The translations under genes were made by a program, and so were the position numbers. Positions 1-64,000 of a stretch of DNA of 64,000 nt are shown here, in pieces. A model generated the notes under the pieces. That model ran no database searches. It had not been told where the DNA came from and worked only from the letters and a program-made list of their open reading frames with translations. Each line of letters opens with the position of its first letter. Positions within the stretch are counted from its first letter, which is position 1. This DNA is from Terriglobales bacterium (GTDB lineage Bacteria > Acidobacteriota > Terriglobia > Terriglobales > Acidobacteriaceae), in NCBI GenBank assembly GCA_035573675.1, contig DATMAB010000015.1, positions 62,001 through 126,000 on the forward strand, written 5' to 3'.

Positions 1-1311
1 AACGGCCTGAACGTGTACCTGCTCGAGCGGCACAACCTGCCCGTTATCTCGGTCAACCTGGCGGTGCTGGCGGGCAGCGAGGCGAATCCGAAGGGCCGTC
101 CGGGAACGGCCTCGTTCACCGCCGACATGCTGGACGAAGGCACCGAAAAGCGCGCGACTTTGCAGCTGGCGCAGGACGTGGACAAGATCGGCGCCACGCT
201 GGCCGCCACCTCGACCGCCGACTACGCCTCAGTGACCATGCGGAGTCTCACGCGCAATGCCGAGGCGTTGTTCGAGATCCTTTCCGATGTGGCCCTGCAT
301 CCGGCGTTCACACCGGCGGAGATCGAGCGGGTCCGCAAGGAACGTCTGACCACGCTGCTGCAGCAGCGGGACAATCCGACCCAGCTCGGCATCCGCACGT
401 TCTACCGCGAGCTGTACGGCTCCGGACATCCCTACGGCACGATCGACCTGGGCACGGAGACGTCCAATAAGGCCATCACCCGCGAGGATCTGGCCGGTTT
501 CTGGAAACAACGATATGTGCCGGGCAACAGCGCGCTGGTGGTAGCAGGAGCTTTGAGCGAGGCGGAACTGCGCAGCCTGGCGACAAAGTACTTCGGGGAC
601 TGGAGCGGGCAGGGAGAGAAGGCGACACCTCCGGAAGCGCCCATCGCGGGCGCACGACGGGTGGTGATCGTGGACAAGCCCGGCGCGCCGCAGACCTATG
701 TGCGCGTCGGGCAGGTCGGTGTTCCGCGTTCCTCGCCGGACTACGTGCCACTGGAGGTCATGAACACCACGCTGGGAGGCCTGTTCTCCAGCCGCATCAA
801 CCTGAACCTTAGGGAGCAGCATGGTTACACGTACGGCGCCTTTTCGGCTTTTGTCTATCGCCGCGGGCCTGGTCCGTTCTTTGCCGGCAGCAGCATCCGG
901 ACCGACGTGACGGCTCCGGCGATAGGAGAGATCTTCAAGGAGATCGAGCGCATGCGGAACACCGACCTCACGGCGGAGGAGCTGCGCATCGCGAAGGACT
1001 TCATCTCCCGTTCGCTGCCCGGCCTGTTCGAAACCACGCTGCAGGCGGTGAATACGGTGCGCGACATGTACGTGTATGACCTGCCGCTCACCTACTACAG
1101 CGAGCTGCCCAAGGCGGTGGATGAGGTCACTGCGGCGGACGTTCGCCGCGTGGCGCAGAAGTATCTGACTCCGGAACACATGATCGTGGTGAGCGTGGGC
1201 GACCGCTCGAAGATCCAGCCGGAGATCGAGAAGCTGGGGCTGGGCACGGTGGAAGTGCGCGACCTCGACGGCAATCCGGTGCAGACCGCCCAGGCCACAC
1301 CCGGCAATTAG
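1..1311 (+). CDS. M16 family peptidase, inactive-type subunit (5' end outside window)
   Basis: The reading frame is open from base 1, so the gene starts upstream of the window. The product looks like an M16 (insulinase/processing peptidase) protein. The catalytic HxxEH zinc motif is replaced by a GTASFTADMLDEGT stretch near residue 40, which is typical of the non-catalytic partner in two-subunit M16B enzymes. The C-terminal half keeps the family's glycine-rich R/Y region (REQHGYTYGAF near residue 278) that shapes the substrate chamber. It probably pairs with an active M16 subunit just upstream, outside the window, and acts in the periplasm. The missing zinc ligands are seen directly; the pairing is inferred. 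Confidence 0.85.
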   Translation, partial: NGLNVYLLERHNLPVISVNLAVLAGSEANPKGRPGTASFTADMLDEGTEKRATLQLAQDVDKIGATLAATSTADYASVTMRSLTRNAEALFEILSDVALHPAFTPAEIERVRKERLTTLLQQRDNPTQLGIRTFYRELYGSGHPYGTIDLGTETSNKAITREDLAGFWKQRYVPGNSALVVAGALSEAELRSLATKYFGDWSGQGEKATPPEAPIAGARRVVIVDKPGAPQTYVRVGQVGVPRSSPDYVPLEVMNTTLGGLFSSRINLNLREQHGYTYGAFSAFVYRRGPGPFFAGSSIRTDVTAPAIGEIFKEIERMRNTDLTAEELRIAKDFISRSLPGLFETTLQAVNTVRDMYVYDLPLTYYSELPKAVDEVTAADVRRVAQKYLTPEHMIVVSVGDRSKIQPEIEKLGLGTVEVRDLDGNPVQTAQATPGN

Positions 1312-1332
1312 GAAGCGGAATCTCCACTTCAG

Positions 1333-1359
1333 GGCCGCCGAGGCTTCGGCGGCCTTTTT
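1333..1359 (+). terminator. Rho-independent terminator after the M16 gene
   Basis: A perfect 9-bp GC-rich stem (1333-1341 with 1346-1354) closes a GGCT loop and is followed directly by five T residues. It lies 22 bp past the M16 stop codon in the right orientation, so it should end that transcript. Confidence 0.85.
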
Positions 1360-1448
1360 GCTGGCGGGAGGTTTGAAAAAGTGCTTTGCAAACCGCCGGG
1401 CGCGGTTTATGTTTGCGGGCCAATTCTCCGGATCTCGAGGCGAAGAAG

Positions 1449-1835
1449 ATGGCCGTCATCTACTGCCAGCAGTGCGGCACCCAGAACGACACTCTGGCCA
1501 CTGTCTGCGGCCAGTGCGGAACTCCTCTGCGGGCCACCGCGACGCCCACTACGCCGGCAGCGCCACCCGCGGCGGCGGGGACAACGGCGGCGAAAGTGGA
1601 AAACTATCTGGTCCCGGCGATTCTGGTCACCGTGTGCTGCTGCCTGCCGCTGGGCATACCGGCCATCATCTACGCGGCGCAGGTCAACACGAAGTTGCAG
1701 GCCGGAGATTTGGCCGGCGCACAGGCCAGTTCGCGCAGCGCCCGTACCTGGTGCCTGGTCGCGGGGATCGCAGGAGCTGCGGGAGTCGTGGTGTACGCGA
1801 TGCTGGCGGTCGTGGGGGCGATGATGGAGCGCTAG
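1449..1835 (+). CDS. Zinc-ribbon plus CD225/dispanin-like membrane protein
   Basis: This 128-residue protein starts with a CxxC...CxxC zinc ribbon (CQQCG and CGQCG, residues 6-25), then a short Ala/Pro/Thr linker. It ends with two hydrophobic segments separated by a polar loop with KLQAGD and the sequence AQASSRSARTW. That two-helix layout, with a CCCLPLGIPAIIYA first helix, fits the CD225/dispanin (interferon-induced transmembrane) family common in bacteria. The ATG at 1449 puts the zinc ribbon at the very start; longer versions add low-complexity sequence. The role is unknown, perhaps membrane remodelling or protein-protein contact. It stands alone between a terminator and a convergent kinase gene. 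Confidence 0.75.
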   Translation: MAVIYCQQCGTQNDTLATVCGQCGTPLRATATPTTPAAPPAAAGTTAAKVENYLVPAILVTVCCCLPLGIPAIIYAAQVNTKLQAGDLAGAQASSRSARTWCLVAGIAGAAGVVVYAMLAVVGAMMER

Positions 1836-1885
1836 CCGGCCCGTGCGACCTGCGGCAAATCCCAGCGCTTAGGATGCGGTGCTTC

Positions 1886-4090
1886 CTATCGTTCTTTCAC
1901 CAGGCGCTCGAACTCCGGGTCGCCATGCAGGCAGTTGAAGTCGGGGTCGCGCGCGATCCAGTCGAGATTGCTGTAGCCGGCCTCCTTGGCGCGCCTGAGG
2001 GTGGCGAGAGCTTCAGGTTTCTTCCCCAGGATGCCGTAGGTGCAGGCGGCGTTATAGAGGATGTTGGAGTCCTTGGGGCGCATCGTAACCGCGATCTGCA
2101 ATTCGCGGATGGCGTCGTCGATGTTGCCTTGGCCGGCGTAGCGGTTGGCCAGCAGCATGCGCGCGCGGACATCTTCCGGCACCAGTTCGAGCTGCTGCTC
2201 CAGAGCGCGGATGTGCCGCAGCGCGAATTGGTGGGCTACGGCCTTGCGGCCCAGCCGTTCGAGTGAAAGCTCAAAGGGGACGTAGACGTTGTAGTCATCG
2301 CCGCTGGCCTGAACGGCTTGCTCGGCGATGTCGGCCGCTTCCTCAAACCTGTCTGAGTTAAACAACGAGCGTCCCAGCACGTCGTACGCGCCTTCGCAGT
2401 TGGGCTTGCGCGCGATGGCCTCCTGGGCGTAGCGGATGGCCTCGTCATACTTCTTCTGCGCGAAGGCGACGCGGCCGCGAGCCGCCAAGACCTCGGGCAA
2501 ATCGGGCTGCAGAGCCATGCCGCGGTCGCAGGCCGCCAGCCCGCGCTCGATCCAGCGCGGATTCTGCTCCCGGAACTCGTAGTAAATGCCGCACACCAGG
2601 CCCAGGCCGGCGTACGCCATGGCGAAGGTGGGATCGAGGGCGATAGCGCGCTCGTACATCTCGATGGCGAATTCCAGGTTCATTTGCCGGGTATAGCTGC
2701 GCCCGCGCAGATAGAAGTCGTAGGCCTGAGCGTTCTCGGTGGGTTTCTGCGCGATCTGCTGCTCTTCCTGCGGGGAGAGGGCGACGCGCAGCGCCTGAGC
2801 GATGTTGCGGGCAATCTCGTCCTGAACCTCGAAGACGTCGGACATCTCGCGGTCGTAACGCTTGGCCCACAGGGTGTGGCCGCTCGCCGTCTGGGCAAGC
2901 TGCGCCGTGATGCGCAGGCGGTTGCCGGCGCGGCGCAGGCTGCCCATGAGGACGTAGGCGGCGTTGAGCTCCTGGCCGATCTGTTGCGCGCTGCCGGCCT
3001 TATCGCGATAAGCCAGCACGGCCGCGCGCGGGAATACGCGCAGGCCCTTGATGTTGGCCAGCTCGGTGATGATGTCCTCGGTCATGCCGTCGCGAAAATA
3101 TTCGTCTTCGCGGGAGTCGCTCAGATTCTCGAAGTAGAGGACGGCGACGGACTTTTCCGCGTCCGGGACCGCCGCGGGCCGGCCCTCGACCGCGCGCTTG
3201 CGGCCGGAATCGAGGTCGCGCTTCACGCGTTCCAGGTCGGCGCGCGTTTCGGCCGCACTCTGGTACCGCATGCGCTTGTCCTTCTCCAGCGCCTTGCCGA
3301 TGATGCGGACCATCTCGGTGGGGAGTTCGGGATTCAGCCGCAGCGGCGACTTGGGGATGACATTGAGGATGCCGTCGAAGATCACGGCCGAGGTATTGCC
3401 CGGGAAGGGAAGCTCGCCGGTGGCCATTTCGTACAGCACGGCGCCGAAGGAGAAGAGGTCGGTGCGGGCGTCGAGCTCTTCGCCGCGAGCCTGTTCCGGC
3501 GACATGTAAGCCACGGTGCCGACGGTGGAGCCGGGACTGGTGAGCGTGTCGGAGCCCGCCAGACCACCGGCAGTTTCCGCCATCACCGCGACGGCCTCCC
3601 CGACCTTCTGGCGCATGGGCAAAAGCTTGGCCAAACCGAAGTCGAGGATCTTTACCTGTCCGCGACGGGTGAGGAAGATGTTGGCGGGCTTGATGTCGCG
3701 ATGCACGATGCCCTTGCTGTGGGCGGCGTCGAGGGCATCGGCCATCTGATGGGCCAGCTCGACCAGCGTGTCCACCGGGAAGGCGCCCATGGAAGCGATG
3801 CGGTGCCGCAGGGTTTCGCCCTCCAGCAGTTCCATGGCGATGAAGGGCTGGCCGGAGAACTCATCGACATCGTAGATGGTGCAGATGTTGGGGTGGTTCA
3901 GGGCGGAGGCGGCGCGGGCTTCGCGCCGGAAGCGCTCCACGGCTGACTCATCGCCCGAGTACTCCTGCGGGAGGAACTTGAGCGCCACGCTGCGGTTCAG
4001 GCGCGTGTCTTCAGCGCGAAAGACCACTCCCATGCCGCCGCCCCCGAGCTTTTCCGTGATGCGGTAATGAGAGACGGTCTGGCCTAGCAT
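1886..4090 (-). CDS. Ser/Thr protein kinase with TolB-like and TPR domains
   Basis: This is a PknB-type kinase of 734 residues. The glycine loop (GGGGMG, residues 15-21), ATP lysine (ALKFL, 38), catalytic HRDIKPAN (130-137) and DFG (150-152) are all intact, so it should be active. Past about residue 320 there is no membrane anchor. Instead a TolB/FlgO-like domain ([12 protein letters not shown]...) is followed by several tetratricopeptide repeats to the C-terminus. This architecture is common in Acidobacteriota, where the tail is thought to bind partners or substrates. The ATG at 4090 starts the family-typical [11 protein letters not shown]; a TTG 57 bases upstream is possible. Substrates cannot be inferred. 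Confidence 0.9.
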
Positions 4091-4192
4091 CGTGAGGGAG
4101 TCCGCGACAGAACCGCCAATGTTATCTGCGCGTGGAAGGCGAGTCAAACCCGAATCGGCTTCAGGCTTCCGGGGCGAGCCCGAGCGGCACGC

Positions 4193-4615
4193 CTACCGGG
4201 TGGGCATGATCATGCCCTTCCACCGCCAGCGGCCTTCCGCATCCTGCAAGAAGACGACGGCGCAGTTGTAGATGACGTCGGTGGGGGTACAGGGTAAGAC
4301 GCGGAACAGGCGGCCCTGCTTGCCACGATAGACGATGGGCTGGCCTTGCACGGCCTGCTGCAGGTTCAGCCATTGGCGGCCGTTGTCGGCGGCCAGTCCC
4401 TGGAAGACGATGTCGGGCGCTACGTTGGTGCCGCGGATGAAAGCGAAACGCGGCGCCATCATCTCCCGAAGGGCGGCTTCGTCCTTTTGGGCGACCGCTT
4501 GCTTGAAGGAGGCGTAAAAGGCGTCGAACTCCCTTTCGTTCTGACCGACGACGGGTGCGGCAAGCGCTGCCAGCAAGGCAGCGAGGAGAATCGCTCTGTG
4601 CAGCGCCCTCTTCAT
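4193..4615 (-). CDS. Small secreted protein, NTF2/SnoaL-like fold possible
   Basis: This 140-residue protein has a clear signal peptide (hydrophobic residues 7-20, cleavage likely after APVVGQ). The mature part begins with a helix containing FDAFYASFKQAVAQKDE and ALREMMAPRFAF. That pattern resembles the start of NTF2-like domains, which often begin with a 'duration of exposure' helix followed by a strand. It ends with a W-rich strand (GRWRWKGM). No catalytic residues can be assigned. It lies 12 bp after the stop of the preceding secreted protein gene on the same strand, so the two are probably cotranscribed. Confidence 0.65.
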   Translation of the reverse strand: MKRALHRAILLAALLAALAAPVVGQNEREFDAFYASFKQAVAQKDEAALREMMAPRFAFIRGTNVAPDIVFQGLAADNGRQWLNLQQAVQGQPIVYRGKQGRLFRVLPCTPTDVIYNCAVVFLQDAEGRWRWKGMIMPTR

Positions 4616-4627
4616 AATACCCTGAGC

Positions 4628-5068
4628 TTAACGCACATCTTCAGCCTTGGTACGATCCAGGTCCGCTTTCAGCGCGCTGAGCAGAGCGGAGTGTTCCGCT
4701 GAGAATCCATTCTCTCGCGAGGCACGCCACAGATAAGTCCCGCCCGGCCACATGCCGCGGGCGTAGACCGCCAAAACGTCTTCCGAAGGCCGGGCCTGGA
4801 CGGCCAGGATCATGTCGGCCTGCCAGGGCCGGTAGACCAGGGTGTAGCCGGGCCACCTCCGGACCTCTTCTTGGACGCGCGCGATGGCCGCCCGGTCCTC
4901 GGGGAACAGGTTAGGCGAGAACTGCGGCCCATCGTAGCTGGTCACATAAACGAAACGCGCATTCTTCAGGGTGCCCAAAGCTTTCCAGTCCTGCTCCCGG
5001 GGGCCCTGGGCCAGAGCCATCGCGGAGCACAGCGCCAAAAGCGCCAACGCACTGCGCAGGTACTTCAT
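4628..5068 (-). CDS. Secreted protein of unknown function
   Basis: This 146-residue protein has a signal peptide (hydrophobic core in residues 7-20, likely cleavage after ALAQ). The ATG at 5068 is preceded by a good GGGAGG ribosome binding site. The mature sequence has a YVTSYDGPQFSPN segment, a predicted helix rich in charged residues, and a WQADMILAVQARPSEDVLAVY stretch suggesting an alpha/beta fold. I do not recognise the family. It is the first gene of a likely two-gene secreted-protein operon with the gene at 4193-4615. Confidence 0.7.
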   Translation of the reverse strand: MKYLRSALALLALCSAMALAQGPREQDWKALGTLKNARFVYVTSYDGPQFSPNLFPEDRAAIARVQEEVRRWPGYTLVYRPWQADMILAVQARPSEDVLAVYARGMWPGGTYLWRASRENGFSAEHSALLSALKADLDRTKAEDVR

Positions 5069-5171
5069 CGCTTGCCTCCCGGTTCTACCTCCTACTTATT
5101 TAGATGAGATACGCCACGGTTCCGTCGCGGCAAATAGAGGCAGGGGAACAGCCTTTACTGCAACGAAGGGA

Positions 5172-7796
5172 TTACGGTGAGGAGTTGCCGTCCAGCGCGG
5201 TCAATCTCCTCAGTGTGCGCACCAATTCTTCCAGGGGAAAAGGCTTCTGCAGCAGGACGGAGCCGGGCTTCAGCATGCCCTGAGAAAGCACGGTATCGCC
5301 GGTATATCCGGAAGTGAAGACCACGCGGACCTCGGGCCGCAGTTCGGCGAACCGGTGAGCCAGCTCGGGGCCGGTCATGCCGGGCATGACGATATCGGTG
5401 ACCAGAGCGTGGATAGGCGTCGGGGTTTGCTCGGCGAGCTGGAGTGCTTCGGCGCCACTGAGAGCGGCCAGGACGCGAAAGCCGCGTACCTGGAGGTAGT
5501 CCGTCGTGGCCTCGCGCACGGCCTCCTCATCTTCCACCAGCAGCACGGTCAGCTCGCGGCCGGTGGCGGGCGGAGGCGGGGCCGCGACTGCGGCGGCATC
5601 TTCCTGCACGCCTTCCGCAAGCGGCAGATAGATCTTGAAGGTCGAGCCCCGTCCGGGCTCACTGTACACCCAAATGGAGCCTCCACTCTGCTTCACAATG
5701 CCGTAGACGCTGGAAAGACCCAGGCCGGTGCCGCGGCCGGCCTCCTTGGTGGTGAAGAAAGGCTCGAAGATGTGAGAGCGGGTTTCAGCGTCCATGCCCA
5801 CGCCCGTGTCGCTCAGGGCCACCATCACGTGGCGTCCCGGGCGGCTCCCGACGTGGTTCTGAACGTAACCCTGATCCAGTTCGACTTCTGCGGTCTCGAT
5901 GGTTAACGTACCGCCCTTGGGCATGGCGTCGCGGGCATTGGTGGCCAGATTCATGACCACCTGCTCCAATTGGCCGGGATCGACGCGCACGCGTCCGATC
6001 CCGGGTTGCAGGACCATGCGCACCTTGATGTCTTCGCCGATCAGGCGGGGGAGCATCTCGCCGAGTTCGGCCAGCAGCTCGTTGACGTTCAGCACGCGGG
6101 GCGCGAGCACCTGGCGGCGGCTGAAGGCGAGGAGCTGCCGCGTGAGACGGGCGCCGCGTTCCGCCGCCTTCAGGATGGCTTCCGCATGCCGGTGAAGGCG
6201 GTCGCCCTCGGGAAGGCTCTCCCGCAGCATGGTGGCGTAGCTTTGCGTGATCATGAGGAGATTGTTGAAGTCATGGGCCAGGCCGCCCGCGAACACTCCG
6301 ATGGCCTCCATCTTCTGCGCCTGATAGAGCTGCTGCTCAAGCTGGCGACGCTCGGTGATGTCCTCCAGGATGCCCTCGAAGCCGTACGCCTTCCCCTGAG
6401 CGTCCTTCAACGTCCTCCCGCCCAAACGCACGCTGACCCGGGAGCCGTCCTTGCGCTTGAAGTCCAGCTCGTAGCCGGTGAAGGTGTCTGTCAGAAGCGC
6501 CCGGCCGATCACCTGGCGACGATCGGCCGGGTCCCAGTAGACATCGGTGGAAAGGCGCAGGGCCAGGACTTCCTCCCGCGACCCGTAGCCGAGCATTTTT
6601 ACCAGCGCCTGATTGACCGAGGTGAAGCGGTCCTCGCTGATGCTGGAGGTATAGATGGCGTAGGGAGCGTTCTCGACCAGCGAGCGGTAGTTGGTCTCAG
6701 AGCGGGCCAGGGCTTCGGCGGTCTGCCTGGCTTCGGTGATGTCATAGCCGACGCAAAGCAGGGCGGGACGCCCCTCGAAGTCAATCTGGGTGGCGCTCAG
6801 GTCGAGCCAGCGTTCCTCGCCGTCCTGACGGACGATCTTGAACTGGTATTGCCCAGGCGGATGCTCCCCGCGCAGGCGCGCCTGCGCGCGCTCCCGCACC
6901 TGGGCACGGAAGTCGGGATGGACCACTTGCCAGAAGTCGATGCGGGAATCCTGCGGCCAGCGGTAGCCGGTGATCTGCTCGGCCGCCGGATTGGCATAAA
7001 GGATGCGGGCGCCGTCGTGGATGAGAATGGCGGTGGGAGCGGTTTCGGACACGGCACGGAACTTGGCTTCGCTCTCGCGCAGGGCGTCCTCAACCCGTTT
7101 GCGCTCGGTAATGTCGGCGGCCAGCACCAGGCGCGCAGGCCGGCCCTCCCAGGCAATCCTGTGGGAGCTGATCAGTACATCGAAGACCGTTCCGTCCTTC
7201 TTGCGATGACGCCACTCGCCGGCCTCGAGAGCGTCCTGATGCTCCGCGAGTTGGGCGCTCTCGATGAGCCTGGGTACGTCCTCGAAAGGACGAATGTCCT
7301 TGATGGTCATGCACTGGAATTCATCCCGTGAGTAGCCGTAGCGGGCCACAGCGGCATCGTTGACGGCCAGGAAGCGCAAGGTTTCCGCGTCATACACCCA
7401 CATGGGCTGCGGGCTTTGCTCGAAGAGCAGGCGATAACGCTCCTCGGCGCCGGAAAGAGCCTTCTTGGTGGAGCGGAACGAGACCACGAGTGCGGTAAGC
7501 AGGAGGGCGGCCAGGTCGAAGGCAAGCAAGCGGATGGCGCCTTCGCTCTCGATGGATAGAGATTGAGCGGGCCGGAGGAAGAGATAAGCGGTGGCGACAC
7601 TACTGAGCAGGGTGGCAAGCATTCCACCCGGCCAGCCACCGAACCAGGCGCTGACCGCAACCGCTACGGTGAAGAAGCTGAAGAACGGGTCTTCCCTGAT
7701 ACCGGGTATCAGGAAGGTGAGGACCAGGGCCAGGGCCGTGGACAATACGGCAATGCCGTAGCGCAGCGCAAGCGAGCGTGAAGACAGTGTGCGCAT
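5172..7796 (-). CDS. Membrane hybrid histidine kinase with three PAS domains and receiver
   Basis: This 874-residue protein starts with about three membrane segments (residues 12-100, DUF4118/KdpD-like). Three PAS/PAC domains follow, at roughly 115-235, 245-365 and 370-490. The HisKA domain has the phospho-acceptor box GGLAHDFNN (His near residue 508). The HATPase domain keeps its N box (NLATNARDAM), DTGVGMD and GTGLGLSSVYG. A C-terminal receiver domain has its acceptor Asp in LVTDIVMPG (near residue 800). All catalytic motifs are present. The HDFNN box and attached receiver place it with cytoplasmic-relay hybrid kinases. No output regulator is adjacent, so its partner is unknown. Confidence 0.92.
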   Translation of the reverse strand: MRTLSSRSLALRYGIAVLSTALALVLTFLIPGIREDPFFSFFTVAVAVSAWFGGWPGGMLATLLSSVATAYLFLRPAQSLSIESEGAIRLLAFDLAALLLTALVVSFRSTKKALSGAEERYRLLFEQSPQPMWVYDAETLRFLAVNDAAVARYGYSRDEFQCMTIKDIRPFEDVPRLIESAQLAEHQDALEAGEWRHRKKDGTVFDVLISSHRIAWEGRPARLVLAADITERKRVEDALRESEAKFRAVSETAPTAILIHDGARILYANPAAEQITGYRWPQDSRIDFWQVVHPDFRAQVRERAQARLRGEHPPGQYQFKIVRQDGEERWLDLSATQIDFEGRPALLCVGYDITEARQTAEALARSETNYRSLVENAPYAIYTSSISEDRFTSVNQALVKMLGYGSREEVLALRLSTDVYWDPADRRQVIGRALLTDTFTGYELDFKRKDGSRVSVRLGGRTLKDAQGKAYGFEGILEDITERRQLEQQLYQAQKMEAIGVFAGGLAHDFNNLLMITQSYATMLRESLPEGDRLHRHAEAILKAAERGARLTRQLLAFSRRQVLAPRVLNVNELLAELGEMLPRLIGEDIKVRMVLQPGIGRVRVDPGQLEQVVMNLATNARDAMPKGGTLTIETAEVELDQGYVQNHVGSRPGRHVMVALSDTGVGMDAETRSHIFEPFFTTKEAGRGTGLGLSSVYGIVKQSGGSIWVYSEPGRGSTFKIYLPLAEGVQEDAAAVAAPPPPATGRELTVLLVEDEEAVREATTDYLQVRGFRVLAALSGAEALQLAEQTPTPIHALVTDIVMPGMTGPELAHRFAELRPEVRVVFTSGYTGDTVLSQGMLKPGSVLLQKPFPLEELVRTLRRLTALDGNSSP

Positions 7797-8012
7797 GACG
7801 AATCCACCGGCAAGGGCGCCCGGCCGCTACCACCAGATTCGCACGGCGTCCTACGGTTTTCTTACTAGGGCCCCATTCTGTTTCGGTATCGGAACAACCG
7901 GTGGATTCGGCGCGTGCGACAGGGCAATCGGGTTCTTCAACCGATAAATTCTTTCACAACTAGCAGTTGGAGGACAATCTATAAAATTCGGGATTCAGGC
8001 ACCCAGGGCTAG

Positions 8013-8199
8013 TTCAGCAGACTACGGGTGATGCAGCCTTGTCCGTGAGGGAAGCAGCCATAAAGGGGTGGCGGAGCGGCTGGGAATCAGCGGGCGGACG
8101 GCGGAGAGCCATCGCACCCACATCATGAGCAAGCGGCACTTCCGCTCTCTGAGCGACCTGGTGCGCTACGCCGTGAGGAATGAAGTAGCGCAGGCTTAG
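8013..8199 (+). pseudogene. Remnant of a LuxR/NarL-type response regulator (HTH end only)
   Basis: From 8041 to the TAG at 8197-8199 the frame reads like the C-terminal helix-turn-helix of NarL/FixJ regulators: VREGSSHKGVAERLGISG, then RTAESHRTHIM, then DLVRYAVRNEV. Upstream in the same frame there is a stop (TGA at 8029). Shifting by one base at the CC in 8037-8038 restores RVMQLVREGSS, the expected upstream residues. So a one-base insertion is visible, and nothing of the receiver domain is left. The last bases overlap the convergent EAL gene stop. The call rests on motif recall, not on a search. Confidence 0.7.
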
Positions 8200-9068
8200 C
8201 CGCCGAACTCCAACTGCAGCAGGGCCGGCGCCAGGGGATTCGCCGAGGCGGGCATTTTCCGGCTGGCCGCCATCTCCCTGAGGAGCAAGCTGGGCCGGAC
8301 GTAGCCGGAGCGGCCGGCGAACCACTCGCAAGCCTGGAGTTCATCGACGGTCATGGGGGCAGCCAGCAGGTAACACTGAATCAGGGTGAAGCCCATGGCC
8401 AGCAGGACTTCCAAATCGGCGTAGCGGTCCACGCCTTCGATGACGGGCTGGGCCCCGAACTCGCGGCCCAGATGCAGGATGGAATCCAGAACAGCGCGTC
8501 GGTAGGGATCGGAGACACAACCGACAACGATCGACGAGTCCACCTTCACGTAGTCGGGCTTGCAGTCCAGCAGCATGCGATAGTGCGAGTGGCCGCTGCC
8601 CAGGTCGTCCAGGGCGATGCGGACTTCGTTCTCACGCAGCAGGTTGAGGCAGGAGATCAGGTTCGGCCGGTCCCAGGAAGGGGTTTGTTCCACGACCTCA
8701 AGAATGAGGCGCGAGGGGGCCACAGAATTCGTGGCGGCGGTCTCCAGCAGGAAGCCGGCGAAATCGCGTTCGCTACCCAAGGTGGAGGCATGAACGTTGA
8801 GGGAGACATCCACATCCGGCGGCAGATCGCGGACGGCGTCGAGGATGGTGCGCACGCAGGCGCGGTCGACGGCCGCCTCCTGCCGCTTGCGGCGAACGTA
8901 CTCAAAGAGGACTCCGGCCGGCTCGAGGATGGTCCCTTTAGGCCCACGCGTCAGGGCTTCGACGGCGTGCAGCCGCTGGCCACGGGAGGAGACTTCGAAG
9001 ATGGGCTGCAGACGGGTGGAAAGCCCACCCGGTTCGAGGACGGCAGGGAGAAGACATCCGGTTTTCAT
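8196..9068 (-). CDS. EAL-domain c-di-GMP phosphodiesterase
   Basis: This 290-residue protein is almost entirely an EAL domain, which hydrolyses c-di-GMP to pGpG. The metal and catalytic positions can be followed: EALTR (residues 37-41), SLNVH (Asn), LEVVEQ (Glu), ALDDLGSGHS (the paired Asp), VKVDSS (Lys) and IEGV (Glu). The DDFG loop is DDLG, a tolerated variant, so activity is likely. The ATG overlaps the stop of the preceding response regulator gene (shared 9065-9068), implying translational coupling. Together they form a phosphorelay-linked way of lowering c-di-GMP, downstream of an NtrC-type activator gene. Confidence 0.9.
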   Translation of the reverse strand: MKTGCLLPAVLEPGGLSTRLQPIFEVSSRGQRLHAVEALTRGPKGTILEPAGVLFEYVRRKRQEAAVDRACVRTILDAVRDLPPDVDVSLNVHASTLGSERDFAGFLLETAATNSVAPSRLILEVVEQTPSWDRPNLISCLNLLRENEVRIALDDLGSGHSHYRMLLDCKPDYVKVDSSIVVGCVSDPYRRAVLDSILHLGREFGAQPVIEGVDRYADLEVLLAMGFTLIQCYLLAAPMTVDELQACEWFAGRSGYVRPSLLLREMAASRKMPASANPLAPALLQLEFGG

Positions 9069-9442
9069 TTCTCACCACCCAGGACCTTACGTACGACCTT
9101 CAGCAGTTCAGGCAGGGGTTGCGGTTTGTCCAGCACGGCGTGCACCCGGTTCAGGCGGCATTCGGCGTCCACTTCCGGGGAGCGATAAGCCGTCTGCAGG
9201 ATGACCTTGGTCCAGGGATAGCGCTCGTAAATCTCCTCGATCAGGCTCAGGCCCTCAGCGCGGTTCACGGAGCTGAGGCGCAGATCGGTAATCACGAGGT
9301 CGTAGCGATAGTTGGCGAGCAGGGCCTGGGCCGCGGCCAGCTCCTGGGCGCGGTCCACCACGTAGCCGTGGGCTTCCAGAAAGTCTGCCATGGAGTTGAG
9401 GATGGTCTCCTCGTCTTCCACCAGAAGGATTTGCTGCGGCAT
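9065..9442 (-). CDS. Single-domain response regulator (receiver only)
   Basis: Starting from the ATG at 9442 (MPQQILLVEDEE), the protein is a 125-residue receiver domain. The acidic pocket is VEDEE, the phosphorylated Asp is in LVITDLRLS, Thr is in LQTAYRS and Lys is in VLDKPQP. The longer open frame upstream has no receiver-like sequence and would cover a sigma54-like promoter, so the short start is preferred. It overlaps the EAL gene by 4 bases. A stand-alone receiver coupled to a phosphodiesterase suggests it controls that enzyme directly or relays from the nearby eight-PAS kinase. Confidence 0.88.
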   Translation of the reverse strand: MPQQILLVEDEETILNSMADFLEAHGYVVDRAQELAAAQALLANYRYDLVITDLRLSSVNRAEGLSLIEEIYERYPWTKVILQTAYRSPEVDAECRLNRVHAVLDKPQPLPELLKVVRKVLGGEK

Positions 9443-9503
9443 AAGCCGAAAGGTGCTCCGTTCTCGGGCCGGCGTGGCTACGGGTGCGGCCCGCCCTGAG
9501 GAG

Positions 9504-9520
9504 AGCAAGCCAAGGGCCAA
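9504..9520 (-). promoter_or_regulatory. Candidate sigma54 promoter for the response regulator/EAL operon
   Basis: The minus strand reads TTGGCCCTTGGCTTGCT. The GG and GC dinucleotides are separated by exactly 10 bases, as in -24/-12 promoters, and the -12 box is a perfect TTGCT. The predicted start is near 9493, giving a leader of about 51 bases to the ATG at 9442. The gene for an NtrC-type activator ends about 100 bp upstream. Confidence 0.5.
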
Positions 9521-9622
9521 CGCGACGGCGCCGGGATGCCGGGTTACGTGGAGCGATATCAATGGGATAGGGCCAGCGCAATTCAGGCCAACGGGATCCG
9601 TTGTCTGGCGGCTGGAAGCTCT

Positions 9623-10975
9623 CTAGGACTTGGACGGGGCCAGGCCGTGCTTCTTGATGCGCTCGTAGAGCGTGCTGCGGGGAATGCCGAGCCGGCGGGC
9701 GGCCTGCTCCACCCGTCCCTGCTCCTGCTGGAGGATCCTGGCGATGTGGAGCTTCTCCAGTTCCAGCAGGGTCAGTGCAGATTCGTCTCCGCTGGCGGCG
9801 GCCGCAGCCTGGGAGTCGAAATGAAGGTCGCGGCGCCGAATTTCAGGCTGGCCGCTGAGCAGCGCGGCTCGTTCCAGCACGTTGCGCAGCTCGCGGATGT
9901 TGCCCGGCCAGGAGTAGGACTGCAGGCCTTCGATGGCATCGTCGGCCAAACCCAGTCCGGATCGCCCGAGGTCCGCCGCCAGACGCTGCAACAGGTGTTC
10001 AGCCAGTGCGGGGATGTCTTCCTTCCGCTCGCGGAGCGCCGGCACGTAGAGCGGAACGGTGCTGATGCGAAAATAAAGGTCGCTGCGGAAACGGCCCTGC
10101 TTGCCGAGGGCGGCCAAGTCCTGGTGCGTGGCGGCAATCAGGCGGATATCCACGCGGCGGTCCCGCACCTCGCCCAGGCGGCGGAACGACTTCTCCTCCA
10201 GCACCTTCAGGAGCTTGGGCTGCACCTGCAAGTCCACGTCGCCGATCTCATCCAGGAAGATGGTGCCGCGGTGTGCCACTTCCAGAAGGCCCTGCTTGGC
10301 GCTCACGGCGCCGGTAAACGCTCCCTTTTCGTGGCCGAAGAGTTCGGTTTCCAGGAAGTCGCGGTTCAGGCCGGCGCAGTTCAGGTCCACGAAAGGCTCT
10401 TCCGAGCGTGGCCCGTTGGTGTGCAGCCAGCGCGCCAGCACGCCCTTGCCGGTGCCGGTCTCGCCGCGGATGAGCACCGGGCTTTCGCTGGCTGCGATCC
10501 TGCTGGCGGAATCGGCAAGCTGGCGGATGGCGGCACTGGAGCCGAGGAAGGGGTCGATGGCCTCGCGGGCCTGGCGGGTCTTGCCCGCAATCTGCCGCTG
10601 GCGATTGCGCTGGTTCTCCAGCGCCCGCTGCAGAACCAGCAACACCGCGGGAAGCTCGACCGGCTTGGTGAGGAACTGCTCGGCGCCTTCCTTGATGGCG
10701 CGGACGGCCAGGTCGATAGAGCCGTGCGCCGTCAGCACGATCAGAGGAACGTTGGAGTCGATGGCGCGCAGGCGGGGCAGGAGGTCGAGCGCAGTTCCGT
10801 CCGGCAAGGAGTAGTCCAGCAGGGCGGCGTCGGGGCGCAGGCCGCGGAACTGGTCTTCCGCCGCGCGGCAATTACCGGCATCGGCCACATCGAAGCCGTG
10901 GGCTTCGAGATAGTCCTGGACGGCAAAGCGAATGGCTTCGTCGTCGTCGACCACCAGAATCTTGTACTTGGCCAC
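9623..10975 (-). CDS. NtrC-family sigma54-dependent response regulator
   Basis: This 450-residue protein has the three classic parts. Residues 1-120 are a receiver domain (VVDDDE pocket, acceptor Asp in LLDYSLPDG near 54). Residues about 143-365 are a sigma54-interacting AAA+ ATPase, with Walker A GETGTGKG, the GAFTGA loop that contacts sigma54, and Walker B FLDEIGDVD. The C-terminus is a Fis-type helix-turn-helix (ARRLGIPRSTLYERIKKHGL). All motifs needed to activate sigma54 RNA polymerase are intact. It starts 8 bp after the eight-PAS kinase stop, so the two are a kinase-regulator pair. Four sigma54-like sites lie in this part of the window. Confidence 0.95.
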   Translation of the reverse strand: MAKYKILVVDDDEAIRFAVQDYLEAHGFDVADAGNCRAAEDQFRGLRPDAALLDYSLPDGTALDLLPRLRAIDSNVPLIVLTAHGSIDLAVRAIKEGAEQFLTKPVELPAVLLVLQRALENQRNRQRQIAGKTRQAREAIDPFLGSSAAIRQLADSASRIAASESPVLIRGETGTGKGVLARWLHTNGPRSEEPFVDLNCAGLNRDFLETELFGHEKGAFTGAVSAKQGLLEVAHRGTIFLDEIGDVDLQVQPKLLKVLEEKSFRRLGEVRDRRVDIRLIAATHQDLAALGKQGRFRSDLYFRISTVPLYVPALRERKEDIPALAEHLLQRLAADLGRSGLGLADDAIEGLQSYSWPGNIRELRNVLERAALLSGQPEIRRRDLHFDSQAAAAASGDESALTLLELEKLHIARILQQEQGRVEQAARRLGIPRSTLYERIKKHGLAPSKS

Positions 10976-10983
10976 GGCCGCTC

Positions 10984-13900
10984 CTACTGGACGGGGATGG
11001 TCTCCGCGTCCGCAAGATGTACTGCCGGCGCGGCGGCGCGCGGCAACGAGACCCGCGCCTCCGTGCCCCCCTGGGGCCGGTTCAGGATAGTGATTGTACC
11101 CCCGTGCTCCTCGACAATGCGCTGCACAATGGACAATCCGAGGCCGGTCCCGCCGGAGCGCCGGGAAAAGAAGGGCTCAAAGATGTGCTCCAGGTCCTCG
11201 GCGGCGATACCTGAACCGGAGTCGAGAATACGGCACTCGATCGACGGCCCTCCCGCTTCCTCGGTCGTTTCCCACTCCACTTCGACGGTCTGCCCGGCGG
11301 AGGAGTGCTGGATCGAGTTCTCCAACAGGTTCTGAAAGACCTGGATCAGGCGCAGGCGCTCGGCCAGCACATCGGCCGGCGTGTGGGACCGCAGCACAAC
11401 GTTCACGCCCATGTGCCGCGCCAGGGGAGCGGAGGTTTGGACCGCCTGCTGCAGGATCTCACGCAGGTCGATAAGGATGCGATCGGGGCTGCTGGGCTTG
11501 CCCAGTTCAAGCAACTGCTTCATCAGTTCCGCCATCCGGTCGGTCTCGCGCCGCAGGGCGCGGATGTAGCGCTCATGGCCGGGCTGCGTTCCCAGCCGCA
11601 CCTCGAATGCATCCAGGGTGGAAGAGATGCCGAACAGCGGGTTGCGCACCTCGTGGGCCACGCCGGCTACCAGGGATCCGAGGGTGGAAAGGCTCTCGGC
11701 CCGGAGGAGCGTTTCCTGCAGCTTCACCAGCTCGGTGGTATCGCGCAATACCAGGATGGTGCGGCCTTCGGTTTCCGGCGCGGACAGGGGGAAAGCCTCG
11801 ATCTGCCACGAGCGATCCGCCAGTTCGTCATGAATATCGAGGCTCAACACTTCGTCCGCCTCACAGAGCCGGCCAGCCAGCTCAGCGGCCGCCTGCCACG
11901 GCTGGCCGGACAACTCGCGGATGTCCAGTCCGGGCAGGTCCAGATAGGGCCGGCCGGCAAGCTGCTGCCCGGCGCGGTTGATGCGGAGAATGCGATGGGC
12001 GCCGTCCAGGAGAAGCACGGGCGACTGCAAGGCGTCAAACGTGTCACGCCATTCCGTGGCCGCGCGCTGCAGAGCGAGGTACAGCCGCTCGCGCTCTTCT
12101 TCGGCACGCTTGCGCTCGCTGACGTCCAGGATGAAGGCCATCGCTTCGTCGGTCGAGCCCGCGAGCATGGAAACTCCGATAAGCACCGGCACCCGAGTTC
12201 CATCTTTGCGCACGTATTCCTTTTCCCAGGGAGCGGCAAACCTCTTCGCCCGGAGTTGCTCCGCCGCCTTCTCGTCACTTTCCCTGTGCTCGGCCGGCGT
12301 CATCGTCCGCCAGTTCACACGCCCGGCGGCCACATCCTCACGAGTGTAGCCGGTCATTTTCAGCCAGGCGTCGTTGGCCAAAAGGACGCGCCCGTCGAGA
12401 TGGGCGATGTGCAACCCGATCAAGCTGGACTCAAACAACTGGCGGAAACGAAGTTCACTGCGACGCAAGGCTTCCTGGGCGCGTCTTTGTTCGGTGAGAT
12501 CCCGGGCGACGGAGAGCACGCAGGTCTCTCCTTCGGCCTGAATGATGTGGGCTGAAACCACTCCGATGCGCCGCTCTCCGTTCTTATGCCGGAATGCGAA
12601 GTCATGGTCGATGACTCCTCCAGCGCTCTGCAGGCTCGCAATCCAGCGCCCGCGGTCGGCCGGGTCGCACCACATGCCCAATTCCAGGGCGCTGTGGCCG
12701 ATCAGTTCGCCGCGGGAATAGCCCGTCATCTGGAGAAAGGCCTGGTTCACATCGAGATAACGGCCATCGTGCAGCGAACTGATTGTCATGGGCGTAGGGC
12801 TGGAATGGAAGGCCTTGGAGAACTTCTCTTCGGACTGGCGCAGGTTCTCCTCGGCCTGCCGCCGCGCGGTAATGTCCGCCATGGCGCCGATCATGCGCAG
12901 GGGCTCGCCTTTCTCGGTGCGGATGATGTATCCCTGGTCGATGACGGTTGCATAGGATCCGTCGCCCCGGCGGAAGCGGTATTCGAGGTCGATGACCGAA
13001 TCGTTTCCCTTCAGGGCTGACTGCAGGGCTGTGGAAGTGCGCTCCCGATCCTCCGGGTGCACACGCTCCAGCCACCAGGCATAACCATCCTCGTCCGCAG
13101 TGGGGGGCCGCTGTCCGAACAGGGTCTCAACGGCGTCGTTCCAGACCAACTCGCCCGTCCACACGTTCCAATCCCAGACGGCGTCCCTGGTCGCCCGCGT
13201 GACCAGGCGATAGCGCTCTTCGCTCCGCCGCAGCGCCTCCTCCGCCTGCCGGCGCTCCGTTACGTCCTGCTTGATGGCTACGAAATGCGTGACTTCGCCG
13301 CCTTGTGCCACCGGTGTGATGGTCATTTCCTCGACGTAGATGGAACCATCCTTGCGACGGTTGTAGATCTCGCCCTTCCAGGTGCGGCCGGAAAGGATGG
13401 TTTGCCACACCTCCTGATAGAAGCCCTTTCCGTGGCGCCCTGACTGCAGGAATCGCGGGTTGAGGCCTACGGCTTCCTCGAGCGAATACCCGGTGAGCTC
13501 GGTGAAGGCCGGATTGGCCCAGACGATGTTGGCTTGGCGATCGGTGATGATGATGGCGTTGGCCGCCGCTTCCAGGGCTGTGGTGCGGATGCGCAGTTCT
13601 TCTTCGGCGCGCTTGCGTTCGGTAATGTCGTGAGAGATTCCGATGACGCCCTTTAGGGCGCCTTCTGCATCCCGGTACGGGGCCTTGGTAGCGAGGAAAT
13701 AGCGCACCCCGGTGGGCGAGACCGCCCGCTCTTCGTGGGTCACAGCCCCCTCGGTGTTGAGCGCCGCCAAGTCGCCCGCACGGAATATTTCGGCCACATC
13801 ACGCGGCTGCAACTCGAAGTCGGTCCAGCCTAGAACCTCCTGGATGGTGTGTCCCAGCGCCGCGGCGCCCGCGGAGTTGATCATCAGGTAGCGGCCTTCC

Positions 13901-14745
13901 AGGTCCTTCACGAATACGGCATCACTGGTGCCCTCGGCCACAGCGTGCAGCAGTTCGTGGTTCTGGCGCAGGCTTGCCTCCGCCTGCCGGTGGTCCGTGA
14001 TGTCATAGCCGGCCAGCACGATGCAGGGCCGGCCGGCGAATTCGCTCCTGGCTGCGCCCACATCCAGCCACCGCGCAGTTCCGTCCTTGCGGAGAATGCG
14101 AACCTGGTAGCGTGAGGGAACCGGCTCGCCGCGAAGTCGCGCCGCGGCGCGCTGCTGCATCAGGGGTACGCTCTCCGGGTGGATGAGCGGCCAAAGGTCT
14201 GCGGACACCAGTTCTTCCCGCGAGCGGCCGAAGAGTTCCTCCGCCGCGGCGTTCACGTAGACCAGGCGGCCTTCGTCGAGAATGCCGATGGCCACCGGTG
14301 CCGCCTCGGCCAGCGTGCGGAACAGCCGCTCGCTCTCCTGCAGCCGGCCCTCGGCGCGCTTGCGCTCGGTGATGTCGACGTCGGTGCCTTCGATGACATC
14401 CGGCTCGCCGTTCGTTCCGCAAACCAGGATGGCATTGGAAAGCACCCAGATCGGCGTCCCGTCCCTGCGCCGGCAGCACAACTCGTAGTTGTGGACCACA
14501 CCGTCCCGCTGCAGCCGCGCAACGTACGCCTGGCGATCCTCCGGCTTGCAGTAGAAGCTCTCACACGAACTCTGCAGCACTTCCTCCCGCGATTCGTAGC
14601 CATACAAGCGCGCGAAGGCGTCATTGCAATCGAGGGGGCGGCCGTCGAGCGTGGTGCGAAACAGGGCAGTCAGATTCCTCTCGAATAACCGCCGGTACGT
14701 GCCTTCCTCTGCCTGATGCCGTACTGCTTCTCTTGCCGTAGACAT
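10984..14745 (-). CDS. Soluble histidine kinase with eight PAS domains
   Basis: This 1253-residue kinase has no membrane segment. I count eight PAS repeats, each opening with a pattern like RYRLVTRATRD or RFRQLFESSL. They begin near residues 18, 145, 265, 388, 510, 640, 765 and 890. The transmitter has the H box GVAHEVRNPLFGI (His near 1030), an N box (NLLENSIQHS), DSGSGI and GTGLGLSIVQ, as in NtrB/AtoS-type kinases. There is no attached receiver. It is transcribed directly ahead of the NtrC-type regulator, which is its likely partner. The many PAS domains suggest soluble ligands, redox or haem sensing, but no cofactor residue can be named with confidence. Confidence 0.93.
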   Translation of the reverse strand: MSTAREAVRHQAEEGTYRRLFERNLTALFRTTLDGRPLDCNDAFARLYGYESREEVLQSSCESFYCKPEDRQAYVARLQRDGVVHNYELCCRRRDGTPIWVLSNAILVCGTNGEPDVIEGTDVDITERKRAEGRLQESERLFRTLAEAAPVAIGILDEGRLVYVNAAAEELFGRSREELVSADLWPLIHPESVPLMQQRAAARLRGEPVPSRYQVRILRKDGTARWLDVGAARSEFAGRPCIVLAGYDITDHRQAEASLRQNHELLHAVAEGTSDAVFVKDLEGRYLMINSAGAAALGHTIQEVLGWTDFELQPRDVAEIFRAGDLAALNTEGAVTHEERAVSPTGVRYFLATKAPYRDAEGALKGVIGISHDITERKRAEEELRIRTTALEAAANAIIITDRQANIVWANPAFTELTGYSLEEAVGLNPRFLQSGRHGKGFYQEVWQTILSGRTWKGEIYNRRKDGSIYVEEMTITPVAQGGEVTHFVAIKQDVTERRQAEEALRRSEERYRLVTRATRDAVWDWNVWTGELVWNDAVETLFGQRPPTADEDGYAWWLERVHPEDRERTSTALQSALKGNDSVIDLEYRFRRGDGSYATVIDQGYIIRTEKGEPLRMIGAMADITARRQAEENLRQSEEKFSKAFHSSPTPMTISSLHDGRYLDVNQAFLQMTGYSRGELIGHSALELGMWCDPADRGRWIASLQSAGGVIDHDFAFRHKNGERRIGVVSAHIIQAEGETCVLSVARDLTEQRRAQEALRRSELRFRQLFESSLIGLHIAHLDGRVLLANDAWLKMTGYTREDVAAGRVNWRTMTPAEHRESDEKAAEQLRAKRFAAPWEKEYVRKDGTRVPVLIGVSMLAGSTDEAMAFILDVSERKRAEEERERLYLALQRAATEWRDTFDALQSPVLLLDGAHRILRINRAGQQLAGRPYLDLPGLDIRELSGQPWQAAAELAGRLCEADEVLSLDIHDELADRSWQIEAFPLSAPETEGRTILVLRDTTELVKLQETLLRAESLSTLGSLVAGVAHEVRNPLFGISSTLDAFEVRLGTQPGHERYIRALRRETDRMAELMKQLLELGKPSSPDRILIDLREILQQAVQTSAPLARHMGVNVVLRSHTPADVLAERLRLIQVFQNLLENSIQHSSAGQTVEVEWETTEEAGGPSIECRILDSGSGIAAEDLEHIFEPFFSRRSGGTGLGLSIVQRIVEEHGGTITILNRPQGGTEARVSLPRAAAPAVHLADAETIPVQ

Positions 14746-14792
14746 GTGTCTAGCCGATCCAGACGCGGGGTGCCTTCCACCTCTGAAAAATA

Positions 14793-14827
14793 CCCAGGCC
14801 GCTAAGGCTGCGGCCTGGGCGGGGTTT
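14793..14827. terminator. Strong hairpin with T-rich flanks
   Basis: A 10-bp perfect stem (14793-14802 with 14810-14819) has a 7-base loop. On the plus strand it is followed within 5 bases by TTTT; on the minus strand the flank reads TATTTTT. It could terminate in either direction. It sits 48 bp upstream of the eight-PAS kinase start, so it may block read-through between the two divergent operons. Confidence 0.55.
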
Positions 14828-15338
14828 TATGGATCCAGCCCGCTAGCGGGCGCTCCGCCGGCTCCCGTGGAGCGGTGTAACGGGCACTGCCCGGGCGCGC
14901 GCTGGCCGAAATCCACGTCTTCATTCCGGGACATCAGAACCACCGGTCCTGCGGTCCCGCTCTCTCGGAATTGGCGAAAAGCATTTGCGATGCCACATGG
15001 CGGGCGAGTTGAAGTTGTTGCAGGATAAGGTTTTGGGGTTTGCGTTCTCCTCAGGCAGGTAGAGCGTTCGTCCAGCAGCAAGACGGGCCGTCCATCTTCT
15101 GGAAAAAGCGGACAGTGCGTGCTCGGCTGAGCCGGCGACGTGGCCGGGCAGGCAGCTTCGCGGCTTTACTGCCGCTACGGCCCGCCCCCGCCTTCCTAGT
15201 TCCGTCCTGCATCGGGATGGATTTGTCCGAGGCTCAGAGATGGCGGTCAGCCGGGAGACCGATTCGCCACCGGCCCCGGTATTCCCAAACTGATACGGCA
15301 GAACCAATTAGGCACAAGTACGGGAAAGTAGTTCCGAT

Positions 15339-15355
15339 TTGGTGCAGAGATTGCA
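15339..15355 (+). promoter_or_regulatory. Candidate sigma54 promoter of the fimbria-like operon
   Basis: The sequence TTGGTGCAGAGATTGCA has GG and GC separated by exactly 10 bases and a perfect TTGCA -12 box. The predicted start is near 15366, giving a 78-base leader with an AAGGAG ribosome binding site before the GTG at 15444. Confidence 0.55.
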
Positions 15356-15443
15356 GTCACAGGGAGCGAGCAGCGAGCTCTGTTGCCACCCGCGATCAGG
15401 GACTCCTGCGAAACGAGACCGACAGTCAACAAGGAGACCCAAA

Positions 15444-15977
15444 GTGAAACGCCTGACTTCAATCGCAAGCATGTTCGCAGTGCTGGTCCTGACCGCGGGA
15501 CTGGCAGCCGCCGACACCAGCTCCGGCACCATGACGGTATCGGCCACGGTGGAGAGTTCCATCAGCCTGACCTTCGTATCCTCGGGCAGCGGCATCAGCC
15601 TGACCGGATCAGGCAGCAACGCGGCCACCATGGCCTTCGGCAACGTGAAGGCCTATGGCGGCAGCGTCCCGGCCGGGGTCACCAAATCGGTGAACGGAGT
15701 GACTGACTGGACGCTGAGCACCCCGTTCCTGGTCCGGGTGGAGAAGGCCAACCTGAGCAGCAGCGACTACACGCTGGAGGCTACTCTGAGCGCCGCCGAC
15801 GCCGTCTACGCCTGGGAAATCGACAACGTGGATATTTCCGACGGCTCCGCCAAGACCATCACCGCTACCGGTAACTACGACGCCAACGATTCGCACACGT
15901 TCGAGCTGATCATCGAGCACTCGGACGCTGCGGGCGCCGTGAACAAGACCATCAGCTTCGTCGCCACCTCGAACTAG
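15444..15977 (+). CDS. Secreted fimbrial-subunit-like protein
   Basis: The 177-residue product starts at a GTG preceded by AAGGAG. A signal peptide (hydrophobic residues 8-21, cleavage after GLAAA) leads into a Ser/Thr/Gly-rich, beta-strand-rich mature protein with no cysteine. It opens with TSSGTMTVSATVESSISLTF, a pattern shared with spore-coat/DUF4402-type and fimbrial subunits. It is first in a tight run with a second small secreted protein, a PapD-like chaperone and an outer-membrane protein. That gene order resembles chaperone-usher operons, so this is probably the major surface subunit. Function is inferred from fold-like pattern and context only. Confidence 0.6.
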   Translation: MKRLTSIASMFAVLVLTAGLAAADTSSGTMTVSATVESSISLTFVSSGSGISLTGSGSNAATMAFGNVKAYGGSVPAGVTKSVNGVTDWTLSTPFLVRVEKANLSSSDYTLEATLSAADAVYAWEIDNVDISDGSAKTITATGNYDANDSHTFELIIEHSDAAGAVNKTISFVATSN

Positions 15978-16058
15978 GGGTTCGGCGGAGGCTTCCTTCC
16001 CCGGGCTCGAGGCCGATAGGCGCTCGGGCCCCGGGGAACGATGTTGGGAGGCCCAGCC

Positions 16059-16595
16059 ATGAAAAGCGGCCCCGTGATTGCCCTGGGATTGCTGGCCTTC
16101 GCCTGTACGCTCGGGAAGCAGGGACTGGCCTCTGGACCTCCTGCCGCCGAGAGCCCTGGCCGAGCGGTTTTGCCGGGCGCAATCCGTATCAGCTTCCCGC
16201 TCTCCGCAGGCGGCGCAGCGTTGCGAAGCACCGGCCCGGGACAGGCCGATCTTGATTTCGGCCGCGTGTCCTATGCCACCGGAGCGCGAACCAGCGGCGT
16301 GAGCGTGCGGCGGACTTCTTCCGCCATGCACATCACAACCAGGTTTGCGGTTCAGCTGGACTCGGCGGGAGGCGGCTCACAGCGAACCGTCACGTTGAGC
16401 GCATTCCTGCTGCATGCGGACTCGCGGCAGCGGTTCAAGGTCGACGATGTGGAGCTAACCACCACTCCGCAAGTGATCCAAGCGCAGGTTCCGCTGGGCA
16501 CGGTTTCCATGCATCGGTTGGAGTTGGAGATTCCCAAGGATGCTCCGGCTGGAACAATCTCCAACGCCATCGGCTGGGTGGCCGTTGCCGATTGA
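16059..16595 (+). CDS. Second secreted subunit-like protein
   Basis: This 178-residue protein starts at an ATG with a GGGAGG ribosome binding site. A signal peptide (residues 5-17) precedes a beta-rich domain without cysteines. The sequence has regular alternating hydrophobic strands (DLDFGRVSYATGA, TTRFAVQLDSAGG, RLELEIPKDAPAGT). The phrase 'DFGRVS' near the start and the 'PAGTISNAIGW' ending resemble the strand pattern of DUF4402-like or fimbrial adaptor proteins. It lies between the first subunit-like gene and the chaperone-like gene, 28 bp before the latter. A minor subunit or adaptor role is inferred. Confidence 0.55.
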   Translation: MKSGPVIALGLLAFACTLGKQGLASGPPAAESPGRAVLPGAIRISFPLSAGGAALRSTGPGQADLDFGRVSYATGARTSGVSVRRTSSAMHITTRFAVQLDSAGGGSQRTVTLSAFLLHADSRQRFKVDDVELTTTPQVIQAQVPLGTVSMHRLELEIPKDAPAGTISNAIGWVAVAD

Positions 16596-16623
16596 GGGGC
16601 ACGCCGCGGGAGGAGAACACATC

Positions 16624-17523
16624 ATGAAGGCGCTGAAAGCGAAATCGGATGACACCATGGCCTGGGGGATCGCGCTCGCACTGCTGGTCGCGGCCGTTCT
16701 GTTATGGGCGCCGGAAGCCACCGGCCAGGAACTTCACCTGGCAGCGGCTGAGCCCGACATCCCGCGATCATCTCCGCCCCTGGGCAGACCTCCGATGGTG
16801 CACGACGTATCGCCGGTACGGCACTCCATCACGCTGTCGCCTGCGGTTGTGGAGCTTCGGGGCAAGCCGGGGCAGAGCACAAGTCAGCTTCTGAACCTGC
16901 ACAACGACACTCCCCGGGAACTGCGGTTTGAGATGGCCGCCCGCGACGTGGTGGTGCGCGACGGCAAGCGGGTCTTCGTAGCCGCTGGGGAAACGCCACG
17001 CGGCATCGCCGCGACCGCGGTGTTCTCCCGCAAGGCGGTGACCGTGCTTCCGGGTGAGACGGCCACCGTGCGCGTGACGCTCACGGTGCCGCCGGATTCA
17101 CCCGTGCGCGCCGTTGTGATCCTCTTTCAAAGCCAGAGCGAATTCAAGGAGCCGGGCAAGGTCGGTTTATCGGCATCGCTCGGAACGCTGCTGACCTTCA
17201 CCCTCTCGGATCAGGTGCGGATCGAGGCCGCACCGATCGCCGTCACACCGCAGTCGGCGACGGCGAACACCGGGTTCTCGCAACGGCTGACCAATGCTGG
17301 CGCCGAACCGGTTTCGCCGCAGGGCGTCGTGGCCATCCTCAGCCAGTCCGGACAACTGGTGGGCAAGGCGGCATTTCGTTCGCATCGCCTCCTGCCTGGG
17401 CAGCAACTTGAGTTTCAGGCCGAGTATCCGGCGGAGCTGAAACCCGGACGCTATCGCGCCTTTGCCTCGTTTCAGTTCGAAGGCCAAACCATCACCAACG
17501 TGGCCGAATTCACCGTCCGATGA
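16624..17523 (+). CDS. PapD-like periplasmic chaperone
   Basis: This 299-residue protein starts at the ATG at 16624 with a GGGAGGAG ribosome binding site. A membrane/signal segment covers residues 13-30. The mature part carries a two-lobed immunoglobulin-like pattern. The first lobe has SITLSPAVVELRGKPGQSTS, then the FSRKAVTVLPGETATVRVTL strand pair, and a loop of PPDSPVRAVVILF typical of pilus chaperones. The second lobe runs from about residue 205 to the end. Such chaperones hold unfolded subunits in the periplasm by donor-strand completion. The stop overlaps the next gene's start (ATGA), so chaperone and outer-membrane protein are translationally coupled. Confidence 0.65.
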   Translation: MKALKAKSDDTMAWGIALALLVAAVLLWAPEATGQELHLAAAEPDIPRSSPPLGRPPMVHDVSPVRHSITLSPAVVELRGKPGQSTSQLLNLHNDTPRELRFEMAARDVVVRDGKRVFVAAGETPRGIAATAVFSRKAVTVLPGETATVRVTLTVPPDSPVRAVVILFQSQSEFKEPGKVGLSASLGTLLTFTLSDQVRIEAAPIAVTPQSATANTGFSQRLTNAGAEPVSPQGVVAILSQSGQLVGKAAFRSHRLLPGQQLEFQAEYPAELKPGRYRAFASFQFEGQTITNVAEFTVR

Positions 17524-20138
17524 AACGCGCGTCGTCCATCGTCGTCCTGATGCTTGCCCTGCCGGCGTTCGCCGAAGAACTCACGGTGGGCTATCAGAAG
17601 ACCGTCCAGGTGCAGGTGCCGGGAGCAGTAGCGGCGTATTCTCTGAATTCGGCCTGTGCGGAGGCACGGGTGGAAGACGAAACGCTGCTCGTGCGCGGCA
17701 AGGTGCCGGGTACCACCAGCGTGGTCGTCGTCCTGAAGGAAGGGACCCGAGCGTACTCGGTGCGCGTCCCCGAGCCGCCGCCCTCCCGGCCTAAAGGGTT
17801 CGAGATGCCGTTGCCACGGGGCGATTCCTACGGCAGCTACGAACTGCGCTATGCCTCGGGCCCCGCCCAGCTGCAGAACGTCTTCAACCTCACCCGGCAG
17901 GAAGGCGACCGCACCCTGCGCCTGCACGTGGCCACCGCCAACCTGTTTACCGGAGTGCCCGGGCGCTCGCGCCTCAGCCTGCCGTCAGCGTTTTTTCAGA
18001 TCCAGACTCCGCGCCGCGAGATCACCCTCGGCGACCAGACCATCCAGAGCTCGATGATGACCCTCAACGGCTCCACGGTGCGCGGCGTTCATCTGCGGCA
18101 AGGCGAGGTCACTCTGCATGCCGGCTACACGTCCATCGCCGAGTTTCAGGATCTGTTCCTCCCTGCGGTGCGGGAAGGCGTGCTGGGCGTTCGACTCCGC
18201 CGTCCGCTGGCCGAGAGCGCCGCCCTCACCTTCAACGTCTTTCATTTTTCCCACCGAGGACGGGCCGGAACAGTCAGCAGCGGCACACCCGGGCCGGTCG
18301 CGTCACTGGTGTACGAATACAAGCCGAGTGATGCCCTGGAACTGGAAGCAGAAGCCGGCCTCAGTCATGGCCGCATCGGCGGATCGCTGCTGTTCCGCCT
18401 GAGGCGTGCCGACGAACAGTTCTTCGCCCGGTTGCGCTACCAACCGCGCGGGTTTGCCTCGCTCGCGGCCAACAATTTCCACGGTTTCTACTCCGACGTG
18501 AGCTGGGCGCGGCAGGTGACCGACAAGCTGAAGAGCAGCGTGCGCTTCACCGGAAACCGCTATTCGATCGCCAATTACGAGCAGACCAACCTGCACTCCC
18601 AGATAGAGATGCGCTACCAGCCGACGCGCAACTGGTCGGTACTCGGCGGAGCTGCGTATGCGCGCTATCAGCCGCAGCAGCCGCCGCGGCCCGGCAGCGA
18701 AAGCTTCAGCTTTCCCCTCGGCGTCGGTTTCGATGGGCACCGCTTCGGCACGAGTTTTCAGTACCGGTTCTCCCGGCATTCCGGCAGCGACCTCGGCGGG
18801 CATCAGCTTCGCCAGACCGTGCGGGCCAGTTGGGACCGGCTGCACGTCTCCGCCTTCGTGGATCGCCAGACCCAGGCTCCGACTGTGGATGTGATTTTCC
18901 GCGAGTTGCCCGGGCTGGCCCAGGCGGTGACGCAACTCGGCCTGGCTGCCACCTCGCCCGAGGAACTGGGACGGCTGCTGGAGGAGAATCCAGCCCTGGC
19001 GGGACTGGGGTATGTCCAGGGGGTCAACTTCCACCTCAGTCCGGTACGCCTGCAGGCGGGAGGCACTGTGGCCTGGATGGGGCGGGGCACCAGCCGGCAA
19101 CAGCTCAACTACAGCTTCCTCTTCAACAACACCCAATCGGTTGGCGGAGCTTACCAGTCGGCCCTGCACTCCTGGACGTACTCTCGCAAGCTTAGTGCTT
19201 CGCTCGATGTCTTCGTGTCCATGTCTTTGCTCCGCAGCCCGCTTTCCACGGCTGGCTCGGGCTACCAGCCGCTGGTGGCGTTCTCCTTGCGCCACCATTT
19301 CAACGGCGTGCCGCGCTTCCTGCTGCCGGGCCGAACCGGGACCATCTCCGGCGTCGTCTTTCGCGACGACGACCTGGGGGGCGAACTAGGCGCGGATGAA
19401 CACGGGCTGGCCGGCATCGAGGTTGTACTCGATGGCGTCACGGTGGCCCGCACCGATCGCAACGGGCGTTATGTTTTCTCCCGTGTGACACCGGGCCGCC
19501 ACACGGTGGAAGTGGTTCCTCAGCGTGAGTCGGAGTCCCTTTTCACGACGGACTCGCATGTCGAAACGGACATCAACACCCGGGTGGATTTCGGGGTTGC
19601 GGCAGCCCCCGTGTCCATCGTGGGCCTGGTTCACGATGATGCGGGTACAGCCATTGCCCGCGTTGCCGTGGCCGTGTCCGGCGACGGGAATCGCAGGTCG
19701 GTACAGACCGACGGCGAAGGGAAGTTCCGCCTGCAGGGACTGCAACCGGGACCCTACGAACTCGCCATCAATACTGAATCCGTGCCACCCGGATACCTGC
19801 TGGAGGGCGTAAGACCTGTGCGCGTCGTCGCGCAGGCGGAGGAGCCGGCGCAGGTGGAGTTCACGCTCGCCGCCATCCGTACCGTCGCCGGTCGAATCAC
19901 CCTCTACGACCCGGCCGCGGCGCGGGTGGTTCCGGTCCGGGGCGTCGTCGTTCGCTTGGAACCGCTGGGCCGTGAGAGCACCAGCGACTCCAGCGGCGCC
20001 TTCCTGTTCCGAGCGCTGCCTCCCGGCGAATACACCGCCTCGATCGTGTACGCCGGCAGGAGCTGGGTTCGAACCCTGATCGTGCCCGCCGGCCCGTTCC
20101 ACCGCACGGATTTCAATTTCGACCTCAGTGCCAACTAG
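17520..20138 (+). CDS. Outer-membrane usher-like barrel with secretin-type N-domain
   Basis: This 872-residue protein has a signal peptide (1-18). A small domain (about 20-80, ELTVGYQKTVQVQVPGAVAA) resembles the pilus-formation N-terminal domain of CpaC-type secretins. Residues 95-600 are a long series of amphipathic strands with alternating aromatic residues, as in a barrel. The last 260 residues hold three repeats of the SdrD/carboxypeptidase-regulatory type (TISGVVFRDDD near 608, SIVGLVHDDAGT near 697, RTVAGRITLYD near 785), each with a GxYxFxxLxPGxY-like strand. Classical ushers also end in small beta domains. Gene order after a chaperone supports an export-pore role; it is not a canonical FimD. 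Confidence 0.6.
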   Translation: MKRASSIVVLMLALPAFAEELTVGYQKTVQVQVPGAVAAYSLNSACAEARVEDETLLVRGKVPGTTSVVVVLKEGTRAYSVRVPEPPPSRPKGFEMPLPRGDSYGSYELRYASGPAQLQNVFNLTRQEGDRTLRLHVATANLFTGVPGRSRLSLPSAFFQIQTPRREITLGDQTIQSSMMTLNGSTVRGVHLRQGEVTLHAGYTSIAEFQDLFLPAVREGVLGVRLRRPLAESAALTFNVFHFSHRGRAGTVSSGTPGPVASLVYEYKPSDALELEAEAGLSHGRIGGSLLFRLRRADEQFFARLRYQPRGFASLAANNFHGFYSDVSWARQVTDKLKSSVRFTGNRYSIANYEQTNLHSQIEMRYQPTRNWSVLGGAAYARYQPQQPPRPGSESFSFPLGVGFDGHRFGTSFQYRFSRHSGSDLGGHQLRQTVRASWDRLHVSAFVDRQTQAPTVDVIFRELPGLAQAVTQLGLAATSPEELGRLLEENPALAGLGYVQGVNFHLSPVRLQAGGTVAWMGRGTSRQQLNYSFLFNNTQSVGGAYQSALHSWTYSRKLSASLDVFVSMSLLRSPLSTAGSGYQPLVAFSLRHHFNGVPRFLLPGRTGTISGVVFRDDDLGGELGADEHGLAGIEVVLDGVTVARTDRNGRYVFSRVTPGRHTVEVVPQRESESLFTTDSHVETDINTRVDFGVAAAPVSIVGLVHDDAGTAIARVAVAVSGDGNRRSVQTDGEGKFRLQGLQPGPYELAINTESVPPGYLLEGVRPVRVVAQAEEPAQVEFTLAAIRTVAGRITLYDPAAARVVPVRGVVVRLEPLGRESTSDSSGAFLFRALPPGEYTASIVYAGRSWVRTLIVPAGPFHRTDFNFDLSAN

Positions 20139-20336
20139 CCGCCCACCGTTGCGTCCGAAGGCATGGGCCTTTGCCGGCGCTTGCGCCGCCGTCGGCTCAT
20201 GCAGGGGTGAGCGCCGTCCGTGAATCGGACTTCTCGTCCAGCCCGCCGAACCCGCAGTCCTCGCGACGGAAACGCTCGTCCGATGAAATCCCCGCACCGC
20301 CAAGCACTTACGTCCCTTTTTGAACCAGTTCCCATT

Positions 20337-20353
20337 TTGGCGTTGCACTTGCA
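20337..20353 (+). promoter_or_regulatory. Candidate sigma54 promoter of the pilX-like gene
   Basis: The sequence TTGGCGTTGCACTTGCA has GG and GC separated by exactly 10 bases and a perfect TTGCA box. The predicted start lies near 20364, two bases before the ATG at 20366, so the transcript would be almost leaderless unless translation starts at the ATG at 20417. Confidence 0.5.
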
Positions 20354-20365
20354 CTTCGAACCGAT

Positions 20366-21895
20366 ATGGAACATAGGTCCAAAACCGGAAACCGGGCGGT
20401 TGAGAGGCAGTCCGGCATGGCGATGCTGCTCACCATCTTCGCCCTCTTGCTGGTGTCGGCGATGGCCATCGCGCTGCTCGAAGCCGGCACGTGGGAAACC
20501 CAGCTCAACGATAACCACCGCAACCGCGTGAAGGCTCACTTTGCCTCGGTGGCCGGCCTGGAAGAGGTGCGCGAAAGGCTCACCCCGGGCAACCCGGCGC
20601 CCCACTTTATTCTTGGTCCTACTGCGCTGCCCGGCGGTCCGGGTTCGGTGGTCTACGTCCTGAATCCGGCCGGCGGCAGCGATGTGGTCGCGCCCACCGA
20701 CCCCAACAACCGCTACTTCGACAACGAACTGTGTCGCGAGAATTTTCCCGGGCTCGGCTTCGCCTCCAACACCACCTGCACGCAGGCTTCATCGGTTCCC
20801 GGCGTGTACGCCTTCCTCTCCAGCGACGCCCCGTTTACCGGAACTCCGGCGGCGCTCGAGTACAAGTGGGTCCGGATCACGCTGAAGTCGAATTCGACGC
20901 TTGCTCCTTTCTATGTCAATGGCGGCTCCGGCGCGGCCACGCTGAACCGGCAAGCCTGCTACAGCGGAATGAACGAGATGCTGCCGCCGCCGGACTACCT
21001 TGCCTGCGATCAGCCACCGGCCGGAACCAGCCGGATCTTCAAGCCGGTCTACATCCTCACCTCGCTGGCGGTGACCGCCACGGGCAGCCGGCGGATGACC
21101 CAGATGGAGGTTGCGGCCATCCCCCCGTTTATCGGCAGCGCGGCCATCGATTCCCAGGACCACGTCACGCTCAACGGGCAGTTGACGGTGAACTCTTACG
21201 ATTACTGCAGTTGTTCGTGCACCACGGACAAGCAGGGTAATACCACCTGCACCAGCCGCGACGGGCAGACCTGCGATACCAGCAAGTACGCCATCTTTTC
21301 CAGCAGCACGGTGGACAAGACGAATTCCTCCCAGAACTTGATCTCCGGCCAGAATCCGCCGGTGAAAGAGAACCAGGCCTGGCCCTATGACATTCCCGCG
21401 CTTATCGACATGTACAGGAGCATGGCGGCCGCGGTCGACGTGCGCAACACGCCCTACAACTACGTCTGCAGCGGTTCGCCGCTGAATTGCGGGACCAAGA
21501 GCGGCCAAGTCTTCGGAGTGCCGCCCTATTTTCCGCCCAATCCGCCGGAGAACCCGGCTGGTCCGTCCAATATGGCGCCCCAGATCACTTACATCCCAGG
21601 GAACCTGCAGATCACCGGCAATACCCAGGGCAACGGGGTGCTGCTGGTCGATGGCGACTTGAACATCAGCGGCGGCCTTCAGTTCTACGGGCTCGTCATC
21701 GTCAAAGGAGTCATCAAGTTCTCAGGCGGCGGCTCGCAATCGACCAACATCTACGGCCAGGTTCTGGCGGGAGAGGAATCGCTGGTCGACAGCGTACTGG
21801 GCGGCAGCGCCAACATCACCTTCGATGCCTGCTCGCTCAAACAGCCTTTGCCGCCGCAGCCACCGCAAGTCATCAGCTTTCGAGAGCTCTACTAG
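20366..21895 (+). CDS. PilX-like type IV pilus minor pilin
   Basis: This 509-residue protein starts with a short basic leader ending in RQSG, followed by MAMLLTIFALLLVSAMAIAL. This is a class III prepilin signal and matches the PilX N-terminal pattern, including the downstream HRNRVKAHFASVAGLEEVRE. The usual Glu at mature position 5 is absent. The large C-terminal region (20900-21890) ends with TGNTQGNGVLLVDGDLNISG and FYGLVIVKG, a repetitive beta-helix seen in acidobacterial and myxococcal PilX-like proteins. It has eight or more cysteines, including CSCSC, which may pair. It is probably a minor pilin or adhesin tip; the other pilus genes lie outside the window. Confidence 0.75.
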   Translation: MEHRSKTGNRAVERQSGMAMLLTIFALLLVSAMAIALLEAGTWETQLNDNHRNRVKAHFASVAGLEEVRERLTPGNPAPHFILGPTALPGGPGSVVYVLNPAGGSDVVAPTDPNNRYFDNELCRENFPGLGFASNTTCTQASSVPGVYAFLSSDAPFTGTPAALEYKWVRITLKSNSTLAPFYVNGGSGAATLNRQACYSGMNEMLPPPDYLACDQPPAGTSRIFKPVYILTSLAVTATGSRRMTQMEVAAIPPFIGSAAIDSQDHVTLNGQLTVNSYDYCSCSCTTDKQGNTTCTSRDGQTCDTSKYAIFSSSTVDKTNSSQNLISGQNPPVKENQAWPYDIPALIDMYRSMAAAVDVRNTPYNYVCSGSPLNCGTKSGQVFGVPPYFPPNPPENPAGPSNMAPQITYIPGNLQITGNTQGNGVLLVDGDLNISGGLQFYGLVIVKGVIKFSGGGSQSTNIYGQVLAGEESLVDSVLGGSANITFDACSLKQPLPPQPPQVISFRELY

Positions 21896-21910
21896 GAGGA
21901 ACGAGTCCCC

Positions 21911-22456
21911 ATGAAACGACAACTCACCATTGCATGTTGGGCCTTGGCCGCGTTTGCGATGCTTTCCGGCACGTGCGTGGCGCAATCGGAGTCCCTTTCA
22001 CTGGGCGAGATCGCACGGCAGAAGCCGGCACGCAAGGCGGCTCGTGTGTTCGCCAACGAAGATTTGCCGCGGGGAGTCACGGAAACGGCGACTCCCGGTG
22101 CGCAGCAACCGGCGGCTTTGGGCAGCCTGCGGCCCGAGCTGCTGGAGGGCGGATCGAACCCGTGCTCCCTGGCCGACGAGAACCGCGCGCGCGTGGATAC
22201 ACTCAGGCGCGATGAGGCCTCGTTGCGGGCCAAGATGGAGCGCCTGCAACAGCGCTACGACAACGAAACCGACGAGTTCCGCCGCAACATGTATGCCGAA
22301 GCGCTGCAGAACTCGCGCGATCACCTGGAGATTATGACCGTAGCGCGGCGCGAGGCGGAGAAGCTGCTGGCCGGTTCGGAGGGCTCGGAAGTCGCGACTT
22401 CGTCTGACGCTGCTTCTCCCGAGGGTGGGCGGCCGCAGTCCAGCCCCCAGCAGTAG
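21911..22456 (+). CDS. Secreted coiled-coil protein with SLGEIARQ motif
   Basis: This 181-residue protein begins 15 bp after the pilX-like stop, with AGGAGG upstream. It has a signal peptide (residues 6-24). The mature N-terminus reads SLSLGEIARQKPARKAARVF, a motif recalled from small secreted acidobacterial proteins of unknown role. Residues about 85-155 are highly charged with heptad spacing (RVDTLRRDEASLRAKMERLQ), predicting a coiled coil. The tail is low-complexity Ser/Gln/Pro. It is probably cotranscribed with the pilX-like gene and may be a periplasmic assembly or anchoring factor; that role is a guess. Confidence 0.65.
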   Translation: MKRQLTIACWALAAFAMLSGTCVAQSESLSLGEIARQKPARKAARVFANEDLPRGVTETATPGAQQPAALGSLRPELLEGGSNPCSLADENRARVDTLRRDEASLRAKMERLQQRYDNETDEFRRNMYAEALQNSRDHLEIMTVARREAEKLLAGSEGSEVATSSDAASPEGGRPQSSPQQ

Positions 22457-22516
22457 CGAATCGTCGTGGAGGCCGATGTGGGGAATATGCCAATCCAAGC
22501 GAGGGAGGCGGCCGTT

Positions 22517-24055
22517 ATGAACGGCGGAGGCCTAACCGGCACCTCCGAGGCGGAAGCGCAGTCTGCCGCTTGCGCTTTCTTCACCCGCGTGCTGGAGCGC
22601 GCTATAGGCAGCCCACTGCCCCGCATGGAAATACAAGACCCGGCGGCAGGCTCCGGTGTCGCATCATCCTGGATAGGCCTGCTGAACCTGGCAGTCACTC
22701 CATCGATGATGCGCGAGGCGTTGAAGGCAGACGGCACGCCGGAGGAGGCTGGCGCGCTGCTTCGCTACCTTGCCGGTTGCCCGGGGTGTCATGAGCGGGA
22801 TCGCGATAAGGCGGACCTGCTGGCGACCTTTCTCTTTCGCCGGCTCACGCCACAAGAGTCGCGTACGTCCAGCGAGGCCATGCACAGATTTGAAAAGCAG
22901 CTCGACCGACTCTTGGCTGGACTTCCCCTGCCGCCTTTGCCCGACGCACAGATCAAGCGCTTGCAGCGGTTCGAGACGTTTCGGCACGAACTGGAGATGC
23001 TGCCGGACTTCGACGCTCTGACCAAATCCGGCCTGCTCAGCCGCGTGCGTGATTTCAAAAAGACGTTTGGTGCCTCCAGCCTGCATCCGCGGGTGCTGGC
23101 TACCGTCGCCGTCCACAATGTTCTGTTTGGCGCACGCTTCGATGCGCTCCTGCTGGAGGCAGCGGAGAGGATGAAGGAATTGGCCGACCGCCTGCGCACG
23201 CAGGCCGAGGAGGCCTTGGGGCGCATCAGTGGCGAGAGCGATTTGGAGGAGATGGCCAAAGCCAGCGAGAGGCTGGGGCGCGATTGTGCCCTCGCCCAAT
23301 CGGTGCTCGAGAAACGGGAACTCGGTACGACCGCGCCAACCCAGCCAGCCGCATCGTCAAGTGCTCGGCCGGAGATGCCGCCAGTTCCTCCCAGCCATCC
23401 CCCCATTTCTTTCCCTGCGGCCCCCGCAGCAGACGCGGTCGGCGTCTCAAGGGAGTTCGGCGTGTCCAGCAAGATTGAAAAGGCGGAGGAAGACCTGCTC
23501 AACGATTTCGTGCTCTCCATCCGCACTCACGTGCGAAGCGTTGATTCGGATCTCGCCCTGCGCGTTCCCCTGCATGAAGGTACGGTGTTCCTCACTTCGG
23601 CCGAAGCCCAGGCCTTTCGCGCCGAATATGCCTGCGAGCAGAGCTTCCGTGGCGAATTGGCCGCCTTCCTGGTGCGTTCCACGGCCGTGTTCTGGCGAAT
23701 GACGATGGAATTGGAGCAGTTTCGCCGCCGCAAGGACTCCGCCTACTTGTGGCAGCCGCACTTTCGTTCGCTGCAGTACCTGCTGGGAGCGGCGCGGCGC
23801 GCTGTAGAAGAAAGCGTCCCGGTGCTGGCCAGCGCCGAAGGGCGTGGTCTTACGGAGAAGGTGGAACTCATTCAGACCGAATCCGCGCGACTGCAGACGC
23901 TGATTGCCGACGTAGAGAGCGAGCTCTCCCAGGCGGGCAAGACTGCAGGTTCGGCGGACGAGTCCAGCCGTGAAGTGGTCAAGGCCGGGGTGAAGTTCAC
24001 GGAGCAATCGGCGTTGAGCCAGGGTGGTAAAGACATTACGTACCGGACCTATTGA
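22517..24055 (+). CDS. Cytoplasmic helical protein of unknown function
   Basis: This 512-residue protein starts at the ATG at 22517, which has an ideal GAGGGAGG site 8 bases upstream; a GTG at 22466 is less likely. There is no signal peptide or membrane segment. Near residue 88 it has GCPGCHERDRDK, a CxxCH sequence. Most of the rest is predicted helix with heptads, split by a Pro/Ser/Ala-rich linker (about 275-315). The last third (residues 345-480) is again helical with two arginine-rich stretches. I do not recognise the family. The stop is followed closely by a HEAT-repeat gene, so the two are likely cotranscribed. Confidence 0.65.
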   Translation: MNGGGLTGTSEAEAQSAACAFFTRVLERAIGSPLPRMEIQDPAAGSGVASSWIGLLNLAVTPSMMREALKADGTPEEAGALLRYLAGCPGCHERDRDKADLLATFLFRRLTPQESRTSSEAMHRFEKQLDRLLAGLPLPPLPDAQIKRLQRFETFRHELEMLPDFDALTKSGLLSRVRDFKKTFGASSLHPRVLATVAVHNVLFGARFDALLLEAAERMKELADRLRTQAEEALGRISGESDLEEMAKASERLGRDCALAQSVLEKRELGTTAPTQPAASSSARPEMPPVPPSHPPISFPAAPAADAVGVSREFGVSSKIEKAEEDLLNDFVLSIRTHVRSVDSDLALRVPLHEGTVFLTSAEAQAFRAEYACEQSFRGELAAFLVRSTAVFWRMTMELEQFRRRKDSAYLWQPHFRSLQYLLGAARRAVEESVPVLASAEGRGLTEKVELIQTESARLQTLIADVESELSQAGKTAGSADESSREVVKAGVKFTEQSALSQGGKDITYRTY

Positions 24056-24072
24056 GGATGATGGAGGATGCT

Positions 24073-25503
24073 ATGTGGCTGTCCGTTGAAACCCTACTGC
24101 CGGTGGTCAAGTGGGCCCTGGCGACGACCGCGGCTCTGAATCTGCTCATCGGCGTCTTCCTGTTTTCGCGCCGGCTGAAGCGCTGGCGCTTTTTCCAAAT
24201 CAAGGAGTCCCTTGCGGAAGCGCATCTCCCTTTGCTGTGCGCAGTGGCCGAGGGTCGGGTTCCGCAGGCGGAGGCGCTTGCCGTCTGGAGCCGCCTGAAC
24301 TCGAAGGACCAGGTAAAGGCGCTCGAGGAACTCCTGCTCAAGGCCGCTCGACATGGCTGCCAGGATGCGTCTGAGCTGCTCTTCGCCCTGGGCTTTGTGG
24401 AATCCTGGGCCAGAGTTGCCTTCGGCCGCAGGCGCGCCAGGCAGATTGTCGCTGCCTGCCGGGAGCAAGCGGACCTGCCGGCCGGCGACTCCGCCTATCG
24501 CAAGTCTTTCTGGCGTGCCCGCATTTTCTCTGTGCCGCGCGCCGTGGCGGTCGCCAACCTGGGGATGCTTCAGCCGGAATGGGCGCTGGTGTTTGCCAAG
24601 GCGGCGCTGGAAGATCCTGCGCCGGACGTGCGCATCGCGGCGCTGGACGCTCTGGGGCGGAGCCGTCACCCGAAGGCTCTCCCCATCCTCCTGGAAGCAG
24701 CGGCAAACGGCAGAGCGGCGAAGCACGATCTGCCGCTACTTGCCGTCAAGGCTGCCCTCCAGCGCTTCCGACTGGAAGACCTTTCTCACTTCCTGCCGCA
24801 CCTGAAGGATTCTGACCGGCGACTGCAGGTAGCCGCGCTCGAGGCCGTCGCGGCGATCTGTCGGCAGGCTGGCCCCGAAGCCATCGCCCTGAGAACGGAC
24901 TTGGGAGAGCTTTGTGACCTTGTCATCGAGAGGTTCGCGTTCGACTCATCACCGGAGTTGCGCGGCCTGGCGGCGAGCGTCGTGGGACAATTCTGCAGCC
25001 ACCCGGTCGATGCGGTTTTGGCCGCGCGCCTTCATGATCCGAACGCAGCCGTACGCCTTGAGGCCGTACGCGCCTGCTGCAGCCCTCATCGCGCGCGTCA
25101 GATTCCCGATCTCGCCCAGAGACTCTCCGACTCCTCTTGGGAGGTGCGCGAGGCGGCCGCTCAATCGCTGCTGGCGATCGGCGAGGAGGGTAAGCGCCAG
25201 ATGTACGAGCAGTTTGTTGCGAGCGGGGATCCCTACGGGTGCGATGAAGTGGCCGAACAGATCCAGCGTCACGGTCTCACCGAGGAGCTGATGCTGGAGT
25301 TGGCAGTCAATCCCGGGCGCGGCTCGCTCGCCGAAGCCGTGTGCCGCAAGATGATCTTCCTGGGAAAGACTTCCGCACTGACCCACGCCGCCCAGACCAT
25401 GGGAGAGTATGCCGCGCTCGAGGTGTTACTGACCGAGGCCCCGACGGACGACTTCCTGAACGTTCGGGCTGCGGCCAATGTCCCGTCCGCGCACGGTTAC
25501 TAG
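24073..25503 (+). CDS. Membrane-anchored HEAT-repeat protein
   Basis: This 476-residue protein starts at the ATG at 24073, 5 bases after GGAGG. One membrane segment (about residues 11-31) is followed by basic residues (SRRLKRWRFF), so the body is cytoplasmic. From about residue 165 on there are HEAT-like repeats of about 30 residues: PDVRIAALDALGRSRHPKAL, RRLQVAALEAVAAICRQAG, AAVRLEAVRACCSPHRA and WEVREAAAQSLLAIGEEG. Such scaffolds bind proteins. In several acidobacteria similar proteins sit beside a glycosyltransferase for exopolysaccharide; none is present here. With the preceding gene it may form a membrane-linked partner complex. Confidence 0.7.
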   Translation: MWLSVETLLPVVKWALATTAALNLLIGVFLFSRRLKRWRFFQIKESLAEAHLPLLCAVAEGRVPQAEALAVWSRLNSKDQVKALEELLLKAARHGCQDASELLFALGFVESWARVAFGRRRARQIVAACREQADLPAGDSAYRKSFWRARIFSVPRAVAVANLGMLQPEWALVFAKAALEDPAPDVRIAALDALGRSRHPKALPILLEAAANGRAAKHDLPLLAVKAALQRFRLEDLSHFLPHLKDSDRRLQVAALEAVAAICRQAGPEAIALRTDLGELCDLVIERFAFDSSPELRGLAASVVGQFCSHPVDAVLAARLHDPNAAVRLEAVRACCSPHRARQIPDLAQRLSDSSWEVREAAAQSLLAIGEEGKRQMYEQFVASGDPYGCDEVAEQIQRHGLTEELMLELAVNPGRGSLAEAVCRKMIFLGKTSALTHAAQTMGEYAALEVLLTEAPTDDFLNVRAAANVPSAHGY

Positions 25504-25551
25504 ACGCCGGCCCGCTCTCACCGCGGGCATGAGAAACGTTGTGCTCGAATG

Positions 25552-25573
25552 CGGCCTCCTTCTTGGGAGGCCG
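25552..25573. terminator. Hairpin after the HEAT-repeat gene
   Basis: A perfect 8-bp stem (25552-25559 with 25566-25573) lies 50 bp past the HEAT-repeat stop. There is no T-run after it, so it may be a factor-dependent terminator or RNA-stabilising hairpin. Confidence 0.4.
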
Positions 25574-25672
25574 TGCCATGTCTGTTGAGGGAACGCTTGT
25601 CACGCGGTAACGCGTTTCCTCGAATTGTCGGCTTTTTTGCACATCCGAGCACGCGCCGGCCGGCTCTAATCA

Positions 25673-26176
<504 letters not shown>

Positions 26177-26180
26177 TCAA

Positions 26181-26879
26181 CTAGATGGATTGCCCAGCCG
26201 GCAGCTCATCTTCGCCGCGCATTTGCAGCCAGCGCTGCAAAGCCAGCTTGGAGAGTGGTGCGAAGGTCAGGAAGCGCGTGCCCGCCCTGCCATCCTCTTT
26301 GCTCCAGACGATTTCGACGCGAGCGTCAAAGGGCATCTCGGTCTCCGGCAGCGTGAAGCGAATCTGGACGCTTTCCCCCGCGACCAGCGGCTTTCGCGTG
26401 CGCAATCCTACGCCGCCTTCGCTGATATCGATGACGGTGGCGGGCACAATGCCGGCGCCGTTTTCCACCGTGGCTGAGATTTCCACCTTGTAACGCGTGC
26501 ACCGGCGGAGTTCGCGCAGGATGACGGCCTGGGCCGCCCGCAGGTTGCGCGCCGCGCGCTCGCCCTGGATGGGCTTGTCGATCACCAGGTTGGCGCCCAT
26601 GTCGAACGCCGTGCGGAAGCTCTCCTGATCGCGGGCCAGGGCGACGCCGACCGAGCGGCGATTCAGGCGCGACTTGCGCATCCCCGCCAGCAGACCCCAG
26701 GCGTTGCAGCCTTCGTCGGAGTCCACGATCACGGCATCGAACTTCTGGCTCTCCAGGCGCTGGATCACGTTTTCCACGTCCGGGCAGATTTCCACTCCGA
26801 TACTCAGGTCGCTGAGCGCGCGCGACAGCACGCGCACGACTTCAGGGTCTTGGGAAAACAACAGCGTGTTGGCTCGCAT
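26181..26879 (-). CDS. Receiver-like plus PilZ domain protein (c-di-GMP effector)
   Basis: With the ATG at 26879 (preceded by GAGGAC) the product is 232 residues. Residues 1-115 are receiver-like, with the acceptor-like Asp in DAVIVDSDEG and Lys in VIDKPIQG, but the usual acidic pair near the N-terminus is missing (FSQDPE). Residues about 130-225 form a PilZ domain. It has the c-di-GMP motif RRCTRYKVEI (an RxxxR variant) and DISEGGVGL (the D/NxSxxG motif). It should bind c-di-GMP and change its interaction with a partner. The gene overlaps the upstream diguanylate cyclase gene by 38 bases, so the signal maker and reader are coupled. Confidence 0.85.
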   Translation of the reverse strand: MRANTLLFSQDPEVVRVLSRALSDLSIGVEICPDVENVIQRLESQKFDAVIVDSDEGCNAWGLLAGMRKSRLNRRSVGVALARDQESFRTAFDMGANLVIDKPIQGERAARNLRAAQAVILRELRRCTRYKVEISATVENGAGIVPATVIDISEGGVGLRTRKPLVAGESVQIRFTLPETEMPFDARVEIVWSKEDGRAGTRFLTFAPLSKLALQRWLQMRGEDELPAGQSI

Positions 26880-27783
26880 GCGTGTCCTCGTGAGGGCTGG
26901 TGGACTGCAGGTTCCGGCGCGCTGCCTTGTTTCGGTACATTTCCGCATCTGCCCGCGCCAGGGCATCGTCGGTGGAATCGCCGGGCCGGCACTCCGCCAG
27001 CCCACAACTGAATCCCAGGCGGATTCCGTGGCTGCGCCGGTTCTCGTTCCAGTCGCGGGCTCGCTCCTGCAAGCGCTCGACCGCGCGTTCCGCAGCCCCG
27101 CGGCTGGTGTCGGGAAGGATCACCAGGAACTCATCCCCGCCATAACGCACGAGCGTATCCGACTCGCGAAATACAGCCTCCAGCAGCGCGGAGGCCTCGC
27201 GAAGGAACTGGTCACCGGCCTGATGCCCGAAGCGCGTGTTGACAGACTTGAAGTCATCCAGATCGATCATGAGCAGCGACACGCAGGAAGCCAGGCGCTC
27301 CGCCCGCCGCATCTCCTTGACCAGCGCGCGGTCCAGGTACCGGCGGTTGTACACGCCCGTCAGCGGGTCGAGCACGGATTCCTGTTCCGCCGCCTCGGCG
27401 CGGATCAGTTGCGTCAGCAGCATCTCGCGCGCAGCGTTCAGCGTGCGCCGATGCTGCGCCACGTGCAGAGTGAACAGCACCATCAGCATCACGAAACCCG
27501 CCAGCACCTGCAGCGCCTCCCAGTCGGGCAGGCGCAGGTCGCGGAGGTCGCGCATCATCCCCAGCACGATCGGCAGCAGGTACCCGCCCGTCAGGAGCCA
27601 CAGGATGAGCAGGGCGGTGCTCCACAGCTGCAGCTCACGGCGGCCAAGTGATTTGAACTTCTTGCGCAGCTGGTGGCGCAGGTCGCTGCTTCGTCCGGGC
27701 GCAGAACCAGCCTGCGAGGCCCGGGGCTGCGGTAGCGGCAGCTCGGTTGGCAAGGTCGTCGCGTCGGCAGACGGTCTGGTCAT
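26842..27783 (-). CDS. Membrane diguanylate cyclase (GGDEF)
   Basis: This 313-residue protein starts at the ATG at 27783 after a GGGGAG site. Two membrane segments lie near residues 50-72 and 84-105, followed by a GGDEF domain (about 140-300). The catalytic loop RYGGDEFLVILPD is intact. The substrate region has LDPLTGVYNRRYLD and IDLDDFKSVN with the metal-binding Asp. There is no RxxD inhibitory site in the usual position before GGDEF (residues read ESDTLVRYGGDEF), so product feedback by the I-site is unlikely. It makes c-di-GMP at the membrane, and its 3' end overlaps the PilZ gene. Confidence 0.9.
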   Translation of the reverse strand: MTRPSADATTLPTELPLPQPRASQAGSAPGRSSDLRHQLRKKFKSLGRRELQLWSTALLILWLLTGGYLLPIVLGMMRDLRDLRLPDWEALQVLAGFVMLMVLFTLHVAQHRRTLNAAREMLLTQLIRAEAAEQESVLDPLTGVYNRRYLDRALVKEMRRAERLASCVSLLMIDLDDFKSVNTRFGHQAGDQFLREASALLEAVFRESDTLVRYGGDEFLVILPDTSRGAAERAVERLQERARDWNENRRSHGIRLGFSCGLAECRPGDSTDDALARADAEMYRNKAARRNLQSTSPHEDTHASQHAVVFPRP

Positions 27784-27809
27784 CAGGCCACTCCCCGGCA
27801 CCCATGGAG

Positions 27810-27826
27810 AGCACATCAAGTGCCAA
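27810..27826 (-). promoter_or_regulatory. Candidate sigma54 promoter of the GGDEF-PilZ operon
   Basis: The minus strand reads TTGGCACTTGATGTGCT. The -24 box TTGGCAC is a perfect consensus, GG and GC are exactly 10 bases apart, and the -12 box is GTGCT (one change from TTGCT). The predicted start is near 27799, giving a leader of about 16 bases that still contains the GGGGAG ribosome binding site before the ATG at 27783. Confidence 0.6.
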
Positions 27827-28004
27827 GGTTGTCGTCAGGCCGGGATGCTTACCGCGCTGAGTACGAAGGGATTAGCGGCTGCCTGGGATATGCCCTTCCG
27901 CACTGGCTTCCGAAGCTCGGACAGTCGTCCGCAGCTTGGACTGCCGAACGCATTCCGGTGCCTCATTTCGATCAGTCGACGTGAGAGAATGAGGTCAGGC
28001 GAAC

Positions 28005-28044
28005 GGCCCCGTAGCTCAGATTGGATAGAGCAGCGGTTTCCTAA
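28005..28044 (+). repeat. Left attachment site (5' half of tRNA-Arg)
   Basis: These 40 bases are identical to bases 1-40 of the intact tRNA-Arg at 46437, from the first acceptor base to the end of the anticodon loop. Identity starts exactly at tRNA base 1 and stops after the anticodon loop, where the sequence continues TGCGCTTTG instead of the stem. This is attL, the original tRNA promoter side of the host. Confidence 0.85.
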
Positions 28045-28370
28045 TGCGCTTTGTGACGTTAGCACGGAGTAGCAACACGGGTCACGAAGTGCGAGACGAG
28101 CCAATGTTCATGCGGGTCGGCGCGCCTCTTCCGCTATCCCTGCTCGCACATGACTACTGCCGCAATTTAGTGCAAAGTGCGCCGAGAATGAGCGCGATTT
28201 GTGGAGAGTTTTGTGGATAGGTCCTGGCCTGGCCGCCAAGAAAGCTCTTGGAGTTCCACAGGCCGCCGAGGTACACAGCTTCGGACGCAGTGAATTCCGC
28301 ACCAGCGCGCCGCGCCGGTGGATGAACACCGGGCACGGCGCTAACCAGCGTCGCCTACAAGGAGGCAACG
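28045..28370. other. Element left end, noncoding
   Basis: About 325 bases without a gene. The stretch contains the left 22-bp arm-type repeat at 28198-28219 and a GTGAC...GTCAC dyad (about 28051-28085) close to the attachment core, both possible integrase or excisionase binding sites. No promoter could be assigned for the gene at 28371, apart from a strong AAGGAGG ribosome binding site just before it. Confidence 0.55.
28198..28219 (+). repeat. Left 22-bp arm-type repeat
   Basis: A 22-base sequence matches 46386-46407 at 20 of 22 positions, in the same orientation. Each copy is itself two tandem TTTGTGGA units, the second extended to TTTTGTGGATA. Position just inside both ends of the element suggests integrase arm-binding sites. 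Confidence 0.65.
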
Positions 28371-28910
28371 ATGGCTGCACGGCAAGCTATCACCCCTCGC
28401 CGCAGAATTGAAAATCGGCCCTGGCGAGTCCTCCCATCCGGGGCGGCATCCCAGCCCACACCATTGCACGCCGGGTCAGGCCGGCGAGAAGGAGCCACTA
28501 GCATGCCGAGAATGAACACGCGCACCCGCCTGTTGCTTCGCGTGAAGCAGACGATCCTGCGCAACCCCCGCGCGTTCGACGCGGATACAGATGACCACGA
28601 CGTCGCGGGGCTGGTCGTCCGCGCGGCCAGGCGAGATCCATGTTGGCGAAGGCTACAGCCCAAGCTGCTCGCGGTGAGCGGCGAACTGTTGACCGCGCAG
28701 CGATTGCTGGGAATCACCACCAGGAAGGCCGACAGCCTGTTCCTCCCGTTCAAGTGGCCGCGCCGATTTCGACGGCAATATAGGCGTGAAGGCTCGTGGC
28801 GGCTGGGTAACAGGCGATATGAGCGAGTGCGAGGCAGCCTTCGGGACATGGGAAAAAACGCCAAGGTCGCTGCGGCCCGCATCGACTACTTCCTGGAAAC
28901 GGGCCACTAG
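28371..28910 (+). CDS. Element-encoded basic protein of unknown function
   Basis: This 179-residue protein starts at an ATG 5 bases after a strong AAGGAGG site, which supports it as a real gene. It is very basic and Arg-rich, with no signal peptide or membrane segment. The C-terminal half (KWPRRFRRQYRREGSWRLGN, then RVRGSLRDMGKNAK) would suit nucleic-acid binding. I recognise no family. It is the first gene inside the left end, on the same strand as the downstream integrase at 29049, and could be a regulator or directionality factor. That role is only a guess from position and charge. Confidence 0.5.
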   Translation: MAARQAITPRRRIENRPWRVLPSGAASQPTPLHAGSGRREGATSMPRMNTRTRLLLRVKQTILRNPRAFDADTDDHDVAGLVVRAARRDPCWRRLQPKLLAVSGELLTAQRLLGITTRKADSLFLPFKWPRRFRRQYRREGSWRLGNRRYERVRGSLRDMGKNAKVAAARIDYFLETGH

Positions 28911-29048
28911 GCATGATTCCTCCCACCTGCCGCGCCCGCGCGGTACAACGCCCTGCGCGGGCGCGGTCCCTTCACTCTTTACCGCAATCGGGTCCCCGTT
29001 TGTTGCTCCAAAGCAGCGCATTCTCGAACACAGGAGAGCCGGGCCGGC

Positions 29049-30098
29049 ATGAGCTACGACCCCGAGTTTGCAAGCAGGACCTTCCGCGAAGCAGCAGCGA
29101 TCTGGCTGGAATCACGTCGCCCTCACCTGAAGGCGCGGACGCTTTCGGACTACAAGGAGTACCTCGTCCCCCTCAATGGCTTCTTCGGCGACATGCGGCT
29201 CCGGGCCATTCATGCGGCACACCTGCGCGAGTACCAACACGCGCGCCTGGAAGGCGTGCCGCCGTTCAAGCAGAAGGCCGGAGCCTCGCGCATCAACCAT
29301 GAACTCAGCATGCTCGGGCAGATTCTCCGGCGTGGCGGGCTGTGGGCCGCCGTCGAGCCGGGGTACGAGCCCCTGCGGCTGCCCAAGTTCCAGCCGCCGC
29401 GCGCCCTAACCGCCGAACAGGAGCAGCGCTTGTTCGCAGTCGCCAGTGGGCGGCCGGAGTGGGCTGAGGCCTACTACGCTGGCCTGTTGATGGTTAACAC
29501 CACGGCATCGGGATGCGAGGTCCGTGGGTTGCGGATTGCAGACGTGGACCTCGTCAACCGCACAATCTCCGTGCGAGAGGAGAGCGCCAAGAATCAGTTC
29601 CGCGTTCGTCGCATACCGCTGAACGGCGTGGCCACGTTGGCGGTCGAGAAGCTCCTGGAGAGGGCGGCAAGCCTGGGCGCTCGGGAGCCGCAGCACTACG
29701 TGTTCCCCTACCGCGAGGCACGCAACCGCTACGATCCCACGCGACCGATGAGCCGCTGGGGTTTGCGCGGCGCCTTCCGCGAGATTAAGGAAGCGGCCGG
29801 CCTGCCGTCCTTCCGCCCGCACGATCTGCGGCATACGTCCATCACGCGCATGGCCGAGGCCGGTGTGCCCGTGCAGGTGGGGATGAGCATCAGCGGGCAC
29901 AACACGCGGCAGATGTGGGAGTGGTACTCGCAGATCGGCATGGAAGCCAAGCGCAATGCCCTGGGGTGTCTGGAGGCAGGACCGCCGAAGGTCTACGGGA
30001 TGAACGGGGAGCCGCCGCCCACCGCGGCCGACAAGAAGCCGCGCGATGTACCCGCGAAGGCGCCGGGCACCTGGGTTGTGCCGGCTGCAACAGATTAG
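29049..30098 (+). CDS. Tyrosine recombinase/integrase (left copy)
   Basis: This 349-residue protein has an N-terminal SAM-like core-binding domain (residues 10-105, TLSDYKEYLVPLNGFFGDMR). The catalytic domain follows: first Arg in GCEVRGLR (near 159), the strand with Lys in ESAKNQFRVRRIPLNG, HDLRHTSITRMAE (258-270), and GHNTRQMWEWYS with the nucleophile Tyr near 293. All catalytic residues are present. There is no arm-binding AP2-like domain at the N-terminus. It closely resembles the second recombinase in parts (IPLN..A..AV..LLERA..LGA..P.HY), so the two belong to one subfamily. Confidence 0.92.
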   Translation: MSYDPEFASRTFREAAAIWLESRRPHLKARTLSDYKEYLVPLNGFFGDMRLRAIHAAHLREYQHARLEGVPPFKQKAGASRINHELSMLGQILRRGGLWAAVEPGYEPLRLPKFQPPRALTAEQEQRLFAVASGRPEWAEAYYAGLLMVNTTASGCEVRGLRIADVDLVNRTISVREESAKNQFRVRRIPLNGVATLAVEKLLERAASLGAREPQHYVFPYREARNRYDPTRPMSRWGLRGAFREIKEAAGLPSFRPHDLRHTSITRMAEAGVPVQVGMSISGHNTRQMWEWYSQIGMEAKRNALGCLEAGPPKVYGMNGEPPPTAADKKPRDVPAKAPGTWVVPAATD

Positions 30099-30215
30099 GG
30101 GCTAGTGCTACTGGCGCGAATAATGGGTTCCGCCAACATGCTCGCCGGACGTAGTTCCTCTACAACCTGTGCACTCGTCCACATGCCAACCATCGTGTCC
30201 TGGCGAATGTAGCAG

Positions 30216-30653
30216 TCACTCCGGTACTCCCTCCCAGAACAACTTGTACCAAACGATGATCTTGGCCTTCTGAGCCATCAGCGTCGCTTGATTCACGCCT
30301 GTCTCTCTGGCCGTGTGCGACTCGATGTATGGATGTCTACCGCTTGGAGCGTTTCGTGCTGGAAGCGCCCTGCCTTCCGGATGTTGCTCCGGCCACGGCC
30401 ACCATTCGACGTTCAAAGCGGGTCCGGTCCCAACATTTACTAGTTGCACTGTAGTGCCTTCGGCCTTCATCACCAGCACAGGGCGCGACATACTTTCGAC
30501 TTGGTCTGCGGAAACCTTGGATTGCTGTATCGCGGCCTCCTTGATTCTTTCCGTGCTTTCCACGTACCGCTTTGCATAGTGCACGCTCGCGGCCAGAAGT
30601 AGTAGCTGGCCACCGAAGATAAGGGTTTGAATTTCATCCAACGAGTAGGACAT
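30216..30653 (-). CDS. Membrane-anchored protein of unknown function
   Basis: This 145-residue protein has a single N-terminal membrane segment (residues 11-27, LIFGGQLLLLAASVHYAK), followed by a charged helix (residues 28-52). A beta-type domain follows, with RPVLVMKAEGTTVQLVNVGT and GPALNVEWWPW. The NVGTGPALNV sequence occurs in many uncharacterised membrane-anchored bacterial proteins. It does not look like a structural phage protein and may be cargo. It has the same orientation as the secreted protein gene 62 bp upstream (30716-31813), with which it may be cotranscribed. Confidence 0.6.
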   Translation of the reverse strand: MSYSLDEIQTLIFGGQLLLLAASVHYAKRYVESTERIKEAAIQQSKVSADQVESMSRPVLVMKAEGTTVQLVNVGTGPALNVEWWPWPEQHPEGRALPARNAPSGRHPYIESHTARETGVNQATLMAQKAKIIVWYKLFWEGVPE

Positions 30654-30715
30654 CTTGCACTCTCCCGAACGTTAGCCAGATGGGCGGCTGGGGATGGGAA
30701 ACGATTTCATCCCCT

Positions 30716-31813
30716 CTACTTATGAGCCCAGATTGCTGCGCACGCATCCTTGATCGCGTTCTTGAGCAACTGGGTCCCACCGCTATAGATTGCGTCGCCG
30801 GCCGGAGTGAACACAGAGACGCTATAAGGCGGCGAACCCCAATGGGAGTGGTCCAGCAGCACGATGTAGTCGGCTTTCTCTGCGTGCACAGTAACGACGA
30901 ACCCAGGGCAGCGTTCGTGCAGGGTCTTGAGGATTTCCGGCTTCGGCAGATGGGTTCCGCTACTCGCGGACGTGGCTGTGTTACGAAAGCGCTCGAAACC
31001 GCCGAGGCTTTCCCATGTCTTGCGGTCCGTAAGAAAGATGCGCGACCCCGCCTCGGTCGCAACGTCCGCCTTGCCTTCGTGGGGTTGGGGGCTGGTTGGC
31101 GCAGGCTCCTCGGTAGCCGATGCTGACGGCTTCGCGGGCTCGAAATGTGAGGCCGGCAGGGAAGGTTGGGTAGCGGAAACCTCGCTGAGCGTGACGTCCT
31201 GGTCGAGCCGCAACCAAAGCTTGCGCCCCTTCTTAAGCTCGAAATCATCCCAGCGCGCGCTGGCCTCGGCCAATGCGCCCAGCACCGCGATAGCTCCGCC
31301 GATACCGGCGCCGATCCCAGCACCTTTCGCCCCGCCAGCGGCAGCGCCAATGCCCGCGCCTACGCCCGCCCCGGTGACTACGACGCCTGCGGTTTCACCC
31401 TTAGATATGCCAGGCTGCGTCGCAACGCCCTCGGCGTCCACGTCTTGCGACATCCCCAGGCTTTGAAGCGAAGCTGGGGCCTCAAGGGCACGCCCGTCCG
31501 GGAAGGTCATGCGATAGAACGCCAGCCGGAGCCGCGCCGAGATTCTCTGCTTACGATCAGCAGCCCGCACATCCTCGACACGGCCTGTCAAGCGGCTGCC
31601 CGTTGGCACGAGCACATTGCTGCCTCGCTCTACAGGCTGGAGCAAGATGACCTCGACTCCGTCTCCCACACGCGCAGTCTTGGTGCTGACACTCGATTCG
31701 AGTTTCGCCCGCAGGCGCGTCCCGGCCAGTAGGGATACCGTATCGCTCTGGGCGCGAGCGGGCCCTGATCCGCAGACAAAGGCCAGCAAAATGGCAAGCG
31801 CGAGCTCTCTCAT
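30716..31813 (-). CDS. Secreted protein with glycine-zipper segment
   Basis: This 365-residue protein (ATG at 31813) has a signal peptide (residues 4-20, cleavage after GPARAQ). The next domain (DTVSLLAGTRLRAKLESSVS...VPTGSRLTGRVEDV) resembles the soluble beta domain found in many acidobacterial secreted proteins and in TrbI/VirB10-like folds. It is followed by a long glycine zipper (about 145-190, GAGVGAGIGAAAGGAKGAGI). After a Pro/Ser linker, the C-terminal domain (HERCPGFVVTVHAEKADYIV to AAIWAHK) matches a type of secreted protein seen elsewhere in such genomes. Its presence within a phage-like element suggests cargo. Function unknown. Confidence 0.65.
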   Translation of the reverse strand: MRELALAILLAFVCGSGPARAQSDTVSLLAGTRLRAKLESSVSTKTARVGDGVEVILLQPVERGSNVLVPTGSRLTGRVEDVRAADRKQRISARLRLAFYRMTFPDGRALEAPASLQSLGMSQDVDAEGVATQPGISKGETAGVVVTGAGVGAGIGAAAGGAKGAGIGAGIGGAIAVLGALAEASARWDDFELKKGRKLWLRLDQDVTLSEVSATQPSLPASHFEPAKPSASATEEPAPTSPQPHEGKADVATEAGSRIFLTDRKTWESLGGFERFRNTATSASSGTHLPKPEILKTLHERCPGFVVTVHAEKADYIVLLDHSHWGSPPYSVSVFTPAGDAIYSGGTQLLKNAIKDACAAIWAHK

Positions 31814-32305
31814 CGTCAAATATCCCCGGGTAGCAGGGTGCTGATGGGGCGCATTGTAGCGCGTTTTGACCCTGTTTTTTGGGGCGTCCCGGGGCGTTGG
31901 GTAGGAGGGGGTATATTTTTTTGTGACCGGGTAAATCTTCTTGTGACCTTGTGCGAGTCGCTTCTATGCGGGATTATGAGGGCACCCAAGTGAGGCTTCC
32001 ACCTCCACAAATGGGGGCCGCCCTCGGGTTGAAACGCAGGGGCCCGTGGTTTGAAATGGGGCGCGCGGTGTCCAAGACCACGCGTTTTGCGACCCCAGGC
32101 CCCTTTCGCTTATTGTGAGTGTCTGGTAGCGAGTACGGTCGTGTCAACCTCGGTTGGGCTGCATGGTTTCTCCGCCGTGGGCAAGACGCCTTTGGCTGTC
32201 GGCATCGTGCAGGACGATACGGTGTGCTCACTGGGCACAGGGTCTATAAACGGCGCGTGCTGCTGGGCTGGCCCGGAACCCTTAGAACCCGTGTCCGGCT
32301 CGTGC
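31814..32305. other. Noncoding stretch inside the element
   Basis: About 490 bases without a supported gene. It contains T-rich runs (31877-31882 and 31916-31921), two TTGTGACC direct repeats (about 31920 and 31939), and a TACAAT -10-like box on the minus strand (31853-31858) that could serve the secreted-protein gene. Base composition is less GC-rich around 31910-31950 than nearby. The short open frame 32051-32407 shows no coding features. Confidence 0.5.
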
Positions 32306-32458
32306 CTAACGCCAAGTGATGCGTCTGTAGCGAGTGATCTCCCGGCGCGCAGCGCGCCAGAAATAGATGGCCACGGCCAGGACTATCACGCACGCGAACG
32401 CATCTAGGATGCCCAGGGGCGGGTAGGTGAAGCCTGGCGGGATGGGCGGCTCGGGCAT
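32306..32458 (-). CDS. Small single-pass membrane protein (50 aa)
   Basis: A 50-residue open frame with start MPEPPIPPGFTYPPLGI, then a hydrophobic segment (FACVIVLAVAIYF) and a basic tail (RAARREITRYRRITWR). That layout (short outside, one helix, basic inside) suits a small phage holin or pinholin-like protein. It begins 10 bases after the stop of another tiny membrane ORF and follows the tail gene in the same direction. The ribosome binding site is weak, so the call is tentative. Confidence 0.4.
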   Translation of the reverse strand: MPEPPIPPGFTYPPLGILDAFACVIVLAVAIYFWRAARREITRYRRITWR

Positions 32459-32468
32459 GCGAGGACCG

Positions 32469-32552
32469 TCAGATCTCCGACATGATGGCGCCCAGCAGCC
32501 AAACCATTGCCGCGAGCCCCACGAACACGATCAGGATGTTGAGCACCAGCAT
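32469..32552 (-). CDS. Tiny membrane peptide (27 aa)
   Basis: An ATG at 32552 opens a 27-residue peptide that is almost entirely hydrophobic (LNILIVFVGLAAMVWLLGAI) and ends in SEI. It lies 45 bases after the tail-protein stop and 10 bases before the next small ORF, both on the minus strand. Single-helix peptides are frequent beside phage lysis or tail genes. It is below the size where coding potential can be judged from sequence alone. Confidence 0.35.
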   Translation of the reverse strand: MLVLNILIVFVGLAAMVWLLGAIMSEI

Positions 32553-32597
32553 GGTGACGGGGACGTTCCCTCTCCTGCCGGCCGAAAGTCAAGCGCT

Positions 32598-35126
32598 TCA
32601 GGCCCCCTTGTTCATGCCGCCGAAGTTGCGGCCGAAGTTCAACCCGAAACCGCCGAACCAAAAGGCGTCCGTGGTCCGCACCGTGCCCTGTAGTAATCCG
32701 TTGATCGGGGTGATCCTGAACTGCACGGCCTTGCCCGATGGTGCGTCGGCAAGGTACTGGGCCAGCGTGTACGTGAAGGACGTCCCCGTGAGTCCGGTCT
32801 GTGTGCGGCTACCCTGCACCACGCCGTCCAGCAGGACCTCAACGGTGTACGTGCCCTCAATCGTGCCCGCCACGCTGGCGGCATCCTGCTGCACCACATT
32901 TGGCTGCGCCGTGCGGATGCGGTGCGCCCAGGTAAACGCTGCATCTCCCACTACGTCCGTGGGCCAGTACAGGCCGTTGACCTGGGCCTTGCCGGGCGGG
33001 TAGGGCTTCTGCGCCCTGCTGGCCATCGTCTTTGTCACGGGCGACACGTTCTCGATAGGAACGACGCCCCTGTGGCTGTACGGTAGACACTTCGCGCTGA
33101 CCGCCAGGTCGATGGGGTAAGGGTCCGGGCGCGCCAGACTGCCGCCGTCGCTGATGAACCACACGCGCTCGCCAGCCGCATGATCGGTTGGGATGGTATC
33201 GAAGATGCCGCGCACGATCCCCGCGACGGTCCAGGTGCCGTCGCCGTTGTCGGCGGCCGTAGTCCAACTCATCCACTCCTCGCCGATGAGCAGTAGATTC
33301 TCACCGCGCACCCGGCCGGCAGCGTCCGTGTTCTCTAGACCCGGCAGGTCGCGCCCTCCTTGAATCACGAAGCCCACGGTGTCCAAGGCTAGTGTCGTGC
33401 GCGGGTAAGGGTCGCGCAGCGTAGCGCTGGGACAAGGGCCCTCGTCGTTGCTGTGGTAGTAGCCCTGACCCTCGTCCGACCACACCTGGTAGCCGTCGCT
33501 CTGGTCCTCCGCGCGCACGGCAGCAACAATCAGCTTGCGCTCGGCCTCGTCCGTAAGGTGATAGGGCATCTCTTCGAGAACTTGCGCCAGCGGAGGCAGA
33601 GGATCGCTGACGGGGTCCACCCAGCCGCTATCTGCGGGCGGATCGTACGCGGTGAAGGCCACGTTGAAGATGTCCTCCACGGCCTCTACCTCGATCCTCG
33701 GGTTAGCCAGGTCGCCGTAATTGATCGTGCCCACGCGCAGCACCATGCCGGTGATGCCGTAGGGTGCGAACGTAAGCTTGAACACGCTGCCGATTCTCAG
33801 GTTCCACGCCTTGCGGTTAGCCACGATGCGCGCCTTGGCCAGCGGGTAACTATGAATCTTGAGCTCGCGGACCGCGACCTTCTGCGCGATGGCTGCGCTA
33901 GTGAAGCCTTTAAACGAGATAGTGTCACTCGCAATCTCGCCGCGCACGGCATGGTTCGCCGTCTCCTGGGCCTGCACCATGTCGTCCTTGAAGGTGGTGC
34001 GGTTGGTGAACTTGATCTTGATCTCGTTCAGCGTCTCTTCCCAGGAGCCGCGCGTTAGCTCGGGGGCTTCGAGCACGTCGTCCTGGGTGATCTCCAGGAG
34101 CGTGTTCGGATCATAGTCGGCGCGGGCCAGCTTGAACTCCCACAAGCCCGTGGCCGGGTCGGTATAGAACACGCCATCCACGTGGCGTGCGATCTCCCCG
34201 AGCAGCTGGTCGCCGCTGGTTGGTTCGTCGACCTTGATGCTCATGCCCATGCCTTCGGTCCACAGCGTCTCCCCTGCGGCGCGCCAGCTGGTGAGGTTGA
34301 AGCGCGCGGACGGAATGCCCAGGCCCCACACGGGGTTGGTCATGATTTCGTAGGCGATCTCGGCCGGATTGGCGTCCCATCCGCCGATGATATTGTGGCC
34401 CGCCGTGAGCCCCAGGTTGTTCGGGCAGCGCCGCAGCACGAAGGCCCACTTCTTGATCACTGGGTTCGTCCCCACATAGAAGGGCCAACCCTTCGTGATG
34501 GACGAACGCTCCAGGACCACCTGGCACACGCCGCTATACGCCGGAGCCGTGGCCTGGCCGATCTGGCTGGCCAGGTAGGCATTGCTAGGCTGGCCTTCCT
34601 TGCCGCTGTAGAAGCGCAGGCGGCCCTTGAGTCCGCCCTCTCCCGTTGGGTTGTCGCGGATGGTGCCGCCGAACATGTCTCGCGCCGCGTTGGAACTGAT
34701 GTCCACCACGGCCTCACCCGTGGGGCCGGGCAGAATGTTGGCTACTCCGGGGATGGGCTTGTCATTGTCGCCGGCGCGAATCGAGATTAGTTGATCCACT
34801 ACGCCGTGGCAAAGCGCCATCTGCATGCCGATGAAGTACTGATAGCCCAGGACTCGGCTGCGCTCAAAGAGGAGGCTGAGGGTGAAGATGCGATGCCAGC
34901 CAGCGACCTTGCTCTTGACGGCATTCTTCGCCAGGTCGCCCCACCACACGACGTTTGGGTCGCGCACTATGCAGGTGCCGAAGATCACCGGCAGCGTCTT
35001 GCCTTCCTCGGCGACCGGGACTTGGAACTCGCCGGCAGCCGAAGGCTCCACGTCTCGCTGCCTGGAGAGCAGCGCGGAAACCGCCGTGGTCGCGACGAAC
35101 AGGATCGCTACGAGCCAGAATGCCAT
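32598..35126 (-). CDS. Phage tail tip protein (lambda J-like)
   Basis: This 842-residue protein starts with one hydrophobic helix (residues 3-20). It then follows the layout of J-like/host-specificity tail proteins: an N-terminal part with EEGKTLPVIFGTCIVRDPNV, a long middle part typical of the phage tail 3 fold (GGWDANPAEIAYEIMTNPVW, WRAAGETLWTEGMGMSI), and fibronectin-like repeats near the C-terminus (GTYTVEVLLDGVVQGS). The 'YEIMTNPVWGLGIPS' phrase is characteristic of this group. It is the last large gene of the leftward morphogenesis run. The N-terminal helix is unusual for a tail protein and may reflect a different start or a membrane-associated assembly step. Confidence 0.82.
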   Translation of the reverse strand: MAFWLVAILFVATTAVSALLSRQRDVEPSAAGEFQVPVAEEGKTLPVIFGTCIVRDPNVVWWGDLAKNAVKSKVAGWHRIFTLSLLFERSRVLGYQYFIGMQMALCHGVVDQLISIRAGDNDKPIPGVANILPGPTGEAVVDISSNAARDMFGGTIRDNPTGEGGLKGRLRFYSGKEGQPSNAYLASQIGQATAPAYSGVCQVVLERSSITKGWPFYVGTNPVIKKWAFVLRRCPNNLGLTAGHNIIGGWDANPAEIAYEIMTNPVWGLGIPSARFNLTSWRAAGETLWTEGMGMSIKVDEPTSGDQLLGEIARHVDGVFYTDPATGLWEFKLARADYDPNTLLEITQDDVLEAPELTRGSWEETLNEIKIKFTNRTTFKDDMVQAQETANHAVRGEIASDTISFKGFTSAAIAQKVAVRELKIHSYPLAKARIVANRKAWNLRIGSVFKLTFAPYGITGMVLRVGTINYGDLANPRIEVEAVEDIFNVAFTAYDPPADSGWVDPVSDPLPPLAQVLEEMPYHLTDEAERKLIVAAVRAEDQSDGYQVWSDEGQGYYHSNDEGPCPSATLRDPYPRTTLALDTVGFVIQGGRDLPGLENTDAAGRVRGENLLLIGEEWMSWTTAADNGDGTWTVAGIVRGIFDTIPTDHAAGERVWFISDGGSLARPDPYPIDLAVSAKCLPYSHRGVVPIENVSPVTKTMASRAQKPYPPGKAQVNGLYWPTDVVGDAAFTWAHRIRTAQPNVVQQDAASVAGTIEGTYTVEVLLDGVVQGSRTQTGLTGTSFTYTLAQYLADAPSGKAVQFRITPINGLLQGTVRTTDAFWFGGFGLNFGRNFGGMNKGA

Positions 35127-35134
35127 CCAGGCAC

Positions 35135-35500
35135 CTAGGCCAGAGTGGGCCGCCGAAGCTCGCCCAGCGCGCGCGTAAACGTCTGTCCGCAGGCCGTGCA
35201 GGGGATCGTGACTTCCGTGGCCGCGAAGCGCTCCACGTCGTTCACAATCGCTTCCGAAACCCTCTCACTGAAGACGGGGATCTCGGCGGGGCTCAGTTGC
35301 GGCACCACGCCCGTCGCCAGAATGGCGTCCACTTCGTCGGACGGCCGGAACCCGCTGGTCTCGATCAGGTCCGCCATCACGAACTCAATCACCGCTGAGC
35401 AGTGTGGGCAGGTCGTCCAGGAGTGGTTGTTGTCGGCGGGACGCTCGTGATTCAGGCGTTCGAGTATTCTGGCCAAGAAGTCGGCGAATCTGACGGTCAT
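35135..35500 (-). CDS. Small zinc-binding phage protein
   Basis: This 121-residue protein has two CxxC pairs, CPHC (residues 31-34) and CTAC (about 100-103), likely forming a zinc site. Between them is an acidic, helical segment. The ATG overlaps the stop of the Nu1-like gene (ATGA at 35497-35500), and its own stop is 8 bases before the tail-protein start. No family is recognised. The tight coupling implies a role in packaging or tail assembly. Confidence 0.6.
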   Translation of the reverse strand: MTVRFADFLARILERLNHERPADNNHSWTTCPHCSAVIEFVMADLIETSGFRPSDEVDAILATGVVPQLSPAEIPVFSERVSEAIVNDVERFAATEVTIPCTACGQTFTRALGELRRPTLA

Positions 35501-36072
35501 GCGTCCTCCTTAGAATCGTCCGAGGGCTCGACCGCACCGCTCACGCCCTCGCTGAATTTTAGTTCTGGCACGGCCTGGCCGCAGTGCAGGCAATGGCCGG
35601 GTTGGAGGTAGGTTTCAGGAATCGAGAGCGCGGTGAGTGCCACGTGCACTTGGTCCGTGAGCCGCTTGCGGATCACGTGCCGCGGCTCGCCTTCGAGTTG
35701 GTGAGCGACGCGCCCTGGTAGGCCCAACAGTTGAGATCGAACGACCGCGATCATGTTTCCCATGACCCGCTTGAATGCTTCCACGGGCACGAGCTCGCCG
35801 CGCTTCTCGGCCAGTTCCATCTCGGCCAGGTCCGCGCTGGCCTTCAGCATGCGAGCCCGCTGTCGGCGCACGTCGGCGCTGGAGCCGTCGTCAGAGAACA
35901 TCTCCCGGCGCTCAAAGGCGGACTGCATGTAGCGGATGTACCAGGCCATGCACGCGCCGAGCTCGTATTTTCCCCGCTCGGCGCGCGGCATGCCCTCGTG
36001 GACCAACTGGTTGACGCGCCTGCGGGTGACGTTTAGCGCCTTCGCAATCTTCTCAACACCAACTAGGGCCAT
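35497..36072 (-). CDS. Phage terminase small subunit (Nu1-like)
   Basis: This 191-residue protein starts with a winged/HTH DNA-binding domain (VEKIAKALNVTRRRVNQLVHEGMPR), as in lambda Nu1. A helical dimerisation segment (residues 65-115, RRQRARMLKASADLAEMELA) follows. That layout, and the sequence KRGELVPVEAFKRVMGNMIAVVR, match Nu1-type small terminases that recognise packaging sites. Near the C-terminus there is a CxxC (HCLHCGQ), which is not typical and could bind zinc. No large terminase gene follows or precedes. It is coupled by a 4-base overlap to the next small gene. Confidence 0.75.
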   Translation of the reverse strand: MALVGVEKIAKALNVTRRRVNQLVHEGMPRAERGKYELGACMAWYIRYMQSAFERREMFSDDGSSADVRRQRARMLKASADLAEMELAEKRGELVPVEAFKRVMGNMIAVVRSQLLGLPGRVAHQLEGEPRHVIRKRLTDQVHVALTALSIPETYLQPGHCLHCGQAVPELKFSEGVSGAVEPSDDSKEDA

Positions 36073-36286
36073 CGGGTAGCGGGTTTCCTTTTCTGAGAAG
36101 CGTTTCTGGTTGCAACCGCCTCAAAAGCCTCGACTTGGGCGCTCGCAAAAGGAAAGGAAACCTGAAATTCAGGGCCTTTACTCTAGCGAGAGCCTGGGGC
36201 CGCCGTCACCCGCAGGGGGAGGGGTCGTGGAAGTACCTACGGTTACCCTGCCCCCTGCGTCGGGCCGGACAGCCATCGCGGATGCG

Positions 36287-37054
36287 TCAGGCGCCAGCCA
36301 CTGCAATCAACACTCCACGCTCAACGAGTTCGGCGACCTCGCTCGCCTCCGCGAGAATTTCATCGCCCGGCTTAAGGGCTTGGCAGCGCAGGCCGGTGAT
36401 GGAGCCGACCGCCTTGTAACGCTTCAAGCCATCAGTGACCTCTCCAATTGGAAGGCCCGAGATGGAAGTGATGACCGCCTCCGAGAACCGCGCTTGTGTC
36501 GCAGCCAGTTCGTCTTGCAGCTTCCCCGTAAATGCGTTCTCGACGAATTGGCGAACCGTGGAGCGACTGCCTCGCCTCAGAGATCCAATGAGCGGTGTGA
36601 ATCTCGCACTGTCGAGCTTGGTGACTAGGTCAGCGATGGAAGAATCAACGGCGTCGATCTCCTCGACGGCCTTAGTGAGCGTACGAACTGCCGAGTCGAT
36701 CTGTGAAAGCGGGCGCTTCCTCTGGCTGATGAGTTCTTGGACCTGAGCTTTCAGTGCCCCGGCTTCGGCAATCGCAAGATCTCGCCGCAAGTCGGCGAGC
36801 TTCTTTGCCACACGAGGCGCGGCCGCGCCATAGTCGGCCGCTTCCCGGCTGGCCTTCTGCGCTTCCGCATCGAGCCTGTCGCACTCCTTTTCCGGAACTG
36901 GCAGGCCCGCCAGTAGAGCGTCGGAAGCCAACTCCTGTCGCCTAGACTGGGCAGCGCTGGATCGTGTATGAGCCTCCGCCTCACGCCTTTGGAGGTCAGC
37001 GAGAAGCTGGTCGGCTTTCGTGATCTCTTTCTTGAGCTTTTCGATTTCGGACAT
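36287..37054 (-). CDS. Coiled-coil phage protein of unknown function
   Basis: With the ATG at 37054 (GAGGAG site upstream) the product is 255 residues. Residues 1-150 have strong heptads with many Lys/Glu/Leu (MSEIEKLKKEITKADQLLAD, then SREAADYGAAAPRVAKKLAD), predicting long coiled coils. The C-terminal part is compact (TGLRCQALKPGDEILAEASE, GVLIAVAGA). It follows the S49 protease gene in transcription order. In many phages a scaffold or capsid-decoration protein holds that position, so a scaffold is possible but not shown. Confidence 0.6.
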   Translation of the reverse strand: MSEIEKLKKEITKADQLLADLQRREAEAHTRSSAAQSRRQELASDALLAGLPVPEKECDRLDAEAQKASREAADYGAAAPRVAKKLADLRRDLAIAEAGALKAQVQELISQRKRPLSQIDSAVRTLTKAVEEIDAVDSSIADLVTKLDSARFTPLIGSLRRGSRSTVRQFVENAFTGKLQDELAATQARFSEAVITSISGLPIGEVTDGLKRYKAVGSITGLRCQALKPGDEILAEASEVAELVERGVLIAVAGA

Positions 37055-37377
37055 TGAATTTTTCTCCTCGTTGAAGTCCTCTCGGCGTGCCGTGAGGTCT
37101 TGCAGGTGCGCCTCACGCGGCGAGACTGGAGCCCGGCAGATAGGCCCCAGCCCCGCCATGCGAGGGAAACCGTGGGCGGCACACCGGCCGCCTCGGTAGC
37201 TTCCGTCTCGCCGATGGGCAGCCATCCCCATCAGCGGGTGTCGCAAGTCAGGCTCGTGCACGTGGCGGCCCGAGCCATTTCCCCGACGCTCGACGGTAAC
37301 GCCGGCCCGATTGGAAGGATGCCAACCGGGTGCTCCTGGCACGATTCCGTCGTCGTTTACCACGGCTCGTGCCAAAG
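37055..37377. other. Noncoding gap in the morphogenesis operon
   Basis: About 320 bases between the S49 protease stop and the coiled-coil gene start. The frame of the downstream gene is open through it, but the sequence (rich in Arg, Gly and Pro) has no family resemblance and lacks a ribosome binding site. It may be an untranslated spacer or the scar of a lost gene. Confidence 0.45.
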
Positions 37378-39210
37378 TCATTCCGCCAAGTCCTGCCCTG
37401 CCAGCGCCCGCTGGTAGAGCGTGAACTCGCCGAAGTCGCTTCCAAAGCGCCGCCGATCCTCATTGGACAGTCGTGCCCACTGCCGCTCCCACTTTTGCTC
37501 CGCAGGCACTTTGGGATCGCCCATAAGCTTCTCGTAGGCAACAAAATTGTTGAAATCGAAGTTGAAGCTCTGCGCCAGGCCGGGCTCCGTGGCCCAGCGG
37601 ACTTGAAGCCTCTCATCCTGGGACAGCGCGGCCCACGAGCGTTCAGCCTGAATGAATTGCTCGACGGTCTGGTACTTCTCCTGGACCTCAGGGTCTCTCA
37701 TCCAGCGCATACGGGCCTTTGCTTCGAGCGGCGTGTTCGGGTCAGCCATCGCGGCTTCATACGCATTCCAGGCATTGAAGTCGAAGCTGAAACGTCGCTG
37801 GAGTTCGGGGTCCCCGGACCAGCGCAACCGCTTCTTCTCCTCCGCCGACAGATTCGGATCGGCCTGTCCCCGCTCGAAGGCCGCAAACCTGGTGAAATCA
37901 TTCTTGAACTTCGCCCGCGTCGCAGGCTCGTATCTAAATCGAATGTAGAGCCGGCGCTCCAACGCTCGCTGCCGCTCCTGTGCGGCAGCCGCCTCGCGCA
38001 TCACCGTCAGCTGCTGGCGGTCGGCATTCACACGCACCAGCCAGCCCTTGGCCTCAAGCTCCGGCTTGAGAACCTGCATAATCAGGCACATCTGTTCGCC
38101 GCTATGAGGCCAGTACTGCCCCGCAGTGGCGGGCTTGCGGAGTTCTGCCAGCAGGCCGGCGCCCGTGCCCACGAAGGAGAAGTCGGCCCAGTCTGCGTGT
38201 GCGCGCAACGCCCTCGAAACTTCGGCGGAGACGCTGCCTTCGCTCGGCGCGACCGCTGGCTTGGTGGGCGCAGCTGGCCGAGGCCGAGAAACTGCGCTAC
38301 TCGCCCGCTTCGCCGGTGCCCCACGCACTGGGACTGCTGTGACCACAGGCTTCTTGGGAGCCACGGCTTGGGATGCCGAATTGGCCCCGTCCCGGTGCTG
38401 CTGGTTCAGTTGGTCCACCAGCGCGTCCAAGGTGGAGACACCGTCCACGAGTCCCGCTGCGATGGCGTGCTTGCCCAGAAAAAGCCGGCCCTCGGCCATG
38501 TCTCCCAGGACGGTCTCGCTGTCCGTCTTGCGATTCCGCGCGACGGCATCCACGAACACGCGGTAGACGTGGTCCACCTGCTCCTGGATGGACGCGCGCC
38601 CTACCTCGGTGAGAGGCGCGTGCTCGCTGGCAATGCGCTTGTACTTGCCCGCCGTGATCTCCGTGACCTTGATGCCGCGCCGCTCCTCGGCCTTGGAGTA
38701 ATCCACGTGCGTGGCAACGACGCCGATGCTGCCCACGGCCGTCGTGTCGCCGGTGATGTACACCTTGTCGGCCGCCGATCCGATCCAGTAGGCGGCGCTG
38801 GCCATCATGCCGTCCGCCAGCGCCGCAATGGGCTTCTTGCCCCGCGCCTCGTAGATGAGACTCGCCAGCGCCTCGACGCCGTCCACAGTTCCGCCCGGCG
38901 AATCCACGTCCAGCACGATGCTATGCACCTGAGGGTCCGACAACGCGGCCTTGAGGTCGGCTGCCAGTTGCCTGGTGACCGTTTCCGCGAAGAAAAGGCC
39001 CAGAATCGTGGGGCGCTTTACGACGATCCCCTGCACGGGCAATCGGGCCACGCCATCCCTCACTTCGGGGCCGCGCGAACCCCGGCGAGGTTGACCCTCT
39101 GGCGGACGCTCGACTTCGCCCCGCAGATGTCCGAGGTAGATTTCTCCCACCTCCACCAGCTTCTCCGGCACAATAGCCCACGGAGCGTTCAAGATATTGA
39201 AGATCCCCAT
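37378..39210 (-). CDS. S49-family phage protease with C-terminal repeat tail
   Basis: This 610-residue protein (ATG at 39210, GGAGG 5 bases upstream) has an SppA-like S49 domain at about residues 50-290. It shows LDVDSPGGTVDGVEAL, the serine in GMMASAAYWIGSAADKVY, and the lysine region ITAGKYKRIASEHAPLTE, so the Ser-Lys dyad seems present. Such enzymes cut scaffold and capsid proteins during head maturation. The C-terminal third (about 420-609) consists of about 4.5 repeats of roughly 39 residues with DF..F.AYE...DP....RW. This tail is not part of the usual protease. It overlaps the next gene upstream by its start codon. Confidence 0.85.
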   Translation of the reverse strand: MGIFNILNAPWAIVPEKLVEVGEIYLGHLRGEVERPPEGQPRRGSRGPEVRDGVARLPVQGIVVKRPTILGLFFAETVTRQLAADLKAALSDPQVHSIVLDVDSPGGTVDGVEALASLIYEARGKKPIAALADGMMASAAYWIGSAADKVYITGDTTAVGSIGVVATHVDYSKAEERRGIKVTEITAGKYKRIASEHAPLTEVGRASIQEQVDHVYRVFVDAVARNRKTDSETVLGDMAEGRLFLGKHAIAAGLVDGVSTLDALVDQLNQQHRDGANSASQAVAPKKPVVTAVPVRGAPAKRASSAVSRPRPAAPTKPAVAPSEGSVSAEVSRALRAHADWADFSFVGTGAGLLAELRKPATAGQYWPHSGEQMCLIMQVLKPELEAKGWLVRVNADRQQLTVMREAAAAQERQRALERRLYIRFRYEPATRAKFKNDFTRFAAFERGQADPNLSAEEKKRLRWSGDPELQRRFSFDFNAWNAYEAAMADPNTPLEAKARMRWMRDPEVQEKYQTVEQFIQAERSWAALSQDERLQVRWATEPGLAQSFNFDFNNFVAYEKLMGDPKVPAEQKWERQWARLSNEDRRRFGSDFGEFTLYQRALAGQDLAE

Positions 39211-39884
39211 CAGTCCTCCGAGTGTTGGTTTGGGTTGGCCTGTGCGCACTGGGCAACGGCCCTAATTCCCGCCGCTTGGCCTTGGGTGCCCCTGTGGGCC
39301 AACCTGCGGCAACGTTGCGCCCCTGTGGGCAAACGTGCGCTAAGCTGGCCCCCATTGCTGCCGGTGTCGAGTGGGGTAAGCTCACCCCCGGGCTGGCAGG
39401 GCGCGGTTGCTGCGTCGTGCACTTCGGCAAATATCCCGGCGAGAACGTGGTCTGCATCAAGGCCGTTGCCGGAAAGGGCTGTCAGCTTCGCCTGAACATC
39501 CGGATGCTGGCGCACTACCGCTTCCACGGCCGCCCGCCAGCGCGACGGTCCCACGAGCTTCGCTGCGAATTGAAGCAGTGCCCGGATGGGAGGCGTCATC
39601 AACTCCCGCACCAATTTCCGGCCCAACTTCTCCGCCGCTTCGCTCGGGTCCGGCCAGTAGTACGCCCAGGGCACGACGACCATCTCGGGCTTGCCCCTGT
39701 GGCGCAGTACCGCGTTGGTCGCCCTGGCACATTCGAGACAGATCGGCTCGCGAACTCCGTTTGGGTCTGCCCACCAGCGCCCGCCCTGCCGCGAGATGCG
39801 GAGGCTGGGTACAAGCTCGGGATCGAAGAGAATCCCTTTGCCACACCCCACGCACGCTCCGGGAATGAAATCGCGGCCGCTCAC
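39210..39884 (-). CDS. Zinc-binding phage protein
   Basis: This 224-residue protein begins with CVGCG (near residue 11) and has CLEC near residue 50. These likely form one zinc site around a WWADPNGVREPI segment. The middle part is helical (RKLVRELMTPPIRALLQFAA) and the tail is polar. Its ATG overlaps the tape measure stop (39881-39884) and its stop overlaps the S49 protease start at 39210. This fits a single coupled operon. I recognise no family; tail assembly is plausible from position. Confidence 0.65.
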   Translation of the reverse strand: MSGRDFIPGACVGCGKGILFDPELVPSLRISRQGGRWWADPNGVREPICLECARATNAVLRHRGKPEMVVVPWAYYWPDPSEAAEKLGRKLVRELMTPPIRALLQFAAKLVGPSRWRAAVEAVVRQHPDVQAKLTALSGNGLDADHVLAGIFAEVHDAATAPCQPGGELTPLDTGSNGGQLSARLPTGAQRCRRLAHRGTQGQAAGIRAVAQCAQANPNQHSED

Positions 39885-42556
39885 AGTGACTTCACCCCGA
39901 GGCCCAGAGCGCCATTCGCAGCCTTCCGGTTCCGCTCCAGCGTCCGCACTACCACGCGGGCGAACATCGGGCTTGCCTCCAGGCGCTTCAGTACCAGCGC
40001 GTCGTCCAGATCAACCGTCAGGTCCGCGCGGCCAGTCGGTCCCGCTGCTCCCGGTGTGACCTCCACCAAGCCGCCTTCGGCAAAACCACGCATGGTGCGC
40101 CGCCTCAATGCCGGCAAGCCGGCCTGGTTCAGGTCGCGCAGGAACTCCAGCATCCCCGGCTGCTTGACGACCGCCGCGCGAACGATGAACTCGCCGCGCG
40201 AGACACGAATGGGAATCGAATCGCTGGTGCTGCTGCCGGGACCGCGAATCAAGCCGCCTGTGGCCTTGCCGGGAACCTGACCGCCGCCCGCAAGGCCGAA
40301 ACCGCCGAAGATGCCCCCCAGGCTCTTGAGCAGTCCGCCCAGGAGCTTCGTGGTGATGATCCAAGCGATCATCTGCGAGATGATCTGCTGAATGGACTGG
40401 ACGACCGAGAGAGCCAGGCCCCGCATCGCGTCGCCAAAGCTCTCCGCGTTCTGGATGCCCTGGCTAAAGAAGCTCGCGATGTCAGCCTGGACGGCCTGTT
40501 CCAGTTGGGCGGTGAAATTAGCCTGGGCCTGACCGGCCGCATCCGTCGAAACGCGCACCTGGCCGAGAGCCTGGTTGTACCGTTCGGCCGCCGCGATCTG
40601 CTCGTCGGTGATAGCCGCGCCCCGAATTCTTACGCCGATCTCCTCCAGCACGGGCAGGCGTTCGCGTTCGACTTGGAGAATCTGCTGCTCGCCCTGAAAC
40701 TGCGTCAGGACCCCCGTGGCGACCTTGTCCCGGATGGCCTGGATCTCCGCATCGAGCGCGGCCAGGGCCTTCTCGGCCTCGGCCTGAATCTCGGCGAAGT
40801 TTATCTTCTGCTCGCCAACAGACCGCGCTTCGGCCAGCCGGCGCTTGCGCTCTTCCTCCGCCACGCCTTCCTTGACCAGTAGCTCATCAAGCTTGGCGAT
40901 CTGCTCATCGAGCGCCGCGCGTTCGGCCGCGAAGCGCTGCCCTTTCGCTTCGAGCAGCTGGCGGTCGAAGTCGAGCAGTGCCTTGGCGTTGTCCTCCGTG
41001 GCCTTCCGCTGCTCGGCTGTGAGGCTGCCCAATTCCTTGGTCAACTCGAGCTGGCGAACTGCGATCTGCGTGCGCAGGTCCTGGGTCTTTTGGGTCCGTG
41101 CGTCCTTGGTCTCGCCCTGCTGTAGCGGCAGGCGCTCCAGCACGTCCAGGCGCTCCCGCAGCGCCGCGACCTCCGCCTCTGCTGCCTCCCGCGTGATGCG
41201 CTTGCGCTCCTCGAAGTGCTCACGCAGGCTGCGCTCGTTCTTCTCAAAGGCGTCGCGCTCCTGCTGCTCTTGGAGGGCAAGGTGGGCCTTCTGGAGCTTG
41301 AGGGCGTTGTCGAGCAGGGACTCTTCGAGCGCTAGGCGCGCCTTGGCTTCCTTGTCCGACTGCTCCAGGTCTTTGCTGCGATCATCGTCGCCCTTGCCCC
41401 GGCCGCCAGTGCCTGCGCTCGGGAGCGTAAACACCTTGTCGATGGTCTTTCCCATCTTCTCGATGAATGCCTGGAGACGGTTGAGGAACTTGTTGCCTCC
41501 TGCCTCGAACTGCTTCAGGTCATCATCGCTAAGGAGCGTGAACTCACTGCCGGTAACCGCGCGGCTGAATGCGCCCTTCGCCAACACTGCGATACCGCGT
41601 AGCTGGTCCTTGGCGGTATCGCCGAAGTGCTCCCATAGTTCCTCGCCCTCAGCGAGCACGAAGGCCAGGGTCTGGCCGATGAGGGAGAAGCCGGCGACAA
41701 CCAGCTTCACGAAGGTGCCCGCCGACTCGCCCATCCGCTTGAAGCCTTCGTTGCCCGCAGCGCCAAGCTCCTCAGTGATAAACTCGGCCGCGTCGGCGAG
41801 CCCTGGAGCGAGGCCAGCCGCAAAGCGGAGTGCGAGTCCGTCCGCCTTGGTCTTGAGGTCCCGAACTGCATCGTTGGCGCGCTGGGCGGCTTGCACCAGG
41901 TCGCGGTCGATCTTCACGCCCAGGCGTTCGGCCTTCTTGGCCAGTTCGTCGAATCCGCCCGTACCGAGGTCGTCGATGAGGGGCAGCAGTTCCGCACCAG
42001 ACTTCTTGAAGAATTCGAGCGCCAGGCCGGTGCGCTTCGCTCCTGGCTCCAGCTTGGCCAGGCCGTTGATTACCTTCTGCAACGCGTCCGTTTCGCTGAG
42101 CCCCTTGAGCGCATCGGCGTTGCCGAACAACTGCCGCGTCGCATCGCGCGCGGTCTTAACACCCTGGTTGTAGTCGTCGAGCGTCTTGACGAACTGGATC
42201 AGGCCCTTTTGAAGCTGCTCCTGCTCGACGTCCGCCGTGCGCGCGCCGAAGGCCAGCGTGCTCAGGGTCTCGACGGAGATCCCGGTTTTCTGTTCCAGCT
42301 TGCCCAGGGTGTCGGCAGTCTCCAGCGCGCGCTTGGTCATGGCCGTGAAGCCGGCAACCACAGCGCCCACGGTGAGCGCAGGGAGAGCACGAGCCAGGCT
42401 CGACACCTGGCCGGTGAGGAAGCTCAGCCCACGCCCAGCCGCACCGCCAGCCTTTCCTGTCTTTTCTGCCTCGGCCTGCACGCGCTTGAAAGCGTTGACA
42501 ACTTCTTGCACGCCCTCGGCGCTCAGCCTTACGCGAACATCAGGAGCTTGGGCCAT
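39881..42556 (-). CDS. Phage tail tape measure protein
   Basis: This 891-residue protein has the classic tape measure build. The N-terminus reads EVVNAFKRVQAEAEKTGKAG and has Gly-rich membrane-like helices (TVGAVVAGFTAMTKRALETA). A very long charged coiled coil covers about residues 385-640, with repeated ALEESLLDNALKLQ and RERLDVLERL patterns. Hydrophobic segments near the C-terminus (IISQMIAWIITTKLLGGLLK) are followed by the Gly-rich FAEGG/ SKGEFIV-like region (RVSRGEFIVRAAVV). Its length suggests a tail of roughly 130 nm if 1.5 angstrom per residue applies. It is the second gene of the leftward operon, overlapping the DUF1376 gene end. Confidence 0.88.
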   Translation of the reverse strand: MAQAPDVRVRLSAEGVQEVVNAFKRVQAEAEKTGKAGGAAGRGLSFLTGQVSSLARALPALTVGAVVAGFTAMTKRALETADTLGKLEQKTGISVETLSTLAFGARTADVEQEQLQKGLIQFVKTLDDYNQGVKTARDATRQLFGNADALKGLSETDALQKVINGLAKLEPGAKRTGLALEFFKKSGAELLPLIDDLGTGGFDELAKKAERLGVKIDRDLVQAAQRANDAVRDLKTKADGLALRFAAGLAPGLADAAEFITEELGAAGNEGFKRMGESAGTFVKLVVAGFSLIGQTLAFVLAEGEELWEHFGDTAKDQLRGIAVLAKGAFSRAVTGSEFTLLSDDDLKQFEAGGNKFLNRLQAFIEKMGKTIDKVFTLPSAGTGGRGKGDDDRSKDLEQSDKEAKARLALEESLLDNALKLQKAHLALQEQQERDAFEKNERSLREHFEERKRITREAAEAEVAALRERLDVLERLPLQQGETKDARTQKTQDLRTQIAVRQLELTKELGSLTAEQRKATEDNAKALLDFDRQLLEAKGQRFAAERAALDEQIAKLDELLVKEGVAEEERKRRLAEARSVGEQKINFAEIQAEAEKALAALDAEIQAIRDKVATGVLTQFQGEQQILQVERERLPVLEEIGVRIRGAAITDEQIAAAERYNQALGQVRVSTDAAGQAQANFTAQLEQAVQADIASFFSQGIQNAESFGDAMRGLALSVVQSIQQIISQMIAWIITTKLLGGLLKSLGGIFGGFGLAGGGQVPGKATGGLIRGPGSSTSDSIPIRVSRGEFIVRAAVVKQPGMLEFLRDLNQAGLPALRRRTMRGFAEGGLVEVTPGAAGPTGRADLTVDLDDALVLKRLEASPMFARVVVRTLERNRKAANGALGLGVKSL

Positions 42557-43355
42557 TCAGTTGCCTCTCCTCGCTTAATCCAAGCTGCTTCCGCAGGATT
42601 TCGTCCGCCGTGGGGCCGGTTGGCTCGCTACGCCTCGCCAGGGCGCGCTTGCGCTCTTCGCTCGCAAGCGGATACACGGGGCCTTCGTCATTACGGCCCT
42701 TGATCGGGAACACGCCCGACCAGCCGTTAAGGACAGACTGCTCCAGCACGGAACCAGGGCCGTGCCCTTGAGCCTTGAGCCTTTCAAGTTCCCGAACAAC
42801 CAACTGCCGGCCACGATCTGTCAGCGGCTTCCGGATTCTCGACCGCATCTCCTGGAAGGCTTGCCAAGCATCAGCAGGAACCCAAGAGGGCAACGCGAAA
42901 GCGTTGCCGGTGACTTTGGTTTTGACTCTTGGTTTTGATTCTGGATGTGGTTGTGGATGTGGTTGTGGTTGCTCATGCAATGCAGGAGCATTGCTAGGTG
43001 CAATGCTTGAGCATTGCTCATTCATCGCTTTGGCGTTCTGCCATCTCTTCTGACCGGCAAGTACCCGCCGCTCATGGCTTTCGGCTGCCTTCGCGAGTTC
43101 CAGGTCAATCCGGCCATGACGGTAGCAGTCGCCTTCGCGACGGAAGAACTCGGCGAGCACGGCATCCACGTTGCTCCTGCCTTGCTCATCCAAAGCTTTA
43201 GCAATGCTGTAGCATTGCTCCGGCGAGGCAGGGAGGCTGCCCTTGCGCCAGTAGTGGGCGATCAGAAGAAGATAGGCACCGTGTTGTCCCTGGGTAAGGT
43301 GGGCCGTGTCGCCCAAGTAGTCGCCCCAGTACATCGGCATCCAGTGGCGCGCCAT
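42540..43355 (-). CDS. DUF1376 (YdaU-like) phage replication protein
   Basis: This 271-residue protein opens with HWMPMYWGDYLGDTAHLTQG and QHGAYLLLIAHYW, the typical start of DUF1376 proteins found in phage replication modules. The middle (residues 110-155) is a low-complexity linker with repeats of Gln, Pro and His (EQPQPHPQPHPESK). The C-terminus has a helical domain (PADAWQAFQEMRSRIRKPLT). In temperate phages such genes sit next to helicase loaders; none was found here. Three GCAATGC/GCATTGC palindromes lie within the linker-coding region and near 43200. It overlaps the tape measure start by 17 bases. Confidence 0.7.
   Translation of the reverse strand: MARHWMPMYWGDYLGDTAHLTQGQHGAYLLLIAHYWRKGSLPASPEQCYSIAKALDEQGRSNVDAVLAEFFRREGDCYRHGRIDLELAKAAESHERRVLAGQKRWQNAKAMNEQCSSIAPSNAPALHEQPQPHPQPHPESKPRVKTKVTGNAFALPSWVPADAWQAFQEMRSRIRKPLTDRGRQLVVRELERLKAQGHGPGSVLEQSVLNGWSGVFPIKGRNDEGPVYPLASEERKRALARRSEPTGPTADEILRKQLGLSEERQLNGPSS
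42977..43017. repeat. Palindromic repeats inside the DUF1376 gene
   Basis: Two inverted repeats, GCAATGC with GCATTGC (42977-42994) and GCAATGCT with AGCATTGC (43000-43017), are separated by a few bases. A third, with 9-bp arms, lies at 43200-43219. A nearby tandem (TGGATGTGGTTG, twice, about 42952-42975) is less GC-rich. The arrangement resembles iteron origins embedded in a replication gene. Confidence 0.5.
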
Positions 43356-43385
43356 CAGCACCGCCCCCGCTGCCAGGGCTGCGCG

Positions 43386-43664
43386 CTAGAAGGAACGCGA
43401 TCCTGCGTATTGTCCATTACCCTCCATCTGGCCGCGCCGCAGATCGCGGCAGCGGCTCCGTAACTGGGCCATGTTGCGGGCGAGACTCCGGACCGGCACC
43501 AGGTCGTCGGCAAGAAACGCCTGGGCGTCGGCGGCAATCCCCGGCTCGTCGACAAACACGAACACAGCCCGCGCATCCGCGCCCGGCCGCAGTTCTACGA
43601 GGCGCCGGCCGCGAACGCGCAAGAAGGCGGCCATGAGGATGTCGCGGGTCTCGAAGAAGCCCAT
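43386..43664 (-). CDS. DUF5659-like small phage protein
   Basis: From the ATG at 43664 (GGGAG site) the 92-residue product reads MGFFETRDILMAAFLRVRGR, then RLVELRPG and AVFVFVDEP. This matches the pattern of small DUF5659-type proteins (a 'Y/F-T-x-D-x-x-x-A-A-F-L' start and 'xFxF' strand) common in bacterial mobile elements. Role unknown. It starts 4 bases past the stop of the HTH gene upstream, so it is probably cotranscribed. Confidence 0.55.
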   Translation of the reverse strand: MGFFETRDILMAAFLRVRGRRLVELRPGADARAVFVFVDEPGIAADAQAFLADDLVPVRSLARNMAQLRSRCRDLRRGQMEGNGQYAGSRSF

Positions 43665-43666
43665 CC

Positions 43667-43876
43667 CTAGCGCTCCCGCGCCCTCAACCACTCTTCGAGC
43701 GCGGCACGGCGGAATCGAATGAAACGGCGCCCGCACCGGATGTGCGGGATCGCATACTTGCCGCCAGAAATCCAGTGTTGTAGCGTCCCGACCGTAACCC
43801 CCAGGAGCCGCGCCGCCGAGCGGTAGTCGAGTAAAGGCTCCTCACGCGCCAGCGCTTTCTCTACGTTCGGTGCCAT
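43667..43876 (-). CDS. Excisionase-like helix-turn-helix protein (HTH_17)
   Basis: This 69-residue protein is a single winged helix. LLDYRSAARLLGVTVGTLQH is the HTH, followed by a wing (YAIPHIRCGRRFIRFRRAAL) and the final helix EEWLRARER. It belongs to the MerR-like/excisionase family that controls integrase direction or phage transcription. It is 130 bp downstream of another HTH gene (44007-44216), and both face left into the replication and morphogenesis genes. Two such proteins in one element suggests one is an excisionase and one an operon regulator. Confidence 0.75.
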   Translation of the reverse strand: MAPNVEKALAREEPLLDYRSAARLLGVTVGTLQHWISGGKYAIPHIRCGRRFIRFRRAALEEWLRARER

Positions 43877-44006
43877 TCCCCCCCCTAGTCGCCGCTACCG
43901 GAATAGTTGGCCATCGTGCTGGAACAATACCCGGAGAACTTGAATCTGTCAGTGTGGCGCTGAACGCTACACTGCGAGGTCGCTGCCGGTTTCTCGGCAT
44001 CCGCCG

Positions 44007-44216
44007 TCACGACTGGCAGTCGCCCCGCTTTCTGGGCCTCGGACGGCCAGCACCCTCGCGCGCGATGCGCGCGCATTCCGCCGTCGAGATCAGGCGACGA
44101 CCGCCGATATTGATGAGCTTCACCTCGCCACGGGCAGCCAGTCGCCGCAAGGTAAAGGGTGAGACGCCGAGCGTCGCAGCGCCTTCTTGCAGGGAAATCA
44201 GGGTGGGACTCGTCAT
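44007..44216 (-). CDS. Excisionase-like helix-turn-helix protein (second copy)
   Basis: Starting at the ATG at 44216, 3 bases after an excellent GGAGGAGG, the 69-residue product has ISLQEGAATLGVSPFTLRRL as the HTH. A wing (VKLINIGGRRLISTAECARI) and a basic C-terminal tail (GRPRPRKRGDCQS) follow. It is the first gene of the leftward arm and faces a divergent promoter region with dyads. The fold matches excisionase or MerR-like regulators. The extra basic tail could add DNA contacts. Confidence 0.75.
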   Translation of the reverse strand: MTSPTLISLQEGAATLGVSPFTLRRLAARGEVKLINIGGRRLISTAECARIAREGAGRPRPRKRGDCQS

Positions 44217-44405
44217 TAGACCTCCTCCGTTCGCCTGAACAATTACCACAGAAGTTTTCCACAGGCAGAGTAGCGATTAGCGATACAGTTCCCTGTGTAG
44301 CAGGGAGCAGCAGGAAAACCCTTGCACCTTTCTGCTTCTTAATGGTAGCATGCCATCTGCTGGCCATAAGGGAGGTTCATTGTCTAGCAATAGTTCAGTC
44401 GACCC
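44217..44405. promoter_or_regulatory. Divergent control region of the element
   Basis: This 190-base gap separates leftward HTH genes from the rightward zinc-finger/integrase genes. It contains a tandem TAGCGAT repeat (44271-44284), a 6-bp-arm dyad TCCCTG...CAGGGA (44290-44306) and a rightward promoter candidate, TTGCAC then 18 bases then TAGCAT (44322-44351). These could be operators for the HTH proteins. Confidence 0.45.
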
Positions 44406-45095
44406 ATGAAGCAACAGGTTCTAGCAAACGAATTCTCGCGGCGCGCGGCGCGCATTCTGGCCGAGTGGGCCAACCTCGCTGGATCGCGGCCTAACCTCGT
44501 CTCCGTGGCCGCGTGCAATCGGTTCATGAAGCGTCACTCGATGCTCTTTGCGGGGTCATCGCCGCGCCGGGGCAGGCTGTGGCCCCTCACCGCCGCCCAG
44601 ATCGGGCAGGCCAGAAATCTCTTGCGGCAGGCATGGGATGAGCCCGATATTCGGCGGCGGGAGTGGCTGATCTTCCGCCTGCGCGCCACCTACGAGTACT
44701 GGCGGCGGCTGGCCCAGGAGCAGGCTGGAGAGCAGGAAGGAATCCGACTCCGCGACGTAGAAGCCGAGCGGCAACGCCGCAAGGACCTGCACGAGGCGTT
44801 CGGCTTTGACTCGATTCCACTACCAGCAACGGCACCCGAGCTCGCGCAGGCGGAGCGTGTGTTCTTCCACTTCACGAGACTCGCGCCGACAGCGATGCAC
44901 TGTGCAAATCCAGAATGCCCGGCACCCTATTTCTTCAGGCGCAAGAAGGGGCAACGGTACTGTTCGGCAAAGTGCTCGGGTCCCGCAAAGAGCGCGGCCA
45001 AGCGCCGCTGGTGGCATGAGGTCGGCAAGAAGCTACGGGCACGCCGGGCCAAGGAAGTGGTGGCGCGGACTTCGCGGCCGAAGCGGCGACATTGA
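44406..45095 (+). CDS. Element protein with CGNR-like zinc finger
   Basis: This 229-residue protein has a helical N-terminal part and a C-terminal zinc finger at about residues 162-205. The pattern is C-x4-C (CANPEC), then a Y-x-F-x-R-x-K segment and CSAKC, ending in a basic helix KSAAKRRWWHEVGKKL. The arrangement resembles CGNR/ABATE-type fingers but lacks the exact CGNR. It is likely a DNA-binding regulator. It lies 18 bp before the right integrase gene on the same strand, so both are probably cotranscribed and it may control integration or excision. Confidence 0.65.
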   Translation: MKQQVLANEFSRRAARILAEWANLAGSRPNLVSVAACNRFMKRHSMLFAGSSPRRGRLWPLTAAQIGQARNLLRQAWDEPDIRRREWLIFRLRATYEYWRRLAQEQAGEQEGIRLRDVEAERQRRKDLHEAFGFDSIPLPATAPELAQAERVFFHFTRLAPTAMHCANPECPAPYFFRRKKGQRYCSAKCSGPAKSAAKRRWWHEVGKKLRARRAKEVVARTSRPKRRH

Positions 45096-45113
45096 TTCAG
45101 GAGGGAGGGCGGC

Positions 45114-46382
45114 ATGGCTAGGGGCAGGGACGGCTTGTACCTGCGCAATGGCATCTTCTGCTTCCGCTACAAGGATCGGGAAGGACGCTGGCGGGAGAAG
45201 AGCACGGGCAAGAGTAAACGGCAGGACGCGAGGGACGAGAAGAAGCGATTCGAGAAGGGAAATCAAACCCCGACCCTGATGGGCAGAATGACCGTCACCC
45301 AGGCCGTGGACCACTGGCTGGATAAGGTCGATGTCTCGGCGAACACCTTGCGCAGCTACAAGACCAACCTGCGGGCGGTGACGCGCCATCTCGGTCACCG
45401 GAAACTCCAGAGTCTTGGGTACCTTGACCTTCGCGCCTATCAACGCCGTCGTCGCGAGGAAGGTCGCCACAGCCGGACGATAAACCACGAGATTCTAGTA
45501 CTCGGCTGCGTCCTGAAGGCTGCGGACCTCTGGGAGCCGCTGAAGCGTTATTATCGGCCCCTGCCGGTAAGCAGGAAGAGCCCCCGGCGCCCGCCCACGA
45601 ACGAGCAGTTCAACGAGCTTGTCGCGAGGGCGCGCTTGCAGAAGCGATGGGATGTAGCAATGCTCACCGCCTTGCTGGCCGCGAATTCTTCGTGCCGCCC
45701 TTGTGAAATCGTCGGCCTGACCCTGGGTGCGCTCCACCTGGAGGAGGACCCGCCCTATATCAGCATTCGCCGGGTCACGACCAAGACGGATGCTGGCGAA
45801 CGCGAGATCCCGCTCAACTCCGTTGCCTTGTACGCGGTGAAGCGCCTCCTGGAGCGAGCCCGGAACCTCGGAGCCAATGCGCCGGAACACTACCTATTGC
45901 CGACTGAGCTCGCACGCCACACGCGGCAATCCGATCCGCTGCACGCCAGCGCTGGCAAAGGAGCCGCATTCGACCCAACACAGCATCAAAAGACCTGGCG
46001 CACGGCCTGGAAAAGCCTCACAGAGGCGGTGCGCTGTCCATCCTGTGCGCTCCTCCAGCCCCCAGTGGATGCCTGCCGGAAGTGCGAGGCCGATATGCGG
46101 AAGGTGGTGAGCTCCCTGAAGGGGCTCCAGTTCTACCAGCTTCGGCACCTGGCGATCACGGTCGCGGCGGAGCAGAACATCCCGCTGTCAGTCACCAAGG
46201 CCCTGGCCGGCCACATGGACGAGCAGATGACGGCCTACTATACGAACGCCCGGGAGAAGGCTAAACTGCAAGCAGTGGAGGCCATCGCGCAGGCCAACCC
46301 CGAACTCCTGGCAACTCTGGGCCTCGCAGAAGGTGGGGAGGGGAAGCAGTCCCAACCCGAAGTACCCAGGCGAGTTCAGTAG
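45114..46382 (+). CDS. Tyrosine recombinase/integrase (right copy) with zinc insertion
   Basis: This 422-residue protein opens with an AP2-like arm-binding strand region (LYLRNGIFCFRYKDREGRWR), then a core-binding domain (residues 58-155). The catalytic domain has Arg in SSCRPCEIVGL, the Lys hairpin TTKTDAGEREIPLN, GHMDEQMTAYYTN with His and the nucleophile Tyr. Two points are odd. The HxxR box reads YQLRH, with Tyr in place of the first His. A CPSC...CRKC zinc-knuckle-like insertion (about residues 307-324) precedes that box. The gene ends 54 bp before the tRNA and 3 bp before the right arm-type repeat, as expected for the element's own integrase. Confidence 0.9.
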   Translation: MARGRDGLYLRNGIFCFRYKDREGRWREKSTGKSKRQDARDEKKRFEKGNQTPTLMGRMTVTQAVDHWLDKVDVSANTLRSYKTNLRAVTRHLGHRKLQSLGYLDLRAYQRRRREEGRHSRTINHEILVLGCVLKAADLWEPLKRYYRPLPVSRKSPRRPPTNEQFNELVARARLQKRWDVAMLTALLAANSSCRPCEIVGLTLGALHLEEDPPYISIRRVTTKTDAGEREIPLNSVALYAVKRLLERARNLGANAPEHYLLPTELARHTRQSDPLHASAGKGAAFDPTQHQKTWRTAWKSLTEAVRCPSCALLQPPVDACRKCEADMRKVVSSLKGLQFYQLRHLAITVAAEQNIPLSVTKALAGHMDEQMTAYYTNAREKAKLQAVEAIAQANPELLATLGLAEGGEGKQSQPEVPRRVQ

Positions 46383-46385
46383 AGC

Positions 46386-46407
46386 TTTGTGGAGGCTTTT
46401 GTGGATA
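46386..46407 (+). repeat. Right 22-bp arm-type repeat
   Basis: It matches 28198-28219 at 20 of 22 positions and contains two TTTGTGGA-type units. It lies between the integrase stop and the tRNA, 29 bp from the attachment core, where arm-type integrase sites are expected. Confidence 0.65.
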
Positions 46408-46436
46408 CCTCCGTCAGTTTGCTCGTAAGTGATTGA

Positions 46437-46476
46437 GGCCCCGTAGCTCAGATTGGATAGAGCAGCGGTTTCCTAA
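46437..46476 (+). repeat. Right attachment core (shared with the left end)
   Basis: Bases 1-40 of the intact tRNA-Arg, identical to 28005-28044. The crossover therefore lies in this span, and the element supplied the 5' half and the upstream sequence of the present tRNA gene. Confidence 0.85.
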
Positions 46477-46514
46477 ACCGCGTGTCGGCAGTTCGAATCT
46501 GCCCGGGGCCTCCA
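46437..46514 (+). tRNA. tRNA-Arg (anticodon CCT), with encoded CCA
   Basis: The cloverleaf pairs fully. The acceptor stem GGCCCCG pairs with CGGGGCC, the D arm is GCTC/GAGC with GG in the loop, and the anticodon stem GCGGT/ACCGC carries the loop TTCCTAA (anticodon CCT, reading AGG). The T arm is GGCAG/CTGCC with TTCGAAT. The CCA end is encoded (46512-46514). Its 5' half is duplicated at 28005, marking it as the integration target. Confidence 0.95.
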
Positions 46515-46578
46515 CCACAACCCTGGAGAATTGTCCCAAGGCCCAGGGGCCATACGAAGTGTCACATCGCCAGGTCAG

Positions 46579-47013
46579 CTACTCGCTACGCGCGGTGTTC
46601 CAAATGGCGCTCACGATCCACCAACGTTGCCCGTCGCAGAACAGTTGCACGCTGTTGGTGCCGCGCTCGAAGGGCTCGCCCTGGGGGTTGCGGAGCGACT
46701 CGTAATGGCTCAGGACGTGCGCCACCCGTCCGAAGGTCGCGACCTCCCGGCTGGACTCCCGCTCCCAGAAATCCTCGCGGGCGAAGATGGGCTCGACCCG
46801 GCGAATGTAGTCGTCCGGGCTCAGCAGCCGGACGCGCGGCAGCTCCCCCGCCGGCGAGACGACCGGCATCAGGCGCGCCCCCGGTAGGAACAGCGAACGG
46901 AACCGGTCCCAGTCGCGCGGCTCTCCGGCCGGCCCGGAGATGACTTCATACATTGCCTGCAGGATGGCGTCGAGGGTGCCGACATCAGACGAGCTTGCGA
47001 CGGGCATGGGCAT
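46579..47013 (-). CDS. NTF2/SnoaL-like protein of unknown function
   Basis: This 144-residue protein starts with AAGGAGG in front of its ATG. There is no signal peptide. The sequence begins with a helix (TLDAILQAMYEVISGPAGEP), then DWDRFRSLFLPGARLMPV and a strand-rich end (NSVQLFCDGQRWWIVSAIWN). That is the pattern of NTF2-like proteins (a cone-shaped alpha/beta fold). The family covers isomerases, regulators and proteins without known ligands. It stands alone between the tRNA and the CGNR regulator gene. Confidence 0.65.
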   Translation of the reverse strand: MPMPVASSSDVGTLDAILQAMYEVISGPAGEPRDWDRFRSLFLPGARLMPVVSPAGELPRVRLLSPDDYIRRVEPIFAREDFWERESSREVATFGRVAHVLSHYESLRNPQGEPFERGTNSVQLFCDGQRWWIVSAIWNTARSE

Positions 47014-47121
47014 CTGCCTCCTTCGGTCGGGGACATCTATTGTGCGCCCACGCTGCCGCTTTGAAAAAACAGTTCCTTGGGACGGCAGAGCGGGAAGCTG
47101 AGGTTTTGCCCGAACGTCCTT

Positions 47122-47775
47122 TCAGGCAGTGCGCGCAGCCCGCTTTCGGCTGCGGTAAGTCGAACGGGCCCGTCGGTAGAAGCGTCGAGCTTTGGCCCGG
47201 TTGCCGCACACCTTCATGTCGCACCAGCGGCGGCTGTGGTTGCGGCTATGATCCAGAAACAGCCAGGAACACGTGGCGGACGCGCACTCGCGCACACGGT
47301 GACGCTCGTCAGACGTCAGCAATTCCACCGCCGACCGCACCACCGGCCACAGGGGGCGGCGCAGATCGCTGCCCGCCTGCCGCCACTCCCACACGAACCC
47401 GCGCTCGCGGTGCACGATCCACTGGCGTGAGAGCGCCTCGGCAGCCATGGCGTTCAGCAGACGCAGGTCGGCCTCAGCGGGGGCCCGGCCCGCAGCCACG
47501 GCCGAAAAGATGCGGTACAGCGCCTCGCGCAGACGAGTGGCTAGCCGCAGGGCCGACGATGCCCGTCCTGCGTGGACGCGCGCCAGCCGTGCCAGCCGGG
47601 CCACTTCAGGCCGGGGAAGAGCACGCGCCTGGCGGCTCCACGCCAGCAGGCGGCGGTAGCTGGGAAGGAGCTCCTCTTCGCGCCCGGGTTCGCCACGATG
47701 GTTGAGCGTATTGACGAAGTCGAGGCAGAGCGCCCCACCGGTCAGCTCAAAAGTGAATCCCTCCGGTTGAGCCAT
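47122..47775 (-). CDS. ABATE/CGNR zinc-finger transcriptional regulator
   Basis: With the ATG at 47775 (MAQPEGFTFELTGGALCLDF) the protein is 217 residues. An ABATE domain (residues 1-130, LCLDFVNTLNHRG) is followed by a CGNR zinc finger (about 165-215). It has the cysteines CASATC and the motif CDMKVCGNRAKARRFYRR. The family is predicted to bind DNA and a small ligand. The -10-like TATAAT on the minus strand (47782-47787) is only 6 bases from the ATG, so the message is probably leaderless. It diverges from an EamA transporter gene, its likely target, across a palindrome at 47786-47813. Confidence 0.82.
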   Translation of the reverse strand: MAQPEGFTFELTGGALCLDFVNTLNHRGEPGREEELLPSYRRLLAWSRQARALPRPEVARLARLARVHAGRASSALRLATRLREALYRIFSAVAAGRAPAEADLRLLNAMAAEALSRQWIVHRERGFVWEWRQAGSDLRRPLWPVVRSAVELLTSDERHRVRECASATCSWLFLDHSRNHSRRWCDMKVCGNRAKARRFYRRARSTYRSRKRAARTA

Positions 47776-47785
47776 ACATCCATTA

Positions 47786-47813
47786 TAACCTGTAACGTGG
47801 CATTGACAGGTTA
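47786..47813. promoter_or_regulatory. Palindromic operator between CGNR regulator and EamA transporter
   Basis: A perfect inverted repeat, TAACCTGT then 12 bases then ACAGGTTA, overlaps the -10 box of the regulator gene. It also includes a rightward TTGACA (47803-47808) toward the transporter. The site is well placed for the CGNR protein to control both genes. Which protein binds is inferred. Confidence 0.6.
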
Positions 47814-47863
47814 CGGTAAGACCCAGACTTAATAACCAGCAATCAGAAGTTGGACGGTTATAC

Positions 47864-48829
47864 ATGGCGGTGGCTAAAAACACGCATTCGGCTTCTCTGG
47901 GCAAGACGGCGGGGCGGCCCTCCCCGCTCCTGTTCGCGGGTTCGCTGCTGGCCATCCATCTCGTATGGGGTTCCACCTATCTCGCCATCCGCTATGCGGT
48001 GGAGACCATTCCGCCGCTGTTGACTGCCGGCACCCGACATCTGGTGGCGGGCATCATTCTCTATTTGGGGATGCGCGCGCGAGGGGAGCGGCCCACCCTG
48101 CAGGAGTGGCGTTCCGCGCTGATTCTTGGGGCGCTCTACTTCCTCATCAGCCATGGTGGGCTGCACTGGGCCGAACAAGTAGTCCCTTCGGGGCTGGCCG
48201 CGGTGCTGATAGCGATTGAGCCGGTGTTCATCGCTTTGCTCACGCCGCTGCTCTTGGGCGGCCGCCGCCCAGGGGCCATCACCTGGGTCGGTTTCGTCCT
48301 GGGCGTGGCAGGCGTAGCTCTGTTGGTGCAAGGAAACGGATTCGCAGCCCGGCCCGGCTACGTGTCCGGCGCTCTGGTCATTCTCCTAAGTGCGTTCTCC
48401 TGGGCAGTAGGCGTGGTCTATTCGCGCCGGGCGGCCCTGCCGCGGAGTCCCGTTCTGACCTCGGCCATGGCGATGATCTCGGGCGCCGCGTTGCTCTGGC
48501 TGGCCGGCTTCGCGACGGGCGAGCATCGTAACCTGGACCTCGGGGCCATCCCATCGCGTTCGGCGCTGAGCCTGCTTTACCTGATTGTGTTGGGTTCGCT
48601 GGTCGCCTTCACCGCCTACAACTGGTTGCTCGACCACGTCTCTCCCACGCTAATCGCTACCCACACCTATACCAACCCGGTAGTAGCGGTGTTGCTGGGG
48701 TGGTGGCTGGCCGGCGAAACCCTGAGCGGAAGGATCTTGCTCTCGGGAACGCTGATTCTGGCGGCCATTCTCCTGGTCCGCCGCGGGACTTCAGCCAGCC
48801 TGGCTCAGGCTGTACCTACCGGCGGCTGA
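47864..48829 (+). CDS. EamA-family drug/metabolite transporter
   Basis: This 321-residue protein has ten hydrophobic segments arranged as two EamA repeats (about residues 25-155 and 165-305), typical of the DMT superfamily. The first has LAIHLVWGSTYLAIRYAVET, the family-typical WG/A-x-x-Y sequence. The second repeat begins with VSGALVILLSAFSWAVGVVY, and the last has TYTNPVVAVLLGWWLAGETL. Members export amino acids or metabolites. It starts 88 bp from the divergent CGNR regulator, and control by that protein's ligand is likely. The exact substrate is not visible. Confidence 0.88.
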   Translation: MAVAKNTHSASLGKTAGRPSPLLFAGSLLAIHLVWGSTYLAIRYAVETIPPLLTAGTRHLVAGIILYLGMRARGERPTLQEWRSALILGALYFLISHGGLHWAEQVVPSGLAAVLIAIEPVFIALLTPLLLGGRRPGAITWVGFVLGVAGVALLVQGNGFAARPGYVSGALVILLSAFSWAVGVVYSRRAALPRSPVLTSAMAMISGAALLWLAGFATGEHRNLDLGAIPSRSALSLLYLIVLGSLVAFTAYNWLLDHVSPTLIATHTYTNPVVAVLLGWWLAGETLSGRILLSGTLILAAILLVRRGTSASLAQAVPTGG

Positions 48830-49008
48830 AATCCTTTGGCGCAAGAGAGAGTCGCAACGCCCTATCGTCCTGAGCCTCTAACGCTTGCCGCACCAGCGAC
48901 TTACAGCGGTCACCAAAGTTTCGTTACCCGCATTACCCCGGTTATCTTGAGTGAATTCTCGGGTGGCCCTACTCTGCGTTGCGAAGGGTTCGAGGAGGGA
49001 CCCGGATA

Positions 49009-50235
49009 ATGAAGACCTTGACGGTTGGCATCCTGGCTTCGGACAGCGAGCAGCGCACCCTGTTGCAGGAACAGGCGAACGCGGCCGGCATGTTCCGCAC
49101 TGTGCTGCGCGGAGAGAACTACCCCGCGGCCTCCAGTGATTCGACGATGCGCCAGCTCGCGCTGGCGAACCCCGATGTGATTCTCATGGACATTCCCGGC
49201 GGCGACCCGATGCCGGCACTGCGCGCCATCGAACTGGTGAAGCGCGAGCTGCCGGAGACGGCGGTATTCGCCATCGGCCGCATGGACAAGCCCCAGGTGA
49301 TCGTGACTGCGATGCGAGCCGGCGCCATCGAGTACCTGGAGCGGCCCATCAGCACGGCGCACTTGCTGGAGGCCTACAGCCGGCTCTCGGCGAGCCGCAA
49401 CGGCCGCGATTCGAGCACACGCGGCAAGGTGGTTACGGTCGTGAACGCCAAGGGCGGATCGGGCGCCACCACGGTGGCGGTGAACACCGCGCTGGCCCTG
49501 GGCTCGGCCCATGGCCGCGTCGCCCTGGTGGATCTGGCCGGAATGGGCCACGCCGCGCTTCACCTGAGCGTGAAGCCCAGCTTCACCATCGTCGACGCGC
49601 TGAAAAACCTGCATCGCATCGACCAGGCGCTGCTGGAAGGCTTTATGACCGAGTGCCACAGCGGGGTGCGCCTGCTGGCGGCTCCGAGCAAGCCATACGC
49701 TGAACCTTCGGCCGAGGAACTGGCCCGCCTGCTGGACCTGATGGTGACGCATTACAGCTACACGGTGATCGACCTGTCGTCCCGCATGGACCTGGCGATG
49801 CGCGCGGTCTGCAACTTCTCCGATCACGTGCTCATGGTCAGCCAGTTGGACATGGCCTCTCTGTGGAGCGCATCGCAGATGCAGGCCTTCCTGAGCGAGA
49901 CCGCCGGCGCGGAGAAGGTGCGCCTGGTGCTGAACCGCTATCACAAGGTTCCCGGCGTCACCGACGAGGACGTGGAAACCGCCACCCGCTGCCGCATCTT
50001 GTGGAAGCTGCAGAACCAGTACCAGACGGTTTCAGGCTCCATCGAGAGCGGCATTCCGGTCAGCCAGCAGAACTCCTCCGAGATTGCCAAATCGTTCCTG
50101 GGCCTGGCCTCGCGCCTGACCGGATACGACCTGAGCTCGAAGGCGGCACAGCAGTCCCGCGAGCCGCAGCGCCGCGGGTTGCTGGAGCGGCTGATGGGAC
50201 GCCCCATGGCGGCTGCCACCAGCGGCAACCGTTGA
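49009..50235 (+). CDS. CpaE/TadZ-like pilus-assembly ATPase
   Basis: This 408-residue protein starts after GAGGAGG. Residues 1-125 are receiver-like, with an Asp in VILMDIPGGD but without the usual acidic pair near the start. Residues about 140-385 are a ParA/MinD-like ATPase, with P-loop VNAKGGSGATT (a deviant Walker A with Lys before the glycines and no Lys in the last position), LVDLAGMG and VIDLSSRM. This is the CpaE/TadZ arrangement, which places tight-adherence pilus machinery at the pole. No other tad or cpa genes lie nearby, so it is an orphan or acts on distant genes. Confidence 0.82.
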   Translation: MKTLTVGILASDSEQRTLLQEQANAAGMFRTVLRGENYPAASSDSTMRQLALANPDVILMDIPGGDPMPALRAIELVKRELPETAVFAIGRMDKPQVIVTAMRAGAIEYLERPISTAHLLEAYSRLSASRNGRDSSTRGKVVTVVNAKGGSGATTVAVNTALALGSAHGRVALVDLAGMGHAALHLSVKPSFTIVDALKNLHRIDQALLEGFMTECHSGVRLLAAPSKPYAEPSAEELARLLDLMVTHYSYTVIDLSSRMDLAMRAVCNFSDHVLMVSQLDMASLWSASQMQAFLSETAGAEKVRLVLNRYHKVPGVTDEDVETATRCRILWKLQNQYQTVSGSIESGIPVSQQNSSEIAKSFLGLASRLTGYDLSSKAAQQSREPQRRGLLERLMGRPMAAATSGNR

Positions 50236-50284
50236 AGCTTGCCGTTCCGCCGCGCGCCAACCCGCGGCCGGAACGGTTCCTGCA

Positions 50285-50314
50285 GGCCATCCGCCCGTAC
50301 CTGGGCGGATGGCC
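50285..50314. terminator. Bidirectional terminator between convergent genes
   Basis: A 12-bp perfect stem (50285-50296 with 50303-50314) has a 6-base loop and is followed by TTCTGTCTT. It lies between the convergent cpaE-like and oligopeptidase genes and could serve both. Confidence 0.75.
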
Positions 50315-50335
50315 TTCTGTCTTGGGAGATTCTTT

Positions 50336-52444
50336 CTACTCGGGAATCCCCACCTGCCAGAGCAGAAAACTGTACTCATAGGTCAACTCGCGCAGGTAGT
50401 CGTAGCGGCCGGAAGCGCCGCCGTGTCCGGCTTCGATCAGCGTATGCAGCAGGAGCGGGTTCTTGTCGGTGCGCAGCGAGCGCATCTTCGCCACGCACTT
50501 AGTAGGCTCCCAATACATCACCTGGCTGTCATTGAAGGAGGAGCGCACGAACATGGCCGGGTAGTCCTTCGCGGCCAGATTGGTGTACGGGCAGTAGCTC
50601 TTCATGTAAGCGTACTCGTCCGGTTTGGCGGGGTTGCCCCACTCCTCGAACTCCGGCACGGTGAGCGGGAGACTGGAGTCGAGCATGGTATTGATGGCGT
50701 CCACAAAGGGCACGCGTGCGATCACGGCTTTGAACAGGTCGGGGCGCATGTTGGTTACGGCGCCCATCAGCAGGCCGCCGGCGCTGGTGCCTTCGATCAC
50801 CAGCCGGTCGGACGAAGTGTACTTCTCGCGCACCAGGTGCTCGGCGGCGGAGATGAAGTCGGTGAACGTGTTGCGCTTCTGCAACATGCGGCCCTGGTCG
50901 TGCCACGCCTTGCCCATCTCACCCCCGCCACGGATGTGCGCGATGGCGACCAGCACGCCCCGGTCCAGCAGACTGACGCGATTGGAGTTGAACGTGACCG
51001 GGTACGCCCAGCCGTAAGCGCCGTACCCGAGCAGATACGCAGGCTGCTTGCCGTCGCGCTTTGACCCCTTCCGATACACCAGCGAGATGGGGATGCGTGT
51101 CCCGTCCGTAGCCGTCGCATAGATGCGTTCGGAAGTATAGTTCGCCGGGTCATAGCCGCCCAGCACCGGCGTCCGCTTCAGCAGCTTCGACTCGCGCTTC
51201 TTCACCACATAATCGAAGACCGACTTGGGTGTGACCAGCGACTCATAGAGATATCGGAAGGCGGTGGCTTCGAACTCAGCGTTGTTCTCGGTGGAAATCT
51301 CATAGGCCGGTTCCGGAAAAGCGACCCGTTGCGTCTCGCCGCTGCGCAGGTCAGTCACCCGGAGCTGCGGCAGCCCGCCTTCGCGTTCTTCGAGCACGTA
51401 GAAGTCGCGGAAGAAGTGCATGCCATCAAGCATCACGTCCGGGCGATGGGGAACGATTTCCTGCCAGTTCTCCGGCCTCGGATCGTCAACGGGCGCGGCC
51501 GCCAGCCGGAAGTTCCTGCCGCGGTCGTTCGTGCGGATGTAAAACCGGTCGCCCCGATGATCCAGGTAGTACTCGACGCCGGGCCGGCGCTCCGCCACCA
51601 GACGCCAGGCTCCGCCGGGCTGATTGGCGGGGAGCCAGCGCACTTCGGTGGCCGTCAGGCTGGCGCTGGTCAGGAACACATAGCGGCGTGAACGCGTTCG
51701 GTTGACGGACACATTGAAGCGCTCGTCGGTTTCCTCGTAAAGCAGCTCATCCTGGTTCGCACCCAGCCGCTGCCGCCACAGGCGGTAGGGACGCTTGGCG
51801 CTGTCTTTGGTGGTGTAGAAAAGGGTGCGATTGTCTGCGGCCCAGGCGACCGTATCCACATCGTCCCGGTGCTCCGGCATGATTGCGTCGGTCTCCAGGT
51901 CCTTGACGTACAAGGTGTAGACGCGGAATCCCGTAGTGTCCGTCGAGTAGGCCAGGTAGCGGCCGTCGTCGCTGACCTCAAAAGCGCTGACCGCAAAATA
52001 TTGATGTCCCCGAGCCATCTCGTTCAGATCCAGCAGCACTTGTTCGGGCGCGTCCTGATCCCCCTTGCGGCAATAGATGGGGTACTGCTTTCCCTGTTCG
52101 GTACGCGTGTAGTACAGGTAGCCATCCTTGCGATAGGGAACCGAGACATCGGTTTCCTGGATGCGTCCGACCATCTCCTTGTAGAGCTTCTCCCGCAGGG
52201 CTGCGGTGGGCTTGAGGACGGCATCGGCGTAGGCGTTCTCGGCCTCGACATAGGCACGGACCTCGGGGTTGGTCTTCTCGCGCAGCCAGTAGTAGTCGTC
52301 CACTCGCTGGTCGCCGTGCACGACGTCAACTTTGGGGACTTTCTCGGCCACGGGCGGCTTGGGCGCCTCCGCGGGCTGCGCGGACAGGCTCTGAGGTACG
52401 TGGGTGGCGGTCATCAGGATCAGGCTCGATATCCAAAGTCTCAT
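50336..52444 (-). CDS. ptrB: Secreted oligopeptidase B (S9A)
   Basis: With the ATG at 52444 the protein is 702 residues, with a signal peptide (residues 5-22). The N-terminal half is a beta-propeller (repeats with DGRYLAYSTD, DNRTLFYTT). The C-terminal alpha/beta hydrolase has the nucleophile in EGTSAGGLLMG, the acidic residue in SSFNDSQVMYWE and His in EAGHGGASGR. The GGGEMGKAWHDQGRM sequence and acidic residues near the active site (EFEEWGNP) support cleavage after Arg or Lys, as in oligopeptidase B. The propeller limits it to short peptides. Export to the periplasm is unusual against the cytoplasmic enterobacterial enzyme but common in related phyla. Confidence 0.9.
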   Translation of the reverse strand: MRLWISSLILMTATHVPQSLSAQPAEAPKPPVAEKVPKVDVVHGDQRVDDYYWLREKTNPEVRAYVEAENAYADAVLKPTAALREKLYKEMVGRIQETDVSVPYRKDGYLYYTRTEQGKQYPIYCRKGDQDAPEQVLLDLNEMARGHQYFAVSAFEVSDDGRYLAYSTDTTGFRVYTLYVKDLETDAIMPEHRDDVDTVAWAADNRTLFYTTKDSAKRPYRLWRQRLGANQDELLYEETDERFNVSVNRTRSRRYVFLTSASLTATEVRWLPANQPGGAWRLVAERRPGVEYYLDHRGDRFYIRTNDRGRNFRLAAAPVDDPRPENWQEIVPHRPDVMLDGMHFFRDFYVLEEREGGLPQLRVTDLRSGETQRVAFPEPAYEISTENNAEFEATAFRYLYESLVTPKSVFDYVVKKRESKLLKRTPVLGGYDPANYTSERIYATATDGTRIPISLVYRKGSKRDGKQPAYLLGYGAYGWAYPVTFNSNRVSLLDRGVLVAIAHIRGGGEMGKAWHDQGRMLQKRNTFTDFISAAEHLVREKYTSSDRLVIEGTSAGGLLMGAVTNMRPDLFKAVIARVPFVDAINTMLDSSLPLTVPEFEEWGNPAKPDEYAYMKSYCPYTNLAAKDYPAMFVRSSFNDSQVMYWEPTKCVAKMRSLRTDKNPLLLHTLIEAGHGGASGRYDYLRELTYEYSFLLWQVGIPE

Positions 52445-52607
52445 GATGCGGGCAGCGCGCTTGGCGCGTCTTCTGCCCACGCCATGCTACAGGTTCGTTC
52501 CACCGTCGTCACCCTGGCATCGCCATCACGCGCCGGTGCTAGAAATTCTCCAGCGCCGGTGTTACGGTAACAACTCTCTTATCCCCCTTGACTGGAGATT
52601 AGTTCCC

Positions 52608-53924
52608 GTGCGCGAACGCCTGCTTGTTCTCCCGCTCCTGCTGATGACGCTGCCGGCTCTGGCGCAGAAAGCAGCGGCCCCGAAAGGCTCCAAGCCAGCC
52701 GTCAACCGTGCCGCCGCTCACGACCAGCGGATCGCCCAACTTGTAGAGGCCCTGCGCGACAAGACGGTGGAGACGCGTCGTGACCTCCACATGCATCCCG
52801 AACTCTCCAACCGGGAGGAGCGCACGTCGCAGCTAGTGGCGGCGCGGCTGCGCGAGCTGGGCATGGACGAAGTGAAGACCGGCGTCGGCCGCTATGGCGT
52901 TGTGGCGTTACTGAAGGGCGGACGCCCCGGGCCGGTGGTGGCGGTGCGCGCCGACATGGATGCGCTTCCCGTGCAGGAAGTCAACGATACTCCCTACAAG
53001 TCCCTGAACCCGGGCGTGAAGCATGCCTGCGGCCATGACGGGCATGTGGCCATCGGCCTGGCTGTGGCGGCGGTGCTTTCCGAGATGCGCGCCGAGATCC
53101 CCGGCACGGTCAAGTTCATCTTCCAGCCCGCTGAGGAAGGCCCGCCCGCCGGGGAAGAAGGCGGTGCCGCACTCATGATCAAAGAGGGCGCGCTGGAGAA
53201 TCCCCGCCCGGAGGTCATCTTCGGATTGCATCTCTGGTCGCAGTACGAAGTGGGCTCGGTGTTCTACAACTTCGGGCCGGCGCTGGCGGCGTCCGACCGC
53301 TTTCAGATCACCATCCGGGGCAAGCAAGTGCACGCCGCCTATCCGCAGGACGGCATCGATCCCATCGTCACCGCCGCTGAAGCGGTGCTGGCGCTGCAGA
53401 CCATCCGCAGCCGGCGCGTTACGACCATGGAGCCGCTGGTCATCTCCGTGGGTCGCATCCAGGGCGGCAACCGCAACAACATCATCCCCAACCAGGTGGA
53501 GCTGGAAGGCACCGTGCGCACCATGAACGAGGAGGTGCGCAAACGCATCCCCGACCTGATGCGCCAAACGCTCGAGGGCGTGACCCGCGCCAACGGCGCA
53601 ACCTTCGAACTGGAATACGAGTTCGGTAACCCGGTGACTTATAACGACCCCAAGCTGGTGGAAGAGATGCTGCCGGCGCTGCGGCGCGCCGCGGGCGCCG
53701 AGCACGTCCTGACGCGGCCCCCGCAGATGGGCGCAGAAGACTTCGCCGAATTCCAGAAAGTTATCCCGGGCTTTTTTTTCTTCGTGGCTGCCGGCAACCA
53801 GAGCAAGGGCATCACTGCTGCCCACCACACCCCGGATTTCGACATCGACGAAGACAGCCTGGCCATCGGCGCGCGGACCATGGCGACCGCGGTCGTGGAC
53901 TACCTGGAGAGGCACGCCAAGTAA
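52608..53924 (+). CDS. M20-family amidohydrolase (hippurate/N-acyl-amino-acid type)
   Basis: From the GTG at 52608 (GGAG site) the product is 438 residues with a signal peptide (residues 3-18). The M20D metal ligands can be read: HMHPELS (start region), AVRADMDALPV (Asp), KHACGHDGHV (His and Cys), FIFQPAEEG (Glu pair) and the final HHTPDFDI (His). A dimerisation domain (SDRFQITIRGKQVHAAYPQD) is inserted. The CGHDGH motif fits carboxypeptidase/N-acyl amino acid amidohydrolases using two metal ions. Secretion suggests a role in peptide or amide scavenging. It overlaps nothing and is followed directly by convergent permease genes. Confidence 0.88.
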   Translation: MRERLLVLPLLLMTLPALAQKAAAPKGSKPAVNRAAAHDQRIAQLVEALRDKTVETRRDLHMHPELSNREERTSQLVAARLRELGMDEVKTGVGRYGVVALLKGGRPGPVVAVRADMDALPVQEVNDTPYKSLNPGVKHACGHDGHVAIGLAVAAVLSEMRAEIPGTVKFIFQPAEEGPPAGEEGGAALMIKEGALENPRPEVIFGLHLWSQYEVGSVFYNFGPALAASDRFQITIRGKQVHAAYPQDGIDPIVTAAEAVLALQTIRSRRVTTMEPLVISVGRIQGGNRNNIIPNQVELEGTVRTMNEEVRKRIPDLMRQTLEGVTRANGATFELEYEFGNPVTYNDPKLVEEMLPALRRAAGAEHVLTRPPQMGAEDFAEFQKVIPGFFFFVAAGNQSKGITAAHHTPDFDIDEDSLAIGARTMATAVVDYLERHAK

Positions 53925-53933
53925 TGGCCGGGA

Positions 53934-55190
53934 TTACTCGTAGCGCAGCGCCACCACCGGGTCCAGGCGCGCCGCCCGCACGGCGGGGTAGATCCCGAAG
54001 AACAGGCCGACGCTCATGGAAGTGACGACGCCGGCCACGACCGCCCACAGCGGTACTACCGAAGGTAGCGAGGGCAGGAAGGCGTGGATGAGCCCGCTGA
54101 TGGAGAGTCCGAACAGCACGCCGATTACGCCGCCGGCGCCGGTCAGGGTCATGGCTTCGGTCAGGAACTGGGAGATGATGTCGCGCCGGCGGGCGCCGAT
54201 GGCCTTGCGCACGCCGATCTCGCGCGTGCGCTCGGTCACCGACATCAGCATGATGTTCATCACGCCCACGCCACCCACGAGCAAGCCGATCGAGCTGACC
54301 GCCGCGGTAATCAGCGCCACCACCCCGGTGATCTGGCGGAACTGCGTGGCAATCTCTTCCGCGCTCGAGATGCCGAAGTTGTCCGGCTGGTCGAAAGGCA
54401 CGCGGCGGCGGCGACGCAACAGTTCCCGCACCTGGTCTTCGGCTACCGCCTTCTGTCCGGCATAAGGCAGCACGCCAATGAAGTGCTCGTCGTCGGCAGG
54501 GAAGTGCTTGTGGTAGGTGCCGTAGGGAACCAGGGCCACCTTGTCGGCGGCGTCGTTACGCAGGAATTGTCCCTTGCGCTTCTGGATGACGCCCACTACG
54601 CGATAGGAGATTCCGGAGATGAGCAGCGTCTTGTCGACGGGATCCTCGGTCGGGAACAGCGCCTCCGCCAGGTCGTGACCCAGGACGACCACGTCGGCCT
54701 TGTGCAGGTCCTCGGAGGCGGTGAAGAACCGTCCCTTCTCCACGTGCGCGTTGAACACCTGCTCGTAGGAGACCGTCGTGCCGCGGTGGATGACGTCGTA
54801 GACCTCCTTGCCGCGGTAGCGGGCGATCTGCCGGCCGGGGCCGCGCTCGCCGATGCGGGCCAGCACCTGCACCGCCACATTCTTCACCGCGGGGCACGAC
54901 TCCCGGATGGCCAGGGCGTCCTCCAAACTCAAAGGCTTGCGGGTGCGCTCTTCGGCGGTCAGTCGGCCGGCGCGGAATCCCGGGCTGAACTTGAAGACAA
55001 ACAGGGTGTCGGAGCCGAAGTCATCGAGAAAAACACGGATGTCCCGATCCAGTCCCACCAGGATGGAAGAGACCGCGATCAGCGCGGTGATGCCGATGAC
55101 GACGCCCAGCACGGTGAGGGCGGAGCGGGTCTTGTGCTGGCGCAACGTGTCCAGCGCCATGCGCGAGTTCTCACCCAGAGCGATGCGCAC
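53934..55190 (-). CDS. MacB-type ABC transporter permease (second of pair)
   Basis: The GTG at 55190, one base past the previous stop, gives 418 residues. One membrane helix near the N-terminus (residues 15-35, TRSALTVLGVVIGITALIAV) is followed by a large periplasmic MacB-PCD domain (40-270). Three helices complete the FtsX-like permease domain (about 290-418), with SVTERTREIGVRKAIGARRR, its signature loop. Such proteins form tripartite or type VII ABC systems that use mechanotransmission to move lipoproteins, peptides or drugs. The ATPase is not adjacent. It is translationally coupled to the upstream permease gene. Confidence 0.85.
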   Translation of the reverse strand: MRIALGENSRMALDTLRQHKTRSALTVLGVVIGITALIAVSSILVGLDRDIRVFLDDFGSDTLFVFKFSPGFRAGRLTAEERTRKPLSLEDALAIRESCPAVKNVAVQVLARIGERGPGRQIARYRGKEVYDVIHRGTTVSYEQVFNAHVEKGRFFTASEDLHKADVVVLGHDLAEALFPTEDPVDKTLLISGISYRVVGVIQKRKGQFLRNDAADKVALVPYGTYHKHFPADDEHFIGVLPYAGQKAVAEDQVRELLRRRRRVPFDQPDNFGISSAEEIATQFRQITGVVALITAAVSSIGLLVGGVGVMNIMLMSVTERTREIGVRKAIGARRRDIISQFLTEAMTLTGAGGVIGVLFGLSISGLIHAFLPSLPSVVPLWAVVAGVVTSMSVGLFFGIYPAVRAARLDPVVALRYE

Positions 55191-55191
55191 G

Positions 55192-56427
55192 TCACACCTC
55201 GAAGCGCAGGGCCTCGATGGGATCGAGCTTCGAGGCCTTATGCGCGGGATAAATGCCGAAGAACAGACCGACGGCGGTGGAAACGCCGAGGGCAATGATC
55301 ACCGCCGCCAGCGGTACCGCCATGGGGATGGACGTAGTCGCGCCGACCACCAGGGCCAGCAGCCAGGCCGCAGTCACGCCCAGCAACCCGCCGAAGCCTG
55401 CCATGACGGAGGCTTCCACGAGGAACTGCAGCAGGATGTCCTTGCGCCGTGCGCCCAGCGATTTGCGGATGCCGATCTCACGCGTGCGCTCGGTCACGCT
55501 GGCCAGCATCACGTTCATGATCACCACACCGCCGATGACCAGGAAGACCGACACCACACCCACCATGCTGGTGGCGATGACGCCGGTGAGCTGCCGCCAC
55601 AGGTCCATGAGCGTGGCGGAGCCGAGGATGCCGAAATTGTCCTCTTCGTCCGGACGCAGGTGGCGGCGGGCGCGCATGAGCACGCGCGCTTCGTCCTGCG
55701 TGCGCGCCATCCACTCGGCGCCGCGGGCCTGCACGTTGATGGAAAGGCTGCGGTGCGCGCCGTATACCTTGCGCCACGTCTGGATGGGAATGTAGACAAA
55801 GCCATCCTGGGACTGGCCGAGCGCGCTGCCCAGGGGCTTGGCCACGCCCACGATCTCATAGGGGCGGCCGTCGATATCGAGCGTGCGTCCGATGGGGTCG
55901 ACATGGGGAAAGAGGCGCAGGGCTACCTCCGACCCGATGAAGGTCACGGGCGATCGGTGGTCGTTGTCGGCATCGGAGATGTAGCGTCCGGTGGCGGGTT
56001 CCTCCACGTCCATCTCGCCGATGTTGGCGGTGACGCCGCGGATGTCAATGTCCTCGAGCGATTCGCCGCCCGCCTTCACGACGCCCTGGGTGCGGACTTC
56101 AACGCCCACGGCTTTAGGAAGCTTCAGGTGGTCACGCAGCGCCTCGTAATCTTCCCAGGTGATCTCCCGGTTGCGGCGCTGCGCTTTCACGAACTCTTCG
56201 GCGCTGGTGATCAGGCCGAAGCGGTTCACCAGAAAGACGTTCGAGCCCAGATTGGCCACTCGGTCGGCAATGTAGCGATTCGTGCCCTCGATCAGCGAAA
56301 CCACCAGGATGAGGGTGGAGACCGAGAGGATGATGCCCAGCAGCATCAAGAAGGAACGGAGCTTGTGGGAGCGCATCGTCTCCAGCGCCACCACAGCGGG
56401 TTCGGCCAGTCCGAGGTTGCGGCTCAT
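55192..56427 (-). CDS. MacB-type ABC transporter permease (first of pair)
   Basis: This 411-residue protein has the same layout as its downstream partner: an N-terminal helix (residues 24-46, LRSFLMLLGIILSVSTLILV), a MacB periplasmic domain and a three-helix FtsX domain with SVTERTREIGIRKSLGARRK. The two share about the same length and motifs but differ in sequence, so they probably form a heterodimer. An ATP-binding subunit would be needed; none lies in the window next to them. The gap between the two genes is a single base. Confidence 0.87.
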   Translation of the reverse strand: MSRNLGLAEPAVVALETMRSHKLRSFLMLLGIILSVSTLILVVSLIEGTNRYIADRVANLGSNVFLVNRFGLITSAEEFVKAQRRNREITWEDYEALRDHLKLPKAVGVEVRTQGVVKAGGESLEDIDIRGVTANIGEMDVEEPATGRYISDADNDHRSPVTFIGSEVALRLFPHVDPIGRTLDIDGRPYEIVGVAKPLGSALGQSQDGFVYIPIQTWRKVYGAHRSLSINVQARGAEWMARTQDEARVLMRARRHLRPDEEDNFGILGSATLMDLWRQLTGVIATSMVGVVSVFLVIGGVVIMNVMLASVTERTREIGIRKSLGARRKDILLQFLVEASVMAGFGGLLGVTAAWLLALVVGATTSIPMAVPLAAVIIALGVSTAVGLFFGIYPAHKASKLDPIEALRFEV

Positions 56428-56540
56428 CCTTCCTCGCCCCAGAAGGATACGTCAGACAAAGTGCGGCGGTTCGCGACCGCCCGGCCGCAGCAAGTCCCCT
56501 CGGCCCATCATACCTGTTCGCCCATCGGGTTGCACAAGAC

Positions 56541-57775
56541 CTACGCTCGCGCCGGCTGGCGCGCTAAGCGTTCCTCCCAGCGGATGCGCCCGGTCATCTG
56601 CATCACCACGAAGAGGGTAAGGATGGAACCGATGGTCACCGTCAGCCCGGTGAAGCCCTAGAAGAAGAAGGCGTAGGAGAACAGTACCAGGTAGATGAGT
56701 TGCGCGCCTCCGGCCTCGACCGCGGCGAATCTGAGTCCTACGACCAGCCGCAGGTAGCTGACCACCAGGAACACGGAAACCACGGAGCAGATGACGAAAG
56801 CCAGGTGAATGGAAATGTGGTCCACCAGGTAAGCCAGCAGCAAGTGAAAGGAGAAAAACCCCGCCGCCAGGAAGAAGTAGTTCATAGGATGCAGGTCGAT
56901 GGAGCGCAGGGTAGTGATGATGAACATCAGGAAAAAAAGAAGAACAGGGAAACGGGCGCGAACATGCTGATCTGCCCGGCCAGCGGGCCGGGTTGCAGCT
57001 TTTCCGGCATGGGCATGGCGATCTGGAAGCCGGAGACCAGGTTGCGGTAGTTCCACGCCAGTTCCCATCCCTCGGCAGTCTCGTGCTTGGTGGTGGGAGA
57101 GAGGGTGTTCTCGGGGAAGTCGATGGCCTTGAAGTTGGTGCGCATGCGCAGTTCGAAATCGCGCACCTGGGCCACTTCGTCGCCCAGGCGATAACGCCAT
57201 GCGTCCATCCCCTGCGACCGGTAGCCGACGCGCAACAGCGCGGTCCTGCCGGCCTCGACCGGAGCTTCTACCACCGCGCTCCCCTCTTCCTGGGTCACGG
57301 GATACGCCTTGCCGTCCACTTCCAGGATCAGATCGTCGTAGATGGCCTGCGCGGCAGGGAACTTGAGCGCGAAGCGGACCGACTGAGGGTCTTTTCCGGG
57401 ATTGCGGAAGCCATAGGTTCCCGCGTAGGCGACGCGATAAGTGCTGTACCAGAGCAGACCTTTCTGCCGGTGCTCGAGGTCAAGGCCAACGTCGATGCGG
57501 CTGCTGACCAGTTCGAGCGGCACGGGCACGCGGGTCTGGTATTCGCGCTCTACCTTCCTGCCATCCACGAGCGAGACATCAGTGCGGGACTCGCTGCGCA
57601 AATACGTGGCCGTCGGCGGGCGCTGCTCCTGCGCCGCGCCCCAGGTGGAGGCCACGGCGCCCTTCAGGCGGCTGGAGGTGTCATATGTGCGGGCGAAGAT
57701 AGTCGAGCCCAGGATGACCCAGGCGACAGAGGTACAAACAAAGATGAACACCAGCGCGGCGATTCGTTTGAACAT
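56541..57775 (-). pseudogene. creD-like inner-membrane protein, frameshifted and nonsense-mutated
   Basis: The first open frame (56927-57775) encodes the N-terminal two thirds of a CreD-type protein: a membrane helix (residues 7-28), then the beta-rich periplasmic domain with WNYRNLVSGFQIAMPMPE. It fails after VSLFFFFS at a seven-base T tract (A tract on the plus strand, 56934-56940). Shifting the frame restores FFLMFIITTLRSIDLHPMNY and the remaining CreD membrane helices to about 56661. There a TAG replaces the expected Glu of the FLEGFTGL motif; beyond it, GFTGLTVTIGSILTLFVVMQ continues to a stop at 56541-56543. Two inactivating changes make it a pseudogene unless slippage and readthrough rescue it. 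Confidence 0.75.
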
Positions 57776-57903
57776 GGGAGAACGGCTCCTTGTCGTCGGA
57801 TTGCATGGCTAACAGGAGAGTTGGACACCGGAAATGGAGGTCTAGACTTTATGACGTAAAGTGTGTGCCGGCACCTGGAAGGGCTTGTGCACTCGGGCAT
57901 CGG

Positions 57904-58278
57904 TTAACCTTCGGCGGGGACGGGACGCAGCGGGGAGCGGCGGGCGGCGGAGGAATGCCGCACCTGCTCAAGCGGCGGCAACATGTCCGACAAGGTCTGC
58001 AGGTAGTCCTCGAGCGCGGCGCGGCCCCTGGGAGTCAGGCGGTAGGTCGTCCGCGGCCGGCGTTCCTCGAAGCGCTTGGAGCAACGGATGTAACCCGCCT
58101 CCTCCAGCTTGCGGGCCTGCACGCTCAGGTTGCCGTCGGTGGTTTCCAGCAGGTCGCGCAGCTCGGTGAAGGAGAGCGAGTCTTGCACGGCCAGGGTGCA
58201 CACGATCCCCAAACGCAGGCGTTCGTGGATCAACTGGTCGAGCGCGCCCGGTACGGGCGGGTGCTTGCGCCTAGCCAT
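57904..58278 (-). CDS. Winged-helix transcriptional regulator
   Basis: Starting at the ATG at 58278 with GGAGG upstream, this is a 124-residue winged-helix protein: ALDQLIHERLRLGIVCTLAV, then LSFTELRDLLETTDGNLSVQ as recognition helix. RPRTTYRLTPRGRAALEDYL forms the wing. It matches HTH_34/winged-helix DNA-binding proteins often paired with small membrane proteins and creD. The gene overlaps the membrane protein gene upstream by 8 bases, so translation is coupled. It may repress its own operon; an AAGTACTT palindrome upstream of the operon is a possible target. Confidence 0.82.
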   Translation of the reverse strand: MARRKHPPVPGALDQLIHERLRLGIVCTLAVQDSLSFTELRDLLETTDGNLSVQARKLEEAGYIRCSKRFEERRPRTTYRLTPRGRAALEDYLQTLSDMLPPLEQVRHSSAARRSPLRPVPAEG

Positions 58279-58900
58279 CGTGCCTCCGGGCGATGTAGGC
58301 GCCGAAGCCGATGTGCAGCCAGCCGAAACCCAGCGCCAGCAGAGCCAGTCCGGCCGACGTCGGAGCCAGCGCCGCAATCAGGGAAAGAATCAGGAACGAG
58401 ATGCCCATCCAGCGTACGGGGGAAACGGAAAACACTCCCGTGGACGTAAGGGCAGCGCCATAGCAGCCCATCCACAGGGCAGGGAGCAGCGCCGGCCTTC
58501 CGGCGCGCACTACGGCGAAACTCAGGATGGCTCCCACCGCCATGGCCGAGGCGTAGCTCCAGAGCGCCTTCTGCAGCACCGGCGTCCACAGGCGCTGGCC
58601 CATGCGGCGGGCCTTGTGATCCATGCTGGCGACGCCCACGGCGAACGAGGCCACCAGGCACACGGCCCACACGCCCAGCGCCTCCATGCCGGCGCCTGCC
58701 TGCCAGGGTGCTCCGGTCGCCAAGGCGTTGACGGCCACGGCGCCCAGCCCCAGGAACCCGATCATCACCAGGCCGCGGCCGGAGACGCTGGAGAGCCTGC
58801 CGGCGGCATCCAGTGTGCGCCGGATGTAGGCCAGCTCCTCGTGCGGACTGCGATAGGCGGGCGCCTGCTCCATGGGCTCGGGTTCCGGTTTGGAGAGCAT
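58271..58900 (-). CDS. Four- to six-helix membrane protein of the creD-type operon
   Basis: With the ATG at 58900 (AAGGA upstream) the product is 209 residues. The N-terminus is cytoplasmic with an HEELAYIRRTLDAAGRLSSV segment, then a SGRGLVMIGFLGLGAVAVNA helix. About five more hydrophobic segments follow, and the end is basic (YIARRHDG). It is a member of a family of small membrane proteins commonly found next to winged-helix regulators, possibly sensing membrane state. The precise role is not known. It overlaps the regulator gene and starts the operon. Confidence 0.75.
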   Translation of the reverse strand: MLSKPEPEPMEQAPAYRSPHEELAYIRRTLDAAGRLSSVSGRGLVMIGFLGLGAVAVNALATGAPWQAGAGMEALGVWAVCLVASFAVGVASMDHKARRMGQRLWTPVLQKALWSYASAMAVGAILSFAVVRAGRPALLPALWMGCYGAALTSTGVFSVSPVRWMGISFLILSLIAALAPTSAGLALLALGFGWLHIGFGAYIARRHDG

Positions 58901-58922
58901 GAAGGTTTCCTTGATTGTTGTC

Positions 58923-58930
58923 AAGTACTT
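58923..58930. promoter_or_regulatory. Palindrome upstream of the membrane protein-regulator operon
   Basis: A perfect 8-base palindrome AAGTACTT lies 22 bases upstream of the ATG at 58900, beside a minus-strand TTGACA-like sequence. It may be the operator of the winged-helix regulator. Evidence is weak. Confidence 0.3.
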
Positions 58931-59042
58931 TGTGATATGAAGCCAAATTCCTCGCCGCTATGTTCCCGGAGCGGGCGAGCATATCACGATTCCCGATACC
59001 GGCGGACCCGATTGGTCACCGGCCTTGGGGTGTTCCGCGCGC

Positions 59043-59048
59043 TATAAT
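59043..59048 (+). promoter_or_regulatory. TATAAT box of the aminotransferase gene
   Basis: A perfect TATAAT lies 10 bases before the ATG at 59059 and overlaps the alternative ATG at 59047. A usual start site about 7 bases downstream would leave a leader of only about 4 bases, so the message is probably leaderless and begins at 59059. No clear -35 box is seen. Confidence 0.5.
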
Positions 59049-59058
59049 GGCGAGTCTC

Positions 59059-60252
59059 ATGGCTCGCACCACGCAAACCGAGTTGCGCCTGGCCCGTCGT
59101 ATGGCACGGTTGGGCACCGAAACGGCCTTCGAGGTGCTGGTGAGGGCCCGCGCGCTCGAGGCCAAGGGTCGCGATGTCATTCACTTGGAGATCGGCGAGC
59201 CGGACTTCGATACGCCGGTCAACATCGTCGAAGCGGGTGTGGATGCCCTGCAGAGTGGCTGGACCCACTACGGGCCCGCGGCCGGACTGCCCGAACTGCG
59301 CCAGGCCATCGCAGAAGAAGTCAGCCGCACCCGGCACGTCTCTGTCTCGCCGGACGAAGTGGTGGTAGTACCCGGGGGCAAGCCCATTATTTTCTTCAGC
59401 ATCCTGGCATTGGTTGAAGAAGGAGATGAGGTCATCTATCCCAACCCGGGCTACCCCATCTACGAGTCTATGATCGAGTTCCTGGGCGCGACGCCGGTGC
59501 CCATCCGCCTGCGTGAGGAGATGGACTTCCGCCTGGACGTGGACGAGTTCGCTTCCCTCATCACGGACCGGACCCGACTGGTCATCCTGAACTCGCCGCA
59601 GAACCCGACCGGCGGCATGCTGGAGGAAGGCGACCTGCGCGCCCTTGCCCGCGCCATCGGCGACCGCGACATCATGGTGCTCTCTGACGAAATCTACAGC
59701 CGCTTGATCTTCGACGGTCAGCACCATTCCATCCTTTCGCTCGACGGGTGGAAAGACAGGGTCATCCTGCTGGACGGCTTCTCCAAGACTTACGCCATGA
59801 CCGGCTGGCGTATGGGATATGGTGTGATGCGCGCCGACCTGGCCACCCAGGTGGCTCGCCTGCAGACCAACGCCACTTCCTGCACTGCCAGCTTTACGCA
59901 GGTGGCGGGGATCGAAGCGCTGCGCGGAGACCAAAGCTCGGTGGGCAAGATGTGCGACGAGTTCCGCCGCCGCCGCGATGTCGTTGTGGAGCGCCTCAAT
60001 CGCATCCCGGGCTTCACCTGTCGCACGCCGCGCGGCGCCTTCTACGTCTTCCCCAACATCACCGGCACAGGCTGGCCCTCCAAGAAACTGGCGGACGCGT
60101 TGCTCGAAGAAGCCGGAGTGGCCGTTCTTTCGGGCACCGCGTTCGGCAAATTCGGTGAAGGCTATCTTCGCTTGAGCATCGCCAACTCCATCGAGAACCT
60201 CGAAAAGGCCTTGGACCGCATCGAAGACTGGACCAAAAAGAAGAAGGTCTGA
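59059..60252 (+). CDS. Class I/II PLP-dependent aminotransferase
   Basis: This 397-residue protein contains the fold-type I motifs: GEPDFDTPVNIVEAGVDAL, the substrate-binding region YGPAAGLPELRQAIAEE, NSPQNPTGGM, DEIYSRLIFD (Asp/Tyr contacts) and the PLP lysine in SFSKTYAMTGWRMGY (written here as GFSKTYAMTGWRMGY). The final RLSIANSIENL has the Arg that binds the substrate carboxylate. It is similar to aspartate/tyrosine aminotransferases of bacteria. The start at 59059 is chosen because a TATAAT box overlaps the earlier ATG. It is upstream of a transketolase gene but separated by 166 bases. Confidence 0.88.
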   Translation: MARTTQTELRLARRMARLGTETAFEVLVRARALEAKGRDVIHLEIGEPDFDTPVNIVEAGVDALQSGWTHYGPAAGLPELRQAIAEEVSRTRHVSVSPDEVVVVPGGKPIIFFSILALVEEGDEVIYPNPGYPIYESMIEFLGATPVPIRLREEMDFRLDVDEFASLITDRTRLVILNSPQNPTGGMLEEGDLRALARAIGDRDIMVLSDEIYSRLIFDGQHHSILSLDGWKDRVILLDGFSKTYAMTGWRMGYGVMRADLATQVARLQTNATSCTASFTQVAGIEALRGDQSSVGKMCDEFRRRRDVVVERLNRIPGFTCRTPRGAFYVFPNITGTGWPSKKLADALLEEAGVAVLSGTAFGKFGEGYLRLSIANSIENLEKALDRIEDWTKKKKV

Positions 60253-60418
60253 AGCGGCCACCCAACCGACGCCGATCCCGGATTCCTCAGCCCTGGAACA
60301 GAGCGAAATTGGCGCGCCCGGGCTCATCACGCTCTTCTGTGACCTTGCTCACCGCGCCTGCCGCACCAGGCGTCCTAGGCTTGGCCAGCGGGTGAAGTTT
60401 GCCTGCTGGGGGAGATCT

Positions 60419-62467
60419 ATGGCACTTGTGGATTCGAAGTCAGGGAAGCGCATCCGGGACTATTCCATCGAAGAGCTGACCGAGCTGGCCAACCTGATGC
60501 GTGGCTATGACTTGGTGGTGCTGTGCGCTGCCGGCTCCGGACATGCTGGTGGAACCCTCTCCATCCTGGACATCGTGGCCGCCCTCTATCTCAAGGTGGC
60601 GGACCACGATCCAGCGAATCCTGAATGGGAAGACCGCGACCGCATCATTTGGTCCGCAGGGCACAAGGCGCCGGCGCTTTATCTCGGCCTGGCCTTCGCT
60701 GGCTTTTACCCTCCCGCGGAGGTGGTAACGCTCCGCAAGCTGTACTCGCCTTACCAGGGGCACCCGCATTGGCTGAAGGTGCCGGGCGTGGAGGTATCGA
60801 GCGGGTCGCTCGGCCAGGGCCTGAGCGTTGCCGTAGGCGTGGCTCTGGCGGGCAAGCTCAAGGGCAAGGATTACAACACTTTCTGCATCATGGGAGACGG
60901 CGAGCAGCAGGAAGGCAACATCTGGGAAGCGGTCATGGAAGCGGCTCACTACAAGTTGGAAAAGCTGATTGGCATCGTTGACAGCAACCGGCTGCAGATC
61001 GACGGCCCGGTAGCCGAGGTGATGAACATCGAGCCTCTGGAAGCCAAGTACCGCGCCTTTGGCTGGGAGGTGCTGCGCATCAACGGCCACGATATGAGCG
61101 AGATCATTGAGGCTTTGGAGACCGCCAAAGCAGGTCGCGGCAAGCCGGTTCTGATCATCGCTGAAACCGTCAAGGGGAAGGGCGTCAGCTTCATGGAGAA
61201 CGTCGCCGGATGGCACGGCAAGGCTCCCAACCATGAGGAGATGCTGCAGGGCCTGACAGAATTGGGGTTGCTGGACAAGGTCCCGCACCAGGATCTGCTG
61301 GAGAAGGCCCGCCGATATCAGGTTGAGGCCGAAGCGCAATTGGCCGCCAAGCTGCCCAAGTTCAGTCGCGACTACTGGTGGAATGCGGGCCAGACCATGC
61401 GCGTGAAGATGGAGCCCACGCGCAAGGGCTTCGGGCAGTCCTTGCAAGAGAACGGGGACGACGAGCGCGTGGTCTGCCTCGGCCTGGACATCTCCGGGTC
61501 CATCACCATCAGCGAGTTCTACGCCGGCAAGCCGGAGCGCAAAGCGCGCTGGATCAGCCTGGGCATCGCGGAGCAATCTGCCACCGCCGCCGCTGCGGGG
61601 CTAGCGAAGGAAGGGAAGCTGCCGGTGTTCGGCACCTACAGCACGTTCGCGGCGGCGAGAAACCTGGATCAATTGCGCGTCTCGGTCTGCTACGGCAACT
61701 TCAATGTGTTCGTCGCGGGAGCGCACGGCGGCGTCTCCGTCGGACCCGACGGCGCGACGCATCAGGCCTTGGAGGACCTGTTCGCCATGTGCGGCATGCC
61801 CAACATGGTAGTGGTGGTGCCGTGTGACGCGGTCGAGACTAGGAAAGCCTCGAACTACCTGCTACTGCAGCATGTGGGGCCCAAGTTCCTGCGCTTCGCG
61901 CGGGAGGCGACGCCCATTGTCACCGGGCCGGAGACTCCTTTCGTCTTTGGCAAGGCCAACGTCATCCGGCTGCGGCGCGAGGCGAATCAGTTTGCCGACG
62001 CCTTCGAGACCGTTCTGGCGAGCGACTACCCCGACGAGCAGGAGGACCTTTCCATCGTGGCCTGCGGACCCATGGTGCCGGAGGCCATGCGCGCCGCGTA
62101 CATTCTCAAACGGGAGTTCGGCTACGAGACGCGGGTGATCAACCTGCACACGCTGAAGCCGATCGATGAAGCCGCCCTGGTGCGCGCGGCGCGCGAGACC
62201 GGGATTGTCCTTACCGCCGAAGAGCACCAGATCGGCGCTCTGGCGTGGCGGGTCAGCGGCATCCTGACGGAACGCGCGGACCTGTATGGCCTGCCGGTGC
62301 TCACCGGAGCCATAGGGGTGAAGGACCGCTTCGGCGAATCGGGCGCTCCCTGGGAACTGATCAAAGAGTTCGAGGTCAGCGCCGAGCACATCGCCCACAA
62401 GGCGGCCGAGCTCATGCGCATCAAGAGAGCGCACGCCTGCGAGGAACATCTGGCGGCGGTACGATAG
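60419..62467 (+). CDS. tkt: Transketolase
   Basis: The ATG at 60419 follows GGGGGAG. The 682-residue protein has the full set of domains. The PP domain (residues 1-300) has GSGHAGGTLSI, SSGSLGQGLSVAVG, the thiamine/Mg motif GDGEQQEGNIWEA and the Asn of VDSNRLQID. The Pyr domain (about 330-530) has the catalytic Glu in LGIAEQSATAAAAG and FGTYSTFAAARN. The C-terminal domain (540-670) binds no cofactor. The family transfers two-carbon units in the pentose phosphate pathway. It is full length, whereas some bacteria split it in two genes. It is followed 85 bp later by a 2-hydroxyacid dehydrogenase gene. Confidence 0.93.
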   Translation: MALVDSKSGKRIRDYSIEELTELANLMRGYDLVVLCAAGSGHAGGTLSILDIVAALYLKVADHDPANPEWEDRDRIIWSAGHKAPALYLGLAFAGFYPPAEVVTLRKLYSPYQGHPHWLKVPGVEVSSGSLGQGLSVAVGVALAGKLKGKDYNTFCIMGDGEQQEGNIWEAVMEAAHYKLEKLIGIVDSNRLQIDGPVAEVMNIEPLEAKYRAFGWEVLRINGHDMSEIIEALETAKAGRGKPVLIIAETVKGKGVSFMENVAGWHGKAPNHEEMLQGLTELGLLDKVPHQDLLEKARRYQVEAEAQLAAKLPKFSRDYWWNAGQTMRVKMEPTRKGFGQSLQENGDDERVVCLGLDISGSITISEFYAGKPERKARWISLGIAEQSATAAAAGLAKEGKLPVFGTYSTFAAARNLDQLRVSVCYGNFNVFVAGAHGGVSVGPDGATHQALEDLFAMCGMPNMVVVVPCDAVETRKASNYLLLQHVGPKFLRFAREATPIVTGPETPFVFGKANVIRLRREANQFADAFETVLASDYPDEQEDLSIVACGPMVPEAMRAAYILKREFGYETRVINLHTLKPIDEAALVRAARETGIVLTAEEHQIGALAWRVSGILTERADLYGLPVLTGAIGVKDRFGESGAPWELIKEFEVSAEHIAHKAAELMRIKRAHACEEHLAAVR

Positions 62468-62552
62468 AATCCCATCCCTAGCGGCCCGGCGCGTCGGTGA
62501 GCCCCGGCCGCCTTCTGCATCCCGGCAGAGAAAACTCCCGTTGCAGAGGACC

Positions 62553-63671
62553 ATGAGCGACCACCCCCGCTTCCGTGTGTTTGCCACCTGCCACATCGGC
62601 GAGGACGCCGAGAACCTGCTGCGCCAGCGCGGCTACCAGCTCGAGGTCTATCCCAGCCCGGAGGCGCCGCCGAAATTGCTGATCCTGGAAAAAGTGCGCT
62701 CCGGCATCGACGGCCTCATCACCACGCTGCGCGACCCGATTGATGCGGAAGTGTTCGCGGCGGGTGCGGGCACGCTCAAGGTGGTGGCGCAGGACGCCGT
62801 CGGCTTCGACAACATCGACCGCGCCGCCGCCAACCGCCACAAGATCCCCTTTACGCACACGGCGGATGTACTGACCGAGGCCACGGCCGAGTTCGCTTTC
62901 TTCATCCTTGCCTCGGTAGCGCGGAAGCTGTGGGTGAGCGAGCACCTGGTGCGCGAAAACAAGTGGCGCTCGTGGCATCCCTTCCTGCCGTTCCTCGGCG
63001 ATGAAGTGACCGGCAAGACGCTGGCCGTCATCGGCACGGGGCGCATCGGGCTGGCGCTGATCAAGAAGGCCTCCGGTTTTGACATGAACATGCTGTGCTA
63101 CGACCCCGTGTACCAGAACCATGCCTTCGTCGAATCCATCCAGGAGTTGATGGATCTGCGGCACGCGCGCGGCCTGCAGAAGGAGAAGACCTGGATCAGG
63201 TATGTGACGCTGGAGGAGGCGCTGCGCGAGGCCGATTACATCAGCCTGCACGTGCCGCTGCTGCGGGAAGGGGAGAGCGAGACGCCCACCTATCACCTGG
63301 TAAACGAGCGAACGTTGCGCCTGATGAAGCCGACGGCCTACCTGGTGAATACCTCGCGTGGGCCGGTGGTAGATGAGAGGGCACTGGCGCGCGCGCTCAA
63401 GGAGCGTTGGATTGCCGGGGCGGCTCTTGACGTGTTCGAGAAGGAGCCTCTGCCGCCGGATTCGCCCCTGCGCGACCCCGAGATCTGGGACCGCTGCCGC
63501 ATCTTCCACCACTTCGCGTCCGGCGCCCGCATCACGCGGCTCTCCACCGACCCCGATAAGGGCATGGCCGGCCGCTGCATTCAAGGGTTGATCGACGTCT
63601 TGGAAGGGAACTATGGCGGCGACGTCACCCGGATGCCGTACGTGGTGAACAAGGAAGCGTTCGCGAAGTAG
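62553..63671 (+). CDS. D-isomer-specific 2-hydroxyacid dehydrogenase
   Basis: From the ATG at 62553 (AGAGGA site) the product is 372 residues. The Rossmann fold has GKTLAVIGTGRIGLALIKKA (residues 148-167). The catalytic Arg is in LVNTSRGPVVDE, Glu in DVFEKEPLPP, and the acid/base His in RIFHHFASGARIT. The insertion around residues 200-225 (LMDLRHARGLQKEKTWIR) makes it longer than glyoxylate reductases. NAD(H)-dependent reduction of a 2-keto acid is expected; phosphoglycerate or glyoxylate are the usual choices, but the substrate is not clear. It ends 1 base before the convergent purQ gene. Confidence 0.88.
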   Translation: MSDHPRFRVFATCHIGEDAENLLRQRGYQLEVYPSPEAPPKLLILEKVRSGIDGLITTLRDPIDAEVFAAGAGTLKVVAQDAVGFDNIDRAAANRHKIPFTHTADVLTEATAEFAFFILASVARKLWVSEHLVRENKWRSWHPFLPFLGDEVTGKTLAVIGTGRIGLALIKKASGFDMNMLCYDPVYQNHAFVESIQELMDLRHARGLQKEKTWIRYVTLEEALREADYISLHVPLLREGESETPTYHLVNERTLRLMKPTAYLVNTSRGPVVDERALARALKERWIAGAALDVFEKEPLPPDSPLRDPEIWDRCRIFHHFASGARITRLSTDPDKGMAGRCIQGLIDVLEGNYGGDVTRMPYVVNKEAFAK

Positions 63672-64000
63672 CTACTTGGTCGCCATGGCGGCGACCATGG
63701 ACTGAAAGATCTTCAGTCCGTCGGCTGAACCCAACCGGAGTTCGCTGGAGCGGTCGGGGTGGGGCATCATGCCGCAGACGTTGCGCCCCTCGCTGCAGAT
63801 GCCGGCGATATTGTCCAGCGAGCCGTTGGGATTGGCGGCCGGCGTGACCTCGCCCTCCGGCGTCGAGTAACGGAATAGGATGCGGTCGTCACGCCGCAGG
63901 GCGTCCAGCGTCTGCGGATCGCAGAAGTAGTTCCCATCCATGTGCCCGATGGGGATCTGCAAAACCTCGCCCTTGCGGCAAGCATTGGTGAAGGGCGTGT
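63672..64000 (-). CDS. purQ: Phosphoribosylformylglycinamidine synthase glutaminase subunit PurQ (5' end outside window)
   Basis: The visible 109 residues are the C-terminal half of PurQ, a class I glutamine amidotransferase. They read [20 protein letters not shown], then [31 protein letters not shown], and [15 protein letters not shown]. The catalytic His of the MPHP motif is present and the acid follows at the DRSSE segment. PurQ supplies ammonia to PurL in purine synthesis. The nucleophile Cys lies beyond the window. The frame is open through base 64000, so this is a truncation by the window only. Confidence 0.92.

Follow-up and report, generated by a model that had tools for sequence, protein, structure and literature searches.

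Four adjacent genes at positions 15444-20138 of the window, i.e. the whole stretch of 64,000 nucleotides analysed here, probably encode a divergent chaperone-usher pathway, whose most likely product is a surface fibre. This conclusion draws on the gene order, the co-inheritance of the components, their predicted folds and homologies, and the presence or absence of donor segments, all of which were determined computationally. A non-canonical chaperone-usher-like fibre system without a plug had already been proposed in the first-pass annotation; it is supported by a predicted barrel and by the conserved co-occurrence of the genes.

Operon and probable fibre subunits

Inspection of the open reading frames revealed that the four genes form a single run on the + strand. 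The first gene, sub1 (15444..15977, +), has a GTG start and encodes a secreted, pilin-like fibre subunit of 177 aa with a signal peptide of approximately residues 1-23. It is followed by sub2 (16059..16595, +; alternative start at 16041) for a second secreted subunit, by the gene of a putative PapD-like periplasmic chaperone (16624..17523, +; 299 aa) and by that of a usher-like outer-membrane protein (17520..20138, +; 872 aa). Tight coupling by an ATGA overlap, initially ascribed to the whole cluster, applies to the chaperone and outer-membrane protein genes, the sole overlapping pair (ATGA at 17520-17523), whereas gaps of 81 nt and 28 nt separate sub1 from sub2 and sub2 from the chaperone gene, respectively. 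The cluster itself proved to be real, as its gene order is kept in distant genomes, which is more than would be expected by chance. Pfam gave no match above the cut-off for sub1, sub2 or the chaperone of the window, and the NCBIfam scan disclosed weak matches only, all below the cut-off. Searches with the single window proteins against PDB sequences yielded nothing useful.

Divergent from the fibre operon, a gene for an NtrC-type response regulator lies beside the gene of a 1,253-residue multi-PAS histidine kinase (9623-14745, - strand). A response-regulator gene is likewise located just upstream of the cluster of one relative (L022). On account of the divergent NtrC-type regulator, sigma-54 promoters were sought; the window contained about as many matches as expected by chance, with none in front of sub1. 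Rfam revealed no riboswitch upstream of the operon. The downstream gene (20366-21895), whose product has a PilX/GspK-like N-terminus and a weak T2SS_GspK match, resembles a minor pseudopilin and seems to belong to a different system, not to the fibre operon. The window also contains a prophage-like region (29049-46382), which is flanked by two genes for tyrosine integrases and includes genes for tail, tape-measure, head protease and replication functions.

A profile search detected homologues of sub1 at loci belonging to the window clade, the group of 15 related outer-membrane proteins described below. An AlphaFold2 (AF2) model of sub1, calculated from an alignment of 21 sequences, reached a pLDDT of 89.5. 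In this monomer no strand precedes residue 39, where the first core strand begins, and the segment of residues 24-38 (DTSSGTMTVSATVES; 15513..15557, +), the predicted donor strand, is unpaired. An alternating pattern of large hydrophobic residues, defined as a net excess of at least three such residues in alternation within the segment preceding the core, was found in 20 of the 21 sub1 homologues. Donor-strand features, which the first-pass annotation had suggested looking for in the subunits, are predicted for sub1. None of the 15 sub2 homologues reached this excess, and many are proline- or charge-rich at this place. Nevertheless, the sub2 genes were matched by the profile seeded with sub1 (E up to 1.7e-15), indicating that sub2 is homologous to sub1. 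SCPU or DUF4402 matches were obtained with Pfam for neither sub1 nor sub2. Foldseek returned no match of the sub1 model under E 0.001. Using VIA-align for a second look at the same Foldseek candidates, CfaB ranked first with a moderate Z of 8.0, and by our count 45 of the 50 best rows were chaperone-usher pilus subunits or adhesin domains. Judged from the model, sub1 has the predicted properties of a chaperone-usher pilin, namely an incomplete Ig fold with an N-terminal donor segment. In chaperone-usher pili, the subunit lacking a donor segment sits at the tip. Since sub2 is devoid of a donor-strand segment, it is probably the tip subunit.

Conservation of the cluster and relatives of the chaperone

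A search of 61 related genomes gave partial matches, chiefly to the C-terminal modules of the outer-membrane protein. In the neighbourhoods of the best of these matches, several genomes contained a chaperone-like gene directly upstream of the outer-membrane protein gene. With a profile built from seven of these chaperones, 47 out of 347 genomes in the phylum were matched; with one built from twenty, 51 out of 399 genomes in the class. At a score of at least 80 bits, 55 chaperones were found next to a large outer-membrane protein, and in 42 of these loci the two genes overlap or are separated by 15 nt at most; the pair is thereby present in dozens of genomes. Three of the loci without an adjacent outer-membrane protein (L068, L069 and L074) harbor the gene after two further subunit genes.

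The window clade comprises 15 outer-membrane proteins, and its other members are 26-40% identical to that of the window over the full length. In most of its loci the order sub1-sub2-chaperone-usher was read, and some contain additional copies of a subunit or chaperone gene. Relatives from distant Acidobacteriota groups, and from distant families, share this order of the four genes. Hence, the neighbourhood search proposed at the outset recovered the cluster elsewhere in the Acidobacteriota, and the four genes do co-occur outside the window. The distribution of the clade is patchy: three of 200 genomes in one family, seven of 148 in another class and one of 89 in a further family carry members of the clade, family and class of the relatives being assigned by kinship label. 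Among the occurrences are metagenome-assembled genomes of an Acidobacteriota and of a Thermoanaerobaculia bacterium. A scan of genome contigs with two peptide patterns, which are too narrow to prove a restriction to the phylum, disclosed three loci. One relative (L139:4403-6951) possesses a second sub1-chaperone copy within the same cluster, and the genomes G621 (L137/L101) and G722 (L140/L114) contain A-type and B-type copies of the system together.

In a tree of the chaperones with 61 rows, each of the eight architecture groups that we defined for the outer-membrane proteins forms a single clade; this requires seven changes of architecture, compared to a mean of 38.4 after shuffling. We conclude from these single clades that the chaperone and outer-membrane protein types were inherited together.

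The chaperone of the window was initially described as PapD-like. Pfam did not support this for the window protein itself, which gave no PapD_N hit; it was corroborated by profiles built from relatives. PapD_N does match relatives in the outlying loci L082, L083 and L092. A profile made without the outlying groups detected the PapD-type chaperones of these loci (E 1e-11 to 1e-30) among 1,596 background ORFs, and hhalign connected the chaperone groups. The same chaperone family reaches an archaic-type locus, L092, with SCPU subunits, PapD_N (1e-16) and Usher (4e-16). Unlike the window, L092 and L093/L094 carry SCPU or DUF4402 subunits. Compared with PDB sequences, the family profile matched EfmWxLIP1 over both Ig domains (5e-8), EcpB (3e-3) and CsuC (0.02). 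EfmWxLIP1 originates from a WxL system; there, WxLIP is predicted to insert one of its strands into WxL, whose sandwich would thereby be completed (PMC10599100). Weak WxLIP_PGBD matches were seen in the relatives L065 and L078. Going by these profiles, we count the window chaperone as a PapD-like periplasmic protein of the two-domain type, with WxLIP as its nearest solved relative by sequence. The stretch of residues 178-195 (VGLSASLGTLLTFTL region; 17155..17208, +) is strongly conserved among the orthologues and may represent the G1 donor strand. There is no C-terminal transmembrane helix at the end of the protein.

The outer-membrane protein

In ushers, a 24-stranded barrel with a plug inside it is accompanied in the periplasm by one N-domain and two C-domains (PMC8410936). 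The usher-like protein was represented by one AF2 model from 15 sequences (pLDDT 79.8, pTM 0.54), consisting of an N-terminal domain, 26 strands at residues 103-594, a helical insert and C-terminal sandwiches. Thus, structure prediction of this protein alone, as envisaged in the first-pass annotation, did yield a barrel. The predicted plugless barrel of 26 strands, a number that we counted from the listed AF2 elements, is encoded at 17826..19301 (+). In FimD and PapC the plug is located between strands 6 and 7. Because only two residues separate these strands in the model, the plug appears to be absent. The helical insert (residues 454-506; 18879..19037, +) is placed between strands 21 and 22 and has a low confidence (pLDDT about 50); it is conserved in the orthologues. 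By strand parity it is predicted to reside on the extracellular side, and we suggest that it may gate the pore.

FimD ushers made up the best eight Foldseek matches of the model in the PDB (E 1.4e-15 to 3.2e-14); PapC ranked twelfth. With VIA-align, FimD and PapC occupied the top five rows (Z 14.7-15.8), followed by TOM, LptD and porins at 14.6 and lower, so that the lead of 15.8 versus 14.6 is small. By sequence, the barrel was linked to carboxypeptidase-module outer-membrane proteins of our groups B and G, weakly also to H and C, and not to the group bearing PF00577. As the profiles restricted to the barrel found no sequence link to ushers of the PF00577 type, the reading as usher rests on structure and synteny. 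The barrel profile did not find any link among PDB sequences either.

We regard it as unlikely that the cluster is an ordinary archaic (sigma) chaperone-usher system altered by sequence drift only, in which plug and 24 strands are real and the AF2 model is wrong. In the model of residues 103-594, strands 6 and 7 follow each other too closely to accommodate a plug of 80 residues, the usher N-domain is replaced by PF13629, and neither PF00577 nor PapC_N was matched by Pfam in the window protein, even though FimD and PapC are its best folds and the chaperone homology continues to SCPU-type archaic loci. Moreover, the family lists of the 15 clade members do not include PF00577, which also had no match in 41 genomes, i.e. 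the genome of the window and 40 relatives. The missing connection of the barrel-only profiles to the PF00577 group points in the same direction.

At its C-terminus the protein carries three SdrD/CarboxypepD_reg beta-sandwich modules (19332..20135, +), as recognised early on and confirmed by Pfam (CarboxypepD_reg in three stretches, E 3.5e-25; SdrD_B, E 2.3e-15) and by AF2. They occupy the place of CTD1/CTD2 and belong to other Pfam families. SPOR domains are present in six and TPR repeats in two of the 15 window-clade proteins, at the C-terminus wherever positions were read, and the proteins of other branches end in OmpA, LysM or SPOR. The latter three are peptidoglycan-binding families. Since the modules of relatives run into these domains and the even number of strands implies the same, the C-terminus is probably periplasmic and not exposed on the cell surface. 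A function of the modules as surface domains is therefore unlikely; the best interpretation is that they correspond to CTD1/CTD2 of ushers in the periplasm and are not surface-adhesin domains. In one relative (L021:6991-10209) a long Gly-Asn repeat lies between the C-terminal modules.

The SPOR, OmpA and LysM domains of the relatives, together with EfmWxLIP1 as best match of the chaperone profile over both domains and the predicted strand insertion of WxLIP into WxL (PMC10599100), would also suit a peptidoglycan-linked porin or anchor combined with a strand-complemented surface layer, which is stabilised by the chaperone-like protein in a WxL/WxLIP-like manner without fibre export. This we consider very improbable, given that ushers are the top folds of the barrel protein, that sub1 carries a donor segment and resembles pilins that polymerise, and that the chaperone lacks the C-terminal transmembrane helix of WxLIP.

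In place of the usher-type PapC_N, the protein begins with a T2SS-T3SS_pil_N domain (PF13629; 17574..17768, +). The CpaC-like domain noticed in the first-pass annotation is weak in the window protein, with E 1.3e-3 and 18.8 bits versus a cut-off of 23 in Pfam and 22.8-23.4 bits in the genome search, and more distinct in orthologues (E up to 6.7e-9), being detected in nine of the 15 clade members. In other branches of this superfamily of outer-membrane proteins, the position is taken by a Cu_amine_oxidN1-like domain or by none, and for this reason we regard the N-domain as exchangeable. A second, stronger PF13629 protein encoded in the host genome is probably the Tad secretin CpaC. The PF13629 N-domain is the sole part in common with CpaC-type secretins; a secretin core domain was found in the window proteins by neither Pfam nor NCBIfam, and the earlier idea of a mixture with a secretin system is not supported. 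A hybrid of chaperone-usher and secretin systems, in which this N-domain docks on type II or Tad machinery, would suit the PF13629 N-terminus and the presumed CpaC of the genome but is hardly credible with the secretin core absent and the N-domain exchangeable across the superfamily.

Proposed assembly and place among chaperone-usher systems

For the chaperone-usher pathway favored here, we infer an assembly order, donor-strand exchange and gating as follows. Signal peptides would export sub1 and sub2 to the periplasm, where the chaperone would lend a beta-strand to each incomplete subunit and deliver it to the outer-membrane usher. Without a donor segment of its own, sub2 would be taken first and become the tip. 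Sub1 would polymerise behind it, the N-terminal segment of each sub1 being donated to the subunit ahead, and the fibre would exit via the plugless barrel; the conserved helical insert may serve to close this pore. The PF13629 domain would substitute for the N-domain that normally recruits the chaperone, and CTD1/CTD2 would be replaced by the carboxypeptidase-regulatory modules, which in relatives would tether the usher to the cell wall. Adhesion or biofilm may be the purpose of the fibre.

Archaic (sigma) Csu pili of Acinetobacter resemble the system by their two-domain chaperone, the donor segment on small subunits and the adjacent usher, and CsuA/B and CsuC were among the structure and profile matches. 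They differ in that the window system lacks matches to SCPU and PF00577, that its model is plugless and that its outer-membrane protein bears other terminal domains. Classical FimD and PapC are the nearest solved folds and likewise have extra domains flanking the barrel on both sides, but contain 24 strands and a plug (PMC8410936) in contrast to 26 predicted strands, a plugless barrel and other end domains. The alternative (alpha) systems CFA/I and ECP provided the best structural match of sub1 (CfaB) and the top chaperone-usher chaperone match (EcpB), respectively, whereas no sequence family match exists and the outer-membrane protein is a different one. Gram-positive WxL/WxLIP clusters, with a WxL domain protein and a DUF916-DUF3324 protein, resemble the system in the match of the chaperone family profile to EfmWxLIP1 over both Ig domains and in the strand insertion predicted for WxLIP; however, Pfam found no WxL domain in the window, an outer-membrane usher is present, and WxLIP is membrane-anchored.

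The components and their arrangement are those of a chaperone-usher pathway, and we think that the system works like one. It was not filed under the classical, alternative or archaic class because the outer-membrane protein showed neither a match to the usher family nor a plug in the model nor the usher N-domain, and because the subunits match neither SCPU nor DUF4402. Only tentatively can a separate Acidobacteriota class be considered, which would be characterised by plugless ushers with a larger barrel, an exchangeable recruitment domain, peptidoglycan-tied C-termini and a chaperone between PapD and Gram-positive WxL-interacting proteins. If true, it would suggest that the strand-donating fibre systems of both types of cell envelope go back to a common ancestor.

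Chaperone-usher classes have been described mainly from Proteobacteria, the archaic class also in a few other phyla (PMC4654587). In papers under open licence we found no description of Acidobacteriota ushers or of plugless ushers. A widespread Acidobacteriota variant missed by standard models would mean that surveys undercount such fibres. A plugless usher would allow the need of the plug for gating to be tested, and the swapped end domains would show which parts of an usher are essential. Finally, the likeness of the chaperone to WxL-interacting proteins suggests a connection between the pili of Gram-negative and the surface proteins of Gram-positive bacteria that can be tested.
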